DNA of 64,000 nt from Hyphomicrobium sp. (GTDB lineage Bacteria; Pseudomonadota; Alphaproteobacteria; Rhizobiales; Hyphomicrobiaceae): assembly GCA_022844105.1 (NCBI GenBank), contig JALHMJ010000012.1, positions 1 to 64,000 of the forward strand. Direction: 5' to 3'. Under the pieces are notes generated by a model that saw only the letters and a list, made by a program, of their open reading frames with translations, did not search any database and was not told the origin of the DNA. Shown here in pieces: positions 1 through 64,000 of this stretch (the first letter of the stretch is position 1; every line of letters starts with the position of its first letter). A program made the position numbers and the translations under genes.

Positions 1-273
1 GATGCCGCGACCGACCGCAATTACAATCGTCGCATCAGCCACCCTTATCCCGCGTCCGCCGAAAGGATGTGGCGGACCGACAGTCTCTACGACACCGTTG
101 TCGTGCTCGACTGCAATCGCCGCCCACGCGTTCGCGGCCGTGGCAGCGCCATCTTTATGCATGTCGTCCGGCCAGGCTTCGCTCCAACCGAAGGCTGCAT
201 CGCGCTGCGCCGGCCAGACCTCCTGCGCGTGCTTTCGTATCTCCGGTTCGGCGCACGCATCCACATTCCGTGA
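1..273 (+). CDS. L,D-transpeptidase (YkuD-like) family protein, C-terminal part, truncated by window start
   Basis: Frame +1 is open from base 1 to TGA at 271-273: DAATDRNYNRRISHPYPASAERMWRTDSLYDTVVVLDCN...GSAIFMHVVRPGFAPTEGCIALRRPDLLRVL. The H..(T)EGC motif fits the catalytic His/Cys region of YkuD-type proteins. Track lists only the 67..273 part. Confidence 0.8.
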   Translation, partial: DAATDRNYNRRISHPYPASAERMWRTDSLYDTVVVLDCNRRPRVRGRGSAIFMHVVRPGFAPTEGCIALRRPDLLRVLSYLRFGARIHIP

Positions 274-371
274 AACGCAACGACGCAAAAAAAAGACCCG
301 GAGCGCTTGCGCGGTCCAGGTCCAGGCAGGAGCACGTCTAGGGGAAGGCCGTGCTCGGGAGAAACGTCTGA

Positions 372-405
372 GGCGGCCCGTCAGGATCGTGTCCCGCGGG
401 CCGCC
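372..405 (-). terminator. possible transcription terminator hairpin downstream of amtB
   Basis: GGCGGCCCG...CGGGCCGCC inverted repeat immediately after the amtB stop (413); no strong T-run. Confidence 0.35.
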
Positions 406-412
406 CTTTAAC

Positions 413-1894
413 TTAGTAGTTGTACGCGCGCTCGCCGTGATCCGTGATGTCGAGGCCTTCGCGTTCCTTCTCTTCGGAAGGACGAGCGCCGACGATGATG
501 TTGACGAGCGTGAAGATGATCGCCGTGCCGACCCCCGACCACAGCAGGGTCCAGCCGACGGCTTTGGCCTGCGCCGTGAGTTGGAAGACCATGTCGTAGG
601 CAGACGTCGTCAATTCACCTGGCTTGGAGAGGTAGTCCGGGATGCCCGTGCCGCCGAAATCGGGGTTGACGAGAATGCCCGTCGCGATCGCGCCGATGAT
701 GCCGCCGACACAGTGGATGCCGAACACATCGAGGCTGTCGTCGTAACCGAGAGCATGCTTGATCCCCGAGCAGAAGATGTAGCAGACGATCGACACGACG
801 AGACCGAGGACGATCGAGCCCATGACGCCGGCAAAACCGCAAGCTGGCGTGATCGCAACGAGGCCGGCGACGACACCCGACACGAGACCGAGCAGCGACG
901 GTTTACCCTTGGCGAGCCACTCCACGATCATCCACGACAAGCCGGCAGCGGCCGTCGCAACGAACGTGTTGATCATCACCTGACCAGCGAACGCATTGGC
1001 TTCGAGGTTCGATCCGACGTTGAAGCCGAACCAGCCGACCCACAGCAGCGCGGCGCCGATCATGCACATCGTCAGCGAGTGCGGGGGCATGGCTTCCTTG
1101 CCATAACCGATGCGCTTGCCGAGCAGAATGCAGCAGACGAGGCCAGCAATACCGGCGTTGATGTGCACCACGGTGCCGCCGGCGAAGTCGAGTGCGCCCC
1201 ACTTGAAGATCAGGCCTGCGTCGGCGAGCACGCCGTCGAGTGCAGCTTGAGCAGCGATCTTTGCATCGCCTTCTGCGGCAGCGGCAACAGCCTTGGCGGC
1301 GTTACCGAAGGCATCGGGACCACCCCAGTACCAGACCATGTGGGCGATCGGGAAGTAGATGAACGTGACCCACAGCGCCATGAACAGCAGCACGGCCGAA
1401 AACTTCACCCGCTCGGCGATGGCGCCGAGGATGAGGGCCGGCGTGATTGCAGCGAAGGTCATCTGGAACACGATGTAGATGTATTCCGGAATGTAGACGC
1501 CGTTGGAGAACGTGGCCGCAAGCGTCGTCGAATCGACGCCCGACAGGAAGACTTTGCCGAACCCGCCGACGAAGTCATTGAGCGCCCCGCCGTTGGTGAA
1601 GGCCATGGAATACCCGTAGGTCACCCAGATGATCATCACGAGGCACATCGTGGCGAACACCTGCATGCACATCGACAGCATGTTCTTGGTCCGCACGAGA
1701 CCGCCATAGAACAGCGCCAGGCCGGGTACGGTCATGAGCAGCACGAGCACGGTGCAGATCATCATGAACGCCATGTCGCCCTTGTCGGGTGTCGGCGGTG
1801 CCGCGTCCTGCGCCAGGGCGGGAACCGCCATCATGGCAAGAGCCGCCGCGGCGCCCACGAGGCGGCCGGTGCAGCTTGGTAGGGCTAACTTCAT
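413..1894 (-). CDS. amtB: ammonium transporter AmtB
   Basis: Signal peptide then Amt core: GDMAFMMICTVLVLLMTVPGLALFYGGLVRTKNMLS..., DFAGGTVVHINAGIAGLVCCILLGKR; adjacent to PII gene. Confidence 0.95.
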   Translation of the reverse strand: MKLALPSCTGRLVGAAAALAMMAVPALAQDAAPPTPDKGDMAFMMICTVLVLLMTVPGLALFYGGLVRTKNMLSMCMQVFATMCLVMIIWVTYGYSMAFTNGGALNDFVGGFGKVFLSGVDSTTLAATFSNGVYIPEYIYIVFQMTFAAITPALILGAIAERVKFSAVLLFMALWVTFIYFPIAHMVWYWGGPDAFGNAAKAVAAAAEGDAKIAAQAALDGVLADAGLIFKWGALDFAGGTVVHINAGIAGLVCCILLGKRIGYGKEAMPPHSLTMCMIGAALLWVGWFGFNVGSNLEANAFAGQVMINTFVATAAAGLSWMIVEWLAKGKPSLLGLVSGVVAGLVAITPACGFAGVMGSIVLGLVVSIVCYIFCSGIKHALGYDDSLDVFGIHCVGGIIGAIATGILVNPDFGGTGIPDYLSKPGELTTSAYDMVFQLTAQAKAVGWTLLWSGVGTAIIFTLVNIIVGARPSEEKEREGLDITDHGERAYNY

Positions 1895-1943
1895 TTGGTA
1901 ACTCCCCAGTTATGGATGCTATCGCGAAACGATTGGAATGAGA

Positions 1944-2294
<351 letters not shown>

Positions 2295-2386
2295 TTATAA
2301 GTCATCTGGCCCGCGGCCCGCTTGCACGCGGGAATGGCCTTTTCCGCTTCCGGACCCCCAAGGATCCGCAAAACGCCGAATAAGGA

Positions 2387-2402
2387 GTCAAGTCCTGTGC
2401 CA
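2387..2402 (-). promoter_or_regulatory. candidate sigma-54-like promoter upstream of glnK-amtB
   Basis: Minus strand reads TGGCAC-AGGAC-TTGAC, matching the -24 element of TGGCAC-N5-TTGC but deviating at the -12 GC. Confidence 0.3.
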
Positions 2403-2523
2403 GTTTCGGGATATGGAGCTAACCTAATGAAAAAGAATGACTTAATCTTGTGCAGCATGACTCGCGCACGGCGCTGAAGCCTTCAAATCGCATCATTTTT
2501 GTGCAGATAAATTCATTAGCTCA

Positions 2524-3420
2524 TTATTTGACCACGAACGCTGTGTCCCGGCGGCGGATCAACCCTTCCTGCGCCACCGACGCAATCAGCCGGCCCTGGC
2601 GGTCGAAAAACGAACCGCGGCAAAAACCGCGAGCGGCATGCGTACTGGGGCTGTCCTGGGCGTAGAGCAGCCAGTCGTCGGCCCGGAACGGCCGGTGCAG
2701 CCACATGGCGTGATCGAGGCTGGCGAGTTGGATTTGCGGATCAAACAGCACCTTGCCGTGGGCAATCAGCGCCGTATCGAGCAACGTGAAATCCGAGGCG
2801 TAGGCGAGCACGCATTGATGCACCGCAAGGTCGTCCGGCAGGACGCCTGCTGCCCGCATCCAGATGGCCTGCTGCGGTTCGGCCGGTTCGTTGCTGAGAT
2901 ACCGGCGGACGTCGACCGGCTTCATCTCAATCGGCCGCTCGCGGCGCCAGTAGCTTCGCATATTATCGGGCAGCTTATCGACGAAGCGCGCAATCAGTTC
3001 CTGCGCGCTCGGCAGCGCTTCGGGTGGCGGCACATCTGGCATTTTCGCCTGGTGCTCGAACCCATCCTCGGGGCGGTGGAACGAGACGCTCATGGTAAAT
3101 ATGACCCGCCCGTGCTGGATCGCTTTCACGCGCCGGGTCGAAAAGCTGCCGCCGTCCCGCGTCCGCTCCACGTCATAGATCAAGGGGTGCTGGGGATCGC
3201 CAGCCAGCAGGAAATAGCCGTGCAGCGAATGCGCAGCCCGCCCCTCCTCGACAGTCCGCCACGCCGCGACCAGCGCCTGGCCGAGGACTTGCCCGCCGAA
3301 GACACGTTGCCAACCGTCCGACGGACTGCGGCCGCGAAACAAATTCTGCTCCAGCCGCTCCAGATCCAGGATCGACAGGAGCGACGTCAAAGCGGGGGAT
3401 GTGGGCGACGTATCGGACAT
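2524..3420 (-). CDS. tesB: acyl-CoA thioesterase II (TesB-like)
   Basis: MSDTSPTSPALTSLLSILDLERLEQNLFRGRSPSDGWQRVFGGQVLGQALVAA...; internal ATG at 3420 preferred over the 3495 start. Confidence 0.9.
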   Translation of the reverse strand: MSDTSPTSPALTSLLSILDLERLEQNLFRGRSPSDGWQRVFGGQVLGQALVAAWRTVEEGRAAHSLHGYFLLAGDPQHPLIYDVERTRDGGSFSTRRVKAIQHGRVIFTMSVSFHRPEDGFEHQAKMPDVPPPEALPSAQELIARFVDKLPDNMRSYWRRERPIEMKPVDVRRYLSNEPAEPQQAIWMRAAGVLPDDLAVHQCVLAYASDFTLLDTALIAHGKVLFDPQIQLASLDHAMWLHRPFRADDWLLYAQDSPSTHAARGFCRGSFFDRQGRLIASVAQEGLIRRRDTAFVVK

Positions 3421-3505
3421 GACGCTTCCAGCCAGGGGTGCTATCCAGAAATAAAGAAGTCCATTGGCAAACGGGGTCGACGGCGTGTCAAGCAAGGCGG
3501 GCTCG

Positions 3506-4744
3506 ATGTCCTCACCTGTCTCTCATTACTACGTCATCATTTCCGGGGCGAGCGCAGCCGGGTTGTCGTTGGCCCTGGCGCTAGCCGAAGCGGCCGAAGG
3601 CGAACTTCGAATCGCTCTCATAGATCGCGCATGGCCGCCTCCTTCCGTCAAAGATGACGTGCGCGCCTATGCTTTTTCGGCCGCGTCGCGACACATGCTG
3701 CAGGCCCTCGGCCTTTGGAAAGCCGTCTCGCCACATGCTCAGCCCGTGTATCGCATCGAACTCACCGACAGCCGTCTCGACGATGGCATCCGACCCGTGG
3801 TTCTCACCTACGATAACATGATCGATGATGGCGAGCCCGCGACCCATATCGTCCCGGCGTCCGAAATTGTCGCAGCGCTGGCCGTCCGCGTCGCCGAATA
3901 CCTTTGCATCGACCGCTTTGCTCCTGCCGACGTGGCACACTTCGCGGTGGACGCGTCGGGAGTATCGGTGACCCTCGCCGATGATCGCCGCCTGCGCGCG
4001 CGCTTGCTCGTGTCGGCTGAGGGCCGGCAGTCGGCGCTGCGCGAACAAGCCGGCATCAAGATCATCGGCTGGCCCTACGCGCAAACCGGGATCGTCACCT
4101 GGGTCGCTCACGAACGCCCGCACGAGGGCACCGCCGTGCAGCACTTTCTTCCGGCCGGTCCGTTCGCCATCCTGCCGCTCACAGGCAATCGCTCGTGCAT
4201 CACCTGGAGCGAGGACACGACCGAAGCGCGCCGTATTTTGTCGCTCGACGATGCGTCTTTCGTTGCCGAAGTCGAAAAGAGGTTCGGCGGCCGCCTTGGC
4301 GCAGTCACGATGCTGGCTGGCCGCCAATCTTGGCCGCTGTCCATGCACCTCGCCCGATCTTACGTCGCAGACCGCTTCGCTTTGATTGGCGATGCCGCGC
4401 ATGGCGTGCATCCGATTGCCGGCCAAGGCCTCAATCTGGCATTGCGCGATGCCGCCGCCCTGGCCGAAGTCTTGATCGACGCTTTGCGCCTGGGATTGGA
4501 CCCGGGCAGTGCCGAGATCCTGTCGCGCTATGAGCGCTGGCGGCGGTTCGACAGCACGGTCTCAGCCGCAACGTTCGATGGCCTCAATCGCCTCTTTTCA
4601 TCGGATAACACGGTCGTTCGCGCTGTCCGCGATGCCGGTCTCGGCCTCGTTGACCGGTTGCCGGCCGTCAAACAGGCGCTGGTGACGCAAGCAGCCGGCT
4701 TGTCGGGCGATTTACCCAGGCTTCTGCGCGGCGACCCGATCTGA
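3506..4744 (+). CDS. FAD-dependent monooxygenase, UbiH/UbiF family
   Basis: YVIISGASAAGLSLALALAEA (FAD-binding), RFALIGDAAHGVHPIAGQGLNLALRDAAALAEVL (GD motif). Confidence 0.88.
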   Translation: MSSPVSHYYVIISGASAAGLSLALALAEAAEGELRIALIDRAWPPPSVKDDVRAYAFSAASRHMLQALGLWKAVSPHAQPVYRIELTDSRLDDGIRPVVLTYDNMIDDGEPATHIVPASEIVAALAVRVAEYLCIDRFAPADVAHFAVDASGVSVTLADDRRLRARLLVSAEGRQSALREQAGIKIIGWPYAQTGIVTWVAHERPHEGTAVQHFLPAGPFAILPLTGNRSCITWSEDTTEARRILSLDDASFVAEVEKRFGGRLGAVTMLAGRQSWPLSMHLARSYVADRFALIGDAAHGVHPIAGQGLNLALRDAAALAEVLIDALRLGLDPGSAEILSRYERWRRFDSTVSAATFDGLNRLFSSDNTVVRAVRDAGLGLVDRLPAVKQALVTQAAGLSGDLPRLLRGDPI

Positions 4745-4750
4745 CGCGCT

Positions 4751-5332
4751 TTACTTTGCTGTCGCTGCTTTCGACGTTCCAGGGGCGTAGGCGATACCGT
4801 CCTTGCGCTCGATCAGTCGTGCCGCGTTGGCGCTGTAGGGATGCACTTCGTCAGTCGCGCCCCCCGGTCCGACGAGTGGACGCTTTTCATTGTGCCAACG
4901 GAAAATTCCACCCTGAAGGTTATAGACACCGTCCGCGCCAGACTGTTTTGCAACGTCCGCGATCCGGTTCGCCAGCGTTGAACTGCGTTGTCCAACGGAG
5001 CAATAGACCACGATTGTCTTGCCCGTGATCTCCTCCGCCAACGTCGCCTTGAACTGCGCTGCGGACAAACCCGGATCGACGCGCTGCGCACCCGCGATGT
5101 GGCTCACCGCAAATTCTTGCTCGCTACGGATATCGAGGATAACCACGCCTGTGCTTTTTTCCAGGTTGTCGAGGTCGGCGGGCGCGACGAGTGCAATTTT
5201 TGGAAACGACTTCCGCAGTTCTGTTTCAACGCCAGACAGAAGCGCGGCCGTATCGGCCCGGACCGACGCAATCGTTCCAAGCGCCAGCAAAGCTGACACC
5301 AGAACGAGCGAAGACATAATCATCTTGCGCAT
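4751..5332 (-). CDS. periplasmic rhodanese-like domain protein
   Basis: Signal peptide; GVVILDIRSEQEFAVSHIAGAQRVDPG...TIVVYCSVGQRSSTLANRI (rhodanese Cys loop). Confidence 0.85.
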   Translation of the reverse strand: MRKMIMSSLVLVSALLALGTIASVRADTAALLSGVETELRKSFPKIALVAPADLDNLEKSTGVVILDIRSEQEFAVSHIAGAQRVDPGLSAAQFKATLAEEITGKTIVVYCSVGQRSSTLANRIADVAKQSGADGVYNLQGGIFRWHNEKRPLVGPGGATDEVHPYSANAARLIERKDGIAYAPGTSKAATAK

Positions 5333-5335
5333 TGC

Positions 5336-5896
5336 TTACTCCTTGATCGGTTCGACTTTGTCGTCAGCCGTGTCGGGATCTTCTGCAACTACGAATGTAG
5401 GAACAATGACGGTGACGCGGCCCGCTGCCAAATCGATGGCGGGAACCGCCGCGTCGGTGAAGGGAAGGAGTAGCGTTTCACGCTCCTGCGGCCGCACAAT
5501 TTCAACGAGATCGCCCGCGCCGTAGTTGACAACCCCAAGAACGCAGCCCACTTCCGCGCCTCTCGCATCGACCGCCGTGAGCCCCGCCAGATCCTCGTGG
5601 TAATACGTGCCTGGCTCCAACTCCGGCAACGAACTGCGCGCCACGTAAAGGCCGATGTTGCGCAACCTCTCCGCCGCCGTTCGATCTTCCACGCCCTTGA
5701 ACCGCGCGATCACGGCCTTCGGCGTCACCCGCAATCCCGCAATCGTGAACAATCGCTTTCCGGTCTTGTCCGACAGCGGGCCATATGCAGCGATGTCGGC
5801 CGGGTTATCGGTGAAGGTGCGAATCGAAACTTCGCCGCGGATGCCGTGGGCTGCACCGATCTCGCCAAGGAGGATCAGACGATTTGGATCGATCAT
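5336..5896 (-). CDS. rimM: ribosome maturation factor RimM
   Basis: MIDPNRLILLGEIGAAHGIRGEVSIRTFTDNP...; internal ATG at 5896 preferred. Confidence 0.92.
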   Translation of the reverse strand: MIDPNRLILLGEIGAAHGIRGEVSIRTFTDNPADIAAYGPLSDKTGKRLFTIAGLRVTPKAVIARFKGVEDRTAAERLRNIGLYVARSSLPELEPGTYYHEDLAGLTAVDARGAEVGCVLGVVNYGAGDLVEIVRPQERETLLLPFTDAAVPAIDLAAGRVTVIVPTFVVAEDPDTADDKVEPIKE

Positions 5897-5933
5897 GGTT
5901 CGAGGGTCCCAAGATTTAAGTCGAGTGATCGCG

Positions 5934-6509
5934 TTAGCTCGGCAGTGGGCCGAGGTAGGCAAGCGTCACGCCGAACGACCGCCCGGCGACTTCAGCGACA
6001 GTGGAGGCGACCGGACCCGGACGGACGAGATCGGCGATCACTTCGACCATCACTCCGGCCTCGCCGGCGGCAAAGCCGGTCACCAGTTCACCCGCTGGCG
6101 GCACGCGCAACCAGACACGGAAATGGTTGGTCCGCCGCACGGTGTCAAATTGATACGTGCCCTCGAAGGTGCCGCCCCCGTTGTCGGAGCCAACGATGCG
6201 ACCCGCCTTCAGCAAGGCCACCGCGTCTCCGGTGACGGCCCCCACGCCGTCGGCGACCGATGCCCCGTAGCTGAGGCTGTATAAACCATCGTCAATGCCC
6301 GGCTGATCGGTGCTCAGCCGGGCGATCTCTGCCGCCCGTCGCGAAGGTTCGCAGGTCTGCAGCATGCGCAGATAGGCCTTGACCGGACCGGGTATTCCAA
6401 CGGTGCCGGTCGCCCATAAGCTTACAGTTCGCGGCGAGACATCAAGGAGCTGAGCAAATTCGATTTGCTTCAGTCCGAGACGATCGAGAACCCGCTTCAA
6501 TCCGCTCAT
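5934..6509 (-). CDS. HTH DNA-binding protein with GrlR-like C-terminal beta-barrel domain
   Basis: N-term MSGLKRVLDRLGLKQIEFAQLLDVSPRTVSLWATG (HTH); C-term DDGLYSLSYGASVADGVGAVTGDAVALLKAGRIVGSDNGGGTFEGTYQF resembles GrlR-type domains. Confidence 0.6.
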   Translation of the reverse strand: MSGLKRVLDRLGLKQIEFAQLLDVSPRTVSLWATGTVGIPGPVKAYLRMLQTCEPSRRAAEIARLSTDQPGIDDGLYSLSYGASVADGVGAVTGDAVALLKAGRIVGSDNGGGTFEGTYQFDTVRRTNHFRVWLRVPPAGELVTGFAAGEAGVMVEVIADLVRPGPVASTVAEVAGRSFGVTLAYLGPLPS

Positions 6510-6576
6510 GACCAGTGTTCAGCAAAGGCTAGGCCAGATTTTGCATAACACCTTCATGATTTGAACAATCAATCGT

Positions 6577-6879
6577 TCAGCTGCCAACAGCGATCTGGAC
6601 CACAAACCGCAGGCCCACTGCGGTAGCTGAGATTGCGGTCGCCAGCGCGGCCCGCCCATTGAGAATTTGATTGCGATTGAAGGCCGTCACGATGCGATTG
6701 ATGTCGTGTTCGTCGATGACCTCTTTTCGCTGGACGCGCCGAAGCGATTTACCGCTCGCCATGAACCAGAGGATTGCGGAGATAAATGCCGCCACCATGG
6801 CGATGACGTCAAATACGAGGGTCACGGTGCGGCTCCCGAAGGGCTGATGCCAGTTTTCTTCCTTGGAACTGAATGTCAA
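6577..6879 (-). CDS. small membrane protein of unknown function (start uncertain)
   Basis: Two hydrophobic segments (VTLVFDVIAMVAAFISAILWFMA; AALATAISATAVGLRFVVQIAVG); track start is TTG at 6879. Confidence 0.5.
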   Translation of the reverse strand: MTFSSKEENWHQPFGSRTVTLVFDVIAMVAAFISAILWFMASGKSLRRVQRKEVIDEHDINRIVTAFNRNQILNGRAALATAISATAVGLRFVVQIAVGS

Positions 6880-6880
6880 A

Positions 6881-6902
6881 AAAGGGAGCGTGGCGCTCCC
6901 TT
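6881..6902 (-). terminator. Rho-independent terminator downstream of rpsP
   Basis: Minus strand GGGAGCG-CCA-CGCTCCC followed by TTTTTTGAC. Confidence 0.8.
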
Positions 6903-6930
6903 CTCTGGACCAAGCTGAAACCCAGCGACC

Positions 6931-7293
6931 TTAGCCGGCAGCAGCTTCGGCGGCTTTGGCGGCCTTTTCGGCGACGGCGGCAGCGCGTTCCTGAGCCTTT
7001 TTCTTTGGCAGGGCCTTCTGGACGCTCTTGATCGGCGTGCGCTTGATCAGGCCCGCGGCATCCAGGAAACGCGCGACGCGGTCGGTCGGTTGCGCACCGA
7101 CGCCGAGCCAATGCTTGGCCCGCTCAACATCGAGCTTCACCCGATCGGGGCTGTCTTTTTTCAGCATCGGATCGAACGTGCCGATCTGTTCGATGTAGCG
7201 GCCGTCACGCGGCGACGCGGTGTGCGCGACGACGATGTAATAGTAGGGACGCTTTTTTGCGCCACCGCGCGACAGTCGAATTTTTGCAGCCAT
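6931..7293 (-). CDS. rpsP: 30S ribosomal protein S16
   Basis: [44 protein letters not shown]...; ATG at 7293, not the 7668 track start. Confidence 0.95.
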
Positions 7294-7312
7294 AGTCAGG
7301 ATCCTTTCTAGA

Positions 7313-7759
7313 TCAGGTCTTGGTTCCGGTTTCGGTTTTGAAGCGTTTCCACTCCACGTCGAGGTACTTCTTCGCCACGATGCGGGCCGCGTTGTACTTC
7401 GCCATGTGCTCCTCGTCGCGGTTCGTTGCATGCCGCGGGAGAATGTTCTGAATCGCGCGAATGAGTTCGTCCGCGTGCGGGTTGTCATCGTCGATCTTGA
7501 AATCCACCTTGCACACCTTCTCGACGAAGACGTCGGTGAACGCCTGATCCCACTTCGCGGTCGTGTGCGGGATCGCAGCGAAAAGTTCGGCAAGATCGTC
7601 AACAGTGGATTCCAGTCTGAGCCGACGTGCTTCGGCCCGCCGCCGCGCACCTTCCCCGCGCCAGGCAAGGAAGCCGAACATGGCCGAAGCGAACGCCATG
7701 AACAGCGTCGACATCGGGATGGCGATCTTCCAAATCTCAGGCGACAGTTCGGGTGTCAT
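7313..7759 (-). CDS. hypothetical protein with one N-terminal transmembrane segment
   Basis: [51 protein letters not shown]...; between ffh and rpsP. Confidence 0.65.
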
Positions 7760-7773
7760 GGCATTCGCATCCC

Positions 7774-9351
7774 TCACTTCTTCTTGCCGGGCAGGCCCGG
7801 AAAGCGCGGTGCGCCTCCCAGCCCCGGCAGAGCGCCTCCGCCAAGCCCCGGCAGGCCTTTCGACGGAAGACCACCAAGGCCGGGACCACCTTTGGGCAGC
7901 GATGCTCTGAGTTCGGCCGGCAGTTGCTCGAGCGCCTTGGGATCGAGGCCAGCGAGTTCTTCCTGCATCTTCATTAGTTCGGCTTCGCTGGGCCCTTTGC
8001 CCATGCCCATCGGCGAAATGCCGAGCGCGCCCGCCATCTTGCCCATCAGACCAGGATTTCTGCCCATCGACTTCATCATGTCCGCCATTTGACGGTGCAT
8101 CTTGAGCAGCTTGTTGATGTCCTCAACCCGCGTTCCCGAGCCTGCCGCGATGCGCCGTTTGCGTTTCGCGTCCAGGACCTTCGGTAATCGCCGCTCCTTT
8201 GCGGTCATCGACGAAATGATGGCGCGTTGCCGCGTGACATCCTTGTTGAACCCGCTCTCGTTGATCTGGTTCTTGAGCTTACCGATGCCGGGCAGCATGC
8301 CCATGATGCCGCCCGCGCCGCCGAGCTTTTCCATCTGCTTGAGCTGTTCGGACAAATCGTCGAGGTCGAACTCGCCCTTCTTCATCTTCTGGGCGATCTT
8401 CGTCGCCTTTTCGATGTCGATGGACTGGGCCGCCTTTTCAACGAGGCCGACGATATCGCCCATCCCCAGGATGCGGCCGGCGATCCGCTTGGGATCGAAA
8501 TCTTCCAGTGCGTCCCACTTTTCACCAACACCGAGAAGCTTGATCGGCTTGCCGGTGACGGCCCGCATCGATAACGCAGCGCCCCCGCGGCCGTCGCCAT
8601 CGGCGCGCGTTAGAACCGTACCGGTAATCGACAGGCGTTCGTCGAACGCTTTGGCTGTATTGACGGCATCCTGGCCGGTGAGGCTGTCGACGACGAGTAG
8701 AACTTCGTGCGGGTTGGTGGCGGCTTTCACCTGGGCCACTTCCTGCATCAGTTCTTCGTCGAGCGTAATGCGGCCGGCGGTGTCGAGGAGAACGACGTCA
8801 AACCCACCGAGCCTGGCCGCCACCATCGCCCGGTCGGCGATCTGTAGTGGCGTTTGGCCAGCGATGATGGGTAACGTGGCAACGTTGGTTTGCTCGCCCA
8901 GAACACGCAGCTGTTCCTGTGCTGCGGGACGCCGCGTGTCCAGCGACGCCATCAACACTTTCTTGCGATCCCGGTTCGTCAACCGGTAGCCGATTTTGGC
9001 CGTGGTGGTCGTCTTGCCCGAGCCTTGCAGGCCGACCATGAGAATCGCAACAGGCGGCACCGCCGTCAGGTCTATAGGGTCGGCATCCGATCCCAGAATA
9101 CGGACGAGCTCGTCATTGACGATCTTGACGACCATCTGGCCCGGCGTCACCGACTTGACGACATCGGCGCCGACAGCCTTGGCCTTTACCGCTTCCGTAA
9201 AGTCCTTGACGACTTCGAGGGCTACGTCGGCCTCAAGGAGCGCCCGGCGCACTTCGCGCATCGCCTCGGCCACGTCACTGTCCGTCAGCGCGCCGCGGCC
9301 GCGGAGCTTGTCGAGGACGCCGGACAGCCGGTCCGAAAGGCTTTGAAACAT
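7774..9351 (-). CDS. ffh: signal recognition particle protein Ffh
   Basis: MFQSLSDRLSGVLDKLRGRGALTDSDVAEAMREVRRALLEADVAL...VGLQGSGKTTTTAKIG...DTAGR; M domain, Gly/Pro-rich C-terminus. ATG at 9351. Confidence 0.95.
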   Translation of the reverse strand: MFQSLSDRLSGVLDKLRGRGALTDSDVAEAMREVRRALLEADVALEVVKDFTEAVKAKAVGADVVKSVTPGQMVVKIVNDELVRILGSDADPIDLTAVPPVAILMVGLQGSGKTTTTAKIGYRLTNRDRKKVLMASLDTRRPAAQEQLRVLGEQTNVATLPIIAGQTPLQIADRAMVAARLGGFDVVLLDTAGRITLDEELMQEVAQVKAATNPHEVLLVVDSLTGQDAVNTAKAFDERLSITGTVLTRADGDGRGGAALSMRAVTGKPIKLLGVGEKWDALEDFDPKRIAGRILGMGDIVGLVEKAAQSIDIEKATKIAQKMKKGEFDLDDLSEQLKQMEKLGGAGGIMGMLPGIGKLKNQINESGFNKDVTRQRAIISSMTAKERRLPKVLDAKRKRRIAAGSGTRVEDINKLLKMHRQMADMMKSMGRNPGLMGKMAGALGISPMGMGKGPSEAELMKMQEELAGLDPKALEQLPAELRASLPKGGPGLGGLPSKGLPGLGGGALPGLGGAPRFPGLPGKKK

Positions 9352-9747
9352 CGAGTGACCCGCGCACAAATGACGATTGCACCCGAGAGCGCAACGCGCT
9401 GTCGGATGTTGACCTCCGGGCCAACGCAGGAGCGAGGACCGGGCGGCGGCTCTGAGATACAGGGCCGGATTTCGGCGGGACAATCGGAGACTACGCCCTG
9501 TCTGTCAACTGGAAGGTGGACGGGCGGCACCCTTCCATCGCCCGTGCAGCAACAACCTTGAGTTGCATCCATTCGTTCGACGGCAGCATCCGGTTGCCAT
9601 CCCATGCGAAAGCCGCAATTTCGCAGTTATGAAGAGGGCGGGGACGACCCCACCGATTGCGCATTTGCCGGGGGGCACGCTAGCAAACGGTCTGACAATA
9701 AGGCGCTTCGGAGAACCACGGTCCGAAGGCAACGCCGGGGGGAAGGC

Positions 9748-10296
9748 ATGATCCGATTTACAGTACCGGTCCGACGAGTATGGCTGCTCGGCGCGTCCGC
9801 CGCGGCGCTTGGTGTCTGCGGCTGTAGCTCCGCGCCCTCGATCAGCAGCATCGGCTCGCCTTTCGGCTCGTCATCCAGCATCGACCGCACCTTTGTCAGC
9901 GCCGCCCAGACGTGGGACTTCGATAAAAACGGCTCCGTCACCTGCGACGAATGGAAAAACTACCTCGCAAGTTTGGTGCGCGAGTCCGACGGCAACGGCG
10001 ATGGCGCTCTCGAGGATGCTGAATTCGAAAAGATGGCCAAGACCGACCGGCTCTTTACCGTCGCCGACCGTTCTTATTATGACGCCTCAGGCGACGGCAA
10101 AGTGACGCTCGACGAAATGACCGGCAAGCAAAACGCCGCTTTCAAACAGCTCGATAAGAACAACGATTGTCAGATCGACCGCAACGAAACAGTCCGTGTG
10201 TTGCAGGTCGAGGGACCTAAGCCATCGACAGCTCCCAACACCGATCAACGCGCGCCGGGCGGAGCAGGAGGGGGAGGCGGAGGCGGAGGATATTAA
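9748..10296 (+). CDS. EF-hand calcium-binding lipoprotein-like secreted protein
   Basis: Lipobox-like LGVCGCSS; loops DFDKNGSVTCDEW, ESDGNGDGALEDAEF, DASGDGKVTLDEM, DKNNDCQIDRNE; poly-Gly C-terminus. Confidence 0.75.
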   Translation: MIRFTVPVRRVWLLGASAAALGVCGCSSAPSISSIGSPFGSSSSIDRTFVSAAQTWDFDKNGSVTCDEWKNYLASLVRESDGNGDGALEDAEFEKMAKTDRLFTVADRSYYDASGDGKVTLDEMTGKQNAAFKQLDKNNDCQIDRNETVRVLQVEGPKPSTAPNTDQRAPGGAGGGGGGGGY

Positions 10297-10299
10297 ATC

Positions 10300-11451
10300 T
10301 CACCTCGCCGGCGACAGTCGCAAAATCTGACCGTCGCTCACGTCGTCGGTCAGCAACCACAAGGCCCCGTCCGGCCCTTGGCGCACATCACGGATTCGCT
10401 GATCCAGATCCTGCAATAGCGGTTCCTCACCAACCACTGCGCCGTCCTTAAGAACGAGCCGCGCCAGCTGCCCCGCCTTCAATCCTCCGACGAAAAGGTT
10501 GCCCTTCCAGTTGGGAAATAGATTGCCGGAGTAGATCGCCAACCCAGATGTCGCAATGGACGGGATCCAATAATAGACCGGCTGCTCCAGGCCGGGTTTT
10601 GCCGTGCTTTCCCCGATCGGTCCTCCGAAATACTCGTTCGAATAGCTGATGACCGGCCAGCCGTAGTTGCCCCCGCGTCGCGTAAGGTTCAACTCGTCGC
10701 CTCCACGGGCGCCGTGTTCGACCGTCCAAAGCTCACCTGTAACCGGATCGAGCGCAGCACCTTGGATGTTGCGGTGACCCATGGACCAAACTTGGGCGTC
10801 CCAACCGGGCTGGGCAGCGTCCGCATGGGCCGCCGATCCATCCTGCCGGATGTTGATCACCTTGCCTATGGACGTGTCCGGTTTCTGCACCTCCGGGCGC
10901 GCCGAGAACCGGTCGCCGGTTGTAATGAACAACGAACCGTCGCGGGCCCAGACGAGACGCGACCCGAAATGATTGGACGAATTCGCAATCGCCGGCTGTT
11001 GCTGGAAGATGGTCGTGACGTTCTGAAGTGTTCCGCCGCCCGCATCGTCAAGCGCAAGTGTGCCGCGCGCCACGGCCGTCGCAGCCGCTCCGTTGGCCCG
11101 CTCTTGCGAAAACGACAAGAAGATTTCGCCGCCCTTCGGTCCGAAGTTGCGGTCCAGCAGAACATCGAGCAGCCCCCCCTGCCCTTTCGCGAACACCGCG
11201 GGCGTGCCGGTAATGACGGGCCCAATCTTTCCTTCGCGCGTGACGATGCGAAGCCGTCCAGGCCGCTCCGTCACGAGCAGGCGACCGTCGGGGAGAAATT
11301 GCAGCCCCCATGGGTTGGCGAGACCCTTAGCCACCGTCGTGACGTCGAGGCGGCTTTTGGTTTGCGGCTGGGGCGCATCGGTCTGCGCAGCTTGAACCGG
11401 TAGGGAGGCGATCAAGAAGGCGGCGGCGAGCGGCAGTGGGATCTGGCGCAT
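10300..11451 (-). CDS. PQQ-dependent sugar dehydrogenase (glucose/sorbosone dehydrogenase family)
   Basis: Signal peptide; LANPWGLQFLPDGRLLVTERPGRLRIV..., YGWPVISYSNEYFGGPIGES. Confidence 0.88.
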   Translation of the reverse strand: MRQIPLPLAAAFLIASLPVQAAQTDAPQPQTKSRLDVTTVAKGLANPWGLQFLPDGRLLVTERPGRLRIVTREGKIGPVITGTPAVFAKGQGGLLDVLLDRNFGPKGGEIFLSFSQERANGAAATAVARGTLALDDAGGGTLQNVTTIFQQQPAIANSSNHFGSRLVWARDGSLFITTGDRFSARPEVQKPDTSIGKVINIRQDGSAAHADAAQPGWDAQVWSMGHRNIQGAALDPVTGELWTVEHGARGGDELNLTRRGGNYGWPVISYSNEYFGGPIGESTAKPGLEQPVYYWIPSIATSGLAIYSGNLFPNWKGNLFVGGLKAGQLARLVLKDGAVVGEEPLLQDLDQRIRDVRQGPDGALWLLTDDVSDGQILRLSPAR

Positions 11452-11588
11452 CAGGAGCTCCTAGGAGTGCGAACGTTGGCCCGGCGGTGCACATAGGTGA
11501 GCAGGTGCAGGTCCGCAACCTCGCGTCGATGCGCACCGCGCGCGACCCGCAATTGTCTTTTTGCACCGTCTCGGCCATATAGCGACCC

Positions 11589-12470
11589 ATGAGCAAGCCC
11601 GACATCAGCGCGCCACCACGCCTGCATTTCGTCAAGATGAACGGTCTGGGCAACGAGATTGTCGTGGCCGATTTGCGTGGCACAAAGGTTACGCTGACCG
11701 CGGACGATGCGCGCGCCATCGCGGCCCTGCCGCGCTCCCATTTCGACCAGATGATGGTCCTCCATCATCCGCGCACTCCCGCCGCCGCCGCCTTTGTGAC
11801 GATCTTCAACTCCGACGGTTCCGAAAGCTCGGCGTGCGGCAATGGCACCCGCTGCATCGCTTGGCTCGAATACCGCAAGACCGGCCGCCCAAAGCTAAAG
11901 TTCGAGACACGCGCCGGCCTGCTCGAAGTAACGGTCGACAGCATCGCGAGCATCACAGTCGACATGGGTGAGCCGCGCTTTGGTTGGAACGATATTCCGC
12001 TGGCCGAACCATTTCACGATACGCGTGCCATCGAGTTGCAAATCGGCCCGATCGACAACCCCGTCCTTCACTCGCCATCGGTCGTCAATGTTGGCAACCC
12101 GCACGCTGTTTTCTGGGTTGACGATGTTGAGGCCTTTGACCTCGCCCGCTTCGGTCCCCTGTTAGAAAATCATCCGATTTTCCCGCAACGAGCGAATATC
12201 TCCTTGGCCCAAATTCTCTCGCGTAACGAGATCAAACTGCGCGTTTGGGAGCGCGGGGCCGGTCTGACGCAGGCGTGCGGCACCGCGGCCTGCGCCGCCG
12301 CAGTTGCCGCCATGCGCAAAAAGCTCGTGGACCGCACCGTCACAGTCCACCTTCCCGGGGGGCCGCTTGGGATCACTTGGACTGAGGCCGGTCGCATCCT
12401 GATGACAGGTCCCGTCCAGCTCGAATACGAAGATGACTGGGCCCGCACGCCCCAGTCGGCAGGAAAGTGA
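11589..12470 (+). CDS. dapF: diaminopimelate epimerase
   Basis: [19 protein letters not shown]...[19 protein letters not shown]...[19 protein letters not shown]. Confidence 0.95.
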
Positions 12471-12807
12471 TCGCACGTGCCAACCGTCCTCCGTTTGTCC
12501 GGACATGCTGGAGGCCCGAATGCCGCAGCTGCAACGCGAGAACGTCATGGCGCTCGGGGCTCTATTGGGTCAGGAAGGGCGGGCCCTGCACGCGCAGTGG
12601 ATTGCTGGCCCGCGCGACCGTCACAGACCAATCGGGTTTCGAATCTGGCAGCTGCATCCCCGATTGCCCAGCGTGCGTTCGTGCGGATGTCATAATGAAC
12701 GTGTCAATCGTCGGCGATGACGGGATTATGTTGAAGAAACTCCCACTGACCGCAGGTGCAAGCGACGGGAAACTGGCGACAGCCGGACCGAACATCGAGG
12801 TCAGGAC

Positions 12808-13935
12808 GTGACAAACGAGATCGAGAAGAGAAAACCGGGCTTGTTCGGGCGGCTTTTTGGTGAGAAGTCGGCTGCGCGCAGCGTCGAGCCGCAGGAAGCC
12901 CTGCTTGCAGACGATGCCGAGACGCTGGCCATCGAAGCAAGCGATGGCGCGCCAAACGTCGCCAATGAAGTTCTCGACAGTAAACCGGCCGCCCCTGCAA
13001 CAGCGCAGGAGTTGGATGCACCAAAAAGCTGGTACCAGCGCCTGAAGAGCGGCCTGACACGCACGTCGTCGAAATTGACCGATGGCATCACTGGCCTGTT
13101 CAGCAAGCGCAAACTCGACGGTGCGACGCTCGAAGATCTTGAGGATTTGCTGATCCAAGCCGATCTCGGCGTCGAAACCTCTGGCCGGATTATCGAACGC
13201 ATCGCCAAAGGCCGTTTCGAAAAGGGCATCTCCGCCGATGAGGTCCGTGAGATCCTCGCTTCAGAAGTCGAACAGGTTCTAGCCCCTGTGGCCAAGCCGC
13301 TGTCCATATCGCCGGCGAACCGCCCGCATGTGATCCTTGTCGTCGGCGTTAATGGCGGCGGCAAGACGACCACAATCGGAAAGCTTGCCGCTCACTTCAA
13401 AAGCGAGGGCAAATCCGTCGTCCTCGCCGCTGGCGATACATTTCGCGCCGCCGCGATTGACCAGCTCAAAATTTGGGGCGAACGCACGAAATGCGAGGTC
13501 ATTGCCGGTGACATCGGTTCAGATGCTTCGGGTCTTGCGTACGAAGCCTTGAAGCGCGCGAAAGCGGCTGCTGCCGATATCCTCATTATCGACACGGCAG
13601 GTCGTCTTCAGAACAAGCAAGCGCTGATGGAAGAACTCGAAAAGGTCACCCGCGTTCTCAAAAAACTTGATCCGGAAGCGCCCCATGACGTGCTCCTCGT
13701 TCTCGATGCGACGACGGGCCAAAACGCGCTGCACCAGGTCGAAATCTTCGGCAACCGCGCTGGAGTTACTGGGCTCGTCATGACCAAACTCGATGGCACC
13801 GCGCGCGGCGGCATCCTCGTCGCAATCGCCTCCAAATACCAACTTCCAGTTCACGCCATCGGCGTTGGAGAAGGGTTGGACGACCTACAGCCTTTCAAGG
13901 CCCGAGACTTCGCCAACGCCATAGCCGGATCCTAA
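12808..13935 (+). CDS. ftsY: signal recognition particle receptor FtsY
   Basis: GTG start; VILVVGVNGGGKTTTIGKLAAHFKSEGKSVVLAAGDTFRAAAIDQLKIW...DTAGRLQNK. Confidence 0.95.
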   Translation: MTNEIEKRKPGLFGRLFGEKSAARSVEPQEALLADDAETLAIEASDGAPNVANEVLDSKPAAPATAQELDAPKSWYQRLKSGLTRTSSKLTDGITGLFSKRKLDGATLEDLEDLLIQADLGVETSGRIIERIAKGRFEKGISADEVREILASEVEQVLAPVAKPLSISPANRPHVILVVGVNGGGKTTTIGKLAAHFKSEGKSVVLAAGDTFRAAAIDQLKIWGERTKCEVIAGDIGSDASGLAYEALKRAKAAAADILIIDTAGRLQNKQALMEELEKVTRVLKKLDPEAPHDVLLVLDATTGQNALHQVEIFGNRAGVTGLVMTKLDGTARGGILVAIASKYQLPVHAIGVGEGLDDLQPFKARDFANAIAGS

Positions 13936-13942
13936 TTATTGC

Positions 13943-14701
13943 ATGATCAGCGCGCCCCAATCCAAATCCCCGTCATCGGCATCGCACAAGCGGCGGTTCT
14001 TTCCGTTCAACGCCGAGCAGACGATCAACATTCTCAGCGAGTTCGGCCCGCTCGCAACAATGTTCATCGTGAACGCGCTGTACGATATCAATACGGGCAC
14101 GTGGGCACTCATTCTCACGACGATGCTCGCCGTCGCGGTCATGTTTTATATGTTCGGCCGCCCGCCGGTTTTCCCCCTTATCGCTTCGACGGTCACGATT
14201 GTTTTCGGTGCGCTCACCATTATCACCGGCGATCCGATGTGGGTGCAGATCAAGGTCACGATCTTCAACGCCATGTTCGCTGGGTTCCTGTTTATCGGCC
14301 TCTGGCTTGATCGAAACTTCTTTCAGTACGTTTTTGGCAAGACATTTCACTACACGAAGCAGGGTTGGAACACATTTACGCGCAGTTTCGCCTGGTTTTT
14401 TGTGTTCACGGCCGTATTGAACGAGGTCGTTCGGCTGACGTTTCACGACACCCAGATTTACAACATTCTGGGCCACGAGATGAGTGGAGTGAACATTTGG
14501 ATAGCCTTCAAAATCGCGCTCATTATGCCGCTGAGCGGCCTCTATGCTTGGTTGCTGACGCGTTGGATGCAGCGCCACCGCCTGCCCACGCCTGACGAGG
14601 ATGGCGATGCGTCAGCGCTGGCGGCCACCGCCGCGACGGCCCAGCCGGTCGCGGACCTTCGTCATGCTGCAGCCCGGCCGGGCGCTGATTCGCAGGCTTG
14701 A
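13943..14701 (+). CDS. septation protein A / inner membrane protein YciB family (copy 1)
   Basis: FGPLATMFIVNAL..., NAMFAGFLFIGLWLDRNFFQYVFGKTFHYTKQGWNTFTRSFAWFFVFTAVLNEVV. Confidence 0.85.
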   Translation: MISAPQSKSPSSASHKRRFFPFNAEQTINILSEFGPLATMFIVNALYDINTGTWALILTTMLAVAVMFYMFGRPPVFPLIASTVTIVFGALTIITGDPMWVQIKVTIFNAMFAGFLFIGLWLDRNFFQYVFGKTFHYTKQGWNTFTRSFAWFFVFTAVLNEVVRLTFHDTQIYNILGHEMSGVNIWIAFKIALIMPLSGLYAWLLTRWMQRHRLPTPDEDGDASALAATAATAQPVADLRHAAARPGADSQA

Positions 14702-14775
14702 CGTTGCAGCCGGGCTCTGGCCACGTCGGTGCCGAATGGCAGCGGCCACCCTGCGGCCGGTGTTGAGAGGGACCC

Positions 14776-15378
14776 ATGAGCGATCCGCAGTCAGCAAAAA
14801 AGGAAACGGACAACTCCGCTCATCCGGAAATCGATCCGCAACAGCTTTGGAAGCTGCTCGTTGAATTGGGGCCGCTGCTCGTGTTTTTCGTCGTCAATTC
14901 GCGAGCCGGGATATTCTGGGGCACCGGGGTCTTGATCGTCGCCACGGCTATTTCCATCGTGGCGTCGCGCGTTATGTTCGGCAAGCTTGCGATCATGCCA
15001 CTGGTCTCTGCGTTTTTCGTTATCATCTTTGGCGGCATAACGCTCTGGCTCGAGGACGATCTGTTCATCAAATTGAAGCCGACGATCGTCAATGCCATCT
15101 TTGCAACCACGCTGCTGGGCGGCCTCCTCGCCGGTCATTCGATGCTCCGCCACCTGTTCGGGGACGTCTTCCGCTTGACGGATGAAGGCTGGCGCAAACT
15201 GACATTGCGCTGGGGCCTGTTTTTCGTCTTGCTGGCGATCCTCAACGAGATCGTGTGGCGCAATTTTTCGACGGACACTTGGGTGAGTTTCAAGGTGTTC
15301 GGTATTATGCCGCTGACCATGATCTTCGGTGTTGCCCAGATGGGCCTACTCAAAACACATGAGTTGAAGTCGGAATAA
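14776..15378 (+). CDS. septation protein A / inner membrane protein YciB family (copy 2)
   Basis: LVELGPLLVFFVVNS...NAIFATTLLGGLLAGHSMLRHLFGDVFRLTDEGWRKLTLRWGLFFVLLAILNEIVWRNFSTDTWVSFKVFGIMPLT. Confidence 0.9.
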   Translation: MSDPQSAKKETDNSAHPEIDPQQLWKLLVELGPLLVFFVVNSRAGIFWGTGVLIVATAISIVASRVMFGKLAIMPLVSAFFVIIFGGITLWLEDDLFIKLKPTIVNAIFATTLLGGLLAGHSMLRHLFGDVFRLTDEGWRKLTLRWGLFFVLLAILNEIVWRNFSTDTWVSFKVFGIMPLTMIFGVAQMGLLKTHELKSE

Positions 15379-15592
15379 GGGGCAGGCGCCGGCCGTTGCA
15401 CTTGAGCTAAGCTTCGGCATACGCAACCAAAATCGTGTCGCCTGATCCGGTTCAGACCTTCAGACTTTGTTCACGCCACCTGTCTTTTCGGTGGACGGCG
15501 GAACAATTTTGGATTTTCTTCAAATCGTTGAGAGTATCTTTCGGCAACCGGTAACTCTCCTGCTCCAAACGAGCACAGTGAAAGCCACCGAC

Positions 15593-16090
15593 ATGAATGT
15601 GCAGGACATGGCAAAAGAGACCACGTCACGGCCAGCGACATTGAATCAACTCGATCGCTCACCGATCCATCAACTCCATCGCGCCGGGCAATGCGCAGCC
15701 GATGTGTTCCAGGCCGCGATGGGTTTGGATGATTTGACCCCGCGCCAATATGCCGTGCTACTTACCGTGTCGCAAAATGAGGGCCTGAGCCAGACCCAGC
15801 TTGTCGAGCGGACCGGCATCGACCGGTCGACGCTCGCCGACATCGTTCGTCGCATGTTGAAAAAGGGCCTTTTGACCCGGCGGCGAACTCGCGAGGATGC
15901 GCGCGCCTATGCCGTGCGCCTGACGGAAGAAGGCTGGAAGTCACTGCGTGGCGCAGATCCTGTTGCGCAACGCGTTGACGATCGTATCCTAGCCGCTCTT
16001 CCACCCGTGCAGCGCGACCGCTTCCTTGCCGATCTCGGCGCAATCATTGCCGCCCTTGGCAAGGCTCGAGATGCCCCGCCCGTCGTATGA
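15593..16090 (+). CDS. MarR-family transcriptional regulator
   Basis: DDLTPRQYAVLLTVSQNEGLSQTQLVERTGIDRSTLADIVRRMLKKGLLTRRRTREDARAYAVRLTEEG; ATG 15593 preferred over 15467. Confidence 0.88.
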   Translation: MNVQDMAKETTSRPATLNQLDRSPIHQLHRAGQCAADVFQAAMGLDDLTPRQYAVLLTVSQNEGLSQTQLVERTGIDRSTLADIVRRMLKKGLLTRRRTREDARAYAVRLTEEGWKSLRGADPVAQRVDDRILAALPPVQRDRFLADLGAIIAALGKARDAPPVV

Positions 16091-16120
16091 TTGCGACGGC
16101 GCCATGTCGCAAAAACTGTA

Positions 16121-16148
16121 AAACCGCCGGCCCCGTGGCCGGCGGTTT
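16121..16148. terminator. bidirectional terminator hairpin between convergent marR-type gene and asd
   Basis: AAACCGCCGGCC-CCGT-GGCCGGCGGTTT, perfect 12-bp stem. Confidence 0.8.
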
Positions 16149-16176
16149 CATTTGCTGTCATCGTTCAAAACGAGAG

Positions 16177-17205
16177 CTAGGCGGCCGACTTCAACAGATT
16201 TTGTTCAATCATCGATTCCGCGATCTGCACGGCGTTGAGTGCTGCGCCCTTCAGCAGATTGTCGGACACGATCCATAAGGCCAGCCCGTTCTCGACGGTT
16301 GCGTCCTCGCGAATGCGCGACACAAACGTTGCAAATTCCCCCGCCGCTTCGACGGGCGTCGTGTAACCGCCAGGTTCCCGCTTGTCGACGACGAGAACCC
16401 CTGGAGCATTGCGCAAAATCTCGCGCGCCTCATCGGGTCCTAGTGGATTTTCGAACTCGATGTTCACCGACTCCGAATGCCCGACGAACACCGGCACGCG
16501 CACGCACGTTGCGGTCAACTTGATCTTCGGATCGAGGATCTTCTTGGTCTCGACAAGCATCTTCCATTCCTCCTTCGTGTATCCGTCTTCCATGAAGACA
16601 TCGATGTGAGGAATGCAGTTGAACGCGATCTGCTTGGGAAATTTCTTCGGTTCGACGTCGGTTCCAGGAACGTACTTCGACTTGGTCTGCTGCCAAAGTT
16701 CATCCATGGCGTCCTTGCCGGCGCCCGACACGGATTGATAGGTTGAAACAACGACACGCTTGATCTTGGCCGCATCATGCAGCGGCTTCAGCACCACAAC
16801 CAACTGCGCCGTCGAGCAGTTCGGATTGGCGATGATGTTCTTTTTCGTGTAGCCGCGAATGGCCTCGGGGTTCACTTCCGGCACGATGAGCGGCACGTCC
16901 TGGTCATAGCGCCAGCACGACGAATTATCGATCACAACGCAGCCCTTGGCGCCGATCCTCGGACCCCATTCTTTCGCAACCGCCGAACCCGCCGACATGA
17001 GGCAGATGTCCGCCTTCGTGAAATCGAACTGCTCGAGGTCCTGGCACTTGATCATCTTGTCGCCCCACGACACGTCGGCACCCACCGATCGGCGCGATGC
17101 GAGCGCATGCATTTCGCTGACCGGAAACTGCCGCTCGATCAGAACATTCATCATTTCACGGCCGACGTTGCCGGTGGCGCCGACGACGGCGATGCGATAG
17201 CCCAT
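16177..17205 (-). CDS. asd: aspartate-semialdehyde dehydrogenase
   Basis: MGYRIAVVGATGNVGREMMNVLIERQFPVSEMHALASRRSVG...NPNCSTAQLVVVLKPL. Confidence 0.95.
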   Translation of the reverse strand: MGYRIAVVGATGNVGREMMNVLIERQFPVSEMHALASRRSVGADVSWGDKMIKCQDLEQFDFTKADICLMSAGSAVAKEWGPRIGAKGCVVIDNSSCWRYDQDVPLIVPEVNPEAIRGYTKKNIIANPNCSTAQLVVVLKPLHDAAKIKRVVVSTYQSVSGAGKDAMDELWQQTKSKYVPGTDVEPKKFPKQIAFNCIPHIDVFMEDGYTKEEWKMLVETKKILDPKIKLTATCVRVPVFVGHSESVNIEFENPLGPDEAREILRNAPGVLVVDKREPGGYTTPVEAAGEFATFVSRIREDATVENGLALWIVSDNLLKGAALNAVQIAESMIEQNLLKSAA

Positions 17206-17485
17206 GACGTAAGGTCCTTGGTTCTGCCGCCGAATGCGGGGCATTGGCGGGCCGCAAGCGATTGATTTGTTTGCGTAGCGATCACTTACGCGGGCTCGCT
17301 GCCCGATTCAAGGTGGAGATGGTCGCGGTGGCATGTGCCGTCGAAGGATCAAGTTCAGGCGGTTATAAAGTCGCCACGCCGGTAGCCGCAATTCGCCACG
17401 AGAGCGCCCAGTCGTCGGACTACCCTGGGCTCCTCGTATTGATCATGAACCCTGTTGTGATCGGGCCAGATGTGGGGTTGGGCAG

Positions 17486-17920
17486 ATGCGCATTCTCAAA
17501 GCCATGACCGTGATCGGTTGCAGCGTCCTCACCGCGGCAGCCGGCAATGCCAATCCCGTCTGGATGGCGCCGGAAGACCTGGCGGCGACTTTCGGTGGCC
17601 GCAGCATCGCCGGTGAATATGAGAACGGCGACACCTTCGAGGAAACCTACGCCGAGGACGGTTCCATCTCGTATCGGGACGTCCGCCGGGCCTCGGCCGG
17701 CAAGTGGTCGATCCGCGCCGGCACGCTGTGTACAATCTACGATGCCGATCCGAGCGGTGGCTGTTACCGAGTCCGCCGTGCCAGCCAAAATTGCTTTGAG
17801 TTCCACTTCATCGCTCGAACAGAAGAGCAGGTTGAAACAACGCCCGGCAAACCGGATTGGACCGCACGCGGCTGGCTTTCGAACCAGCCCAAAACCTGTG
17901 TCGATGGTGAAAGCGTATAA
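17486..17920 (+). CDS. secreted hypothetical protein
   Basis: Signal peptide MRILKAMTVIGCSVLTAAAGNANP; compact ORF with RBS-like context. Confidence 0.6.
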   Translation: MRILKAMTVIGCSVLTAAAGNANPVWMAPEDLAATFGGRSIAGEYENGDTFEETYAEDGSISYRDVRRASAGKWSIRAGTLCTIYDADPSGGCYRVRRASQNCFEFHFIARTEEQVETTPGKPDWTARGWLSNQPKTCVDGESV

Positions 17921-18058
17921 ACGCTCCCAACCGCGGACCAGGTCGCTCGACGCGCCGTTTTACCGCGCTGAATGCAATGTAAGTGTCGGTTGAAACCGTA
18001 CCCGTTAATCAACTGTTAACCAGCGCTATGGGAACGTGCCGCAGTTCCGCTTCCGTTC

Positions 18059-18361
18059 ATGGGCCCGCGTATGCCTCGGCTCTATAAGTTTGCCATCCTC
18101 GGCTTCTTCGCCTACGCGGTCGTCACCGCGTCGCCGGATCAGCAAGCGCGTATGGGTGCAGGCCTTGTCGCCGTCAAGGACGCCGCAATCGAGGCATGCA
18201 CACGCGATGGTGCGCCCTGCACGAGTGCCATCCAATATGTTGGCGGTGCCGTCAGCCAAACCCTCCGCGACGAGCCTGCCCCCTGGCTGGATGAGCAGTC
18301 CAAACGGTCTGCGCCCCTGTCGCAGAGCATTGCGCCGCCGCCCAGCCGCTCTTCACTCTAG
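18059..18361 (+). CDS. hypothetical protein with N-terminal membrane/signal segment
   Basis: MPRLYKFAILGFFAYAVVTASPDQQARMGAGLVAVKDAAIEACTRD; overlaps convergent ORF by 9 bp. Confidence 0.5.
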   Translation: MGPRMPRLYKFAILGFFAYAVVTASPDQQARMGAGLVAVKDAAIEACTRDGAPCTSAIQYVGGAVSQTLRDEPAPWLDEQSKRSAPLSQSIAPPPSRSSL

Positions 18362-18805
18362 ACGCCGTCCCGAGACCATTTCCAGAACGCGGCCGATTCC
18401 CGCCATCAGCGAACCGACAGCGAAAAGTGCGATCACGATTACTTGCAGGTAAGTTTCGATGGGCTCCTTGGCGAGCAGATAGTCCGCCACGTTTGCATCA
18501 GCCGTTTGGTATTTGCTTATCACCGCTGCGAGCTCTGTTTGTGCTTTTTGAATCTCGGTGCCGGGTGCGTTCATCGCCTGTAGGGTCGCTATCCGTGCAT
18601 CATATATCGCCTTCATCTGCAACTGGCCGTTCTGCTGCATGTTGAACGCTGACAGGCGCCACTCGATTTCTCGCTTGAGGGGTTCGACATAAAAGATCTG
18701 CGTCGCAGTAGATGCGAGCAAAAAGAAGATGCCGATTAACTCCCCCCACTGATAAACCTTCAATCGCATGATGCTCACCATGACTCCGTAATTTTCGCCT
18801 GCCAC
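18353..18805 (-). CDS. hypothetical membrane protein
   Basis: Two TM segments flanking a soluble middle: WGELIGIFFLLASTATQIFYV ... YLQVIVIALFAVGSLMAGIGRVLEM; start uncertain. Confidence 0.55.
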   Translation of the reverse strand: MAGENYGVMVSIMRLKVYQWGELIGIFFLLASTATQIFYVEPLKREIEWRLSAFNMQQNGQLQMKAIYDARIATLQAMNAPGTEIQKAQTELAAVISKYQTADANVADYLLAKEPIETYLQVIVIALFAVGSLMAGIGRVLEMVSGRRLE

Positions 18806-18873
18806 ATGCCGTGAAACGCGAGTGTCGTTCCTGCCGTATAATCAATTTCCAATCCTAAAAGGTCTCGTTTCTG

Positions 18874-19398
18874 ATGTCGCCGCCCGTCGCCAAGCAATCC
18901 CTGTTGAGTGCGTTGATCACGTCGCCGGTGCGGCCAGGACGCCTGACGTGGATCGGCGTGCGGCCGGAACGGCGGGCACCGCTCGCCGTCAGCCGGTCGG
19001 CGGTATTAATCGCGGGTCGCGGTATTGAAGGTGACCACTATCAAACGAGTAACAACGGCGCGCGCCAGGTGACGCTGATCGCGTCGGAAGATCTCGCCGC
19101 CATCGCAGCATTTCTTGGCCGGGAAACTGTTGATCCTGGACTCTTACGCCGAAATTTCGTTACCGCCGGGATCAATCTCGTCGCGTTGAAGCGACGGTAT
19201 TTCAGGATTGGCGGCGCTCTGCTCGAAGCCACGGGCGAGTGCGCGCCTTGCAGCCGAATGGAAGAAGCATTTGGTTCCGGCGGCTATAGCGCGGTGCGCG
19301 GTCGCGGTGGTCTCACCGCGCGCATTCTTGAAGGCGCGACGATTGCCATCGGCGACGAGATTGCACCGGTGCCCATCGACGCCGCGGTCAACGAATGA
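18874..19398 (+). CDS. MOSC domain-containing protein
   Basis: GIEGDHYQTSNNGARQVTLIASEDLAAIAAFLG...LLRRNFVTAGINL...ECAPCSRMEEAFGSGGYSAVRGRGGLTARIL. Confidence 0.88.
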   Translation: MSPPVAKQSLLSALITSPVRPGRLTWIGVRPERRAPLAVSRSAVLIAGRGIEGDHYQTSNNGARQVTLIASEDLAAIAAFLGRETVDPGLLRRNFVTAGINLVALKRRYFRIGGALLEATGECAPCSRMEEAFGSGGYSAVRGRGGLTARILEGATIAIGDEIAPVPIDAAVNE

Positions 19399-19480
19399 CT
19401 AGGCGGCGTCCAACCCTGTTTTTGCACACTTGAAATCACCGATGGAAGCCATGCTGACCTAGTCGCGCAGGCAATGCGGA

Positions 19481-20596
19481 TTAATTCAAAAGCCGCGCGA
19501 CTTCGTCGACGATCGCCTTGCCCATTTCGTTGGTGCCGACCTTCGTCATGCCTGGCTGCATGATGTCCCCCGTCCGAAGACCTTTGTCGAGCACAGCCGC
19601 AATGGCCTGATCGACGATGTCGGCTTCCGCCACCATATCGAGGGAATAACGCAGAGCCATGCCGAACGAGGCCAGCGTTGCGATCGGGTTGGCAAGGCCT
19701 TGACCAGCAATGTCGGGCGCCGAACCATGCACCGGCTCATAAAGCGACATGCGCTTGCCCGTTGCGGCATCGGGTGCTCCCAGCGACGCCGATGGCAGCA
19801 TGCCCAGCGACCCTGTGCACATCGCCGCTTCGTCGGACAGCACGTCGCCGAACAGGTTATCCGTCACGATCACGTCGAATTGCTTCGGGTTGCGCACGAG
19901 CTGCATCGCGCAATTATCAGCAAGGATGTGTTCGAGTTGAACGTCCGGCGCGTAGGATGCATGCACCGCCGACACGACCTCTTTCCACAGAACGCCCGTG
20001 CGCATCACGTTGTGCTTCTCGGCCGAATGAACTTTGTTGCTCCGCTTGCGGGCAAGATCGAAGGCCACTTTTGCAATGCGTTCGATCTCGTGCGTCGTGT
20101 AAAGCTGCGTATCGACGGCGCGTTTTTCCCCGTTCTCCAGCGTGACGATTTCTTTGGGTTCGCCGAAATAAACGCCGCCCGTCAGCTCCCGCACGATCAT
20201 GATGTCGAGACCCTCGACAAGTTCGCGCTTCAGCGACGACGCATCGGCCAGCGCCGGGTAACAGATCGCCGGACGCAGATTAGCGAACAGACCAAGGTCT
20301 TTTCGCAGGCGCAGGAGCCCGGCTTCGGGACGCGCCGCGTAGGGAACGCCGGCCCACTTCGGCCCTCCAACAGCGCCGAAGATGACGGCATCGGCACCCT
20401 TGGCCTTGGCAACGCACGCATCCGTTACGGCGACGCCGTGCGCATCAAAGGCCGCCCCGCCCACCAGATCGGTTTCGGTCTCGAACCGCACCCCGGTTTT
20501 GCGTGAGTTGAAGAATGCAATCAGTCGCTCCACCTCGGCCATGGTCTCGATGCCGATGCCGTCGCCAGGAAGCAGGAGAAGTTTTTTGATGGCCAT
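19481..20596 (-). CDS. leuB: 3-isopropylmalate dehydrogenase
   Basis: [21 protein letters not shown]..., [53 protein letters not shown]. Confidence 0.95.
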
Positions 20597-20727
20597 GAAG
20601 TGAGGTTCCGTCGCGAGTGTTTCTGAAACAATGTGGCCAAACTGCTAGCGGCTGTAAGCGCGTCTCGCAAGCGCAACGCCCCGCCACGGTCGTCGCGTCT
20701 CAGATGACTCGGGATTGAACCAAGTCG

Positions 20728-21339
20728 TCAGCCTAGTCCGGGCATTGTCAGGGCGAGGGTAAACCCTTGCGCGGTAAAGTAAGCCCCGGCCGCGGCCAGC
20801 GCTCCGCTGATCGCCAGCAGAAACGTTCCCCGCGTTATAATCGAAATGGACGCCAGAACGATTGCGATCTGGAGGAAGGCTTCGCCGTAATCGAAATACG
20901 GGTCCTTGCGCATGGCGACGTCGCGCTCCGCTTCGAGGCGTTTGCCCTTTTCGAAAAGCTGATCGAGGCCCTCGCGCTGGTCGATGGGTTTGGCCGCATC
21001 GCCCGCCGTCAGGATGGCATCCTGTTTCTTGTAGTCGATAATCTTAGCCTCAATCGCCGACCGGCCGTCCGACGTCAGGTTCGGTACGGATTGGAGGTGC
21101 AGCCCGAGACTGTCAGCTTCGACGCGCAGGACGTGCCGGCGCATGTTCTTGGCCTGAAAAAACGCCCAAGTGTTCGCAGCCTCGATGTTCTTCAACGTCG
21201 CATCTTTTGCAGCATTGCCCCCGCCGGTCGAACAGATGGCGAGCAAAACAGCGAGAATGCCGATGTAGACGCCGATGAGCCGGTCCCGGTCGCGACCGTT
21301 TTGGTTTTCCGCTTCCCGCGTCAGTTCATCCCATACCAT
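20728..21339 (-). CDS. DUF4337-like membrane protein
   Basis: [61 protein letters not shown]-terminal TM segments. Confidence 0.65.
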
Positions 21340-22009
21340 CGTCGCCCCCTTTGGCCGTCACGAGATCTGTGCGCCCGACGACAGACCCGCTCGCGTCCAG
21401 TTCGTAAACAATCGGCGCGGCGGTCGCCAGTTCGCGGGCGATGATCTCATCTCCGGTCAGTCCCTCGAGCCGCATGATCAGCGCGCGCAGGGAGTTGCCG
21501 TGCGCGGCGACAATCACCGACTTGCCGGCATCGACCATCGGCCAGATGAAAGTCTCATAGTACGGCAGCACGCGGGCGGCCGTATCCTTCAGGCTTTCGC
21601 CGCCCGGCGGCGGTATGTCGTAGCTGCGCCGCCATCGGGCGACCATTTCCTCACCGAACCGCTGCTTGGCCTCGTCCTTGTTGAGGCCCGCCAGTTGTCC
21701 GTAGTCGCGTTCGTTGAGGCGGGCATCGCGTTCGATCGGAACGCCGGCCTGGCCCATCACGTCCAAAATAATGTCGAGCGTGTTCTGCGCGCGGCGAAGT
21801 TTGCTTGTGAAGGCGAGATCGAATTTCAGTCCATGATCGCGCAGCACGCGCCCGGCCCATTGGGCTTCGATCATGCCTTTCTCGGTAAGGTCCGGATCGC
21901 GCCACCCCGTGAACAAGTTCAACCGGTTCCATTCGCTTTGACCATGACGCACCAGCACGAGTGTTCGCGGCTTGGGTCCATGGTCAGTTTTGGGCTGGTG
22001 CTTCTGCAT
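21326..22009 (-). CDS. gpmA: 2,3-bisphosphoglycerate-dependent phosphoglycerate mutase
   Basis: [35 protein letters not shown]...[22 protein letters not shown]...[16 protein letters not shown] 22009. Confidence 0.95.
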
Positions 22010-22026
22010 TGTTGCTGTGATCGCTC

Positions 22027-22824
22027 TCACAAACCGAGAACGTCGGTCATGGAGAACAGTCCGGGACCTTTGCCCCGTCCCCACAGCGCTGCTTTCACCG
22101 CGCCCCGGGCGAAGATGCTGCGATCCGAGGCGTGATGGCGGATCGAGATCTCTTCGCCCTCACCAGCAAAGATCACGGTGTGATCGCCCACAACGCTGCC
22201 GCCGCGTAACGTTGCAAAACCGATGTCGCCCCGCCGGCGCGGACCGGTATGCCCGTCGCGCACGCGCACGGATGCTGTCGTAAGATCGACCCTGCGGCCT
22301 TTCGCGGCGGCCTTGCCCAGCATCAGGGCTGTGCCTGATGGCGCATCGACCTTGTGCCTGTGATGCATCTCGATGATTTCGATATCCCAGTCGGCATCGA
22401 GAATGGCGCCGACCCGTTCCGTCAGCGCTGCGGTGAGATTGACGCCGAGGCTCATGTTCCCAGACTTGATGATCGTGGCATGGCGCGCCGCCGCCGCGAT
22501 GGCCGCATCCATGACCGCATCGAGGCCCGTCGTACCGATGACATGGACAATGCGGGCGTTGGCCGCCAGACCGGCCAATTCCATAGTCGCCTTGGGCGAT
22601 GTGAAGTCGATGATCCCGTCCGACCGGGCAATCAGCTCCAGGGCATCTGCCGTGATGCGGATGCCGTTTGGACCAAGTCCGGCGAGTTCACCTAGGTCGC
22701 GGCCAAGATCCGGGGAGGAGGGAGCCTCCACCCCCCCCGAAAGCGTGCAGCCGGGGTCGGCGGCGATGGCTCGGACGAGTTCGCGACCCATGCGGCCGGC
22801 GGCACCCATCACGGCGATCTTCAT
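22027..22824 (-). CDS. dapB: 4-hydroxy-tetrahydrodipicolinate reductase
   Basis: [21 protein letters not shown]..., [24 protein letters not shown] 22824. Confidence 0.95.
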
Positions 22825-22926
22825 CTCTGGCACGCGAGGCCTCCGCTCCGTCGGTTGCGCCGGGATATAGCAACCGCCAACCCAAGCGGGAAGTGCGTCA
22901 AGGCGAACACGGTGAGCGGCTGGGGA

Positions 22927-23460
22927 TTACTTCGGGCCTGCCGCCCGCTGCATCGCCTCGATGATTAGCCGCGCGGCCTCCGCCGCATCCCCCCAGTGAT
23001 GGATCTTCACCCATTTGCTGGGTTCCAAATCCTTGTAGTGGGCGAAAAAATGCTCGATTTGTTCACTCGTAATGGACGGCAGATCCGAGTAATTTTTGAC
23101 CTTGCTGTAGCGTTTGGTGAGTTTGTCACTTGGCACAGCGATGATCTTTTCGTCTCCGCCGCCGTCATCTTCCATGACCAGCACGCCGATCGGCCTGCAA
23201 TTGATCACTGCCCCAGGAAAGATCGCCCGGGTGTTGCAGACCAGGACGTCGATTGGATCGCCGTCGGCCGACAGGGTATGGGGGACGAAACCGTAGTTTC
23301 CGGGGTAGCGCATCGGGGTGTACAGGAAGCGATCGACAAAGAGCGTGCCGGACGCCTTGTCCATTTCGTATTTAATCGGCTCTCCGCCAACTGGAACTTC
23401 TATAATGACGTTGATGTCGTCCGGCGGGTTCTGGCCCGCTGGAATTGCTTCGATGCGCAT
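22927..23460 (-). CDS. ppa: inorganic pyrophosphatase
   Basis: [59 protein letters not shown]. Confidence 0.96.
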
Positions 23461-23632
23461 CGAGTGGCCCCGTTGTTGTTTTGGCGCGTGTCGGAGGTGG
23501 AGGGTCTAAGCGGGCGGAGTTTGCCCCAGGGCGGGGCGGGAAAGATAGGACCCGAAGGTCGAACCCTCGGCTCGGCTCAACGATATCTCTCGTTCAGCCG
23601 CCACAAGTATCATCAGCAATTCAAGCGCGCCA

Positions 23633-24169
23633 CTAGGCCCAGCCGAAACCGACTTTATCAAGCTGCGCCTTGCCGAACGGCTCGCGTACGCTTTTGAAAG
23701 GCCGTCCGCCCCGGCGCCAGTAGAAGTCAGCAGCCATGTCGTTAGCGGCCAAGGCCCAGACCACAAGGCCGCGCAGTCCACGGCCATCAAGCCGCGCCCG
23801 GCACGCCTCAAAGAGATGCTCGCCCAGGCCGACACCCTGATAGATGGGCGCGACATAAAGCTCGTAGATTTCGCCCTGATGCTTTCCGCGGCCTCGGGCC
23901 GCGCCGTATGTGGCGTAGCCGGCGATCTTCCCCTCGTGTTCAACAACAAGCAGGCCATCCCCGCTGCGAATGGCTGCGGTCCACCAGGTCTTATTGCGAC
24001 GCCGGATCAGCCCGTCGAGATGATCGGACGGAATGACACCGGCATACGCACCCCGCCACGTATCGGCGAAGACTTTCACCAGTGCACCCGCATCCGCGAC
24101 TTTCGCCGATCTAACGAGTACGTCCGAACGCCAACCCAACATCGGAGTCTCCGTCACCCAGACTTCCAC
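23633..24169 (-). CDS. GNAT-family N-acetyltransferase
   Basis: VRSAKVADAGALVKVFADTWRGAYAGVIP...IYELYVAPIYQGVGLGEHLFEACRARL. Confidence 0.88.
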   Translation of the reverse strand: MEVWVTETPMLGWRSDVLVRSAKVADAGALVKVFADTWRGAYAGVIPSDHLDGLIRRRNKTWWTAAIRSGDGLLVVEHEGKIAGYATYGAARGRGKHQGEIYELYVAPIYQGVGLGEHLFEACRARLDGRGLRGLVVWALAANDMAADFYWRRGGRPFKSVREPFGKAQLDKVGFGWA

Positions 24170-24250
24170 ATCCTCCCGAGTGTAGCGAATTCTATGCCAG
24201 CGTGGCGGATTTTTGCTGCAACACTTGCATTAGACCAGCAAGCTGAAACC

Positions 24251-24280
24251 AAAAAGCCCGGGACGTATGTCCCGGGCTTT
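24251..24280 (-). terminator. Rho-independent terminator downstream of phasin gene
   Basis: Minus strand AAAGCCCGGGAC-ATAC-GTCCCGGGCTTTTTGG. Confidence 0.85.
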
Positions 24281-24309
24281 CACATTGGATCGTTATGAAG
24301 GACGGCGAA

Positions 24310-24765
24310 TTAGCCTGTCTTCTTGATCTGCTCAAAGGTCTTCGCGGCAGCGGCGTTCATCGTTTCGAACGTCTGCTGCGCAATCTTGGTGGACAATTCG
24401 AACAGTTCCTTGGTCTGATTGGCCGAAGCCGTAAGCTGCTGCTGAACATAGCTTGACTGCAATTTCAGAAGTTCCGGAACCGTCTTGGCTTTTGCAATGG
24501 CCTCAGCGGCGTCGAAGGCAGCTTCAGTGTTGATTTCAACGTTGCGAAGAACCTTTTCGCCGATCGTGCGGGCGCCAGCCTGAGCCGTCAGCACCACATT
24601 TTCCATCGTCTTGACGCCGTCCTTGGAGACCGTCTGCATCTTGTCGAAAGCTTCACGGGTCTTTGCAATGCCGTCTTCTGCGATGGCCTGCATATTTTCA
24701 GGGATACGGGCGTCCTTAGCGGCCGAGAACATTTCCTGGGCCTGACGGGTGAATTGATCGTTCAT
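24310..24765 (-). CDS. phasin family protein
   Basis: MNDQFTRQAQEMFSAAKDARIPENMQAIAEDGIAKTREAFDKMQTVSKDGVKTMENVV...AEAIAKAKTVPELLKLQSSYVQQQL. Confidence 0.9.
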   Translation of the reverse strand: MNDQFTRQAQEMFSAAKDARIPENMQAIAEDGIAKTREAFDKMQTVSKDGVKTMENVVLTAQAGARTIGEKVLRNVEINTEAAFDAAEAIAKAKTVPELLKLQSSYVQQQLTASANQTKELFELSTKIAQQTFETMNAAAAKTFEQIKKTG

Positions 24766-24916
24766 GTTTGTATGTCCTCTGATTGAGCTTTTTGTGCTTC
24801 GTGATTTAGGGCTGCATGCTTCACCAGCGCTGTGCGAAGAAGTTAGGCTCTTCGATCAACGATGGAATTCCATGAGCCGAATGAGCGGCTCCAAGGGTTT
24901 TATATCACGATTTTTG

Positions 24917-25004
24917 TGCGTTGCAACAAAAAATCGAAAGACTGCCTCCGAGTGACAACCTACTGGATTGAATATATTCAATAATACTGAACAAGTGCAC
25001 TGCA
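24917..25004. promoter_or_regulatory. two candidate PhaR-type operator motifs TGCGTTGCA (24917-24925) and TGCACTGCA (24996-25004)
   Basis: Both fit TGCRNYGCA exactly; located about 150 and 230 nt upstream of the phasin ATG. Confidence 0.45.
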
Positions 25005-25053
25005 AAAAAGTTGATCACAATCAAGTATTTGTGCGACATCATAGGCGCTTCAA

Positions 25054-26514
25054 TCATAGAGCAGGGAAATGACTTCGATAACCCATGGCTGCGGGATCGA
25101 ACAAAATGTCGCCGGGGCGCAATGGTCGTGCGAGCGCCAGTCCCTCAAGTGAGCGGCACCGCGACAACGCGACATAGGCCTGCCCATGGGCAAATGTTCC
25201 GCGGCCGAGGTCGATGTACACCTTTTCAAGTGTCAGGCCTTGCGCTTTGTGGATCGTCAACGCCCATGCCAGCCGGATCGGAAACTGTTTGAAAGTGCCG
25301 GCAACCGTTTCGACAATTTTTTCCGCAGCGCTGTCGTAGGCGTACCGGCGACTTTCCCATGCGGCTGGTTCGACTTCGAATTCGCGACCTCCAACGTCAA
25401 CCCATACTTGTTTGTCGGTGAGACGTGCAATTCGCGCCACGGTACCGTTGACCCATCGCCGGTCGGAATCATTCCGCAGCAGGATGACTTTTGCGCCGGG
25501 TTTGAGCTGAAGGGTCGTGTCGGTTGGATGCGCATTCGGGTTGAAGTCCCCGCTCACGCCAGCCTCATAAATGTGCACCCGACCTTCCAAAGCCTCAAGA
25601 TAAGCCATGTTGATGCGCTGCGCCGCGGCGTTGGTCGGAGTGAGGATGACGTAGGCGTCGCCTTCGCCAAGCGTTCTCACCGGCCGCACGCACCCGTTGA
25701 GGAGCTCCAGATCGTCCTCCTCCACATCGCCCTCTCGAATTCGATTCAAGACGCGGATCAGGCCCTCGTCGCTCTGACGGAACACCTGATTGAGCTCCAA
25801 AAGCACCGTACCGAGCCCTTCGCGCAGTCCAGAGGCTGCAAAAAAGAAGGGACCGCCGTGTTCGCTCTCCAGGTGCTGCGCAACTTCCGTTTCCTGAACC
25901 ACGGGCGGCAGCTGGTGCAGATCCCCGAACATGATGAGACGCAAGCCGCCGAACGGCTCGCGCGGCCGCCCTCGATTAATGCGCAGCGACATATCCATCG
26001 CCCACATCAAGTCGGAGCGGACCATCGACACCTCGTCGATGACGAGAAATTTGATCCGCCGCATCACTTGGCCGTTTCGGCTGCGGCGGATGTCGTCAGT
26101 CTTGATCAGCCGCGGTGGCAGCCCAAAAAAGGAATGAATGGTTTGTCCGCCGACGTTGACGGCAGCAAGCCCTGTTGGTGCCAAGACAACCATGTCGTCG
26201 GGGATGAGATCACGGATGCAGCGCAACAGAGTGGACTTGCCTGATCCGGCTCGACCGGTGATGAAAAGATGCCCGCCCGGTTCGCGCAGATAGGCGATCG
26301 CCGCCTCGTATTCCGGAGTCGGAGTGACGCCCTGCGGCCAAACGATGGACCGCTCGGAAATGGCGGCGGCCGTGACAGGTTCGGAAGCGGACACGTGCAA
26401 TCTCGCGATGACGGAGGTCGCCCCACTAAGCAGCCTGCCGCCGCGCTTGTCAAAAGCGGCGTCGCCGCGATGGGAACCATAAAAAAGGCGGCTGCCGGAT
26501 TGGCAACCGCCCAA
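25054..26514 (-). CDS. AAA-family ATPase / PIF1-like DNA helicase (start uncertain; likely internal)
   Basis: GGHLFITGRAGSGKSTLLRCIRDLIPDDMVVLAPTGLAAVNVGGQTIHSFFGLPPR...FLVIDEVSMVRSDLMWAMD...AWALTIHKAQGLTLEKVYIDLG...AYVALSRCRSLEGL. Confidence 0.88.
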   Translation of the reverse strand: MGGCQSGSRLFYGSHRGDAAFDKRGGRLLSGATSVIARLHVSASEPVTAAAISERSIVWPQGVTPTPEYEAAIAYLREPGGHLFITGRAGSGKSTLLRCIRDLIPDDMVVLAPTGLAAVNVGGQTIHSFFGLPPRLIKTDDIRRSRNGQVMRRIKFLVIDEVSMVRSDLMWAMDMSLRINRGRPREPFGGLRLIMFGDLHQLPPVVQETEVAQHLESEHGGPFFFAASGLREGLGTVLLELNQVFRQSDEGLIRVLNRIREGDVEEDDLELLNGCVRPVRTLGEGDAYVILTPTNAAAQRINMAYLEALEGRVHIYEAGVSGDFNPNAHPTDTTLQLKPGAKVILLRNDSDRRWVNGTVARIARLTDKQVWVDVGGREFEVEPAAWESRRYAYDSAAEKIVETVAGTFKQFPIRLAWALTIHKAQGLTLEKVYIDLGRGTFAHGQAYVALSRCRSLEGLALARPLRPGDILFDPAAMGYRSHFPAL

Positions 26515-26535
26515 CCATCACCGATGCGAATGCCG

Positions 26536-26793
26536 TTAGTCGGCCGTGATGCTGATGACCTTGAAGGCCTTGTCCATCTTGATGTCGTAGTTCGCCCCGT
26601 CGGCGCATTTGACATCATTGAGTTCGTAGACGCCGGTACCTTCCGATTCCTTTTCGCCCGTGCCGCCAGTGCAGCCCCAAGCCTTGGCCGTTGCGGCGAT
26701 CTTGCCGGCTTCGTCGGCCGATGGCTTGTCGTCGGCAAACGCAACGCCCGCTGAAAGTGTCAGGATCGAAATCGCGATGAGCGACTTTCTCAT
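26536..26793 (-). CDS. small secreted protein of unknown function
   Basis: Signal peptide MRKSLIAISILTLSAGVAFA; mature part ends DKAFKVISITAD. Confidence 0.7.
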   Translation of the reverse strand: MRKSLIAISILTLSAGVAFADDKPSADEAGKIAATAKAWGCTGGTGEKESEGTGVYELNDVKCADGANYDIKMDKAFKVISITAD

Positions 26794-26978
26794 GGGTAGA
26801 TCTCCAAAAAGTGGTTGCATAGTCGGTCAGGGAAACGGCTGACGGTTCGCGCAAACTGAGAAAGCGCACACTTCCGCTGCCGGTCATGTTGCGCTGCAGC
26901 AGGCCTATTGCAATGGGAAGATTTCCCAAAATATCAGGAAGATTTTCAGAAATTATCGGGAATGATCGTCGCCGAACG

Positions 26979-28817
26979 TCAGGCGACGTCTACTTCGCGT
27001 TCCGATTCACGCTTGCGTTCCTGTCGCTTGCGCTCGTTCGGATCAAGCCAGCGCTTGCGCAGCCGGATCGTCTCCGGCGTAATCTCAACGAGTTCCTCGT
27101 CTGTAATGTAAGACATCGCCTTTTCAAGCGTCAGCTTCATCGGCGGTACGAGGGTCAGCGCCTCATCCTTGCCTGACGCGCGCACGTTGGTCAGCTTCTT
27201 GCCCTGAACGACGTTGACGATGAGATCGTTGTCACGCGAATGTTCGCCGACGATCATGCCTTCGTAGACGCGCGCCTGCGCACCGATCATGAACAGGCCA
27301 CGATCCTGGAGATGGAAGATCGAGTACGCGGTCGCATCACCGGTTCCGTTAGAGATCAGCACGCCCTGCCGCCGACCCTGGATCTCACCCTTGTACGGGG
27401 CATATGAGTGGAAGAGGCGGTTCATGACAGCTGTGCCGCGACTGTCGGACAGGAGCTCCGACTGGTAGCCGAGAAGCCCGCGCGTCGGCACAAGGAAAAC
27501 CATTCGTGTCCGCCCGCCGCCGGATGGACGCATCTCCATGAGATCGCCGCGCCGTTCGGACAGCTTTTGCACGATGACACCTGTGAAGCCATCGTCGACG
27601 TCGATGATGGTCTCCTCGATCGGCTCCAGCTTCTGCCCCGTGTCCGGATCAGACTTGATAACGACTTTCGGCCGCGAAACGGTAATTTCAAAGCCTTCGC
27701 GCCGCATGTTCTCAATCAGAATGGCAAGTTGTAATTCACCGCGGCCCGACACGACAAAGCTGTCGGTCTCATCGCTATCGGTGACCTTAATGGCAATGTT
27801 GCGCTCGCCTTCGCGCATAAGGCGGTCACGGATGACGCGGCTCTGAACCTTGTTGCCCTCCTGGCCGGCGAACGGACCATCGTTGATGCGGAAGGTCATG
27901 GACAGCGTCGGCGGATCGATCGGCTGCGCCGTCAGAGCCTGATCCACGGAGGGATCGCACAAGGTATCGGCGACGGTCGCATCCGTCATGCCGGCCAGCG
28001 CGATGATCTCACCAGCGCTGGCTTCGTCGACCGGCACGCGCTCCAACCCGCGATAGGCGAGCACCTTGGTCGCGCGGAAGGTTTCGACAAGTGATCCGTC
28101 GTGACGGATCGCCTTCAGAGCCATATTGGACTTGATGGTGCCCGAGGTGATGCGACCGGTCAGGATGCGGCCCAGAAACGCATCGGCTTCCAGCGTTGTC
28201 GCCAGCATGCGCACGGGACCGTCGTCGACGGCCGGCGGCGGCACGTGCGCCAGAACGAGATCGAACAGCGGCGCCAGATCCGTCTGCGGACCCTCCGGCG
28301 CCAGCGCCATCCAGCCATTGCGGCCCGATCCATATAGGACAGGAAAATCGAGCTGATCGTCAGTGGCGTCAAGGTTGGCAAACAGATCGAAGATTTCGTT
28401 CAATACATCCAGGTGACGTTCATCCGGACGGTCGATCTTGTTGATCGCAACAATGGGACGCAACCCGCGGCGCAGCGCTTTCGACACGACGAATTTTGTC
28501 TGCGGCAGCGGTCCTTCCGAGGCGTCGACGAGAACGATAACGCCGTCGACCATGTTCAAGATACGTTCGACTTCACCGCCGAAATCGGCGTGGCCTGGCG
28601 TATCGACGATATTGATCCGCGTGTCCTTCCAGACGACCGACGTACACTTCGCCAGAATGGTGATACCGCGTTCGCGTTCCAGATCGTTGGAATCCATGGC
28701 CCGTTCGGCAACCTTCTGGTTTTCCCGGAAGGAGCCCGACTGCTTCAGGAGTTCGTCGACAAGCGTGGTCTTGCCATGGTCGACGTGCGCGATGATCGCG
28801 ATATTTCTTAACTTCAT
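26979..28817 (-). CDS. typA: translational GTPase TypA/BipA
   Basis: [64 protein letters not shown] 28817. Confidence 0.96.
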
Positions 28818-29029
28818 GAATGGTCTCTTAAGGAGATAGGCCGGGGGCGGATTGGAACCGGGCGCACCGGCAACGATTGCGCGGGGAGGTAGCACATCCC
28901 CCCGCATGCCGCCAGGGGACGGTTGTGTCGTTACCGCGTCATATACGTACCATCCGCCCGATTTCAGTGGGGCGTGACGAGAGTGGTGAATGATGCAGCA
29001 AAACGGCCGCCAGTCGCCGGTTCGCCAGC

Positions 29030-30373
29030 TCAATGCAGTTTAACGTGGGGCTCCGTCCGGCGCGTCAACAGCCGTGACACGGAATCGAGGGTAACCTTCC
29101 AAAAGCCGTGCAGTGCCCATTCGTGCATTTTGTATAGCGAGCGGTACATCATCTTGGCGAAGAAACCTTCGATCATCATCTTCCGGCCAGTGACGAAGCC
29201 CATGAGGCTGCCGACGGTCGAGTACTCCCCGAGTGATACGAGCGATCCGAAATCGCGATAACGGAACGGCTCCAGCGGCTCGTTCTCGAGCTTGCGGCGA
29301 ATCTGGCGGTAGACGTGCGATGCCATCTGATGCGCGGCCTGCGCCCGCGGCGGGATCGGATGCGTATCGCCTTCGGGCACCAGATAGGCGCAATCGCCGA
29401 TCGCGAAGATGGCCTCGTTGCGCGTCGTCTGCAGTGTGGGCTTGACGACGAGCGTGTCCATGCGGCTGACCTCCAGCCCAAGGTCCTTCAAGACCGCCGG
29501 CCCCTTTACACCTGCCGACCACACGACCAGTTCCGACGGAATGAAATCGCCATTCTGCAGTTCTACGCCGTCGGCTCGCACCCGCGTTACGCGTGAATTC
29601 GTACGCACATCGACGTCGAGCTTCTTCAAGATCTCGGTGGTTGCTTCCGAAATGCGTTCGGGCAGGGCTGGCACGATGCGTGGCGCGGCCTCGATCAGCG
29701 TAATCTTCATATCTTTTTCCGGTTCGATCCTGTCGAGACCGAATTGTGCGATGCCGCGCACGGTGCGATGCAACTCCGCTGAAAGCTCGGTCCCTGTGGC
29801 ACCCGCGCCGATGATCGTCACATCCAGCTGGCCCGGCCGCACCGGACCCTCCTGTGCCTGGGCCCGAACGCAGGCATTGAGCAGCCTTCGGTTGAAGCGC
29901 TCGGCCTGCTGCTGCGTGTCGAGCATGATCGCATGCTCCATGACACCCGGTGTGCCAAAGTCGTTTGACACGCTGCCGATGGCGATAACGAGAATGTCGT
30001 ATACGAGAGCGCGCTTCGGCGTCACCTCACGGCCATCTTCATCGAACGTGGCGGCGAGATAAACTTGCTTTTCAGTCTGATTGAGCCCGATCATTTCGCC
30101 GTAGCGGAACTTGAAGCCGTGCCAATGGCTCTGAGCCATGTACTCCAGTTCGTGCTGATCAACGTCCATACTGCCGGCCGCGATTTCGTGCAGAAGCGGC
30201 TTCCAAATATGCGTACGCGACTTGTCGACGAGCGTAACGGCCGCTTTGCCTTTTCGCCCGAGCTTGTTTCCAAGTGCGGTGACGAGCTCCAGCCCCCCTG
30301 CGCCGCCGCCGACGACCACAATGTGTGTGAGATCGGGCTTGGGGACGACAAGGGTGCGCGTCGATGACGTCAT
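29030..30373 (-). CDS. NAD(P)/FAD-dependent oxidoreductase, type II NADH dehydrogenase family
   Basis: HIVVVGGGAGGLELVTALG..., VTIIGAGATGTELSAELH, AIGDCAYLVPEGDTHPIPPRAQAAHQMA. Confidence 0.9.
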   Translation of the reverse strand: MTSSTRTLVVPKPDLTHIVVVGGGAGGLELVTALGNKLGRKGKAAVTLVDKSRTHIWKPLLHEIAAGSMDVDQHELEYMAQSHWHGFKFRYGEMIGLNQTEKQVYLAATFDEDGREVTPKRALVYDILVIAIGSVSNDFGTPGVMEHAIMLDTQQQAERFNRRLLNACVRAQAQEGPVRPGQLDVTIIGAGATGTELSAELHRTVRGIAQFGLDRIEPEKDMKITLIEAAPRIVPALPERISEATTEILKKLDVDVRTNSRVTRVRADGVELQNGDFIPSELVVWSAGVKGPAVLKDLGLEVSRMDTLVVKPTLQTTRNEAIFAIGDCAYLVPEGDTHPIPPRAQAAHQMASHVYRQIRRKLENEPLEPFRYRDFGSLVSLGEYSTVGSLMGFVTGRKMMIEGFFAKMMYRSLYKMHEWALHGFWKVTLDSVSRLLTRRTEPHVKLH

Positions 30374-30448
30374 TTCGCAAATCTCCACGCTTCAACTTCC
30401 GCGATGACTTATGTCGGCAAGAAGACTTACGCGGTCAATGTGGCATGG

Positions 30449-32881
30449 TCAGCCGCGGATTTCCCCGCCCGTCGCCGATTTGATACCGGCAACGATTTTC
30501 TCCGATACGGCTTCAATGTCTTTTTCGGTCAGCGTCTCGGACGTCGGCTGCAAAGTTACTTCGATCGCCACCGATTTCTTACCCTCTGCAGCCAGTGCTC
30601 CGCCTTCGAAGACATCAAAAACAACAATATTCGCGATCAGCACCCGATCGGCGCCCGCCGCCGCTTTCACCACGTCTCCGGCCGGAACCGTCTTATCGAC
30701 AACGAAAGCGAAGTCGCGGCGCACCGGCAGCAGATCGATGGCGGCGAGCGGCATGCGCGCGCGCGATTTCTTCTTGTCCGGCGGCAGAGCGTCGATGAAT
30801 ACCTCGAACGCCACCGCAGGACCGTCCACATCGAGGGCTTTAAGAGTCGCGGGGTGCAGGTCTCCAAATTGAGCCAGAATGGTTTTCGGGCCGAGACGAA
30901 GCGTGCCTGAGCGGCCAGGATGGTACCACACCGGCGCATCGCGCGTGATCTGTGCCTTCCCAGCATCAACGCCGAGCGCGGCCAATACCGCGACCGCATC
31001 CGCTTTGGCATCGAACACGCTGACCGGTTGCGCCGCGCCGTCCCAGTGCCGTCCCGATCCGGTCGCGCGCGCCGTTCCCGCTCGCACACCGGCCGCAATG
31101 AGCCGCTGATCCGCCGGTTGATCGCCCTGATAGACCTGCCCCAGTTCGAACAAGGCCACGTCGGAGAGACCGCGATTGGCGTTGCGGGCGGCACCCATCA
31201 GGAGGCCCGGCAACAGGCTCGGCCGCATCGATGACAAGTCCGCGGAAATCGGGTTGGCAAGTTCGAGTGCATCGGACCCGCCACCGAAGTGTGTGGCCAT
31301 CGTGCGTGGCAGGAAGGACCAGGTTACTGCCTCCACCATTCCGCGCGCTGCGAGCGTCCGACGCGCGCGGCGTGCCCGCTTTTGCCGTTCGGTCAGGACC
31401 GGCTTGGCAATCCCGCTCGTCCGCTCCAGCGGTGTCGAGGGAATGCGATTGAGACCGGCGATGCGAACCACCTCTTCCACGAGATCGGCCGGCCCATTGA
31501 GATCCGGCCGCCATGTGGGCGTCGTCACGGTAATGTCATGGTCGTGCCCTTCCAGCGCGCATCCAAGCGCCTCCAGGATGTGGCGGACCTCCGCCGTTTC
31601 GATGGCGATCCCAGAAAGCTTTGCGACCCGGTCTGTATCGAACGCAATGACGCGCGCCGTTTGCGGCGCTTTGCCCGCGACCTTTGTCTTTGATGGCGTT
31701 CCACCACAGAATTTTTCGATCATTTGCGTCGCCAGATCGAGCCCTGGCAGCACCGATTGGGGATCAACCCCGCGCTCGAAACGATAGCGCGCGTCCGTGA
31801 CGAGCCCGGCCTTGCGGCCGGTCGTGGCGGTACGCACCGGATCGAACCACGCACTCTCGACCAGCACGTTTCGGGTCGCGTCCGTACAGCCGGAAGCCTC
31901 ACCGCCCATGATACCGCCGAGACCGAGAACGCCGTTGTCGTCGGCGATCACGCACATGGTCTCATCGACCGCATGCTCTTTGCCGTCGAGCCCGAGGAAT
32001 GTCTCGCCGGCCTTTCCGAGCCGCGCGCGGATGGCGCCCGTCAACTTGTCGGCGTCATAGACATGCAGCGGCCGGCCGTGCTCGTTGGAGATGTAGTTCG
32101 TCACGTCGACGAGCGCGTTGATCGGGCGCAGGCCCACGGCCTTCAAGCGGTTCTGCAGCCAGTCCGGCGAGGGTCCGTTTTTCACCCCCGTAATAACGCG
32201 CGCGGCGAATACAGGGCATGCACTTTCCGCGCCCGTCGGAAAGTCGAGCTTGACGTCGATCGGGCAGTCCTTGGCGCCTTCGACGCCGTGGATGCGGGTC
32301 TCGTGTTTCAACGTGCCGAGCCCGGCTGCCGCAAGGTCGCGGGCGATGCCGCGCACGCCGGTGCAATCCGGACGGTTCGGCGTCAGCTTCACCTCAAATA
32401 CAGGATCATTGAGGCCAGCGACGTCGATGTAGCGGCTGCCCACCTTGTCGGCGAGCGTTGCGTCGAGTTCCAGAATTCCCTCGCTGTCCGTCGACAATTC
32501 CAGTTCCGCCGCCGAGCACATCATGCCGTTCGACACGACGCCGCGAACGGGTTTCTTTTCCAGCGTTATCTTCGAGCCCGGTATAAAAGTGCCAAGCGGT
32601 GCGAAAACCGAGACAAGTCCGACGCGCGCGTTCGGCGCACCGCACACGACTTCCATCAGCGGCTGGCCCTTCGCGACCTCCACCTGAACGACCTGCAGCT
32701 TGTCGGCATTGGGATGCTTTTTTGCCTCCACGATGCGTGCGACGGTGAACGCGCCGAGTTTTGCGGCGGGATCTTCCACGCTTTCGACCTCAAGGCCAAT
32801 GGCCGACAGCGTTGTCGCAATCTCCTCGATCGTCGCCGTCGTCTTCAGGTGCTCTTTCAGCCATGACAGCGTGAATTTCAT
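30449..32881 (-). CDS. pheT: phenylalanine--tRNA ligase beta subunit
   Basis: MKFTLSWLKEHLKTTATIEEIATTLSAIGLEVESVEDPA...; ends with FDX-ACB domain; ATG 32881. Confidence 0.96.
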   Translation of the reverse strand: MKFTLSWLKEHLKTTATIEEIATTLSAIGLEVESVEDPAAKLGAFTVARIVEAKKHPNADKLQVVQVEVAKGQPLMEVVCGAPNARVGLVSVFAPLGTFIPGSKITLEKKPVRGVVSNGMMCSAAELELSTDSEGILELDATLADKVGSRYIDVAGLNDPVFEVKLTPNRPDCTGVRGIARDLAAAGLGTLKHETRIHGVEGAKDCPIDVKLDFPTGAESACPVFAARVITGVKNGPSPDWLQNRLKAVGLRPINALVDVTNYISNEHGRPLHVYDADKLTGAIRARLGKAGETFLGLDGKEHAVDETMCVIADDNGVLGLGGIMGGEASGCTDATRNVLVESAWFDPVRTATTGRKAGLVTDARYRFERGVDPQSVLPGLDLATQMIEKFCGGTPSKTKVAGKAPQTARVIAFDTDRVAKLSGIAIETAEVRHILEALGCALEGHDHDITVTTPTWRPDLNGPADLVEEVVRIAGLNRIPSTPLERTSGIAKPVLTERQKRARRARRTLAARGMVEAVTWSFLPRTMATHFGGGSDALELANPISADLSSMRPSLLPGLLMGAARNANRGLSDVALFELGQVYQGDQPADQRLIAAGVRAGTARATGSGRHWDGAAQPVSVFDAKADAVAVLAALGVDAGKAQITRDAPVWYHPGRSGTLRLGPKTILAQFGDLHPATLKALDVDGPAVAFEVFIDALPPDKKKSRARMPLAAIDLLPVRRDFAFVVDKTVPAGDVVKAAAGADRVLIANIVVFDVFEGGALAAEGKKSVAIEVTLQPTSETLTEKDIEAVSEKIVAGIKSATGGEIRG

Positions 32882-32895
32882 CGCAATTGTTCCGT

Positions 32896-33219
32896 TCAGC
32901 GGGTCTTCTGGGCGTTGATCGCCATGATGTAGATCAGCACCCACAGCAGTGCGGGCGCCAGCGTGAAGGCAAAACCGGACACGAAGCTTTGCCCGAGACG
33001 TTCACCGAGTGAACAAGCCGCCGCGGAGCCATCGAGGCCATAACAATTGCCATCGAAAATCATGGCGTCGTAGGCGAGCGGCAGCAGCATCAGCGCCGCG
33101 ACGCCGAATGCGCCGACGATCTGCTGTTGCGCCAGGGGGCGCTGCCCCATGATCGAGCCGAGACCGAACGCGACGAGCAGCGCCACGGTCATTAGGATCA
33201 GCGGAATGGCCAGCGCCAT
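32896..33219 (-). CDS. small multi-pass membrane protein of unknown function, between pheS and pheT
   Basis: MALAIPLILMTVALLVAFGLGSIMGQRPLAQQQIVGAFGVAALMLLPLAYD...FAFTLAPALLWVLIYIMAINAQKTR. Confidence 0.7.
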   Translation of the reverse strand: MALAIPLILMTVALLVAFGLGSIMGQRPLAQQQIVGAFGVAALMLLPLAYDAMIFDGNCYGLDGSAAACSLGERLGQSFVSGFAFTLAPALLWVLIYIMAINAQKTR

Positions 33220-33237
33220 GGTCTAATCTCCACTACG

Positions 33238-34311
33238 TCATGACGACAGCCCGCCGCCGAGGGTCGGCTGGTCGAGCAGCGAAAAACCGTAGTGGCGCAG
33301 CCAGCGCAGATCGGCGGAAAAAAATGCGCGCAGGTCCGGCAGCCCGTATTTGAGCATTGCGATGCGATCCAGCCCCATGCCGAAAGCAAAGCCCTGGTAT
33401 TTTTCAGGGTCGAGACCGCAGTTGGCAATGACGTTCGGATGCACCATTCCGCAACCCAGGATCTCAAGCCACTGTCCCGGTTTACCGATTGCGGAGGCGT
33501 CGATATCGACCTCCATCGAGGGCTCGGTGAAAGGAAAGTGCGAGGCGCGGAACCGCATCGTGACATTGTCGACCTCGAAGAACGCTTTGGCGAATTCTTC
33601 CAGTACCCACTTCAGATGGCCCATATGGGTCGTCTCATCGATGACGAGACCTTCGATCTGGTGAAACATCGGCGTGTGCGTCTGGTCGCTATCGCAGCGA
33701 TAGACGCGGCCCGGTGCGATGATGCGGATGGGCGGCGTCTTGGTCTGCATCGTGCGGATTTGCACCGGGCTCGTATGCGTGCGCAGGAGGAGCCGCGAGC
33801 CGTCGGGCTTCGGGTTGAAGTAAAACGTATCGTGCTCCTGTCGCGCCGGATGCTCGGCGGGCATATTGAGCTTCGTAAAGTTGAGGTCGTCCGTTTCGAT
33901 ATCCGGACCCTCCGCGACCTCAAACCCCAGATCAGCAAAAATTTCGATGCACTCGTCGAGCACTTGGCTCACGGGATGAATTCGGCCCTGTAACGCGACG
34001 CCGGCCCGCACCGGCAGCGTGATGTCTTCTCGCTCATGGGTGAGCCGGGTTGTGAGTGCCGCGGCTTCAAGCATCGACCGGCGCTCGTCCAGCGCATCTG
34101 AAACCTTTGCCTTCACTGCGTTGACAGACGCGCCGAACGCCTTGCGCTCATCCGGCGGTAATTTCCCGAGTTGCGCCATTAGCTCCGACACACGACCCTT
34201 CTTGCCGAGCGCGGCAACGCGCACGACATCAAGCGCGGCGAGATCGGTCGCTGCCGCAATCTCTTCCAATACATCGTGTTCGAGGTGGGTGAGATCAGTG
34301 CCAGATGACAT
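33238..34311 (-). CDS. pheS: phenylalanine--tRNA ligase alpha subunit
   Basis: [57 protein letters not shown]...[24 protein letters not shown] 34311. Confidence 0.96.
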
Positions 34312-34496
34312 GCGTGACAGCCTCCGGAAGGGGCAGGCGCCCGGCATCCCGTCCGCGGGTCTCACGTGAGGCGCCGGCCTCTGGCAGAGGCGCAGCGATG
34401 CGGGCCCCGCAGGGCGCGACGGTCAGGCTAGGCAGAAGAGTGGATCCGGGGGTAACGACCCCCCGGATGATCGATCGTGTTCAGCGCAAAATACGG

Positions 34497-34862
34497 TCAG
34501 GCAGCTTTCGGCAGTGCAGCCTGCGCCTGATCGACCAGCGCCTTGAAAGCAGCGTTGTCCTTCACGGCGATGTCGGCGAGAACCTTGCGGTCGACCTCGA
34601 TGCCGGCCTTCGTGAGGCCGTCGATGAAGCGACCATAGGTCAAGCCATGTTCGCGCGCGGCGGCGTTGATGCGCTGAATCCAGAGCGCGCGGAAGGTGCG
34701 CTTCTTGTTTTTCCGGTCGCGGAAGTTGTACTGCATGGCCTTTTCGACGGCCTGCTTGGCGACGCGGATCGTATTCTTGCGACGGCCATAATAGCCCTTC
34801 GCGGCCTTGAGGACTTTCTTGTGCTTGGCGTGGGCGGTAACGCCACGCTTGACGCGTGCCAT
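34497..34862 (-). CDS. rplT: 50S ribosomal protein L20
   Basis: [70 protein letters not shown]. Confidence 0.97.
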
Positions 34863-34923
34863 GAGACTTCTCCGTTTCGTTCACTGGGTGAGGGCTGAAC
34901 CGGCTGTCGACAGCCGGAAACGA

Positions 34924-35124
34924 TTAGCGGTTGTAGGGCATGTACTTCTTGACGATGTTCGCATCCGAATCGCTCAGCACCATCGTGCCGCGCGCTTTCT
35001 GGATGAACTTGGTCGTCCGCTTGATCATGCCGTGCCGCTTGCCAGCAGCACCCGCCTTCACCTTGCCCGTCGCCGTAAAACGGAAACGCTTTTTGGCACC
35101 ACTCTTGGTCTTCATCTTGGGCAT
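34924..35124 (-). CDS. rpmI: 50S ribosomal protein L35
   Basis: [69 protein letters not shown] 35124. Confidence 0.97.
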
Positions 35125-35719
35125 TTGGCTTTCCTTTCTCACTGCCGGCCCAAAGGCCGGCGGACAGCGATCGATCTGGGGCTCGAGCCCCAAGGCGCGC
35201 TGCCGTTTTCGTTGATTGAAGCATGAAAGCCGCCACGGCATGCCCTGCCGGACGGCTCCGGGCCGCGTTATACGGGCAGCACGGACGCGATGCAACGGGG
35301 TCACTCTGCCAAATTTGACAGGATGCCGGGCGCCGGCACTAAGCGGGGCAATCCATGCCGCCGCCATCGCGAAGGGCTGCAGGCATCCGACTGCGACCGA
35401 TGCGTCGGGTTGTGCCCCCAACCTATGAGGCGGATAGGCGACCATGGCAGGGACCGGCGATAGGCTTGCGGTGAACCGATCCGCCGCTACGGCAAGCCAA
35501 TGAAAAAAACGCGTGTTTCCGTGAAATTGTGTCGGTTGTCTATAGGCTTCGACCTTGCGCTCCGGGCGCTCTCGGGTCATATAGACGGCATCGAACACGC
35601 CTTGGCTTACTCTGCGACAGCTCTACCGAGTCTGACACTAGACGTCTCCAACGCGCGATTTGATGGCCCCCGAGGTCGTCGCTTCGGGGTATTTTACCTA
35701 TGCTTTGGAGGCATAATCG

Positions 35720-35926
35720 ATGTCGACTGGTACCGTGAAGTGGTTCAACGGACAGAAGGGCTACGGGTTTATTCAGCCGGACGAAGGTGGGAACGACGTA
35801 TTCGTTCACATTTCGGCTGTCGAGCGCGCTGGCCTTTCGTCTCTGCGTGAAGGTCAGAAGATCTCCTTCGAGACCGAGCGCGGCCGCAACGGCAAAATCG
35901 CTGCGATCAACCTGCGTCCCCTCTAA
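35720..35926 (+). CDS. cold-shock protein (CspA family)
   Basis: MSTGTVKWFNGQKGYGFIQPDEGGNDVFVHISAVERAGLSSLREGQKISFETERGRNGKIAAINLRPL. Confidence 0.96.
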   Translation: MSTGTVKWFNGQKGYGFIQPDEGGNDVFVHISAVERAGLSSLREGQKISFETERGRNGKIAAINLRPL

Positions 35927-35953
35927 TCAAGGGTCGGCCGCACGGATCGTTCT

Positions 35954-35983
35954 TGGGGAGCAGAGCCACTCTGCTCCCCATTT
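35954..35983 (+). terminator. Rho-independent terminator downstream of cold-shock gene
   Basis: TGGGGAGCAG-AGCCACT-CTGCTCCCCA followed by TTTG. Confidence 0.7.
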
Positions 35984-36034
35984 GATTGTGCGCTCGCCAC
36001 GGCGGCGAAGCGCATCGAAGTTTTAAGGGGCTAC

Positions 36035-36316
36035 ATGGCTAAAGAAGAAATGCTCGAGTTCGAGGGCGTGGTGGTGGAGGTGCTCCCCGATGCCCGCTGC
36101 CGTGTGAAACTCGACAATGGCCACGAGGTCGTCGCCTACACGTCGGGCCGCATGAAGAAGAACCGAATTCGGATCCTTGCAGGCGACAAGGTCACGATTG
36201 AGATGACGCCCTACGATCTCACCAAGGGCCGCATCAATTTTCGTCACAAGGATGCGCGCGGCGGGCCTCCTCCAGGAGCCGGCGGACCTCCCGGCGGCCA
36301 GCAGCGCCGTCGTTGA
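36035..36316 (+). CDS. infA: translation initiation factor IF-1 with Gly/Pro-rich C-terminal extension
   Basis: [72 protein letters not shown] followed by [21 protein letters not shown]. Confidence 0.93.
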
Positions 36317-36395
36317 TTGAAGTCGCGATTTATCAAAGAGACGAGGCCGGCGGCAGTGCGCGTCGGCCCGTTTTGTTTTGCTCATTTGCCGTTGG

Positions 36396-37223
36396 CTAGA
36401 ATACGCGGTGGGGGAAGTAGCGCGAAACGAGTTCGTCAAATCGGCCCGACGCGCGGACTTTGTGCAAAGCTGCATTCAGCAGTGCCTTGATTTGCGGGTC
36501 GTTGCGGGGCACGGCAATGGCTAAGCCATCTCCAAAGTAGCGCGGTTCAAAAAACGGCCCACCCCTCAATTCGCAGCAGCGCTTTGAAAGCGTGCCATTG
36601 ATCCAGAACGCCAATCCGATGCCGTCGTCGAAGACATAATCTGCTTTACCTTGCAGCATGGCTTCGCGCGCCAACTCCGCCGTTTCAAACACCTGCACGC
36701 GGCTGTCGCGGAAAAAAGTCTTCAAGAATGCTTCATGCGGAGTGCCGCGCGCCACCGCGATCGACCGTCCGTCGAGAAGGTCCGGCGCCACGTCCACTTT
36801 TTCCATAGTGGTTTTGGCGGCAAACCGGCCTGGAGTGTGGAAGTAGCGGTCAGTAAAATCGACCTTGCGCAGCGCGTCCGACGTCACGGTATGGCCGGCG
36901 ATGACCGCATCCGCTTCACCCCGCTGGAGCGCGACGAGAAGTTCGTCCCATGGCCGCACGCGAATATCGCACGCCGCCCCGATCTCGTTGCACAGCGTGC
37001 GCGCCAGATCGACGTTGAAGCCATTTAAGACGCCGTCCTCGTCGAGGTAGTTGAACGGCGGAAAGTCGCCTTCTGTCAGAAACCGTACCACGACCCGGCG
37101 TGGCTGCTGTCCTTCCGCCGCAGGCTCTTGTGCCCGTGAATCTGTTGCAAAGAAGCCGGTTGGCACAAGCGCCATCGCAACGACGATAGACAGAAAGCAG
37201 CGTTTGATAGCGAACAGCATCAT
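36396..37223 (-). CDS. ABC-type amino-acid substrate-binding protein (family 3)
   Basis: Signal peptide; RFLTEGDFPPFNYLDEDGVLNGFNVDLARTLCNEIGAACDIRVRPWDELLVALQRGEADAVIAG. Confidence 0.88.
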   Translation of the reverse strand: MMLFAIKRCFLSIVVAMALVPTGFFATDSRAQEPAAEGQQPRRVVVRFLTEGDFPPFNYLDEDGVLNGFNVDLARTLCNEIGAACDIRVRPWDELLVALQRGEADAVIAGHTVTSDALRKVDFTDRYFHTPGRFAAKTTMEKVDVAPDLLDGRSIAVARGTPHEAFLKTFFRDSRVQVFETAELAREAMLQGKADYVFDDGIGLAFWINGTLSKRCCELRGGPFFEPRYFGDGLAIAVPRNDPQIKALLNAALHKVRASGRFDELVSRYFPHRVF

Positions 37224-37401
37224 GTGGACCGGGTGTTCAGCTCAAGCAAGGTCCCGTAGTCTGAACAGTGTTGGTGTCCGGACTGCGGCTGCCGACTTGT
37301 CGTGCGGGCGCATCGCGGTGTCAAATCATCCTCGCGGACAGCCGACGTCGCTGGATCTACCCTCCAGCGACGCGACCCGGTTATTGGGGCGGTCAGTTCC
37401 C

Positions 37402-38811
37402 ATGTGGCCGGATGCGTTGCGCGTCCAGGCCCCACACTTTTCCGCAGCCGAGCCGATGGCAATCTGGCAACGCCGCCTTCTGGCTGTTCTGGTTACGTCA
37501 ATCCTGATCGGTATGGTGGTTTCCCCCGATTTGTCGGCGACCCTTCTCATGGCGGTGTTGACACCAATTTTTCTGTGCGTTGCTTTCTTGCGCGCAACGG
37601 CTCTGTGGGTTTTCACCAGAATGCCACCGGTTGCGCATGCCCCGGCCGTCCCGGCCGCCGAACCGCTGCCGATTTATTCGATCCTGGTGCCCCTCTATGC
37701 CGAAGCCCATATGGCGGGATCGCTTGTCGCCGCACTCGAACGGATCGATTGGCCGCCCGATCGGCGAGATTTTATCTTCATCACTGAAACTGGCGATGAC
37801 GCGACCCGCCTCGCCCTCGAGGCGGTCATCGGCAACCGCGTCGGCATGCGCATCATCGTCGTGCCGCCGGGAAACCCGCGCACCAAGCCGCGCGCCCTGA
37901 TGTATGCCTTGCCCCACGCGATTGGCGAGTTGGTCGTTGTATTCGATGCAGAAGACGAACCCGAACCCGGGCAATTGAGAGAAGCTTTCCGGCGGTTTTA
38001 TTTCTCTGGCCCTGAACTCGGCTGCCTGCAGGCGCGGCTCAACATATACAACGTACGCGCGAGCTTGATCACACGCCAGTTCACCCTGGAGTATACGGCT
38101 TTATTCGATGCGCTTCTGCCGGCCGTCGAGCATCTCCGCCTGCCGCTTCCCCTGGGCGGCACATCGAACCATTTCCGTCGCCACGTGCTCGATGAGTGCG
38201 GCGGCTGGGATCCCTACAACGTCACCGAGGACGCGGACCTGGGCTTTCGCCTTGCACGATTGGGCTATCGCGTCGCGATGCTCAACTCGACCACGTGGGA
38301 GGAAGCGCCACCGACCATACGCGGCTGGACTGGACAGCGGTCCCGCTGGCTCAAAGGCTGGATGCAGACGACGCTCGTGCATCTTCGCGATCCAGCCCGC
38401 TTGCGGTCTGAACTCGGCACGCGCGGCTTTTTGGGTTTTAATATCCTGATGGGTGGCGTTATTTTTTCAGCTCTTGTCCATCCGCTGGTCTACGCTTATG
38501 CGCTTTGGAAATTGGCGACCGGCGATCTCACCCTCTGGCCGCCGGACGGCTGGCCGGCCGTTTTTTGGTGGGCCGGAGCTGCGAACCTGATGGTCGCTTA
38601 CGTGGTCGGAATTGCGCTAGCGATGATCTGCGGCTGGCGCCGGCATGGACCTCGCCTCGCCTTTCACGCGCTCCTGCTGCCCATTTACTGGTTAATGATT
38701 TCCTTTGCAGCCTACCGCGCGGTGTTTGATCTCGCCCGTCAGCCATTCCACTGGCGCAAGACAGCGCATAAGGGAAAAGCAGGTGCATACCGCCGCAACT
38801 CATCCGAATAG
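37402..38811 (+). CDS. membrane glycosyltransferase, GT2 family (cellulose-synthase-like)
   Basis: YSILVPLYAEAHMAGSLVAALERIDWP..., FDAEDEPEP, VTEDADLGFRLA, QRSRWLKGWMQT; multiple TMs; ATG 37402 preferred over the 37051 track start. Confidence 0.88.
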   Translation: MWPDALRVQAPHFSAAEPMAIWQRRLLAVLVTSILIGMVVSPDLSATLLMAVLTPIFLCVAFLRATALWVFTRMPPVAHAPAVPAAEPLPIYSILVPLYAEAHMAGSLVAALERIDWPPDRRDFIFITETGDDATRLALEAVIGNRVGMRIIVVPPGNPRTKPRALMYALPHAIGELVVVFDAEDEPEPGQLREAFRRFYFSGPELGCLQARLNIYNVRASLITRQFTLEYTALFDALLPAVEHLRLPLPLGGTSNHFRRHVLDECGGWDPYNVTEDADLGFRLARLGYRVAMLNSTTWEEAPPTIRGWTGQRSRWLKGWMQTTLVHLRDPARLRSELGTRGFLGFNILMGGVIFSALVHPLVYAYALWKLATGDLTLWPPDGWPAVFWWAGAANLMVAYVVGIALAMICGWRRHGPRLAFHALLLPIYWLMISFAAYRAVFDLARQPFHWRKTAHKGKAGAYRRNSSE

Positions 38812-38907
38812 CAATTCAATCAAACGCGGGCCGTGTGATTGACATTCCACTTTGCGGACTTAAGCGTATGTTGTGTTAAAAACACTATTTAGAAGTGTGA
38901 GGCGAAC

Positions 38908-39198
38908 GTGGCGACGCTGGATCAGCTGATCGTTTGGGCGATCGTAGGCCTCATTGGCGGCAGTCTGGCCGGTCGTCTTTACGCTTGGGATAAACAGGGT
39001 TTAGGGCGTGTTCGCAATCTCGCTCTCGGATTGGCCGGCGCGGTGATTGGCGGCCTTCTGTTTCGCATTTTTGGAATTTTGCCCGACCTGGACCGCATTT
39101 CGATTTCATTGCGCGATGTCGTGGCGGCTGTGGTTGGAGCTTTCCTTGTGCTCGCTTCAATCTGGCTTTGGACCAAATATTCTGCCAAAGCGCCGTAG
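38908..39198 (+). CDS. GlsB/YeaQ/YmgE-like small membrane protein
   Basis: LDQLIVWAIVGLIGGSLAGRLYAWDKQGLGRVRNLALGLAGAVIGGLLFRIFGI; three TMs; GTG start. Confidence 0.75.
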   Translation: MATLDQLIVWAIVGLIGGSLAGRLYAWDKQGLGRVRNLALGLAGAVIGGLLFRIFGILPDLDRISISLRDVVAAVVGAFLVLASIWLWTKYSAKAP

Positions 39199-39223
39199 TC
39201 CACTGGCCATGAGATTGTAGACA

Positions 39224-40963
39224 ATGCAGCCGATCATCGATCCGCGTTCCGGTGACGTTGAGGACGATGCGTCGAGCACAAAAAGCCGTAAGCTGGCGGC
39301 CATTGCCGGCAGCATGCTCGCTGAGATCAGCTTTCCCAAGCTGATTGTCGCCTGGGTCTTGCTCATCGGCCTGCCCGGATTGCTTCTTGGTTTGGCACCG
39401 CCCGTCGCGTGGGCCTGGCTGTCGCGTGTATCGGACAAATTTGCAGCCATTTCCGGAATTGGATCGCTGCTGATCTTCGCGGGAATTTTGCTCGTTGGTT
39501 GGTATGGAATCCGCCCGCTTTTCCGTTTCATGGAGCGCAGCTTCTGGTCGCTCCAAGCCCTCGCCGTCCAGCCCGTCTACGCGGCGTGCCGTGAAGGCCT
39601 CAGCCAGATTGCGGAGGGCTTTCTCGAACCGGAAGCCAAAGAACAGGACCGCTCTCGAAGGCGGGCCAAGATGGCAGCGGTCGCCGGATTTCTGGCCTGC
39701 GCAATCGGCGTGGCACTCGTGGCACTGGCTTGGCCCTACACACAGTGGACGGCAACCTGGCAAGCGCTCTCAACACCGTCTACGCTTCTCATGCCCGCCC
39801 TTGCGAACGCTATTACAATCGTCGCCGGTTATCTTGCCGCGGCTTCGATCGTGTGGGGTTTGACCGATGCCGTCATGGAGCAGCCCGAAAAGTTCGCGGC
39901 CTTTGAGAAGTCGAATGGCGACGGCAAGCGATTTCGCATCGCTCATCTCTCCGACCTACATACTGTTGGCGAACGGTTTGGCTTCCGCATCGAGTCGGGA
40001 CGTCTGGGCCCGCAGGGCAATGGCCGTCTTGATGCCGTGCTCGAGCGGTTGCAGGATCTCCACGATCACGACCCGTTGGAAGTCATCCTGATAACCGGCG
40101 ACATGACCGACGCCGGACGATCGGCGGAGTGGGCCGAATTCTTTTGCAGTCTGGCTCGGCACCCGCGGCTCCTCGAACGCACACTCATTCTGCCGGGAAA
40201 TCACGACTTGAACGTCGCCGACCGCGCGAATCCGGCCAGGCTGGAATTGCCAACCAGCCCGCGAAAGCAATTGCGGCAAATGCGCGTGGTATCGGCCATG
40301 GCGGCCGTTCAGGGACGTCGCGCATTCGTTTGTGACCGGGCCAAAGGCGAAGTTGGCCCGCTGCTGGCCGATGCGATTGAACCCGCTGGAACGCAAATGA
40401 AGTCGCTCGCCGATGTGGGGCGATTTGGCCCATCGTCGGAATTGTCCCGCTTATGGTCCGACGTCTTTCCGCTCATTGTTCCGCCGCGTGATCCAGGCGG
40501 GCTCGGCATCATTCTTATGAATTCCAATGCGCAAACGAATTTCTCGTTCACAAATGCATTGGGACTGGTATCGGCCGACGACGTCGCCATTGCCTGCAAG
40601 GTCATCGGCCAGTATCCGGGAACTGCCTGGATCATCGCCCTCCACCACCATCTGGTCGAATACCCATTGCCCGTTAAAGCGTTTTCGGAACGCATCGGCA
40701 CGGCCTTGATCAACGGGAGCTGGCTGGTCCGGAAGTTGCGGCCGGTCGCCACGCGCGTCGCCATGATGCACGGGCACCGCCACATCGATTGGATCGGGCG
40801 GATCGGAAGGCTGACCGTTATCTCGGCGCCATCACCCGTCATGGAAGCAAAGGACGGTGATGCCACCTGCTTCTATGTGCACACGGTCGTTGTGCGGACG
40901 GATGGAAATATTGCGCTGACGAACCCGGAAAAGGTTGCAGTTGCCGGTCAGGCGCTGTCTTAG
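39224..40963 (+). CDS. metallophosphoesterase with N-terminal transmembrane region
   Basis: RIAHLSDLHTVGERFG..., LITGDMTDAG, LILPGNHDLNV, ALHHHLVEYP, MMHGHRHIDW (calcineurin-like motifs). Confidence 0.88.
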   Translation: MQPIIDPRSGDVEDDASSTKSRKLAAIAGSMLAEISFPKLIVAWVLLIGLPGLLLGLAPPVAWAWLSRVSDKFAAISGIGSLLIFAGILLVGWYGIRPLFRFMERSFWSLQALAVQPVYAACREGLSQIAEGFLEPEAKEQDRSRRRAKMAAVAGFLACAIGVALVALAWPYTQWTATWQALSTPSTLLMPALANAITIVAGYLAAASIVWGLTDAVMEQPEKFAAFEKSNGDGKRFRIAHLSDLHTVGERFGFRIESGRLGPQGNGRLDAVLERLQDLHDHDPLEVILITGDMTDAGRSAEWAEFFCSLARHPRLLERTLILPGNHDLNVADRANPARLELPTSPRKQLRQMRVVSAMAAVQGRRAFVCDRAKGEVGPLLADAIEPAGTQMKSLADVGRFGPSSELSRLWSDVFPLIVPPRDPGGLGIILMNSNAQTNFSFTNALGLVSADDVAIACKVIGQYPGTAWIIALHHHLVEYPLPVKAFSERIGTALINGSWLVRKLRPVATRVAMMHGHRHIDWIGRIGRLTVISAPSPVMEAKDGDATCFYVHTVVVRTDGNIALTNPEKVAVAGQALS

Positions 40964-40976
40964 TTCACTGGGAAAT

Positions 40977-41050
40977 TGGAGCGGGCGAAGGGAATCGAAC
41001 CCTCGTATGCAGCTTGGGAAGCTGCCGTTCTACCATTGAACTACGCCCGC
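40977..41050 (-). tRNA. tRNA-Gly (anticodon CCC), 3' CCA encoded
   Basis: Minus strand GCGGGCGTAGTTCAATGGTAGAACGGCAGCTTCCCAAGCTGCATACGAGGGTTCGATTCCCTTCGCCCGCTCCA; cloverleaf folds, anticodon loop TTCCCAA. Confidence 0.95.
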
Positions 41051-41149
41051 ACGCGAACCTCGATACCATAGCCGAGCGTTACCGAACAAGGCTCCGCTGC
41101 GAAACTGGTTTTGGGTATGCTCGTAACGCCTGACAAGGTACCAAGGTAG

Positions 41150-42154
41150 ATGGATGTGGGGCCATCAAGGCCAGAGGATGATTGTTTGAAACCGGAATTC
41201 GGCATCGCGTCGGCGACGAAATTTTCCGATCCCGACTGCACCGCCAAAGGTGAGCCGCGCGCGCAAGTAGCCCTGCAACGGCTCGACACGCTGTGGATCA
41301 ATACCGGCACGTTATGCAACATCACGTGTCGCAACTGCTATATCGAATCTTCGCCAACCAACGATCGGCTGGCCTACATCACGGCTCCTGAGGTTGCGGC
41401 GTTTTTGGTTGAGGCGCGCGATCGCGGCACCCGCGAAATCGGCTTTACGGGCGGCGAGCCGTTTCTCAATCCCGATTTCGAGACAATGCTCACGCAAGCG
41501 TTGGAACAGGGCTTCGAGGCGCTTGTTCTGACCAATGCAATGGCGCCGATGCAGCGGCCCGGCGTCAAGTTATGGCTGCTCGCTTTGCGGCAACGTTTTC
41601 AGGGACGGCTCACACTTCGCGTCAGCCTCGACCATTACAGCCAAGCCTTGCATGATGCGGAGCGTGGCGCGGGATCGTTCGCAAAGGTTGTTGAAGGACT
41701 TGATTGGCTCGCAGTCAACGCTTTCCGCATGGCCATTGCGGGCCGCACGTGCTGGGGCGAAAACGAGGCCGACGGGCGGACCGGATACGCGGCTCTCGCT
41801 GCCGCCCGGCGCTGGCCGATAGATGCGGCGTCGGCCTTAGATCTCATCCTCTTCCCGGAGATGGATGCCTCCGCCGACGTCCCCGAAATCACGCCGTCCT
41901 GCTGGGGCATCCTGAAGGTGAATCCCGATACGATGATGTGCGCGTCCTCGCGCATGGTGGTGAAACGCAAAGGCGCCGCCGGGCCGGCCGTTCTGCCGTG
42001 CACGTTGCTGCCCTACGACGAACGCTTCGAAATGGGGGCCACGCTCGCGCAAGCGGACCGCGCCGATGGTGGGGTCTTCGACCGGGGTGCGGTGAAGCTT
42101 GCCCATCCCCATTGTTCGCGCTTCTGTGTCCTGGGCGGCGGCAGCTGTTCATGA
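41150..42154 (+). CDS. radical SAM domain protein with C-terminal Cys motif
   Basis: LWINTGTLCNITCRNCYIESSPTNDRLAYITAPEVAAFL...EIGFTGGEPFLNPDF...; C-term HPHCSRFCVLGGGSCS. Confidence 0.88.
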   Translation: MDVGPSRPEDDCLKPEFGIASATKFSDPDCTAKGEPRAQVALQRLDTLWINTGTLCNITCRNCYIESSPTNDRLAYITAPEVAAFLVEARDRGTREIGFTGGEPFLNPDFETMLTQALEQGFEALVLTNAMAPMQRPGVKLWLLALRQRFQGRLTLRVSLDHYSQALHDAERGAGSFAKVVEGLDWLAVNAFRMAIAGRTCWGENEADGRTGYAALAAARRWPIDAASALDLILFPEMDASADVPEITPSCWGILKVNPDTMMCASSRMVVKRKGAAGPAVLPCTLLPYDERFEMGATLAQADRADGGVFDRGAVKLAHPHCSRFCVLGGGSCS

Positions 42155-42209
42155 ATAAGCCCGGCGCGTGTCCGCACCGGGCCTCCAACTGGACAACAAA
42201 GAAAGTGGC

Positions 42210-42602
42210 TTACTTCCTCATCACCAGCGCATCACGAATTTCCTTCAAATAGACCTCCGACGGTGTCGGCTCGGCAGCCGCCGCGGCCGGTGCCGTCTTC
42301 TTCATTCTATTGATGGCCTTGACCAGCAAGAAAATCGCGAATGCGGTAATGACGAATTTGATCAGCGCATTGAGAAACACACCATATTTTATGAGAACGC
42401 CGTCATCCGTCGGTGTCGGCAGCGTCACGGCGAGCGACGAAAAATCGACACCCGCCATCATGTAACCGATCGGCGGCATGATGATGTTCTCGACCAGTGT
42501 CGAGACGATCGGCGCAAAAGCTGCACCCATGATGACACCGATGGCAAGGTCGACGACGTTGCCGCGCATCGCGAAATCGCGAAATTCCTGAATGACACCC
42601 AT
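42210..42602 (-). CDS. mscL: large-conductance mechanosensitive channel MscL
   Basis: MGVIQEFRDFAMRGNVVDLAIGVIMGAAFAPIVSTLVENIIMPPIGYMMAGVDFSSL; ATG 42602. Confidence 0.96.
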   Translation of the reverse strand: MGVIQEFRDFAMRGNVVDLAIGVIMGAAFAPIVSTLVENIIMPPIGYMMAGVDFSSLAVTLPTPTDDGVLIKYGVFLNALIKFVITAFAIFLLVKAINRMKKTAPAAAAAEPTPSEVYLKEIRDALVMRK

Positions 42603-42948
42603 ATTGATCTTCCCCGTTGTTGACCTGCCTGCGGTTCGCCCTTGCCAACTCTGGCCAAACGGCGCCGCCGCGCGTCCGCCCCGCCCAAGCGGACGACTCG
42701 CCAGTCGGACGATAGGCAACCTGATCCGGCCGCACAATCCTGGCCGAACCGTTCATTTGATTGCGCATTGGAAATATGTTTCAGGGCGCCATGAGCAATG
42801 CAATCGCTGGGGCCACGACTGGCGGCGTCGCTCGGCAACGACAAACTTAAGTCGAAAACCTGCTGGCACTCTGTCACCCGTGCGCTAGACAGACGTGAAC
42901 ATGTAAGGTCAGCCGCGGCGGGGGCCCTGCGGCAAAGGGGATGGCAGC

Positions 42949-43209
42949 ATGATTGAACGAAGAGAACGCAAACCCTATTGGCGTCATACCAAGTGGCAGA
43001 TGTTCGCCAGCCTGATCCCGTTTTTTGCCGTCATCATCATTCTCCCACTGTACGCCGAGCGGCTCAACTCCAACAAGTTTCTCGGCTTTCCACTCGGCTA
43101 CTTCCTGGCAGCGCACGGTCTTGTGTTGATCGCTGTGATCACGGTCGCGAGTTTCGTGCGCCAGCAAGACGCCATCGATCACTGGCACGGCGCTCACGAG
43201 GACAACTGA
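42949..43209 (+). CDS. DUF4212-type small subunit of sodium:substrate symporter
   Basis: Small two-TM protein ending LIAVITVASFVRQQDAIDHWH, directly upstream of symporter. Confidence 0.8.
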   Translation: MIERRERKPYWRHTKWQMFASLIPFFAVIIILPLYAERLNSNKFLGFPLGYFLAAHGLVLIAVITVASFVRQQDAIDHWHGAHEDN

Positions 43210-43213
43210 GGCG

Positions 43214-45052
43214 ATGGCGGTAATTTCCCCATCCCGCGCCGTCAATCCGCGGCTTGGTTCCTACTTCGGCGTGTTCCTGAGCGGCTTTGCGTCGATCGCG
43301 CTGCTGAGCCTGATCCTGCACGGTCTGGGAGTCGACAACCGCCTTTTGAGCCTCGCCATGCTGCTGGGGCCAGTCGCGCTTTATGCTGGCATCGGCGCGG
43401 CGACCCATGCCTCCGATTCACTGGATTTCTTCGCTGCTGGACGCCGCGTTCCCGCGTTTTTCAACGGCCTCGTTCTCGCCATGTCGGCCTTCGGGGCGAC
43501 CGGTCTTGTGGCCCTGACGGGACTTTTCTTTCTTGTTGGCTTCGACGCGCTCTTCATCGCTATCGGTGCGTTGGGCGGCTTTGTCATCATGGCCGTGATG
43601 CTGGCGCCGTTTCTGCGCAAGTTCGGAGCGTTCACGATCCCGAGTTATCTCGGCCGGCGGTTTGAGAGTCGGCCGCTGCGACTGGCTTCGGCATTGGTCG
43701 TCGCCGTGCCCTTGTTGATGATCCTATCGGCCGAACTGCGGTTCGCCGCCGAAGCCGCTGTCCTCCTATCCGGCTGGAGTCACGGCCAGGCGTTCCTCGC
43801 GTTGTTTCTCGTTCTCATCGCCACGCTGGTTCCCGGCGGCATGCGCTCCATGACCTGGACCGGCGTGGCACAAAGCCTGGCCGCGTTTTTCGCCATCATG
43901 GTGCCGGTTGTTATCGTAGCAGCGATTGTCACCACCATGCCGGTGCCGCAGTTGACCCACGGGCCCGTATTGCGCACCATCGGCCGCAACGAAGCCATCC
44001 AGGGCATGCCCATCATTTTGCCGCCCGCGCTCGCATTCGACCTGCCCGGACCTGAAATGCAGCCGATCATGAAGCGGTTTGCAGATCCGTTCGGCGCGCT
44101 GGGACCGGCCGCGTTCGTCCTCGGTACCCTCTCGATGATTGCCGGAGTCGCCTCTGCACCCTGGCTTTTGCCACGCCTCGCCGCGGCGCCAGGCGTCTAT
44201 GAGGCTCGCAAGACGCTCGGCTGGGCCACTTTCATATTTGGTGTCGCGATGTTGACGACCGCGTCTGTCGCGGTCTTCATGCGACATTTCCTGATGAATC
44301 TGATCGCGATCCCAGGTCCCGCCATTGTGCCGCCATGGCTGGCCGACCTTGCCAAGCGCGGCTTTGCAAGCATCACTGAAACCGGCACCCAATTCACGAC
44401 GTCGAGCATCAGCTTTGCCCGCGACAGCGTCATCTTGAGCCTTCCGGTCGCTGCCGAATTGCCGCCCATGCTGCTCGATCTGACACTCGCCGCCATTGTT
44501 GCCGGTGGGTTGGTGACGGCCAGTGCCGCGGTCACGTCGCTTGGCCACATCCTTTCCGAGGACATCCTGTTCGGTCGCACATGGGATCCCCCCCACGGTG
44601 CCTATCGCATCCACGCCGGCCGTGGCGGGATCGCGCTGGCCGCGGCGGCCGGCGTCCTTGCGGCCGCTTTTGTCACCACCGATCCGCTCCGTGTCGTGCT
44701 GTGCGCGCTGGCAATCAGCGGTTCGGCATTGTTTCCTGTTTTGCTCCTGTCCATCTGGTGGAAGCGGATGAATGCATTCGGCGCCATGGCCGGGGTTCTG
44801 ACCGGCGCCCTGGTTGCTGCTTTCGCCATCGCCGGGGGGCAGGGTCCCGACGCGACGCTATCCAGCGCTCTGGCCTCCATCGTCGGTATTCCGGCCGCGT
44901 TTGCGGCTGTCTTTGCGGTGACGTTTGCTACCCCGCCGCCAAGCCGTCATGTGCTCGAACTCGTGCGCGATCTCCGCGTCCCGGGCGGCGAAATTCTCTA
45001 TGATCGCGAAATGCGCACGCAGCGGCTCAAGAAGCAGCGCCAACTTGGCTGA
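43214..45052 (+). CDS. sodium:solute symporter (SSS family, large subunit of DUF4212 pair)
   Basis: Multi-TM; SLDFFAAGRRVPAFFNGLVLAMSAFGATGLVALTGLFFLVGFDALFIAIGALGGFVIMAVMLAPFLRKFGAFTIPSYLGRRF. Confidence 0.9.
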   Translation: MAVISPSRAVNPRLGSYFGVFLSGFASIALLSLILHGLGVDNRLLSLAMLLGPVALYAGIGAATHASDSLDFFAAGRRVPAFFNGLVLAMSAFGATGLVALTGLFFLVGFDALFIAIGALGGFVIMAVMLAPFLRKFGAFTIPSYLGRRFESRPLRLASALVVAVPLLMILSAELRFAAEAAVLLSGWSHGQAFLALFLVLIATLVPGGMRSMTWTGVAQSLAAFFAIMVPVVIVAAIVTTMPVPQLTHGPVLRTIGRNEAIQGMPIILPPALAFDLPGPEMQPIMKRFADPFGALGPAAFVLGTLSMIAGVASAPWLLPRLAAAPGVYEARKTLGWATFIFGVAMLTTASVAVFMRHFLMNLIAIPGPAIVPPWLADLAKRGFASITETGTQFTTSSISFARDSVILSLPVAAELPPMLLDLTLAAIVAGGLVTASAAVTSLGHILSEDILFGRTWDPPHGAYRIHAGRGGIALAAAAGVLAAAFVTTDPLRVVLCALAISGSALFPVLLLSIWWKRMNAFGAMAGVLTGALVAAFAIAGGQGPDATLSSALASIVGIPAAFAAVFAVTFATPPPSRHVLELVRDLRVPGGEILYDREMRTQRLKKQRQLG

Positions 45053-45166
45053 TAACGCTGCCAAAGCACTTTGTTTTCCGGTAGCTTCTGGACCGCGAAC
45101 CTCCTACTTAGGTCGCACAGACAAGCCTTTCGTTGCTGACGCAAGGCGTTGTCAATCCACAGTGCG

Positions 45167-45937
45167 ATGAATAGGCACGGCGATGCCGCCGGTCTGCCGG
45201 ATGGGCCAACACATGACGATCGATCGGCCGACAGTCGGGTGCATGCGGGAGACCCTGCCATGATGCCGATCACGTCCGGCGCGCCTGTCCGCACGGCGGG
45301 TCAAAAACCACGCCTACTTGTTGCCGACAAAAATCCAGTCGTTCGCACGGGCCTTGCCGAACTCATCGCGCGCGACGGCCGCTTCGATATCATCAGCACG
45401 GTCGCGACGGGCGGCGCGTTCATCGCCGCATGTGTGGAGCAGCACATCGATATCGGCCTGATCGGCTGGTCGCTGCCCGACATGACCGGCGGCGATGTGC
45501 TTGAAGTTTTAAAACGCCGTCAGATCTCCACGCGGGTGATCATTTACACCGGCGAAGCAGTGTCCGATGTACTGCGCCAAACGATTAAATCCGGAGCGTG
45601 GGGGTTCATTTCGAAAAGTGACGAGCCGCCGGTCCTGCTCGATACCATTTCATGGGTGGCCCGTGGCCGGCTTTGCTTCCCCTATGTCGATCTCGAAACC
45701 CTATCGCAGGATCCGTTGGAAATTCTCACCTCGCGCGAGCGCGAGCTTCTCGCAGCTCTCGCCAACGGTTGGTCCAATCTCCAAATTGCCTCCCGCATTG
45801 GCATTTCGCGCAATACGGTCAAATACCACCTGAAAAATCTGTACGACAAACTGGGCGTCAACAATCGCGCAATGGCGGTGGCACTTTACATGTCCAAGAC
45901 CTCGCGCAGTCCGCTGCAGGATACGACAGTGGGGTAG
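45167..45937 (+). CDS. LuxR/NarL-type response regulator with degenerate receiver domain
   Basis: Receiver-like RLLVADKNPVVRTGLAELIARDG...DIGLIGWSLPDMTGGDVLEVL; C-term LTSRERELLAALANGWSNLQIASRIGISRNTVKYHLKNLYDKLGVNNRAMAV. Start could also be 45261. Confidence 0.88.
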   Translation: MNRHGDAAGLPDGPTHDDRSADSRVHAGDPAMMPITSGAPVRTAGQKPRLLVADKNPVVRTGLAELIARDGRFDIISTVATGGAFIAACVEQHIDIGLIGWSLPDMTGGDVLEVLKRRQISTRVIIYTGEAVSDVLRQTIKSGAWGFISKSDEPPVLLDTISWVARGRLCFPYVDLETLSQDPLEILTSRERELLAALANGWSNLQIASRIGISRNTVKYHLKNLYDKLGVNNRAMAVALYMSKTSRSPLQDTTVG

Positions 45938-46227
45938 GGTATTGGCTACCCAATCGGACGGTGGTCAGCCACTCTTGCCCGGTTTGTGCCCCACCCAACT
46001 GAGCCGCAATTGTCGCCGCGCGGGTATTGTGACGCCTTAAGCAATCGTGAATGTTGCGCGCCACCAACCGATGGTAAGCGAGGGGGCCTGATCGAGCCCC
46101 GGAGCAATGCCGCGGCCCGGCAGAATTTATCACCTGCAGCGAATGCCGCGCCTGAAAGCGTCCCTGAAGAGACGCTCGACTTCGCGACCCCGCCGCGCGT
46201 TTCGAACGACCGACTGGAGGAAATATC

Positions 46228-47433
46228 ATGTCCGTCACGCCGCATCTTTTTATTCCCGGCCCCACCACCATTCCCGACGAAGTTCGCATGGCCATGAACG
46301 TGCCCATGATTGACATGCGTTCGGCCGAATATCCCAAGCTGACGCTGCCGATCTTCGAAGACATGAAAAAGGTCTTCAAGATGAAGGATGGCCGGGTCTT
46401 TATCTTCCCGTCGTCGGGCACGGGCGCATGGGAATCGGCGATCCAGAATACGCTGAAGCCGGGCGACAAGGTTCTCATGAGCCGCTTCGGTCAGTTCTCG
46501 CTTCTCTGGGTGGACATGGCCGAGCGTCTCGGTCTCAAGGTCGAGTTATGCGACGAGGAATGGGGCACGGGCGTGCCGCTCGAAAAGTATGCCGACATCC
46601 TCGCCAAGGATAAGGCTCACGAAATTAAAGCCGTCTTTGCAACGCACAACGAAACGGCAACCGGCGTCACCTCGGACATCGCCGGCGTCCGCAAGGCACT
46701 TGATGCAGCCAAGCATCCCGCGCTGCTGTTCGTTGACAGCGTGTCCGGCCTCGGCTCGCTCGACATGCGCATGGGCGACTGGGGCGTTGATTGCTGCGTC
46801 TCCGGTTCGCAGAAGGGCTTCATGCTGCCGACCGGCCTCGGCATCCTTGCCGTCAGCCAGAAGGCGCTCGACGCTAACAAGTCGAACGGTGGCATGGCCC
46901 GCTGCTTCTTTGCCTGGGAAGACCACATCAAGACCAACGATCTTGGCTACTTCCCCTACACGCCGGCCACGCAGCTTCTGCAGGGCCTGCGCTGCTCGCT
47001 TGATCTGATCTTCGCCGAAGGTCTCGACAACGTGTTCGCCCGCCATCACCGCCTTGCTACCGGCGTTCGTGCAGCCGTCGACGCCTGGGGCCTCAAGCTC
47101 TGCGCCAAGGAGCCGAAGTGGCACTCCGACACCGTGTCCGCCATCCTCGCCCCGGAAGGCATCGATAGCGCCGGCATCGTGAAGACGGCCTACTACCGTT
47201 ACAACACCTCACTCGGCGTCGGCCTCAACAAGGTCGCCGGTCGCGTCTTCCGCATCGGTCATCTCGGTGCGTTGGACGAGTTTATGGTTGGTGGCGTACT
47301 GTTCGCGGTCGAAATGACGCTGAAGGATTGCGGCGTGCCGGTGAAGTTCGGTTCGGGCACGGGTGCTGCAGCCGAATACTTCAACAAGACGGCCACCAAG
47401 GCCGCCGAGCTGCCGAAAGCCAAGGCTGCCTGA
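46228..47433 (+). CDS. sgaA: serine--glyoxylate aminotransferase
   Basis: HLFIPGPTTIPDEVRMAMNVPMIDMRSAEYPKLTLPIFEDMKKVFKMKDGRVFIFPSSGTGAWESAIQNTLKPGDKVLM...; cluster context. Confidence 0.93.
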   Translation: MSVTPHLFIPGPTTIPDEVRMAMNVPMIDMRSAEYPKLTLPIFEDMKKVFKMKDGRVFIFPSSGTGAWESAIQNTLKPGDKVLMSRFGQFSLLWVDMAERLGLKVELCDEEWGTGVPLEKYADILAKDKAHEIKAVFATHNETATGVTSDIAGVRKALDAAKHPALLFVDSVSGLGSLDMRMGDWGVDCCVSGSQKGFMLPTGLGILAVSQKALDANKSNGGMARCFFAWEDHIKTNDLGYFPYTPATQLLQGLRCSLDLIFAEGLDNVFARHHRLATGVRAAVDAWGLKLCAKEPKWHSDTVSAILAPEGIDSAGIVKTAYYRYNTSLGVGLNKVAGRVFRIGHLGALDEFMVGGVLFAVEMTLKDCGVPVKFGSGTGAAAEYFNKTATKAAELPKAKAA

Positions 47434-47574
47434 TTGATGACGGCGGTGCCCGGCTAACGGGCGCCGCCGGTCTGCTTCCAGCGACCTGCTTCTCCGGCCC
47501 GGCTAAACCGGATCGTGGCATGGGGCACGTCCGTCGCCCTTTCAAAACTTTGTAAGACAACGAGGAAACGTCCG

Positions 47575-48522
47575 ATGAGCTTCACTCTTTACCCGCTCAA
47601 GCAGCAGCGCCTCCAGCGCTCTGAGCTCGCCGTCCCCGGCTCCAACCCGACAATGATCGAGAAGGCGCTCGTCAGCGCCGCCGACTATGTGTTCCTCGAC
47701 TGCGAAGACGCCGTCGCGCCGCCGGATAAGGAACAGGCCCGTAAGAACATCATTCAAGCCCTGAATGATCTTGACTGGAAGGGCCACGGGAAGACGGTTT
47801 CGGTTCGCATCAACGGCCTCGACACGCACTATTGCTATCGCGATGTTGTCGACATCGTTGAGCAGGCAGGCTCCAAGCTGGATACGATCCTGATCCCCAA
47901 GGTTGGCGTCCCTGCCGACGTTTATGCCATCGAAACAATCGTCAGCCAGATCGAGGAAGCCAAGAAGCTGCCGCACAAGATCGGCACCGAAGCCCTCATC
48001 GAAACGCCGCTCGGCATGGCCAACGTCGAAGCCATCGCTTCGGCCAACAGCCGCCTTGAAGCCATGCACTTCGGCGTCGCCGACTACGCCGCCTTCAACA
48101 AGGCCCGCACGGTTGTCATCGGCGGTTTGAACCCCGACTACCCGGGCGACCAGTGGCACTTCGCCCTGTCGCGCATGACGGTCGCTTGCCGCGCCTACGG
48201 CTTGCGCCCGATTGACGGACCGTTCGGCGACTTCTCCGATCCCGCCGGCTACACCGCCGGTGCCAAGCGCGCGGCCGCACTCGGCATTGAAGGCAAGTGG
48301 GCCATTCACCCCACGCAGATCGAACTCGCCAACGCCGTGTTCTCGCCGACCGCCGCCGAAGTGGATAAGGCCAAGCGTATTATTGTCGCTTTGAAGGAAG
48401 CCGAAGCCCAGGGTAAGGGCGCGGCCTCGCTCGATGGCAAGATGATCGACGCTGCGTCCGAGAAGATGGCCAAGAACATACTCGTGGTGGCCGAAAAGAT
48501 CGCTTCGAGCTCGAGCAAGTAA
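47575..48522 (+). CDS. mcl: L-malyl-CoA/beta-methylmalyl-CoA lyase
   Basis: MSFTLYPLKQQRLQRSELAVPGSNPTMIEKALVSAADYVFLDCEDAVAPPDKEQARKNIIQALNDLDW; ATG 47575. Confidence 0.94.
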   Translation: MSFTLYPLKQQRLQRSELAVPGSNPTMIEKALVSAADYVFLDCEDAVAPPDKEQARKNIIQALNDLDWKGHGKTVSVRINGLDTHYCYRDVVDIVEQAGSKLDTILIPKVGVPADVYAIETIVSQIEEAKKLPHKIGTEALIETPLGMANVEAIASANSRLEAMHFGVADYAAFNKARTVVIGGLNPDYPGDQWHFALSRMTVACRAYGLRPIDGPFGDFSDPAGYTAGAKRAAALGIEGKWAIHPTQIELANAVFSPTAAEVDKAKRIIVALKEAEAQGKGAASLDGKMIDAASEKMAKNILVVAEKIASSSSK

Positions 48523-48565
48523 AACAGAAACGAACGGCTGAATTCGATCCAGGAGGTCCCGACCA

Positions 48566-49735
48566 ATGGACATTCACGAATACCAGGCCAAGGAGCTGCT
48601 TTCGCGGTTTGGCGTCACCGTCCCGCGCGGCGGTCTCGCCTACAGCCCCGAGCAGGCCGTCTATCGCGCCAACGAGATTGGCGGCGCGAAGTGGGCTGTA
48701 AAAGCGCAGATCCATTCCGGTGCCCGTGGCAAGGCCGGTGGCATCAAGCTGTGCCGTTCGGACAACGAAATCGAGGAAGCGGCCGAGTCTCTGCTCGGCC
48801 GCCGCCTCGTCACCAATCAGACGGGCCCGCAAGGCAAGCTCGTCTCCCGCCTCTATATTGAAGAGGCAACCGACATCGACAAGGAGATCTATCTTTCCTT
48901 CGTCATGGACCGCGCGGCAGAGCGCATCGTGGTCGTCGCCTCCGCCGCAGGCGGTATGGACATCGAAGAGATCTCCCACAGCCGTCCCGATACGCTGATC
49001 AAGGTGGAGGTCGACCCAGCCGTCGGCATGCAGGCATTCCAAGCGCGTGAAGTCGCCTTCGGCCTGGGCATTGAACCAGAGCTGATCTCCAAGATGGAGC
49101 GCACTATTCTGGGCGCCTATCGCGCTTTCCGTGACCTGGACGCGTCCATGGTTGAGATCAATCCGCTCGTCATCACCAAGCAGAAGAATGTCGTGGCGCT
49201 CGACGCCAAGATGAGCTTCGACGAGAACGCGCTGTTCCGCCGCCCGCAGATTGCGGAACTGCGCGACAAGAGCCAGGAAGATCCGCGCGAAACCTACGCA
49301 TCGGATCGTGGGCTCGCCTACGTCGGCCTTGACGGCAATATCGGCTGCATCGTCAACGGCGCCGGCCTCGCCATGGCCACCCTCGACATGATCAAGCTGG
49401 CCGGTGGCGAACCCGCTAACTTTCTCGACATTGGCGGTGGCGCATCCCCCGAGCGCGTGACGAAGTCATTCAAGGCGGTCCTGCGCGACAAGAACGTCAA
49501 GGCCATTCTGGTCAATGTATTCGCCGGCATCAATCGCTGCGACTGGGTCGCAAAGGGCGTCGTCGATGCAGTCAAGGAACTCGAGATCAAGATGCCGATC
49601 GTCGTCCGCCTCGCCGGTACCAACGTCGAGGAAGGCCGTCGCATCATCGATACGAGCGGTCTGACGGTGATCAGCGCCGAGTCACTGGCCGATGCGGCTG
49701 AGAAAGCCGTCGCCGCCGTGAAGTCCGCAGCTTGA
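48566..49735 (+). CDS. mtkA: malate--CoA ligase (malate thiokinase) beta subunit
   Basis: [65 protein letters not shown]; SucC-like, in serine-cycle cluster. Confidence 0.9.
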
Positions 49736-49754
49736 GGGAAGAGGAGTAAGTCTC

Positions 49755-50651
49755 ATGGCGATTTTCATCAACGAGAACACCCCGATCCTCATCCAAGGTT
49801 TCACGGGACGGATCGGTACCTTCCACGCGCAGGAAATGATCGACTACGGGTCGAACGTTGTCGGCGGCGTCACACCTGGAAAAGGCGGCTCGACGCATCT
49901 TGGTCGTCCGGTTTTCAACACCGTCAAAGGCGCGGTTCAGGAAACCGGCGCGGAAGCGTCCATTGTCTTCGTGCCACCGCCTTTCGCGGCCGATGCGATC
50001 ATGGAAGCCGCAGACGCGGGCATCAAATACTGTGTCTGCATCACTGATGGTATTCCCTCCCAGGACATGATCCGAGTGAAGCGCTACATGCGCCGCTACA
50101 AAAAGGTAAACCGCATGGTGCTGACCGGGCCGAATTGTGCCGGCACGATCTCGCCCGGCAGGGCGATGCTCGGCATTATGCCGGGCCACATCTACATGCC
50201 CGGCCGCGTTGGCATCGTCGGACGGTCCGGTACGCTCGGCTATGAAGCCGCCGCGCAGTTGAAGGACCTTGGCATCGGGGTCTCGACCTCGGTCGGTATC
50301 GGCGGCGATCCGATCAACGGCTCGTCACATCGTGATATCCTCGAATACTTCGAGAACGATCCAGAGACCGATGCCGTCTTGATGATTGGCGAAATCGGCG
50401 GCCCGCAGGAAGCCGAAGCCGGGCAATGGGCGCAGGCCAACATGAAAAAGCCTGTTGTTGCCTACATCGCGGGTCTGTCGGCCCCGAAAGGCCGCCGCAT
50501 GGGCCATGCCGGTGCCATCGTATCGGCCTTCGGCGAATCGGCAGCCGAAAAAGTGGAATTGCTAAAGGGCTGTGGCGTCACCATCGCTGCGACACCGTCC
50601 GAAATGGGCGCCACCATTGCCAAGGTCTTGCAGGCCCGCAAGGCCGCTTGA
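49755..50651 (+). CDS. mtkB: malate--CoA ligase (malate thiokinase) alpha subunit
   Basis: MAIFINENTPILIQGFTGRIGTFHAQEMIDYGSNVVGGVTPGKGGSTHLGRPVFNTVKGAV; SucD-like, in serine-cycle cluster. Confidence 0.9.
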   Translation: MAIFINENTPILIQGFTGRIGTFHAQEMIDYGSNVVGGVTPGKGGSTHLGRPVFNTVKGAVQETGAEASIVFVPPPFAADAIMEAADAGIKYCVCITDGIPSQDMIRVKRYMRRYKKVNRMVLTGPNCAGTISPGRAMLGIMPGHIYMPGRVGIVGRSGTLGYEAAAQLKDLGIGVSTSVGIGGDPINGSSHRDILEYFENDPETDAVLMIGEIGGPQEAEAGQWAQANMKKPVVAYIAGLSAPKGRRMGHAGAIVSAFGESAAEKVELLKGCGVTIAATPSEMGATIAKVLQARKAA

Positions 50652-50832
50652 TCGACGGCGCCGAGCGCGTCTGACATATCCGCCGTCCGCAACCCGCAAA
50701 GGGCTGCGGGCGGCCAATAATGAGCGACCAGTCGGGCCAACGAGCCGTTCGAGATCTTGCCGGTACGGGGGTATCGACCCTACTCTCGGCGGCGAAGCCT
50801 GATCTGGCCTGTCCCCACTGGAGGAATGCCGC

Positions 50833-53694
50833 GTGGATACCATCAATCCGCAGATCTCGGTTCTCGACGAGTTCAAGCTGCGCGACGAACTGAAGGCCAT
50901 GCGAGCCCAGATTCCTGATGCGCCGGGCCTGAACCCGATCGTCAACATCGGGTTTTACCTTTCGCGCAGTCTGGAATCGGGAAAGATCAGCTTTGCAGAT
51001 CTGAAGGCGCTCGCGGACCGTCTGATGGACCGGGCCTGTGTTCGCCGCGCCAAGCGCTTGCGCGAGCAAATCGGCTATGTCGACAATCAAACGACGATCC
51101 GCGACTTCACGCAATTCGTGGCCAAGACCGCGAGCAACAACGGCTTGAACACAGACGCGGCATTCGAAGCGTTCAAAGAGCGTTGGGGCCGCTCTCGCAA
51201 CGGCATCGTGTTCACCGCCCATCCAACGTTTGGTCTGTCCGAGGCGCTGAGCCGCCGCATGGTCGAGATCGCATCGGGTGAATTGCGGGGCGAACCAGCG
51301 ATCGGTCTGCCCCACCGCCCAGACAGCAACATCACTCTCGATTACGAACATCGCGCGGTGCAGGTCTGCATCCAGAATCTGCGTGACGCTTACGAAGAGT
51401 TATTGAACGGCTTCTATTCGGTCGCGGCCGCCGGGTTCGGCGAACGCGCCTACAAGTTCCGCCCCAAGATCGCCACCGTCGCCTCATGGGTCGGCTACGA
51501 CCTCGACGGCCGCACGGATATCAAGTGGACTCACTCCTTCGTTCTGAAGCTGCAGGAGAAGGTGGCCGCGCTGCAGGATATTCGCACGCGGTTTATTATC
51601 CTGAAGCATCGCCTGACGGATGAGGTCGAGGCGCAGCGCATCGCACGCCAGATCGTGGCCAAACTCGATCTCGCCATCGCGTCTGCTGAAAAGCAGCTCG
51701 ATAGTTTGAACGCAGCCCTCAACGGCAAGCAGAAACTATCGGACGCTGCCAACATCATCACCGAGGCCGACGCTTACAATTTGACGTCGCCGCAGCCGGT
51801 CATCGCTCTGATCGACCACCTCATCGATCATATCCCTCAAACTCAGTCGAAGCGCGAACTGGCCGCGCTTGCCAGCCTGTTCGATCAAACCGGCATGGGG
51901 ACGTCGCACATCCATCTGCGCGTCAATGCCGTGCAGCTGAACAACGCCTTCCGCGCCTTCGTGCACGAGCCCTGGACGCGCGACCTGACCGAACGCCAGG
52001 CGCTCGCCCGCATCGTGGAAATGATCCGCACCGCCGGCAAGGAAACCGTCAACTTCGAAACACTCGATCTCGAAACCGCAACAGCCATCCGCCAGTTCGC
52101 TCTTGCGGCCCAGTTCCACAAGCACGTCGATCGCGACACGCCGATCCGCTACCTCATCGCCGAGTGCGAGAGCCCGGCCACGATGCTGATCGCGCTGTTC
52201 TTCGCCAAACTGTTCGGCGTCGATCACGTCGTTGACATCTCGCCGCTGTTCGAAACGCCGGCTGCACTCGAAACCGGCGCCCGCCTCATCGAGCGCCTGT
52301 TGGAGGAAGAGGCCTACAAAAACTATGTTCGCGGCCGCAAGCGCCTGTGCATACAGACCGGCTTCTCCGACGCTGGCCGGTTCATCGGCCAGATCGCGGC
52401 GACGCTGTCGATCGAGCGCCTGCATCAGGGCCTCGCGGAAGTCCTCGACGCCAAAGAACTTGGCGGGGCAGAGGTGTTGATTTATTCGACGCATGGCGAA
52501 TCCATGGGGCGCGGAACGCACCCTGGCCATATGTCGTCGCGTTTGCAGTATGTGTTTTCGCCCAACGCCCGCCGCCGCTTCGCCGAGGCCGGGCTTCCGC
52601 TGAAGCACGAGACGAGCTGGCAAGGCGGCGACGGATACTTGTATTTCGCGACCAAGCCGCTCGCGATGCGTGCGCTCGCTACTGTGATCATGGACGGAGA
52701 AACGCCGGAAGCCGTCGAGGATGAATTCTACGACGATACCAACCTGGCGCTCGACTTCCTGCTCCGCTTGCGCGCCTACCAGCAGGATCTTTTTGCCCAC
52801 CCCGGTTACCGGGCCGTCCTCGGGGCTTTCGGCCCGAACCTGCTGTTCAAAACCGGGTCTCGTCCGGTGAAGCGCCAGATGGAGGGCGCCTCCACGGCCG
52901 ATCGCGGCGATCCCGCTCGCATGCGCGCCATTCCCAACAACGCAATTTTGCAGCAGTTCGGATATGTGGCCAACGTCGTCGCTGGCCTCGGCGCGGCCGT
53001 CGGCTCAGAACGCGAGCGCTTTGTCGAGGTCGCGAAATCATCCGCACGCCTGCGTCCGTTGATCGAAATGGTCGCCCGCGGCAAACAGATTTCAAGTCTC
53101 AACGCCATGGGCGCCAACGCGACCGTCTTCGATCCCGGATTCTGGGCGATGCGCGCCTCATGGGGTCGCGAGCCGCATTTGACCGCGGCCTTCAAGAATC
53201 TTTCGACGTTCCTGCTTGAAGATGGGCGCAACGCCGCCATCAATGGTCTCGTCCATGAGCTGCGCCTCGATGCCATCGATCTGCACACGCTCCTGGAAGA
53301 CATCGGCATCGACGGCGGCAAAGTCCCCGATGACGACCGTCTGGAACTCGACTTGCTGCAGGCGATCCGCCTGGCTCTCATTATGCGGGTGTTCATTTTG
53401 TCGGGCCAGTTGCCCCGCTTTACCACGCGCGACGTGAGCCACGCCCAGATTGTCGCGTCCGCATTGACACTTGAGGTGCCCGAAGTCATCAGCGTCATGC
53501 GTCAAGCGTTTCCGAAGCGGACCGGTACGGTCGAAGAGACGACGGCATTCCGCGAGACGGCAACGTATTTGCCCCAGGGCATCGACGATTACGGCCGCAT
53601 CGAAACGGAGATCTTGGAACCGATGGAGCAGGCCTACGAGGCGATCCGCGAGATTGGAACCGGCATCTCGCACCACTTCGGCGCCTTTGGCTGA
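50833..53694 (+). CDS. ppc: phosphoenolpyruvate carboxylase
   Basis: IVFTAHPTFGLSEALSRRMVEI..., LIAECESPATMLIALFFAKLFGVDHVVDISPLFET, YSTHGESMGRGTHPGHMSSRLQYVF; GTG start. Confidence 0.92.
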   Translation: MDTINPQISVLDEFKLRDELKAMRAQIPDAPGLNPIVNIGFYLSRSLESGKISFADLKALADRLMDRACVRRAKRLREQIGYVDNQTTIRDFTQFVAKTASNNGLNTDAAFEAFKERWGRSRNGIVFTAHPTFGLSEALSRRMVEIASGELRGEPAIGLPHRPDSNITLDYEHRAVQVCIQNLRDAYEELLNGFYSVAAAGFGERAYKFRPKIATVASWVGYDLDGRTDIKWTHSFVLKLQEKVAALQDIRTRFIILKHRLTDEVEAQRIARQIVAKLDLAIASAEKQLDSLNAALNGKQKLSDAANIITEADAYNLTSPQPVIALIDHLIDHIPQTQSKRELAALASLFDQTGMGTSHIHLRVNAVQLNNAFRAFVHEPWTRDLTERQALARIVEMIRTAGKETVNFETLDLETATAIRQFALAAQFHKHVDRDTPIRYLIAECESPATMLIALFFAKLFGVDHVVDISPLFETPAALETGARLIERLLEEEAYKNYVRGRKRLCIQTGFSDAGRFIGQIAATLSIERLHQGLAEVLDAKELGGAEVLIYSTHGESMGRGTHPGHMSSRLQYVFSPNARRRFAEAGLPLKHETSWQGGDGYLYFATKPLAMRALATVIMDGETPEAVEDEFYDDTNLALDFLLRLRAYQQDLFAHPGYRAVLGAFGPNLLFKTGSRPVKRQMEGASTADRGDPARMRAIPNNAILQQFGYVANVVAGLGAAVGSERERFVEVAKSSARLRPLIEMVARGKQISSLNAMGANATVFDPGFWAMRASWGREPHLTAAFKNLSTFLLEDGRNAAINGLVHELRLDAIDLHTLLEDIGIDGGKVPDDDRLELDLLQAIRLALIMRVFILSGQLPRFTTRDVSHAQIVASALTLEVPEVISVMRQAFPKRTGTVEETTAFRETATYLPQGIDDYGRIETEILEPMEQAYEAIREIGTGISHHFGAFG

Positions 53695-53790
53695 GCAAGC
53701 CGACGACGAATTTCTGGGGAAGAGCGGCCGGCCGCTCGGGGCGCCGTTGGCGCCCCTTGGTTTTTCAGCCGGTTATCGTGGAGGGTGCGC

Positions 53791-55116
53791 TCAAAGCAAT
53801 CCCAGCAGTCGCGGTAGCGTCAGCGATAGCGCCGGCCAATACGTAACCAGGATCAAAAATCCAAGCATAGCCACCAGCCACGGCACGACCGCGCGCGACG
53901 TCTCCGACAATCCGAGTTTGGAAATCCCACTGGTGACATAAAGGTTGAGCCCCACGGGCGGCGTGATCATACCGATCTCCATGTTGACCACCAGAATGAT
54001 GCCGAAGTGGACCGGATCGATGCCGAGTTTGGCGGCTACCGGAAACAGGATCGGCGCCAGGATCAGCATGATCGATGCCGGCTCCATCATGGTGCCCGCG
54101 ATCAGCAGCATGATATTGACCACGATCAGGAACGTGATCCAGCCGAACCCCTGCGCCACGATCCAGTCGGCAATCGCCTGCGGTAGGTGCTCGTGCGTGA
54201 GAAGAAACGAGAACAGCATCGCATTGGTGATGATGTAGAGCAGCATTGCGCTCATGTTCGCCGCCGTCAGGAGCACCTTTGGAACATCGCCCCAATCGAT
54301 GTCGCGGTAGACGAACTTGGCAACGGCAAAGGCATAAACTGCACTGAGAGCCGCGGCTTCGGTTGGAGTGACAAAACCTCCATAAATTCCGCCAAGCACA
54401 ACCGCGATCAGCGCCAACCCCCAGCTACAGTCCCGAAAGGCGGCAAACGCCTCGCCCCACGTTGCGCGCTGCGCCCGAGGATAGCCTTCCTTTTTCGCGA
54501 TCCACCACGTCACCGTCCCGAGCACGAAAGCGAGCAGGATGCCGGGCACGACGCCTGCCATGAACAGATCATCGACGGAGGGCGCCGGAACGCGTTCGCC
54601 ATTCGGGCCCGTGGCGCTCATGCCGGACGTGGCGAGCGCGTAGAGCACCATCACGATCGACGGCGGAATGAGAATTCCGAGCGTTCCCGATGACGCGATC
54701 ACGCCGGCCCCGAACCGTGGTGGATACCCTTGCGCCACCATCGCTGGAAGGAGAATCGAGCCGATCGCGATCACGGTGGCCGGCGACGAACCGGAGATCG
54801 CGGCGAAGATGGCGCAAGCCAGAACGGAAGCGATGCCGAGCCCGCCAGGCAAGTGGCCTGTCATCGCGATAGCGAACCGGATCATGCGCTTGGCGACCCC
54901 GCCGTGCGTCAGGAATGTCCCGGCAAGAATGAAAAACGGCACCGACATGATTTCGAACTTTTCCATGCCGGTAAAAAGTTTGAGCGCCACCGCATCGAGC
55001 GGTACGTCCGTAATGGTAAAGAGTACCGTCAACACCGTGAGCCCCAGTGCGATCGAGACGGGTGTTCCGGTCAACAGCAAGGCGATGAGCAGACCGAAGA
55101 TGAGCAAGGAGGTCAC
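53791..55116 (-). CDS. dctM: TRAP transporter large permease subunit DctM
   Basis: LTVLFTITDVPLDAVALKLFTGMEKFEIMSVPFFILAGTFLTHGGVAKRMIRFAIAMTGHLPGGLGIASVLACAIFAAISGSSPATVIAIGSI. Confidence 0.93.
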   Translation of the reverse strand: MTSLLIFGLLIALLLTGTPVSIALGLTVLTVLFTITDVPLDAVALKLFTGMEKFEIMSVPFFILAGTFLTHGGVAKRMIRFAIAMTGHLPGGLGIASVLACAIFAAISGSSPATVIAIGSILLPAMVAQGYPPRFGAGVIASSGTLGILIPPSIVMVLYALATSGMSATGPNGERVPAPSVDDLFMAGVVPGILLAFVLGTVTWWIAKKEGYPRAQRATWGEAFAAFRDCSWGLALIAVVLGGIYGGFVTPTEAAALSAVYAFAVAKFVYRDIDWGDVPKVLLTAANMSAMLLYIITNAMLFSFLLTHEHLPQAIADWIVAQGFGWITFLIVVNIMLLIAGTMMEPASIMLILAPILFPVAAKLGIDPVHFGIILVVNMEIGMITPPVGLNLYVTSGISKLGLSETSRAVVPWLVAMLGFLILVTYWPALSLTLPRLLGLL

Positions 55117-55733
55117 GGGCGGACCTCTTTCGACATCACTTCGCTCGCGGGATCATAGTGCGGCAACGTACCGGTCTTGGAAAAGTGTGCCGCAACCTGG
55201 AGGAAGCGAAAACACATCAAGAATGAGCCCAGTGGCAAGCACAGGTAGATGAGCCACATTGGCGCTTCCAGGACAGCCGAGACTTGCCCGGAAACGAACA
55301 GATGCACGACGAGGCGTGTCCCGAGCCACCCGACGAATGCGGTAAAAATTACGCCGCAGTAGAGCCCGAACAGGATCATGCGGTGTCGCGCACGCGGTGG
55401 CAGCCGATTGACGAGAACATCGACGCCGACGTGGATGCCGGTGCGCACGCCATAGGCCGCGCCGAATTTGGCCATCCAGACGAATAAGTAAATGCACAGT
55501 TCCTGTGCCCAGGTGAGGCGGATCGACAGCAGCCAGAAGTAGATCGCCCGTAGCACATCCGATAAATCATCATAGCCGGCATCATGCGTCCACACGACCA
55601 GGCCGCCCAAATGCGAGAGCAGATAGCGGTGGACGACCGCGACGAAAATAACCAGTGTTGCAAGCCCCATCAGCGTTGCGATGAGGTTTTCTTCCAGGCG
55701 GTCGAGCCACCTGAGTCGCGGACCGGATGTCAT
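55113..55733 (-). CDS. dctQ: TRAP transporter small permease subunit DctQ
   Basis: LDRLEENLIATLMGLATLVIFVAVVHRYL...WAQELCIYLFVWMAKFGAAYGVRTGIHVGVDVLVNRLPPRARHRMIL; 4-bp overlaps with neighbours. Confidence 0.9.
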   Translation of the reverse strand: MTSGPRLRWLDRLEENLIATLMGLATLVIFVAVVHRYLLSHLGGLVVWTHDAGYDDLSDVLRAIYFWLLSIRLTWAQELCIYLFVWMAKFGAAYGVRTGIHVGVDVLVNRLPPRARHRMILFGLYCGVIFTAFVGWLGTRLVVHLFVSGQVSAVLEAPMWLIYLCLPLGSFLMCFRFLQVAAHFSKTGTLPHYDPASEVMSKEVRP

Positions 55734-56776
55734 GGCCCCGACCTCGAAAGCTCGGTTTCGATGCGCGCAAGAAGATCTCGGCCAACCCGATCGGCGATGC
55801 GGCCGCGAACCGGCAGCAGTGCTGCCTCCCAGGACTTTCGTTCGTCAGGCGTCGGGTCATGCATCGCGGTCTTGCCGGATTTTGTCACCGCGGCCAGTGC
55901 ATCGGCGTTCTCCTTTGCCGCCTCCGCATTTGCATATGGGGTGGCATCGCGAAGTGCGCGCTCGAGAGCCGAGCGGATGTCGTCGGGAAGCCCCGTCCAG
56001 AATTTTTGATTGACGATCACCGCGTAGCCGAGAAAGCCGTGGTAGGTGAGCGTTGCGTGGCGCTGAACCTGAAACATGTTCTGATTGAAAAAATTGGCGG
56101 GTGGATTTTCCGTCCCGTCGACCACACCGGATGATAGAGCTTGATACGCCTCCGAAAAGGCCAACACTTGCGGTAGGGCGCCGAGCGCGGTCATCTGCTC
56201 TTCGATGACCCTCGACGATTGTATCCGGACCTTGAGACCCAGCAGGTCGTCTGGCCGCAACAGAGGCTTGTTCGCCGACAAAATCTTGAAGCCGTTGTTC
56301 CAATAGCCGAGCCCGGTGATACCCTTCGTTTCCAGCTTATCGAGAATGTCTCGGCCGATCGGCCCTTCGGTGATCCGTGCCAGTTCCGCCGTGTCACGGA
56401 AGAGGTAAGGTATGTCGAACACTTCGAACGCCTTGATGCCCAGCGGACCAAACTTCGACAGCGACGGCGCCAGTATCTCGACCGCGCCAAGCTGCAACGC
56501 CTCCAACTCTTCTTTATCTTTATAGAGTTGTGAATTCGGGTACAGAGCGATGCGCACGCGTCCGCCTGTGTACTCCTCCGCCAACTTTTTGAAACGCTCC
56601 GCGCCTTTGCTCTTGTGGGCCTGCGGGGCTGCCACGTGACTGAACTTGATGACGATCGTCGCAGGAGTGGGTTGAGCTGCCGCATGAGCGGAACCGGCGC
56701 AACACAAGACCGCAATGAGAAGGACGATGATGCGGCGCATAAGGTCCATCGGCTTGGGGTTGAAACGTGCGAACAT
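55730..56776 (-). CDS. dctP: TRAP transporter substrate-binding protein DctP
   Basis: Signal peptide MRRIIVLLIAVLCCAGSAHA; VIKFSHVAAPQAHKSKGAERFKKLAEEYTGGRVRIALYPNSQLYKDKEELEALQLGAVEILAPS; start may be 56740. Confidence 0.92.
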   Translation of the reverse strand: MFARFNPKPMDLMRRIIVLLIAVLCCAGSAHAAAQPTPATIVIKFSHVAAPQAHKSKGAERFKKLAEEYTGGRVRIALYPNSQLYKDKEELEALQLGAVEILAPSLSKFGPLGIKAFEVFDIPYLFRDTAELARITEGPIGRDILDKLETKGITGLGYWNNGFKILSANKPLLRPDDLLGLKVRIQSSRVIEEQMTALGALPQVLAFSEAYQALSSGVVDGTENPPANFFNQNMFQVQRHATLTYHGFLGYAVIVNQKFWTGLPDDIRSALERALRDATPYANAEAAKENADALAAVTKSGKTAMHDPTPDERKSWEAALLPVRGRIADRVGRDLLARIETELSRSGP

Positions 56777-56801
56777 TATCAGGGCCGAGTAGAGGGCACT
56801 G

Positions 56802-56984
56802 TCAAGAGCGGGGGAATTCGGCTTGCATTCGCCGGGCTTCGTCCCAGTCCTTCATGATCGCACGCACGAAGCGAAGCACGCGACGAGCCCGCCGGGCATC
56901 TTGTCGTGACACACACCAGCAACAGCAACAAAGGCCGGGTCTTTTGGCCAGCCACAAGGTCAATGCGTAATTCGCCGTAGGCAT
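56802..56984 (-). CDS. possible small Cys-rich ORF (60 aa)
   Basis: ATG ORF starting 12 nt after the prmB stop: MPTANYALTLWLAKRPGLCCCCWCVSRQDARRARRVLRFVRAIMKDWDEARRMQAEFPRS. Confidence 0.25.
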   Translation of the reverse strand: MPTANYALTLWLAKRPGLCCCCWCVSRQDARRARRVLRFVRAIMKDWDEARRMQAEFPRS

Positions 56985-56996
56985 GTCCGCTCCGAG

Positions 56997-57941
56997 TTAT
57001 GACCGCTGTCGGCGACCCCCTTCGGTTTGCAAGGCCCCCTTCAGTTCCTCGGCTGTCAGTGCAAACACCTCGCCCGAGCTATCCTCGGTCTCCAGCCACA
57101 AAAACGGCAGGTTGGGAAACTCGTCCTCTAAAAGGTCGAGCCCCGTACCAACTTCAACGACGAGCACGCCGTCGCGTTCCAAATGCTGGGCGGCCTCGGC
57201 AAGAATTTGGCGCACGAGGTCGAGACCATCCGCACCGCCTGCGTGAGCCAGAAGCGGTTCGGCTTTGTACTCTGGTGGAAATGCTGCGACGGCGGCGGCC
57301 GAGACGTAGGGCGGATTGGAGATGATGAGATCGTACCGTCGCGAACCGAGCGCTGCGAATAAATCCGACTGCTGCAGCGTGATGCGCCCTTGCAGGTCAT
57401 AGTCGGCGACATTTCGATGGGCGACCGCCAGTGCATCGGCCGACAAGTCGACGGCGTCGACGATCGCGTTGGGGTAGGTAAGTGCTGCCAGAATGGCCAG
57501 GCACCCGGACCCGGTGCACAGATCGAGCACCGAGGTCACGGCCTCGGGATCGGGAACGACGGTTGCCAGCTCACCGTCGAGCAGCTCACCGATGTAGGAT
57601 CGCGGCACGATCGCCCGTTCATCTACATAGAAGTCACGTCCGCGGATGTAGGCCCGGTTGACGAGATAGGGTGCCGGTTTGCGGGTTTCGATGCGTCGAT
57701 CGATAAGCTCGGCAATGCGGCTGCGCTCGCTCGCCGTCAGACGGCAATCGAGCCACGGATCAAGCTGGTCGATAGGCAACTCCAGCGACGTAAGAATGAG
57801 AAACGCCGCCTCGTCGATGGCGCTCGACGTTCCATGTCCATAAACCAGCTTGGCCGCCCGGAAACGCGACACGCCGTAGCGCAGCCAGTCACGTACCGTG
57901 TTGAGGTCTGCGAGGCGGCTTTGTGCATCATCGGCAGTCAT
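56997..57941 (-). CDS. prmB: 50S ribosomal protein L3 N5-glutamine methyltransferase
   Basis: SVLDLCTGSGCLAILAALTYPNAIVDAVDLSADALAVAHRNVADY...YDLIISNPPYVS; ATG 57941. Confidence 0.92.
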   Translation of the reverse strand: MTADDAQSRLADLNTVRDWLRYGVSRFRAAKLVYGHGTSSAIDEAAFLILTSLELPIDQLDPWLDCRLTASERSRIAELIDRRIETRKPAPYLVNRAYIRGRDFYVDERAIVPRSYIGELLDGELATVVPDPEAVTSVLDLCTGSGCLAILAALTYPNAIVDAVDLSADALAVAHRNVADYDLQGRITLQQSDLFAALGSRRYDLIISNPPYVSAAAVAAFPPEYKAEPLLAHAGGADGLDLVRQILAEAAQHLERDGVLVVEVGTGLDLLEDEFPNLPFLWLETEDSSGEVFALTAEELKGALQTEGGRRQRS

Positions 57942-58015
57942 GGGGCATTGGCTCCGCGGGCGATGGCGCACCCTAGCGCGTCTGTGCGCTGGCCAACAGC
58001 GGCCAGCGCAACTGT

Positions 58016-58747
58016 TCAGCCCTTGAATTCCTCGATTTTGCCGAAAGCTTCCCTCAGAGCGGAAGCCCAGGACCCCGAGAGTTTCTTGAAATACTCGTCA
58101 TCCTGGTAAATGCGACGGTAGCGCTGCACTTCCAGGCTGTCGCGCTCGTAGAGCAGCAGGTCGATTGGCATTCCCACCGACAAGTTCGATCGCAAGGTCG
58201 AATCGAAGGAAAGCAAGACCAGTTTGGCCGCCTCGCCCAGGCGCATACTGGATTGTGCCACGCGATCGAGGATCGGCTTGCCGTATTTATGTTCGCCGAT
58301 CTGCAGGAATGGCGCATCGTCGGACGCTTCGATGAAGTTGCCCTCGGAATAGATTTGGAAAATTCTCGGCGGCTCGGAACCGATTTGCCCGCCCAGGATG
58401 AACGAAGCGAAAAACCCGCTCCGCGTCGCTTCCAGGGCTTCCCCATCCACACGCCGCACTTCCCGCACCGCATCGCCCACAAGGCGGGCCGCACGGTACA
58501 TGGACGTCACGGTCATCAAGGTGTGCTCGACGCCGGAACCGTCTGCGAGCTGCTCGTTGAGAATACTGATAACCGACTGGCTCACGCCGAGGTTGCCGGC
58601 CGTCAACAGAACGATGACCCGGTCCCCTGGCTGTCGCCAAAAGTGCAACTTGCGAAACTGCGAAATATTGTCGACGCCGGCATTCGTACGGGTATCGGCG
58701 GCAAAGACGATGCCGCAGTCAAGACGCAGGGCAACGCCGTAAGTCAT
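58016..58747 (-). CDS. proteasome-type peptidase, Anbu (ancestral beta-subunit)
   Basis: MTYGVALRLDCGIVFAADTRTNAGVDNISQFRKLHFW: Thr directly after Met, Asp17, downstream Lys; co-located with the typical Anbu partner genes. Confidence 0.93.
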   Translation of the reverse strand: MTYGVALRLDCGIVFAADTRTNAGVDNISQFRKLHFWRQPGDRVIVLLTAGNLGVSQSVISILNEQLADGSGVEHTLMTVTSMYRAARLVGDAVREVRRVDGEALEATRSGFFASFILGGQIGSEPPRIFQIYSEGNFIEASDDAPFLQIGEHKYGKPILDRVAQSSMRLGEAAKLVLLSFDSTLRSNLSVGMPIDLLLYERDSLEVQRYRRIYQDDEYFKKLSGSWASALREAFGKIEEFKG

Positions 58748-58764
58748 GAAGATAAGCGCTCGCG

Positions 58765-59580
58765 CTATTGCTGCTGTTGAGCGCTTTGCTGCTGGACTTC
58801 GACCACCACGTCAAGTGTCTCGTTCTCGCCGCCCCGGCGATTGCCCCGGATCGGCGCGGCCGTTGCAGCATCAAGACCCGTCGCAAGGCGCACATAACGC
58901 TCCGTCGGGCAAATCAGGTTTGTCGGGTCAAACCCCACCCAGCCGAGCCCGTCCACCCAGGCTTCCGCCCACGCATGATGTGCATCAGAGGGATCGGGCG
59001 TACCGGAAAGGAAATAGCCGTTGACGTAGCGGGCGGGGATGCCCATCACCCGCGCGCCGGCAATGAAGATGTGCGCGTAGTCTTGGCACACACCCCGGCC
59101 ATCGGCCAGAGCCTCCGCCGCGCTGGTGTGCGAGTGCGTGCTGCCGATTTCGAAGGTAACCTCTTCGCGCACGGTGTGCATCAGCCGGTGCAGCTTATCG
59201 AGCGTGCACCCGCCTTTGCATTTGGCGGCGATGTCGCGGATGGAATCGTCTGGCGCCGTTCGTGGGGTCTCGCGCAGGAATACCCGCAGCGGCGTCGGCT
59301 CCGACAGGCCTTTCGCCACCCCGATACGGTCTTCCGTATCGACAATGCCGCCGGCTTCGATGGTGATGCAGTTGTGCTCGTCCTGCAGCGCTGTCAGGTG
59401 CACGACATTGCCAAAACCATCTTGAAAGCGCGCCGCCTTTTCGATGCCGGGAGCATTCACCTGCCAGGACAAAACCTTCTGGCCATCGAAACTGGGCGGG
59501 GTCAGTCGTAGACTTTCGATCGCATACCGCGCCAATGTTTCGTAGCGGTAGGTCGTCGTATGTTTGACGCTCAACAGCAT
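58765..59580 (-). CDS. transglutaminase-like cysteine protease family protein
   Basis: MLLSVKHTTTYRYETLARYAIESLRLTP...ADGRGVCQDYAHIFIAGARVMGIPARYVNGYF...DAHHAWAEAWVDGLGWVGFDPTN (Cys/His/Asp triad). Confidence 0.93.
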   Translation of the reverse strand: MLLSVKHTTTYRYETLARYAIESLRLTPPSFDGQKVLSWQVNAPGIEKAARFQDGFGNVVHLTALQDEHNCITIEAGGIVDTEDRIGVAKGLSEPTPLRVFLRETPRTAPDDSIRDIAAKCKGGCTLDKLHRLMHTVREEVTFEIGSTHSHTSAAEALADGRGVCQDYAHIFIAGARVMGIPARYVNGYFLSGTPDPSDAHHAWAEAWVDGLGWVGFDPTNLICPTERYVRLATGLDAATAAPIRGNRRGGENETLDVVVEVQQQSAQQQQ

Positions 59581-59587
59581 GACAGCC

Positions 59588-60535
59588 TCAACCGTTGAAG
59601 TGATAGCCCTCGGAGATCTCCCGGCCGAGCCGGTTGTTGCGGCCGAGGAAATCCGTCAGGAATTCGTGCAGCCCCGACTGGAATATGGTGTCGATATCGC
59701 CTTTTTCCAGCATCGCCAGCGTTTCGCGCGCCGTCGGTACGCAATTGTCGGTTTGTCCGTAAAACTTTTTCAGGCCGGCCACCGCTTGGTCGATCTCGAT
59801 ATAGCTGGCCGTCAGAGAGCGCGGCATCTCGGCGTTGAGGATCAGATAGTCCGCTATGTTCCACGGCTTGTAAGCCTGCCGGTAGACCCAGCGATAGCTC
59901 CGGTGGGCTGAAACCGATCGCAGGATCGACGCCCACTGCAGATTGTCGACGCTGGACCCGATCATCTCATAATTAGGCAGAAGGACAAAATACTTGACGT
60001 CAAGGATGCGTGCCGTGTTGTCGCCGCGCTCCAGGAACGTTCCGAGTTGGCTGAAGTAGAACGTATCGTTGCGCAAGATTGTGTTGAGCAGCGCGCCGCG
60101 ATACGTCGCCGAGCGCTCTTTGATCCAGTCGAGCAGGGCCGGCAGCCGGTCGGATGTTACGTCACGTGGATTGATAGCCTGAAAATCGATCCAGGCGCCG
60201 TTGAGGCTTTCCCACATTTCGCGTGTCAGCGCCGTCCTCTGAGCCCTCGCATTTCGGCGCGCAACGGAAAAGCAGGTTCTGACGCTGGACGGATTGTCGG
60301 CATCGAACAACAGGTAATCGATTACGTTCGTCGTGGTCGGTGTTTCGTGTTTGGCGAGAAAGCCGCTCTCGCAGCCCGCGCTTTGCAGCGTTGAACGCCA
60401 CTCCTCGTTGTAGCCCTCGCCTTCGCGCGGAAGGAGCGCGATGCGGTAGCCGACTTCGATGAGACGCGCCATGTTCTCCGCGCGTTCGAGATAGCGCGAG
60501 AGCCAGAACAGATCGTTTGCCGTGCGGCCAAGCAT
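59588..60535 (-). CDS. alpha-E domain-containing protein (DUF403)
   Basis: MLGRTANDLFWLSRYLERAENMARLIEVGYRIALLPRE..., LGTFLERGDNTARILDVKYFVLLP. Confidence 0.93.
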   Translation of the reverse strand: MLGRTANDLFWLSRYLERAENMARLIEVGYRIALLPREGEGYNEEWRSTLQSAGCESGFLAKHETPTTTNVIDYLLFDADNPSSVRTCFSVARRNARAQRTALTREMWESLNGAWIDFQAINPRDVTSDRLPALLDWIKERSATYRGALLNTILRNDTFYFSQLGTFLERGDNTARILDVKYFVLLPNYEMIGSSVDNLQWASILRSVSAHRSYRWVYRQAYKPWNIADYLILNAEMPRSLTASYIEIDQAVAGLKKFYGQTDNCVPTARETLAMLEKGDIDTIFQSGLHEFLTDFLGRNNRLGREISEGYHFNG

Positions 60536-60582
60536 GAAAATCAACCAGAGTTCGTGTTGTCGTCCGAGAGCCTATCCGTTCT

Positions 60583-61998
60583 TCAGTCCTGTAAGATCCA
60601 GGTATCTTTCGTTCCACCGCCCTGGCTGGAGTTGACGACAAGTGAGCCGTCCCTGAGAGCCACGCGCGTCAAGCCGCCGGGCACGAGCCGCACCCTGTCG
60701 CCGACAAGAACGAACGGACGCAGATCGAGATGCCGTGGCGCCAAGCCACCGTCCACCAATGTCGGGCAGGTCGACAACGCAAGTGTCGGCTGCGCGATGT
60801 AGTTGTGCGGCCGGGCTTTCAACTTCTGGCGAAACTCCTCAATTTCCTTTTTCGACGCGGTTGGCCCGACGAGCATTCCGTAGCCGCCCGAGCCGTGCAC
60901 TTCCTTCACGACGAGCTCTTCCAGGTGCTCCAGCACATAAGCCAGATCGCCCGCGTTGCGGCAGTTGCGCGTCGGCACGTTGTTCAGGATCGGCGGCGAA
61001 CCGGTGTAGAATTTCACAATCTCTGGAATGTAGCTGTAGATCGCCTTGTCGTCCGCGATACCGGCACCCGGCGCGTTGACGATTGTGACCCGGCCAGAGC
61101 GGTAGACGTCAAAGAGCCCCGGCACGCCGAGCAGCGAGGTTGGATCGAACACCAGGGGATCGAGGAAATCGTCGTCGATGCGGCGGTACAGAACATCGAC
61201 CTGCTGCAACCCCTGCGTTGTTTTCATATACAGCGCGCCGTCGACGACGACGAGGTCTTGTCCCTCCACGAGCTCCACGCCCATCTGATCGGCGAGGAAC
61301 GAATGTTCATAATACGCGCTATTGTACAGACCGGGCGTCAACAGCGCGATATTCGGATCGCGGTCGAGATTTTTATCGGCGACGCTCTCCAGCGTTTTGA
61401 GGAGATTGTCGGGATAGGTCTCGATCGGCGCAACGCGGTTCTTTGCGAAAAGGTCGGGGAACATGTGCATCATCGTTTCCCGGTTCTCCAGCATGTAGGA
61501 GACGCCGGACGGCGTGCGCGTGTTGTCTTCCAGAACGTAGAAATCGTTCGGCCCCGTTCGGACGATGTCGATGCCCAGGATGTGCGAATAAATTCCCAGC
61601 GGTGGATCAACTCCGATCATTTCCGGCACAAAGGCGCTGTTCTGGACGACAAGCTCTTCCGGAAGCCGCCCGGCCCGCAGGATCTCTTGCCGGTGGTAGA
61701 TGTCGTACATGAACGCGTTCAGCGCCTTTACGCGCTGTTCGATCCCGGCCGCGAGCCGCCGCCATTCCGACGCGGATATGATGCGCGGGATGATGTCGAA
61801 CGGGATCAGCCGCTCGGCGGCCTCCCCGTCGCCGTAAACGGCAAACGTGATTCCGGTCCGGCGAAACAAGGCCTCGGCCTCACTTCGCTTCTTCTTCAGG
61901 TCGTCGATTTTCTGGGTTTCGAGCCACTCGGCCACGGCGCGGTAGGGCTCACGCACACCACCGCCAAAGCCATTCATCTCGTCGAAGGCTTTCGACAC
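60583..61998 (-). CDS. circularly permuted type 2 ATP-grasp protein
   Basis: GITFAVYGDGEAAERLIPFDIIPRIISASEWRRLAAGIEQRVKALNAFMYDIYHRQEILRAGRLP...VLEDNTRTPSGVSYMLENRE...HGSGGYGMLVGPTASKKEIEEFRQKL; GTG start, GGGGGA RBS. Confidence 0.93.
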   Translation of the reverse strand: MSKAFDEMNGFGGGVREPYRAVAEWLETQKIDDLKKKRSEAEALFRRTGITFAVYGDGEAAERLIPFDIIPRIISASEWRRLAAGIEQRVKALNAFMYDIYHRQEILRAGRLPEELVVQNSAFVPEMIGVDPPLGIYSHILGIDIVRTGPNDFYVLEDNTRTPSGVSYMLENRETMMHMFPDLFAKNRVAPIETYPDNLLKTLESVADKNLDRDPNIALLTPGLYNSAYYEHSFLADQMGVELVEGQDLVVVDGALYMKTTQGLQQVDVLYRRIDDDFLDPLVFDPTSLLGVPGLFDVYRSGRVTIVNAPGAGIADDKAIYSYIPEIVKFYTGSPPILNNVPTRNCRNAGDLAYVLEHLEELVVKEVHGSGGYGMLVGPTASKKEIEEFRQKLKARPHNYIAQPTLALSTCPTLVDGGLAPRHLDLRPFVLVGDRVRLVPGGLTRVALRDGSLVVNSSQGGGTKDTWILQD

Positions 61999-62300
61999 GT
62001 CAGACGTTCCCCCAGGTCATGCATTGTTGCCAACGGTAAGCGCAAAGAGCGGGCCAAATAAAAAACATCGAATTTTCAGTTGGTTGGCTGGAAGGATGAC
62101 ACTTTTTGGCCGCTGGACAGGCGGCCCTTGCCTGAATTTTAGTCATACGCGGGACAATCGACAGGGATAAGCGTTGAATGCCCAAACAATAGCCTCGGCG
62201 ACCGAGAGCGCTGTTCCCGACCCTGCCATCTTTGCCCGTGATACTAGTAAATACGGGCGGCGTCGCGTGCGATGCCTTGGGCGATGATGGATTGGGGAGC

Positions 62301-64000
62301 ATGACGCGCCGCTTGGGGGACGTTAGTCAGGATGCGTCAGGGAGCCCCGCGGCGGCAGGGACCGAGCGTGTTGGCGTCATCGTCATTCACGGGGTGGGCG
62401 AAACCCAGGCCGGCTGGATCAACGACAGCCTGCTGCCCCGTCTGGCCCAACATGAGGGCCATCCGGAATTCGAAGCCCACAGCGAGGTTTATGATCTTCC
62501 TGACCGCGGACGCAATCGCCCGGGACTTCGCTTCAAAGCCTATGTCCGCCGGGGTCGCACCTTAGCGGGCGACCATCTCGCCCTGATGGAGATGACGTGG
62601 GCCGATCTCTCGCGCATCGGGACCGGTTCGCTTGCGAATTGGCTGGTGATGCTGAAGTTGTTTTACGAGGCCCCTCAAGTTCTCGGGGAATGTTTCTTTG
62701 ACAAGACCCGCAATGGTTTCGCGACAGTCATCGAAAATCTGGTCCGTGGCGCAAATTGGATCCTGCGCTGGCCGATAACGGGCTTGAATATTGTCGCCTT
62801 GGTTTGCGCTGTCGTTCTGCTGTTGCGCCAAAAGCTGCTTGAAATGCCCGACCTGCAATTGGTCATGCCGGTTGCGCTGCCTACGGTCATGATCGCGTTG
62901 CTGCTGCTCCTCGCCGCCGTATCGCTATGGTTCGCCCGATGGCGCGTCTATCGCGACATCGCGCTGACCGATATCGGCATGTCGACGATGATGTTTTCGC
63001 TATTGTCGGCCGCAGCGATTTTCGCCACGCAAAATTTGATCTCCGCCGATGTTTTGGCAAACCCGGCCGTTTACCTCATGGCCGCGGGCGTGACGATCTT
63101 CGGCTTCTGGCTCATTTGGAATTATGCGATTTTTCTCGCCATTCTTGTTCTGATAGCTCTTGCCATTCAGCAGTGGATCGGCGGACGCAGCGTGACGCGC
63201 ATTCCCGTCATCCGGCCAGCTGCCGCAGTCAGTCTGAGCATCGCCCAGGGCGTCATCTATAAAATCGCCATTGCCCTGTTGTGGATTTTCATTTTCGTCA
63301 CGCTGGATTTCAACGAGCGAACCCAAACGGCCTGCCAGCACGACCCTATGCAAGCCTGTAGCTACTTGGCCGAAGTCCAAAAGAACCTCGTCGGCATCGT
63401 CGTCTTTAACCTGATCATGGTGTCGATCCTCGCCGTGACCTTCTTCACAATTGCCATGACGAGATCGTTCCTGCGTGTTCCTGCCCGCCGCACGAGGTCG
63501 CTTGCATCCTTCTGGATGCCGCGCATGATCGTGAATCCGATTGCGATCCTCGTCCTGCTGGGCGGCACGCTGTTTAATTTGATCATCTTTTACTGGCGTG
63601 ACGTCATCCCGGTCGATTTTTATCGCCAGATCGACGTGCGCCTTTTGCCCTGGCAGGAGGTCGTCAAGGTGATGGTCGGCGGCGGAACGGCGCTGTCTGT
63701 CGTCTTCTATGCGTTTCGTGCGTTGCAGCACGCATCCAGAGGCATCCTCCACATTGGCCGTGACATCGTGGATCACCAGTTCACGCCGCGGTTCTCGGTG
63801 TCGCGTTATCTACTGCCGCGGCCGACTCATATGGGGCTGGCACACCCGCGCCGGGCCCGTATCGAAGCCCGCCTCGACGTGTTGCTGAAGGAGATTGTCG
63901 AGCGAGAGGAATTCGACCGACTGGTATTCATCGCGCACTCTCAAGGCAGCGTGATCTTGCATGACTATCTGTCTGGCAACCAAGACGAACAAATTCTTTC
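62301..64000 (+). CDS. multi-pass membrane protein with split alpha/beta-hydrolase-like motifs, 3'-truncated by window end
   Basis: Manual translation from ATG 62301 is open to the window end: MTRRLGDVSQDASGSPAAAGTERVGVIVIHGVGETQAGW... several TM segments ...EEFDRLVFIAHSQGSVILHDYLSGNQDEQIL. Not in the ORF track because the stop lies outside. Confidence 0.85.
   Translation, partial: MTRRLGDVSQDASGSPAAAGTERVGVIVIHGVGETQAGWINDSLLPRLAQHEGHPEFEAHSEVYDLPDRGRNRPGLRFKAYVRRGRTLAGDHLALMEMTWADLSRIGTGSLANWLVMLKLFYEAPQVLGECFFDKTRNGFATVIENLVRGANWILRWPITGLNIVALVCAVVLLLRQKLLEMPDLQLVMPVALPTVMIALLLLLAAVSLWFARWRVYRDIALTDIGMSTMMFSLLSAAAIFATQNLISADVLANPAVYLMAAGVTIFGFWLIWNYAIFLAILVLIALAIQQWIGGRSVTRIPVIRPAAAVSLSIAQGVIYKIAIALLWIFIFVTLDFNERTQTACQHDPMQACSYLAEVQKNLVGIVVFNLIMVSILAVTFFTIAMTRSFLRVPARRTRSLASFWMPRMIVNPIAILVLLGGTLFNLIIFYWRDVIPVDFYRQIDVRLLPWQEVVKVMVGGGTALSVVFYAFRALQHASRGILHIGRDIVDHQFTPRFSVSRYLLPRPTHMGLAHPRRARIEARLDVLLKEIVEREEFDRLVFIAHSQGSVILHDYLSGNQDEQIL

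Follow-up and report, generated by a model that had tools for sequence, protein, structure and literature searches.

Anbu is closely related to the proteasome and occurs in many bacteria, yet nobody knows what it cuts. This question is raised again by a locus in a 64,000-nucleotide stretch of Hyphomicrobium sp. DNA (the window), where a check of open reading frames (ORFs) found four genes running from 61998 to 58016:

60583..61998, minus strand: circularly permuted ATP-grasp ligase (GTG start, 471 aa; PF14403, CP_ATPgrasp_2, E=3.9e-164)
59588..60535, minus strand: alpha-E protein (ATG start, 315 aa; PF04168, E=1.1e-91)
58765..59580, minus strand: predicted transglutaminase-fold cysteine peptidase (271 aa; Transglut_core, 6.1e-24, and Bact_transglu_N, 9e-19)
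58016..58747, minus strand: Anbu of the Anbu-1 subtype, a proteasome-family Ntn hydrolase with an N-terminal threonine (243 aa; Proteasome Pfam, 7.3e-7)

All four ORFs lie on the minus strand with zero internal stops, and the gaps along the operon are 47, 7, and 17 nt. An earlier note on this DNA had placed the genes at the same positions with gaps of about these lengths, which proved exact, and each family it named was confirmed by Pfam. The alpha-E gene has a possible alternative start, a TTG at 60544. The earlier note had also named internal promoters as grounds for doubting a single operon; a scan of its coding strand gave no indication of internal sigma-70-type promoters.

The locus is the published Anbu operon, of Anbu-1 type, described by Fuchs 2017 (PMC5666114) and Piasecka 2017/2018 (PMC6376114) and also treated, as cited in PMC6376114, by Valas and Bourne 2008 and Iyer 2009. 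The four families, their order, strand, catalytic residues, and Anbu-1 S1 pocket all equal those of the published operon, so that this is a standard copy in Hyphomicrobium; nothing essential differs, although the window copy adds a prmB neighbor, not kept in most relatives, and has a recognizable sigma-54 element. The operon type is already known, while its substrate and product are not, as the earlier note had said in agreement with PMC6376114 and PMC5666114. The four genes combine an enzyme that forms bonds with a proteasome-like enzyme that breaks them. We propose that the Anbu operon most likely serves as a nitrogen-starvation module for making and cleaving one specific amide bond, a reading to which we assign a probability of roughly 0.6.

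The four genes belong together well beyond this genome. Their order in the window was kept at 59 of 80 Anbu loci, with 6 further loci of the 80 cut by contig ends and in agreement with it, and at 27 of 40 loci in a phylum-wide sample. This order is far beyond chance, and the loss of linkage in related genomes that the earlier note had named as counterevidence is not what we observed. The transglutaminase-like gene does not adjoin Anbu in 13/80 loci and is therefore not strictly needed in the operon. Where Anbu had no adjacent intact ATP-grasp/alpha-E operon, an ATP-grasp (50-66% identical) was still present, nearby or elsewhere in the genome, in all 7 genomes tested, and this retention is new here.

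Two further features bear on whether a fifth gene belongs to the operon:

56997..57971, minus strand: prmB-type glutamine methyltransferase, a neighbor (TIGR03533, 391.8 bits)
57985..58010, minus strand: hairpin just past the Anbu stop codon, its GC-rich stem of 10 bp perfectly paired and without a T-run (from folding)

The earlier note had placed prmB 74 nt downstream in the same direction, which holds when its ATG at 57941 is taken as the start (44 nt with the GTG at 57971), and had suggested co-transcription, which is unlikely to matter. This arrangement on one strand is what would speak for prmB and the four genes forming one functional unit tied to ribosome modification. However, prmB is adjacent in only 2/80 loci (L003 and L004, the two closest relatives), lies upstream on the other strand in 1/40 sampled loci, and is separated from Anbu by the hairpin, so that such a unit is highly improbable. 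We rejected prmB as a fifth operon member on the 2/80 count, and it probably does not belong to the Anbu system. The 44-nt gap has a folding energy of -21.8 kcal/mol, and the hairpin is absent from the list of our terminator scan, which requires a T-run.

The catalytic residues on the bond-making side of the operon are intact. The ATP-grasp is homologous along its length to the solved structure 3n6x (E=9.5e-202), and the motifs VLEDN, ADDK, VVKEVHGSGGYG, and DLRPF are common to the window protein, its relatives, and 3n6x. The motif residues E157-D158-N159, K318, K365, and R427 are conserved in relatives, and the motifs are at least 97% conserved among 72 sequences. Profile match and intact motifs together place the protein among the circularly permuted ATP-grasps of type 2, and the dead active site that the earlier note had held out as an objection is not borne out by the alignment. 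In work by others, the Yb ATP-grasp homologue was shown to release phosphate (Pi) from ATP (PMC6376114).

An ATP-grasp of this kind could also serve small-molecule metabolism, making a non-protein amide (for example, a peptide-polyamine conjugate) for which the transglutaminase-like protein and Anbu would be the amidases, comparable to glutathionylspermidine synthetase/amidase. The closest solved ATP-grasp, 3n6x, carries the annotation of a putative glutathionylspermidine synthase, and non-proteasome Ntn hydrolases cleave small amides (PMC6376114). In marine metagenomes, moreover, urea-metabolism domains are clustered with DUF403/404/407 and Bact_transglu_N (PMC3597751). However, when searched against solved structures at E up to 1, the ATP-grasp profile returned nothing but 3n6x and one arginase hit attributable to chance, and missed the true glutathionylspermidine synthetase structures, so the 3n6x annotation is not independent evidence, and we rejected glutathionylspermidine synthetase as the family of this enzyme. 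We regard a small-molecule product of this sort as possible, though doubtful. This explanation overlaps with the amide-bond module that we favor and differs from it in specifying that the product is a small metabolite.

Like the ATP-grasp, the alpha-E protein is a regular member of its family, with both the PF04168 profile and the conserved ER motif. The motif, ER[AG][DE]N.AR, occurs twice, at residues 17 and 169, and the protein is an internal duplication whose halves align to each other with an hhalign probability of 98.4% (E=1e-14). Its AlphaFold2 model (pLDDT 91.4) had no match by fold among solved structures (best E 0.7, TM below 0.3), and no relative was found among them by sequence. This duplication, without a match to any solved fold, is new here. 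A weak resemblance to cullin-4B (E 0.002-0.008), restricted to a helical segment, was judged to be chance.

We infer that alpha-E is the partner of the ATP-grasp; they form one fused protein at a sister locus in this genome, and such fusions are widespread in the family. The model of the fused sister protein had a pTM of 0.61, with low confidence in the linker. The sister operon (contig C4) shares ATP-grasp, alpha-E, and transglutaminase-type proteins with the window, but its ATP-grasp has altered motifs besides being fused to alpha-E, and among the neighbors examined a large DUF2126-transglutaminase protein is present instead of an Anbu gene.

On the bond-breaking side, the catalytic residues assigned in the earlier note to both enzymes are intact and conserved in relatives. 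The transglutaminase-fold protein matches the solved structure 3isr (E=1.3e-18), and its Cys165/His202/Asp218 triad is at least 97% conserved among 67 sequences. Anbu matches the solved Anbu structures 5nyj, 5nyf, 5loy, 5nyw, and 5lox over its full length (E 2e-109 to 4e-65); it can be aligned with 5nyj/5nyf over residues 1-241 (E about 1e-109), from which it has diverged at an ordinary orthologue level. Thr1 directly follows the start Met with no propeptide, and 81 sequences show at least 97% conservation of Thr1/Asp17/Lys32 (T2, D18, and K33 when Met is counted). By position, the S1-pocket residues T20, F30, T48, L52, and S55 are all identical to those of Pa-Anbu (PMC5666114), whose Thr1 others found to react with epoxomicin (PMC5666114). 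A Hyphomicrobium Anbu was characterized by Vielberg et al., as cited in PMC6376114, and published assays of purified Anbu proteins, one from Hyphomicrobium included, gave no peptidase activity for any of those tested (PMC6376114). The label "peptidase" in the earlier note is a prediction. In the literature, no Anbu is known to cleave a substrate and no ligation product is described (PMC6376114, PMC5666114), which counts against the module that we propose.

The proteasome fold, the conserved Thr1/Asp17/Lys32, and the proteasome-like S1 pocket also fit a proteasome-like pathway in which the ATP-grasp adds a peptide tag and Anbu degrades proteins or removes the tag, a proposal found in PMC6376114, which cites Iyer 2009 and Valas and Bourne 2008 for it. 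Against this, no AAA+ unfoldase accompanies the operon, Anbu is an open ring rather than a closed chamber and is inactive on proteasome substrates (PMC6376114, PMC5666114), and pull-downs of the operon proteins detected no specific interactions (PMC6376114). We consider protein tagging unlikely.

The link to nitrogen comes from an element ahead of the operon:

62041..62056, minus strand: predicted promoter element of the sigma-54 (-24/-12) type with the sequence TGGCCCG-CTCT-TTGCG, lying 58 nt ahead of the GTG that starts the ATP-grasp gene

The element fits the consensus TGGCACG-N4-TTGCW at 10/12 positions, with GG at -24, GC at -12, and 10-nt spacing. Since 12 such matches were found in the window against 12.8 expected, a single match is not significant alone, and we rejected it as evidence by itself; the element was kept because position and control tests and the conservation footprint supported it. 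It is conserved in L003 and L004, and in two samples of orthologues the proximal 150 nt hold an excess of sigma-54 elements (22/67 and 9/33, with 0-2 in control segments). This conserved element, enriched at this position in relatives, is new here. Many orthologues, including most Roseibium and Roseomonas loci, have no clear element, and sigma-54 regulation is therefore not universal. The genome possesses rpoN, and a search for NtrC palindromes found no site close to the operon and no more than expected in the window. COG3484 is a family that we take to be Anbu. A COG3484 proteasome-type protease falls within predicted sigma-54 regulons (PMC12316311). In P. putida, PP_2685-2688, comprising a proteasome-like gene, a transglutaminase, and two further genes, is upregulated under nitrogen limitation, which others assigned to NtrB/NtrC (PMC7801951). 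P. putida belongs to another class of bacteria, and the NtrC assignment there differs from the window, where no NtrC site was identified; the sigma-54 element nevertheless fits this nitrogen/NtrC-linked induction. B. cenocepacia BCAM1233-1236, with ATP-grasp, alpha-E, and transglutaminase-type proteins, is likewise an NtrC/sigma-54-dependent cluster. The conserved predicted promoter suggests that the operon is switched on when nitrogen is short.

In the amide-bond module that we propose, the operon would be transcribed as one message from the sigma-54 promoter under nitrogen starvation. Constantly partnered by alpha-E, the ATP-grasp would make a specific amide bond via an acyl-phosphate, presumably of isopeptide or gamma-glutamyl type. 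The transglutaminase-fold cysteine enzyme and the open Anbu ring, through Thr1, would cleave or remodel this bond, and its cleavage would release or recycle nitrogen. More tentatively, Anbu may be a dedicated hydrolase of the operon's own product rather than a general protease: the substrate would be an amide-linked nitrogen compound or tag, not yet described, made by the ATP-grasp and the duplicated alpha-E, and both formed and degraded under sigma-54 control during nitrogen shortage.

For the search for what Anbu cuts, the window copy contributes a specific condition to examine, nitrogen limitation, to which the conserved sigma-54 promoter points. That the ATP-grasp so constantly accompanies Anbu suggests seeking the Anbu substrate in what the ATP-grasp makes.

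We confirm the four-gene operon described in the earlier note, whose open reading frames lie where they had been placed, free of internal stops and separated by gaps of 47, 7 and 17 nt:

61998-60583, minus strand: ATP-grasp protein, GTG start
60535-59588, minus strand: alpha-E protein, ATG start, with a TTG start at 60544 possible
59580-58765, minus strand: transglutaminase-like (TG) protein
58747-58016, minus strand: Anbu

All four proteins exceed their Pfam family cut-offs. Five different solved Anbu sequences match the operon's Anbu (best 5nyj and 5nyf, over residues 1-241), the ATP-grasp protein matches solved 3n6x over its whole length, and TG has a solved relative in 3isr. This type of operon is already known, and the purification and assay of a Hyphomicrobium Anbu have been published (PMC6376114). 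The closest relatives in a DNA scan were Hyphomicrobium assemblies, at 93% identity, which places the window in Hyphomicrobium or close to it. Since a scan for internal sigma-70-like promoters returned a single match, on the opposite strand and at about chance level, we see no sign of such promoters within the operon.

The catalytic residues read earlier in Anbu (T2/D18/K33, corresponding to Thr1/Asp17/Lys32) and the TG triad (C165/H202/D218) are present and at least 97% conserved in orthologue alignments. The same holds for the ATP-grasp motifs E157-D158-N159, K318, K365 and R427, leaving intact a site whose loss the earlier note had named as evidence against its reading. The window's Anbu is also identical to Anbu-1, an Anbu subtype, of P. 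aeruginosa at all five S1-pocket residues, T20, F30, T48, L52 and S55 (PMC5666114). Because catalytic and pocket residues are conserved or identical, none of the operon enzymes looks dead from its sequence.

Alpha-E is a duplicated domain with no recognised PDB counterpart, as shown by half-to-half profile alignment and a null structural search. Its N- and C-terminal halves align with a probability of 98.4% (E=1e-14, 133 columns, 20% identity), and the motif ER[AG][DE]N.AR occurs once in each, at residues 17 and 169. The AlphaFold2 model is all-helical (pLDDT 91.4); sequence searches gave no convincing solved relative, and Foldseek with the model gave no meaningful solved match (best E 0.7, TM below 0.3).

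Contig C4 of the same genome carries a sister operon of three genes (about 45970-52850; 1971-8851 in the fetched locus L083), encoding a DUF2126-transglutaminase of 1099 aa, a fused ATP-grasp/alpha-E protein of 856 aa and a further transglutaminase of 290 aa. Such fusions are widespread in the family and support the view that ATP-grasp and alpha-E are physical partners. In alignment, the fused ATP-grasp has EDN changed to DSH and both K318 and K365 changed to R, and does not retain the C-terminal NSSQGGGTKDTW; given these altered motifs, it may be inactive or differ in chemistry. A second proteasome-family gene, HslV-sized (193-aa frame, E=6.7e-22), lies on contig C15 at 4067-4576 (L084).

Conserved co-occurrence, whose absence the earlier note would have counted against its reading, is evident: all four genes stand on one strand and in order at 59 of 80 Anbu loci, and at 27 of 40 in a phylum-wide sample. 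Another six of the 80 are cut by contig ends and agree with this order, one is divergent and one has Anbu alone. In the remaining 13 (L053, L058, L062, L064-L068, L074, L078-L081), ATP-grasp, alpha-E and Anbu are neighbours with no TG in between; most of these loci come from Roseomonas-, Belnapia- and Azospirillum-type genomes. Anbu stands without an operon partner in the fetched flank at five of the 40 phylum-wide loci (L152, L157, L176, L182, L190), with an ATP-grasp gene elsewhere in each genome, just beyond the flank for L182. All seven searched genomes with Anbu but no adjacent intact operon have an ATP-grasp 50-66% identical, nearby or elsewhere. Where the locus is TG-less or Anbu-only, nine genomes were searched, and each has Bact_transglu_N proteins elsewhere, which may be sister-system members. 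Anbu itself is patchy in its own family (13 of 40 genomes); across the phylum sample it occurs in 87 of 249 genomes.

The gene downstream of Anbu is prmB (L3 glutamine methyltransferase type by NCBIfam). Among the 80 loci it adjoins the operon only in the two closest relatives (L003 and L004), and we conclude that it is a neighbour and probably not an operon member; with prmB taken out, the earlier reading of the operon is supported. The Anbu-prmB gap (-21.8 kcal/mol) holds a hairpin whose GC-rich 10-bp stem is perfectly paired; it has no T-run and is not seen in L003 or L004. Just downstream of prmB, on the same strand, lies a complete TRAP transporter (DctP, DctQ, DctM; 53791-56776).

Upstream of the ATP-grasp gene we found a putative promoter:

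62056-62041, minus strand: predicted sigma-54 element TGGCCCG-CTCT-TTGCG, with a GG-N10-GC core

The whole window holds 12 sigma-54 matches against 12.8 expected, so one match alone is uninformative. Unlike a lone match, however, the position and conservation of this predicted element do mean something. Counting matches at ≥10 of 12 consensus positions on the forward strand of the first 150 nt upstream, we found them in 22 of 67 orthologous regions (1, 0, 2, 0 and 0 in distal and reverse control segments) and in 9 of 33 regions of a separate phylum-wide sample (0, 0, 0, 0 and 1), one of them a perfect 12/12 site, loci within each sample being related and the counts thus non-independent, although the sites vary in sequence and distance between clades. 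When the window is compared with L003 and L004, the 20-column block that contains most of the element has 17 identical columns, and other full 20-column upstream blocks have 0-11. Many orthologous upstream regions lack a clear site, and no sigma-54-like match lies directly upstream of the sister-operon genes. The genome carries one sigma-54 gene; a search near the operon gave no NtrC palindrome. The upstream region is shared with a divergent plus-strand ORF running off the window (62232-63998), which has hydrophobic stretches and, near its start, VIVIHGVGE, recalling lipases.

The predicted element agrees with P. putida PP_2685-2688, which is nitrogen-induced and assigned to NtrB/NtrC (PMC7801951). 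Predicted sigma-54 regulons also include COG3484 proteasome-type proteases (PMC12316311). In view of both reports, sigma-54 control is not in itself a new idea; what is new is the evidence from this locus.

Published biochemistry shows that the Y. bercovieri ATP-grasp protein liberates phosphate from ATP (PMC6376114), that epoxomicin reacts with Thr1 of P. aeruginosa Anbu (PMC5666114), that standard proteasome substrates are left uncut by every Anbu tested (PMC6376114, PMC5666114), and that specific interactions among the operon proteins were not detected (PMC6376114). A tag-and-degrade pathway and a small-metabolite pathway are both tentative possibilities. Biochemistry and regulation together are best explained by a nitrogen-starvation module: starvation would set it in action, and it would make a specific amide bond and later cleave that same bond. 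The operon is of modest interest, on account of the nitrogen condition and the duplicated alpha-E.
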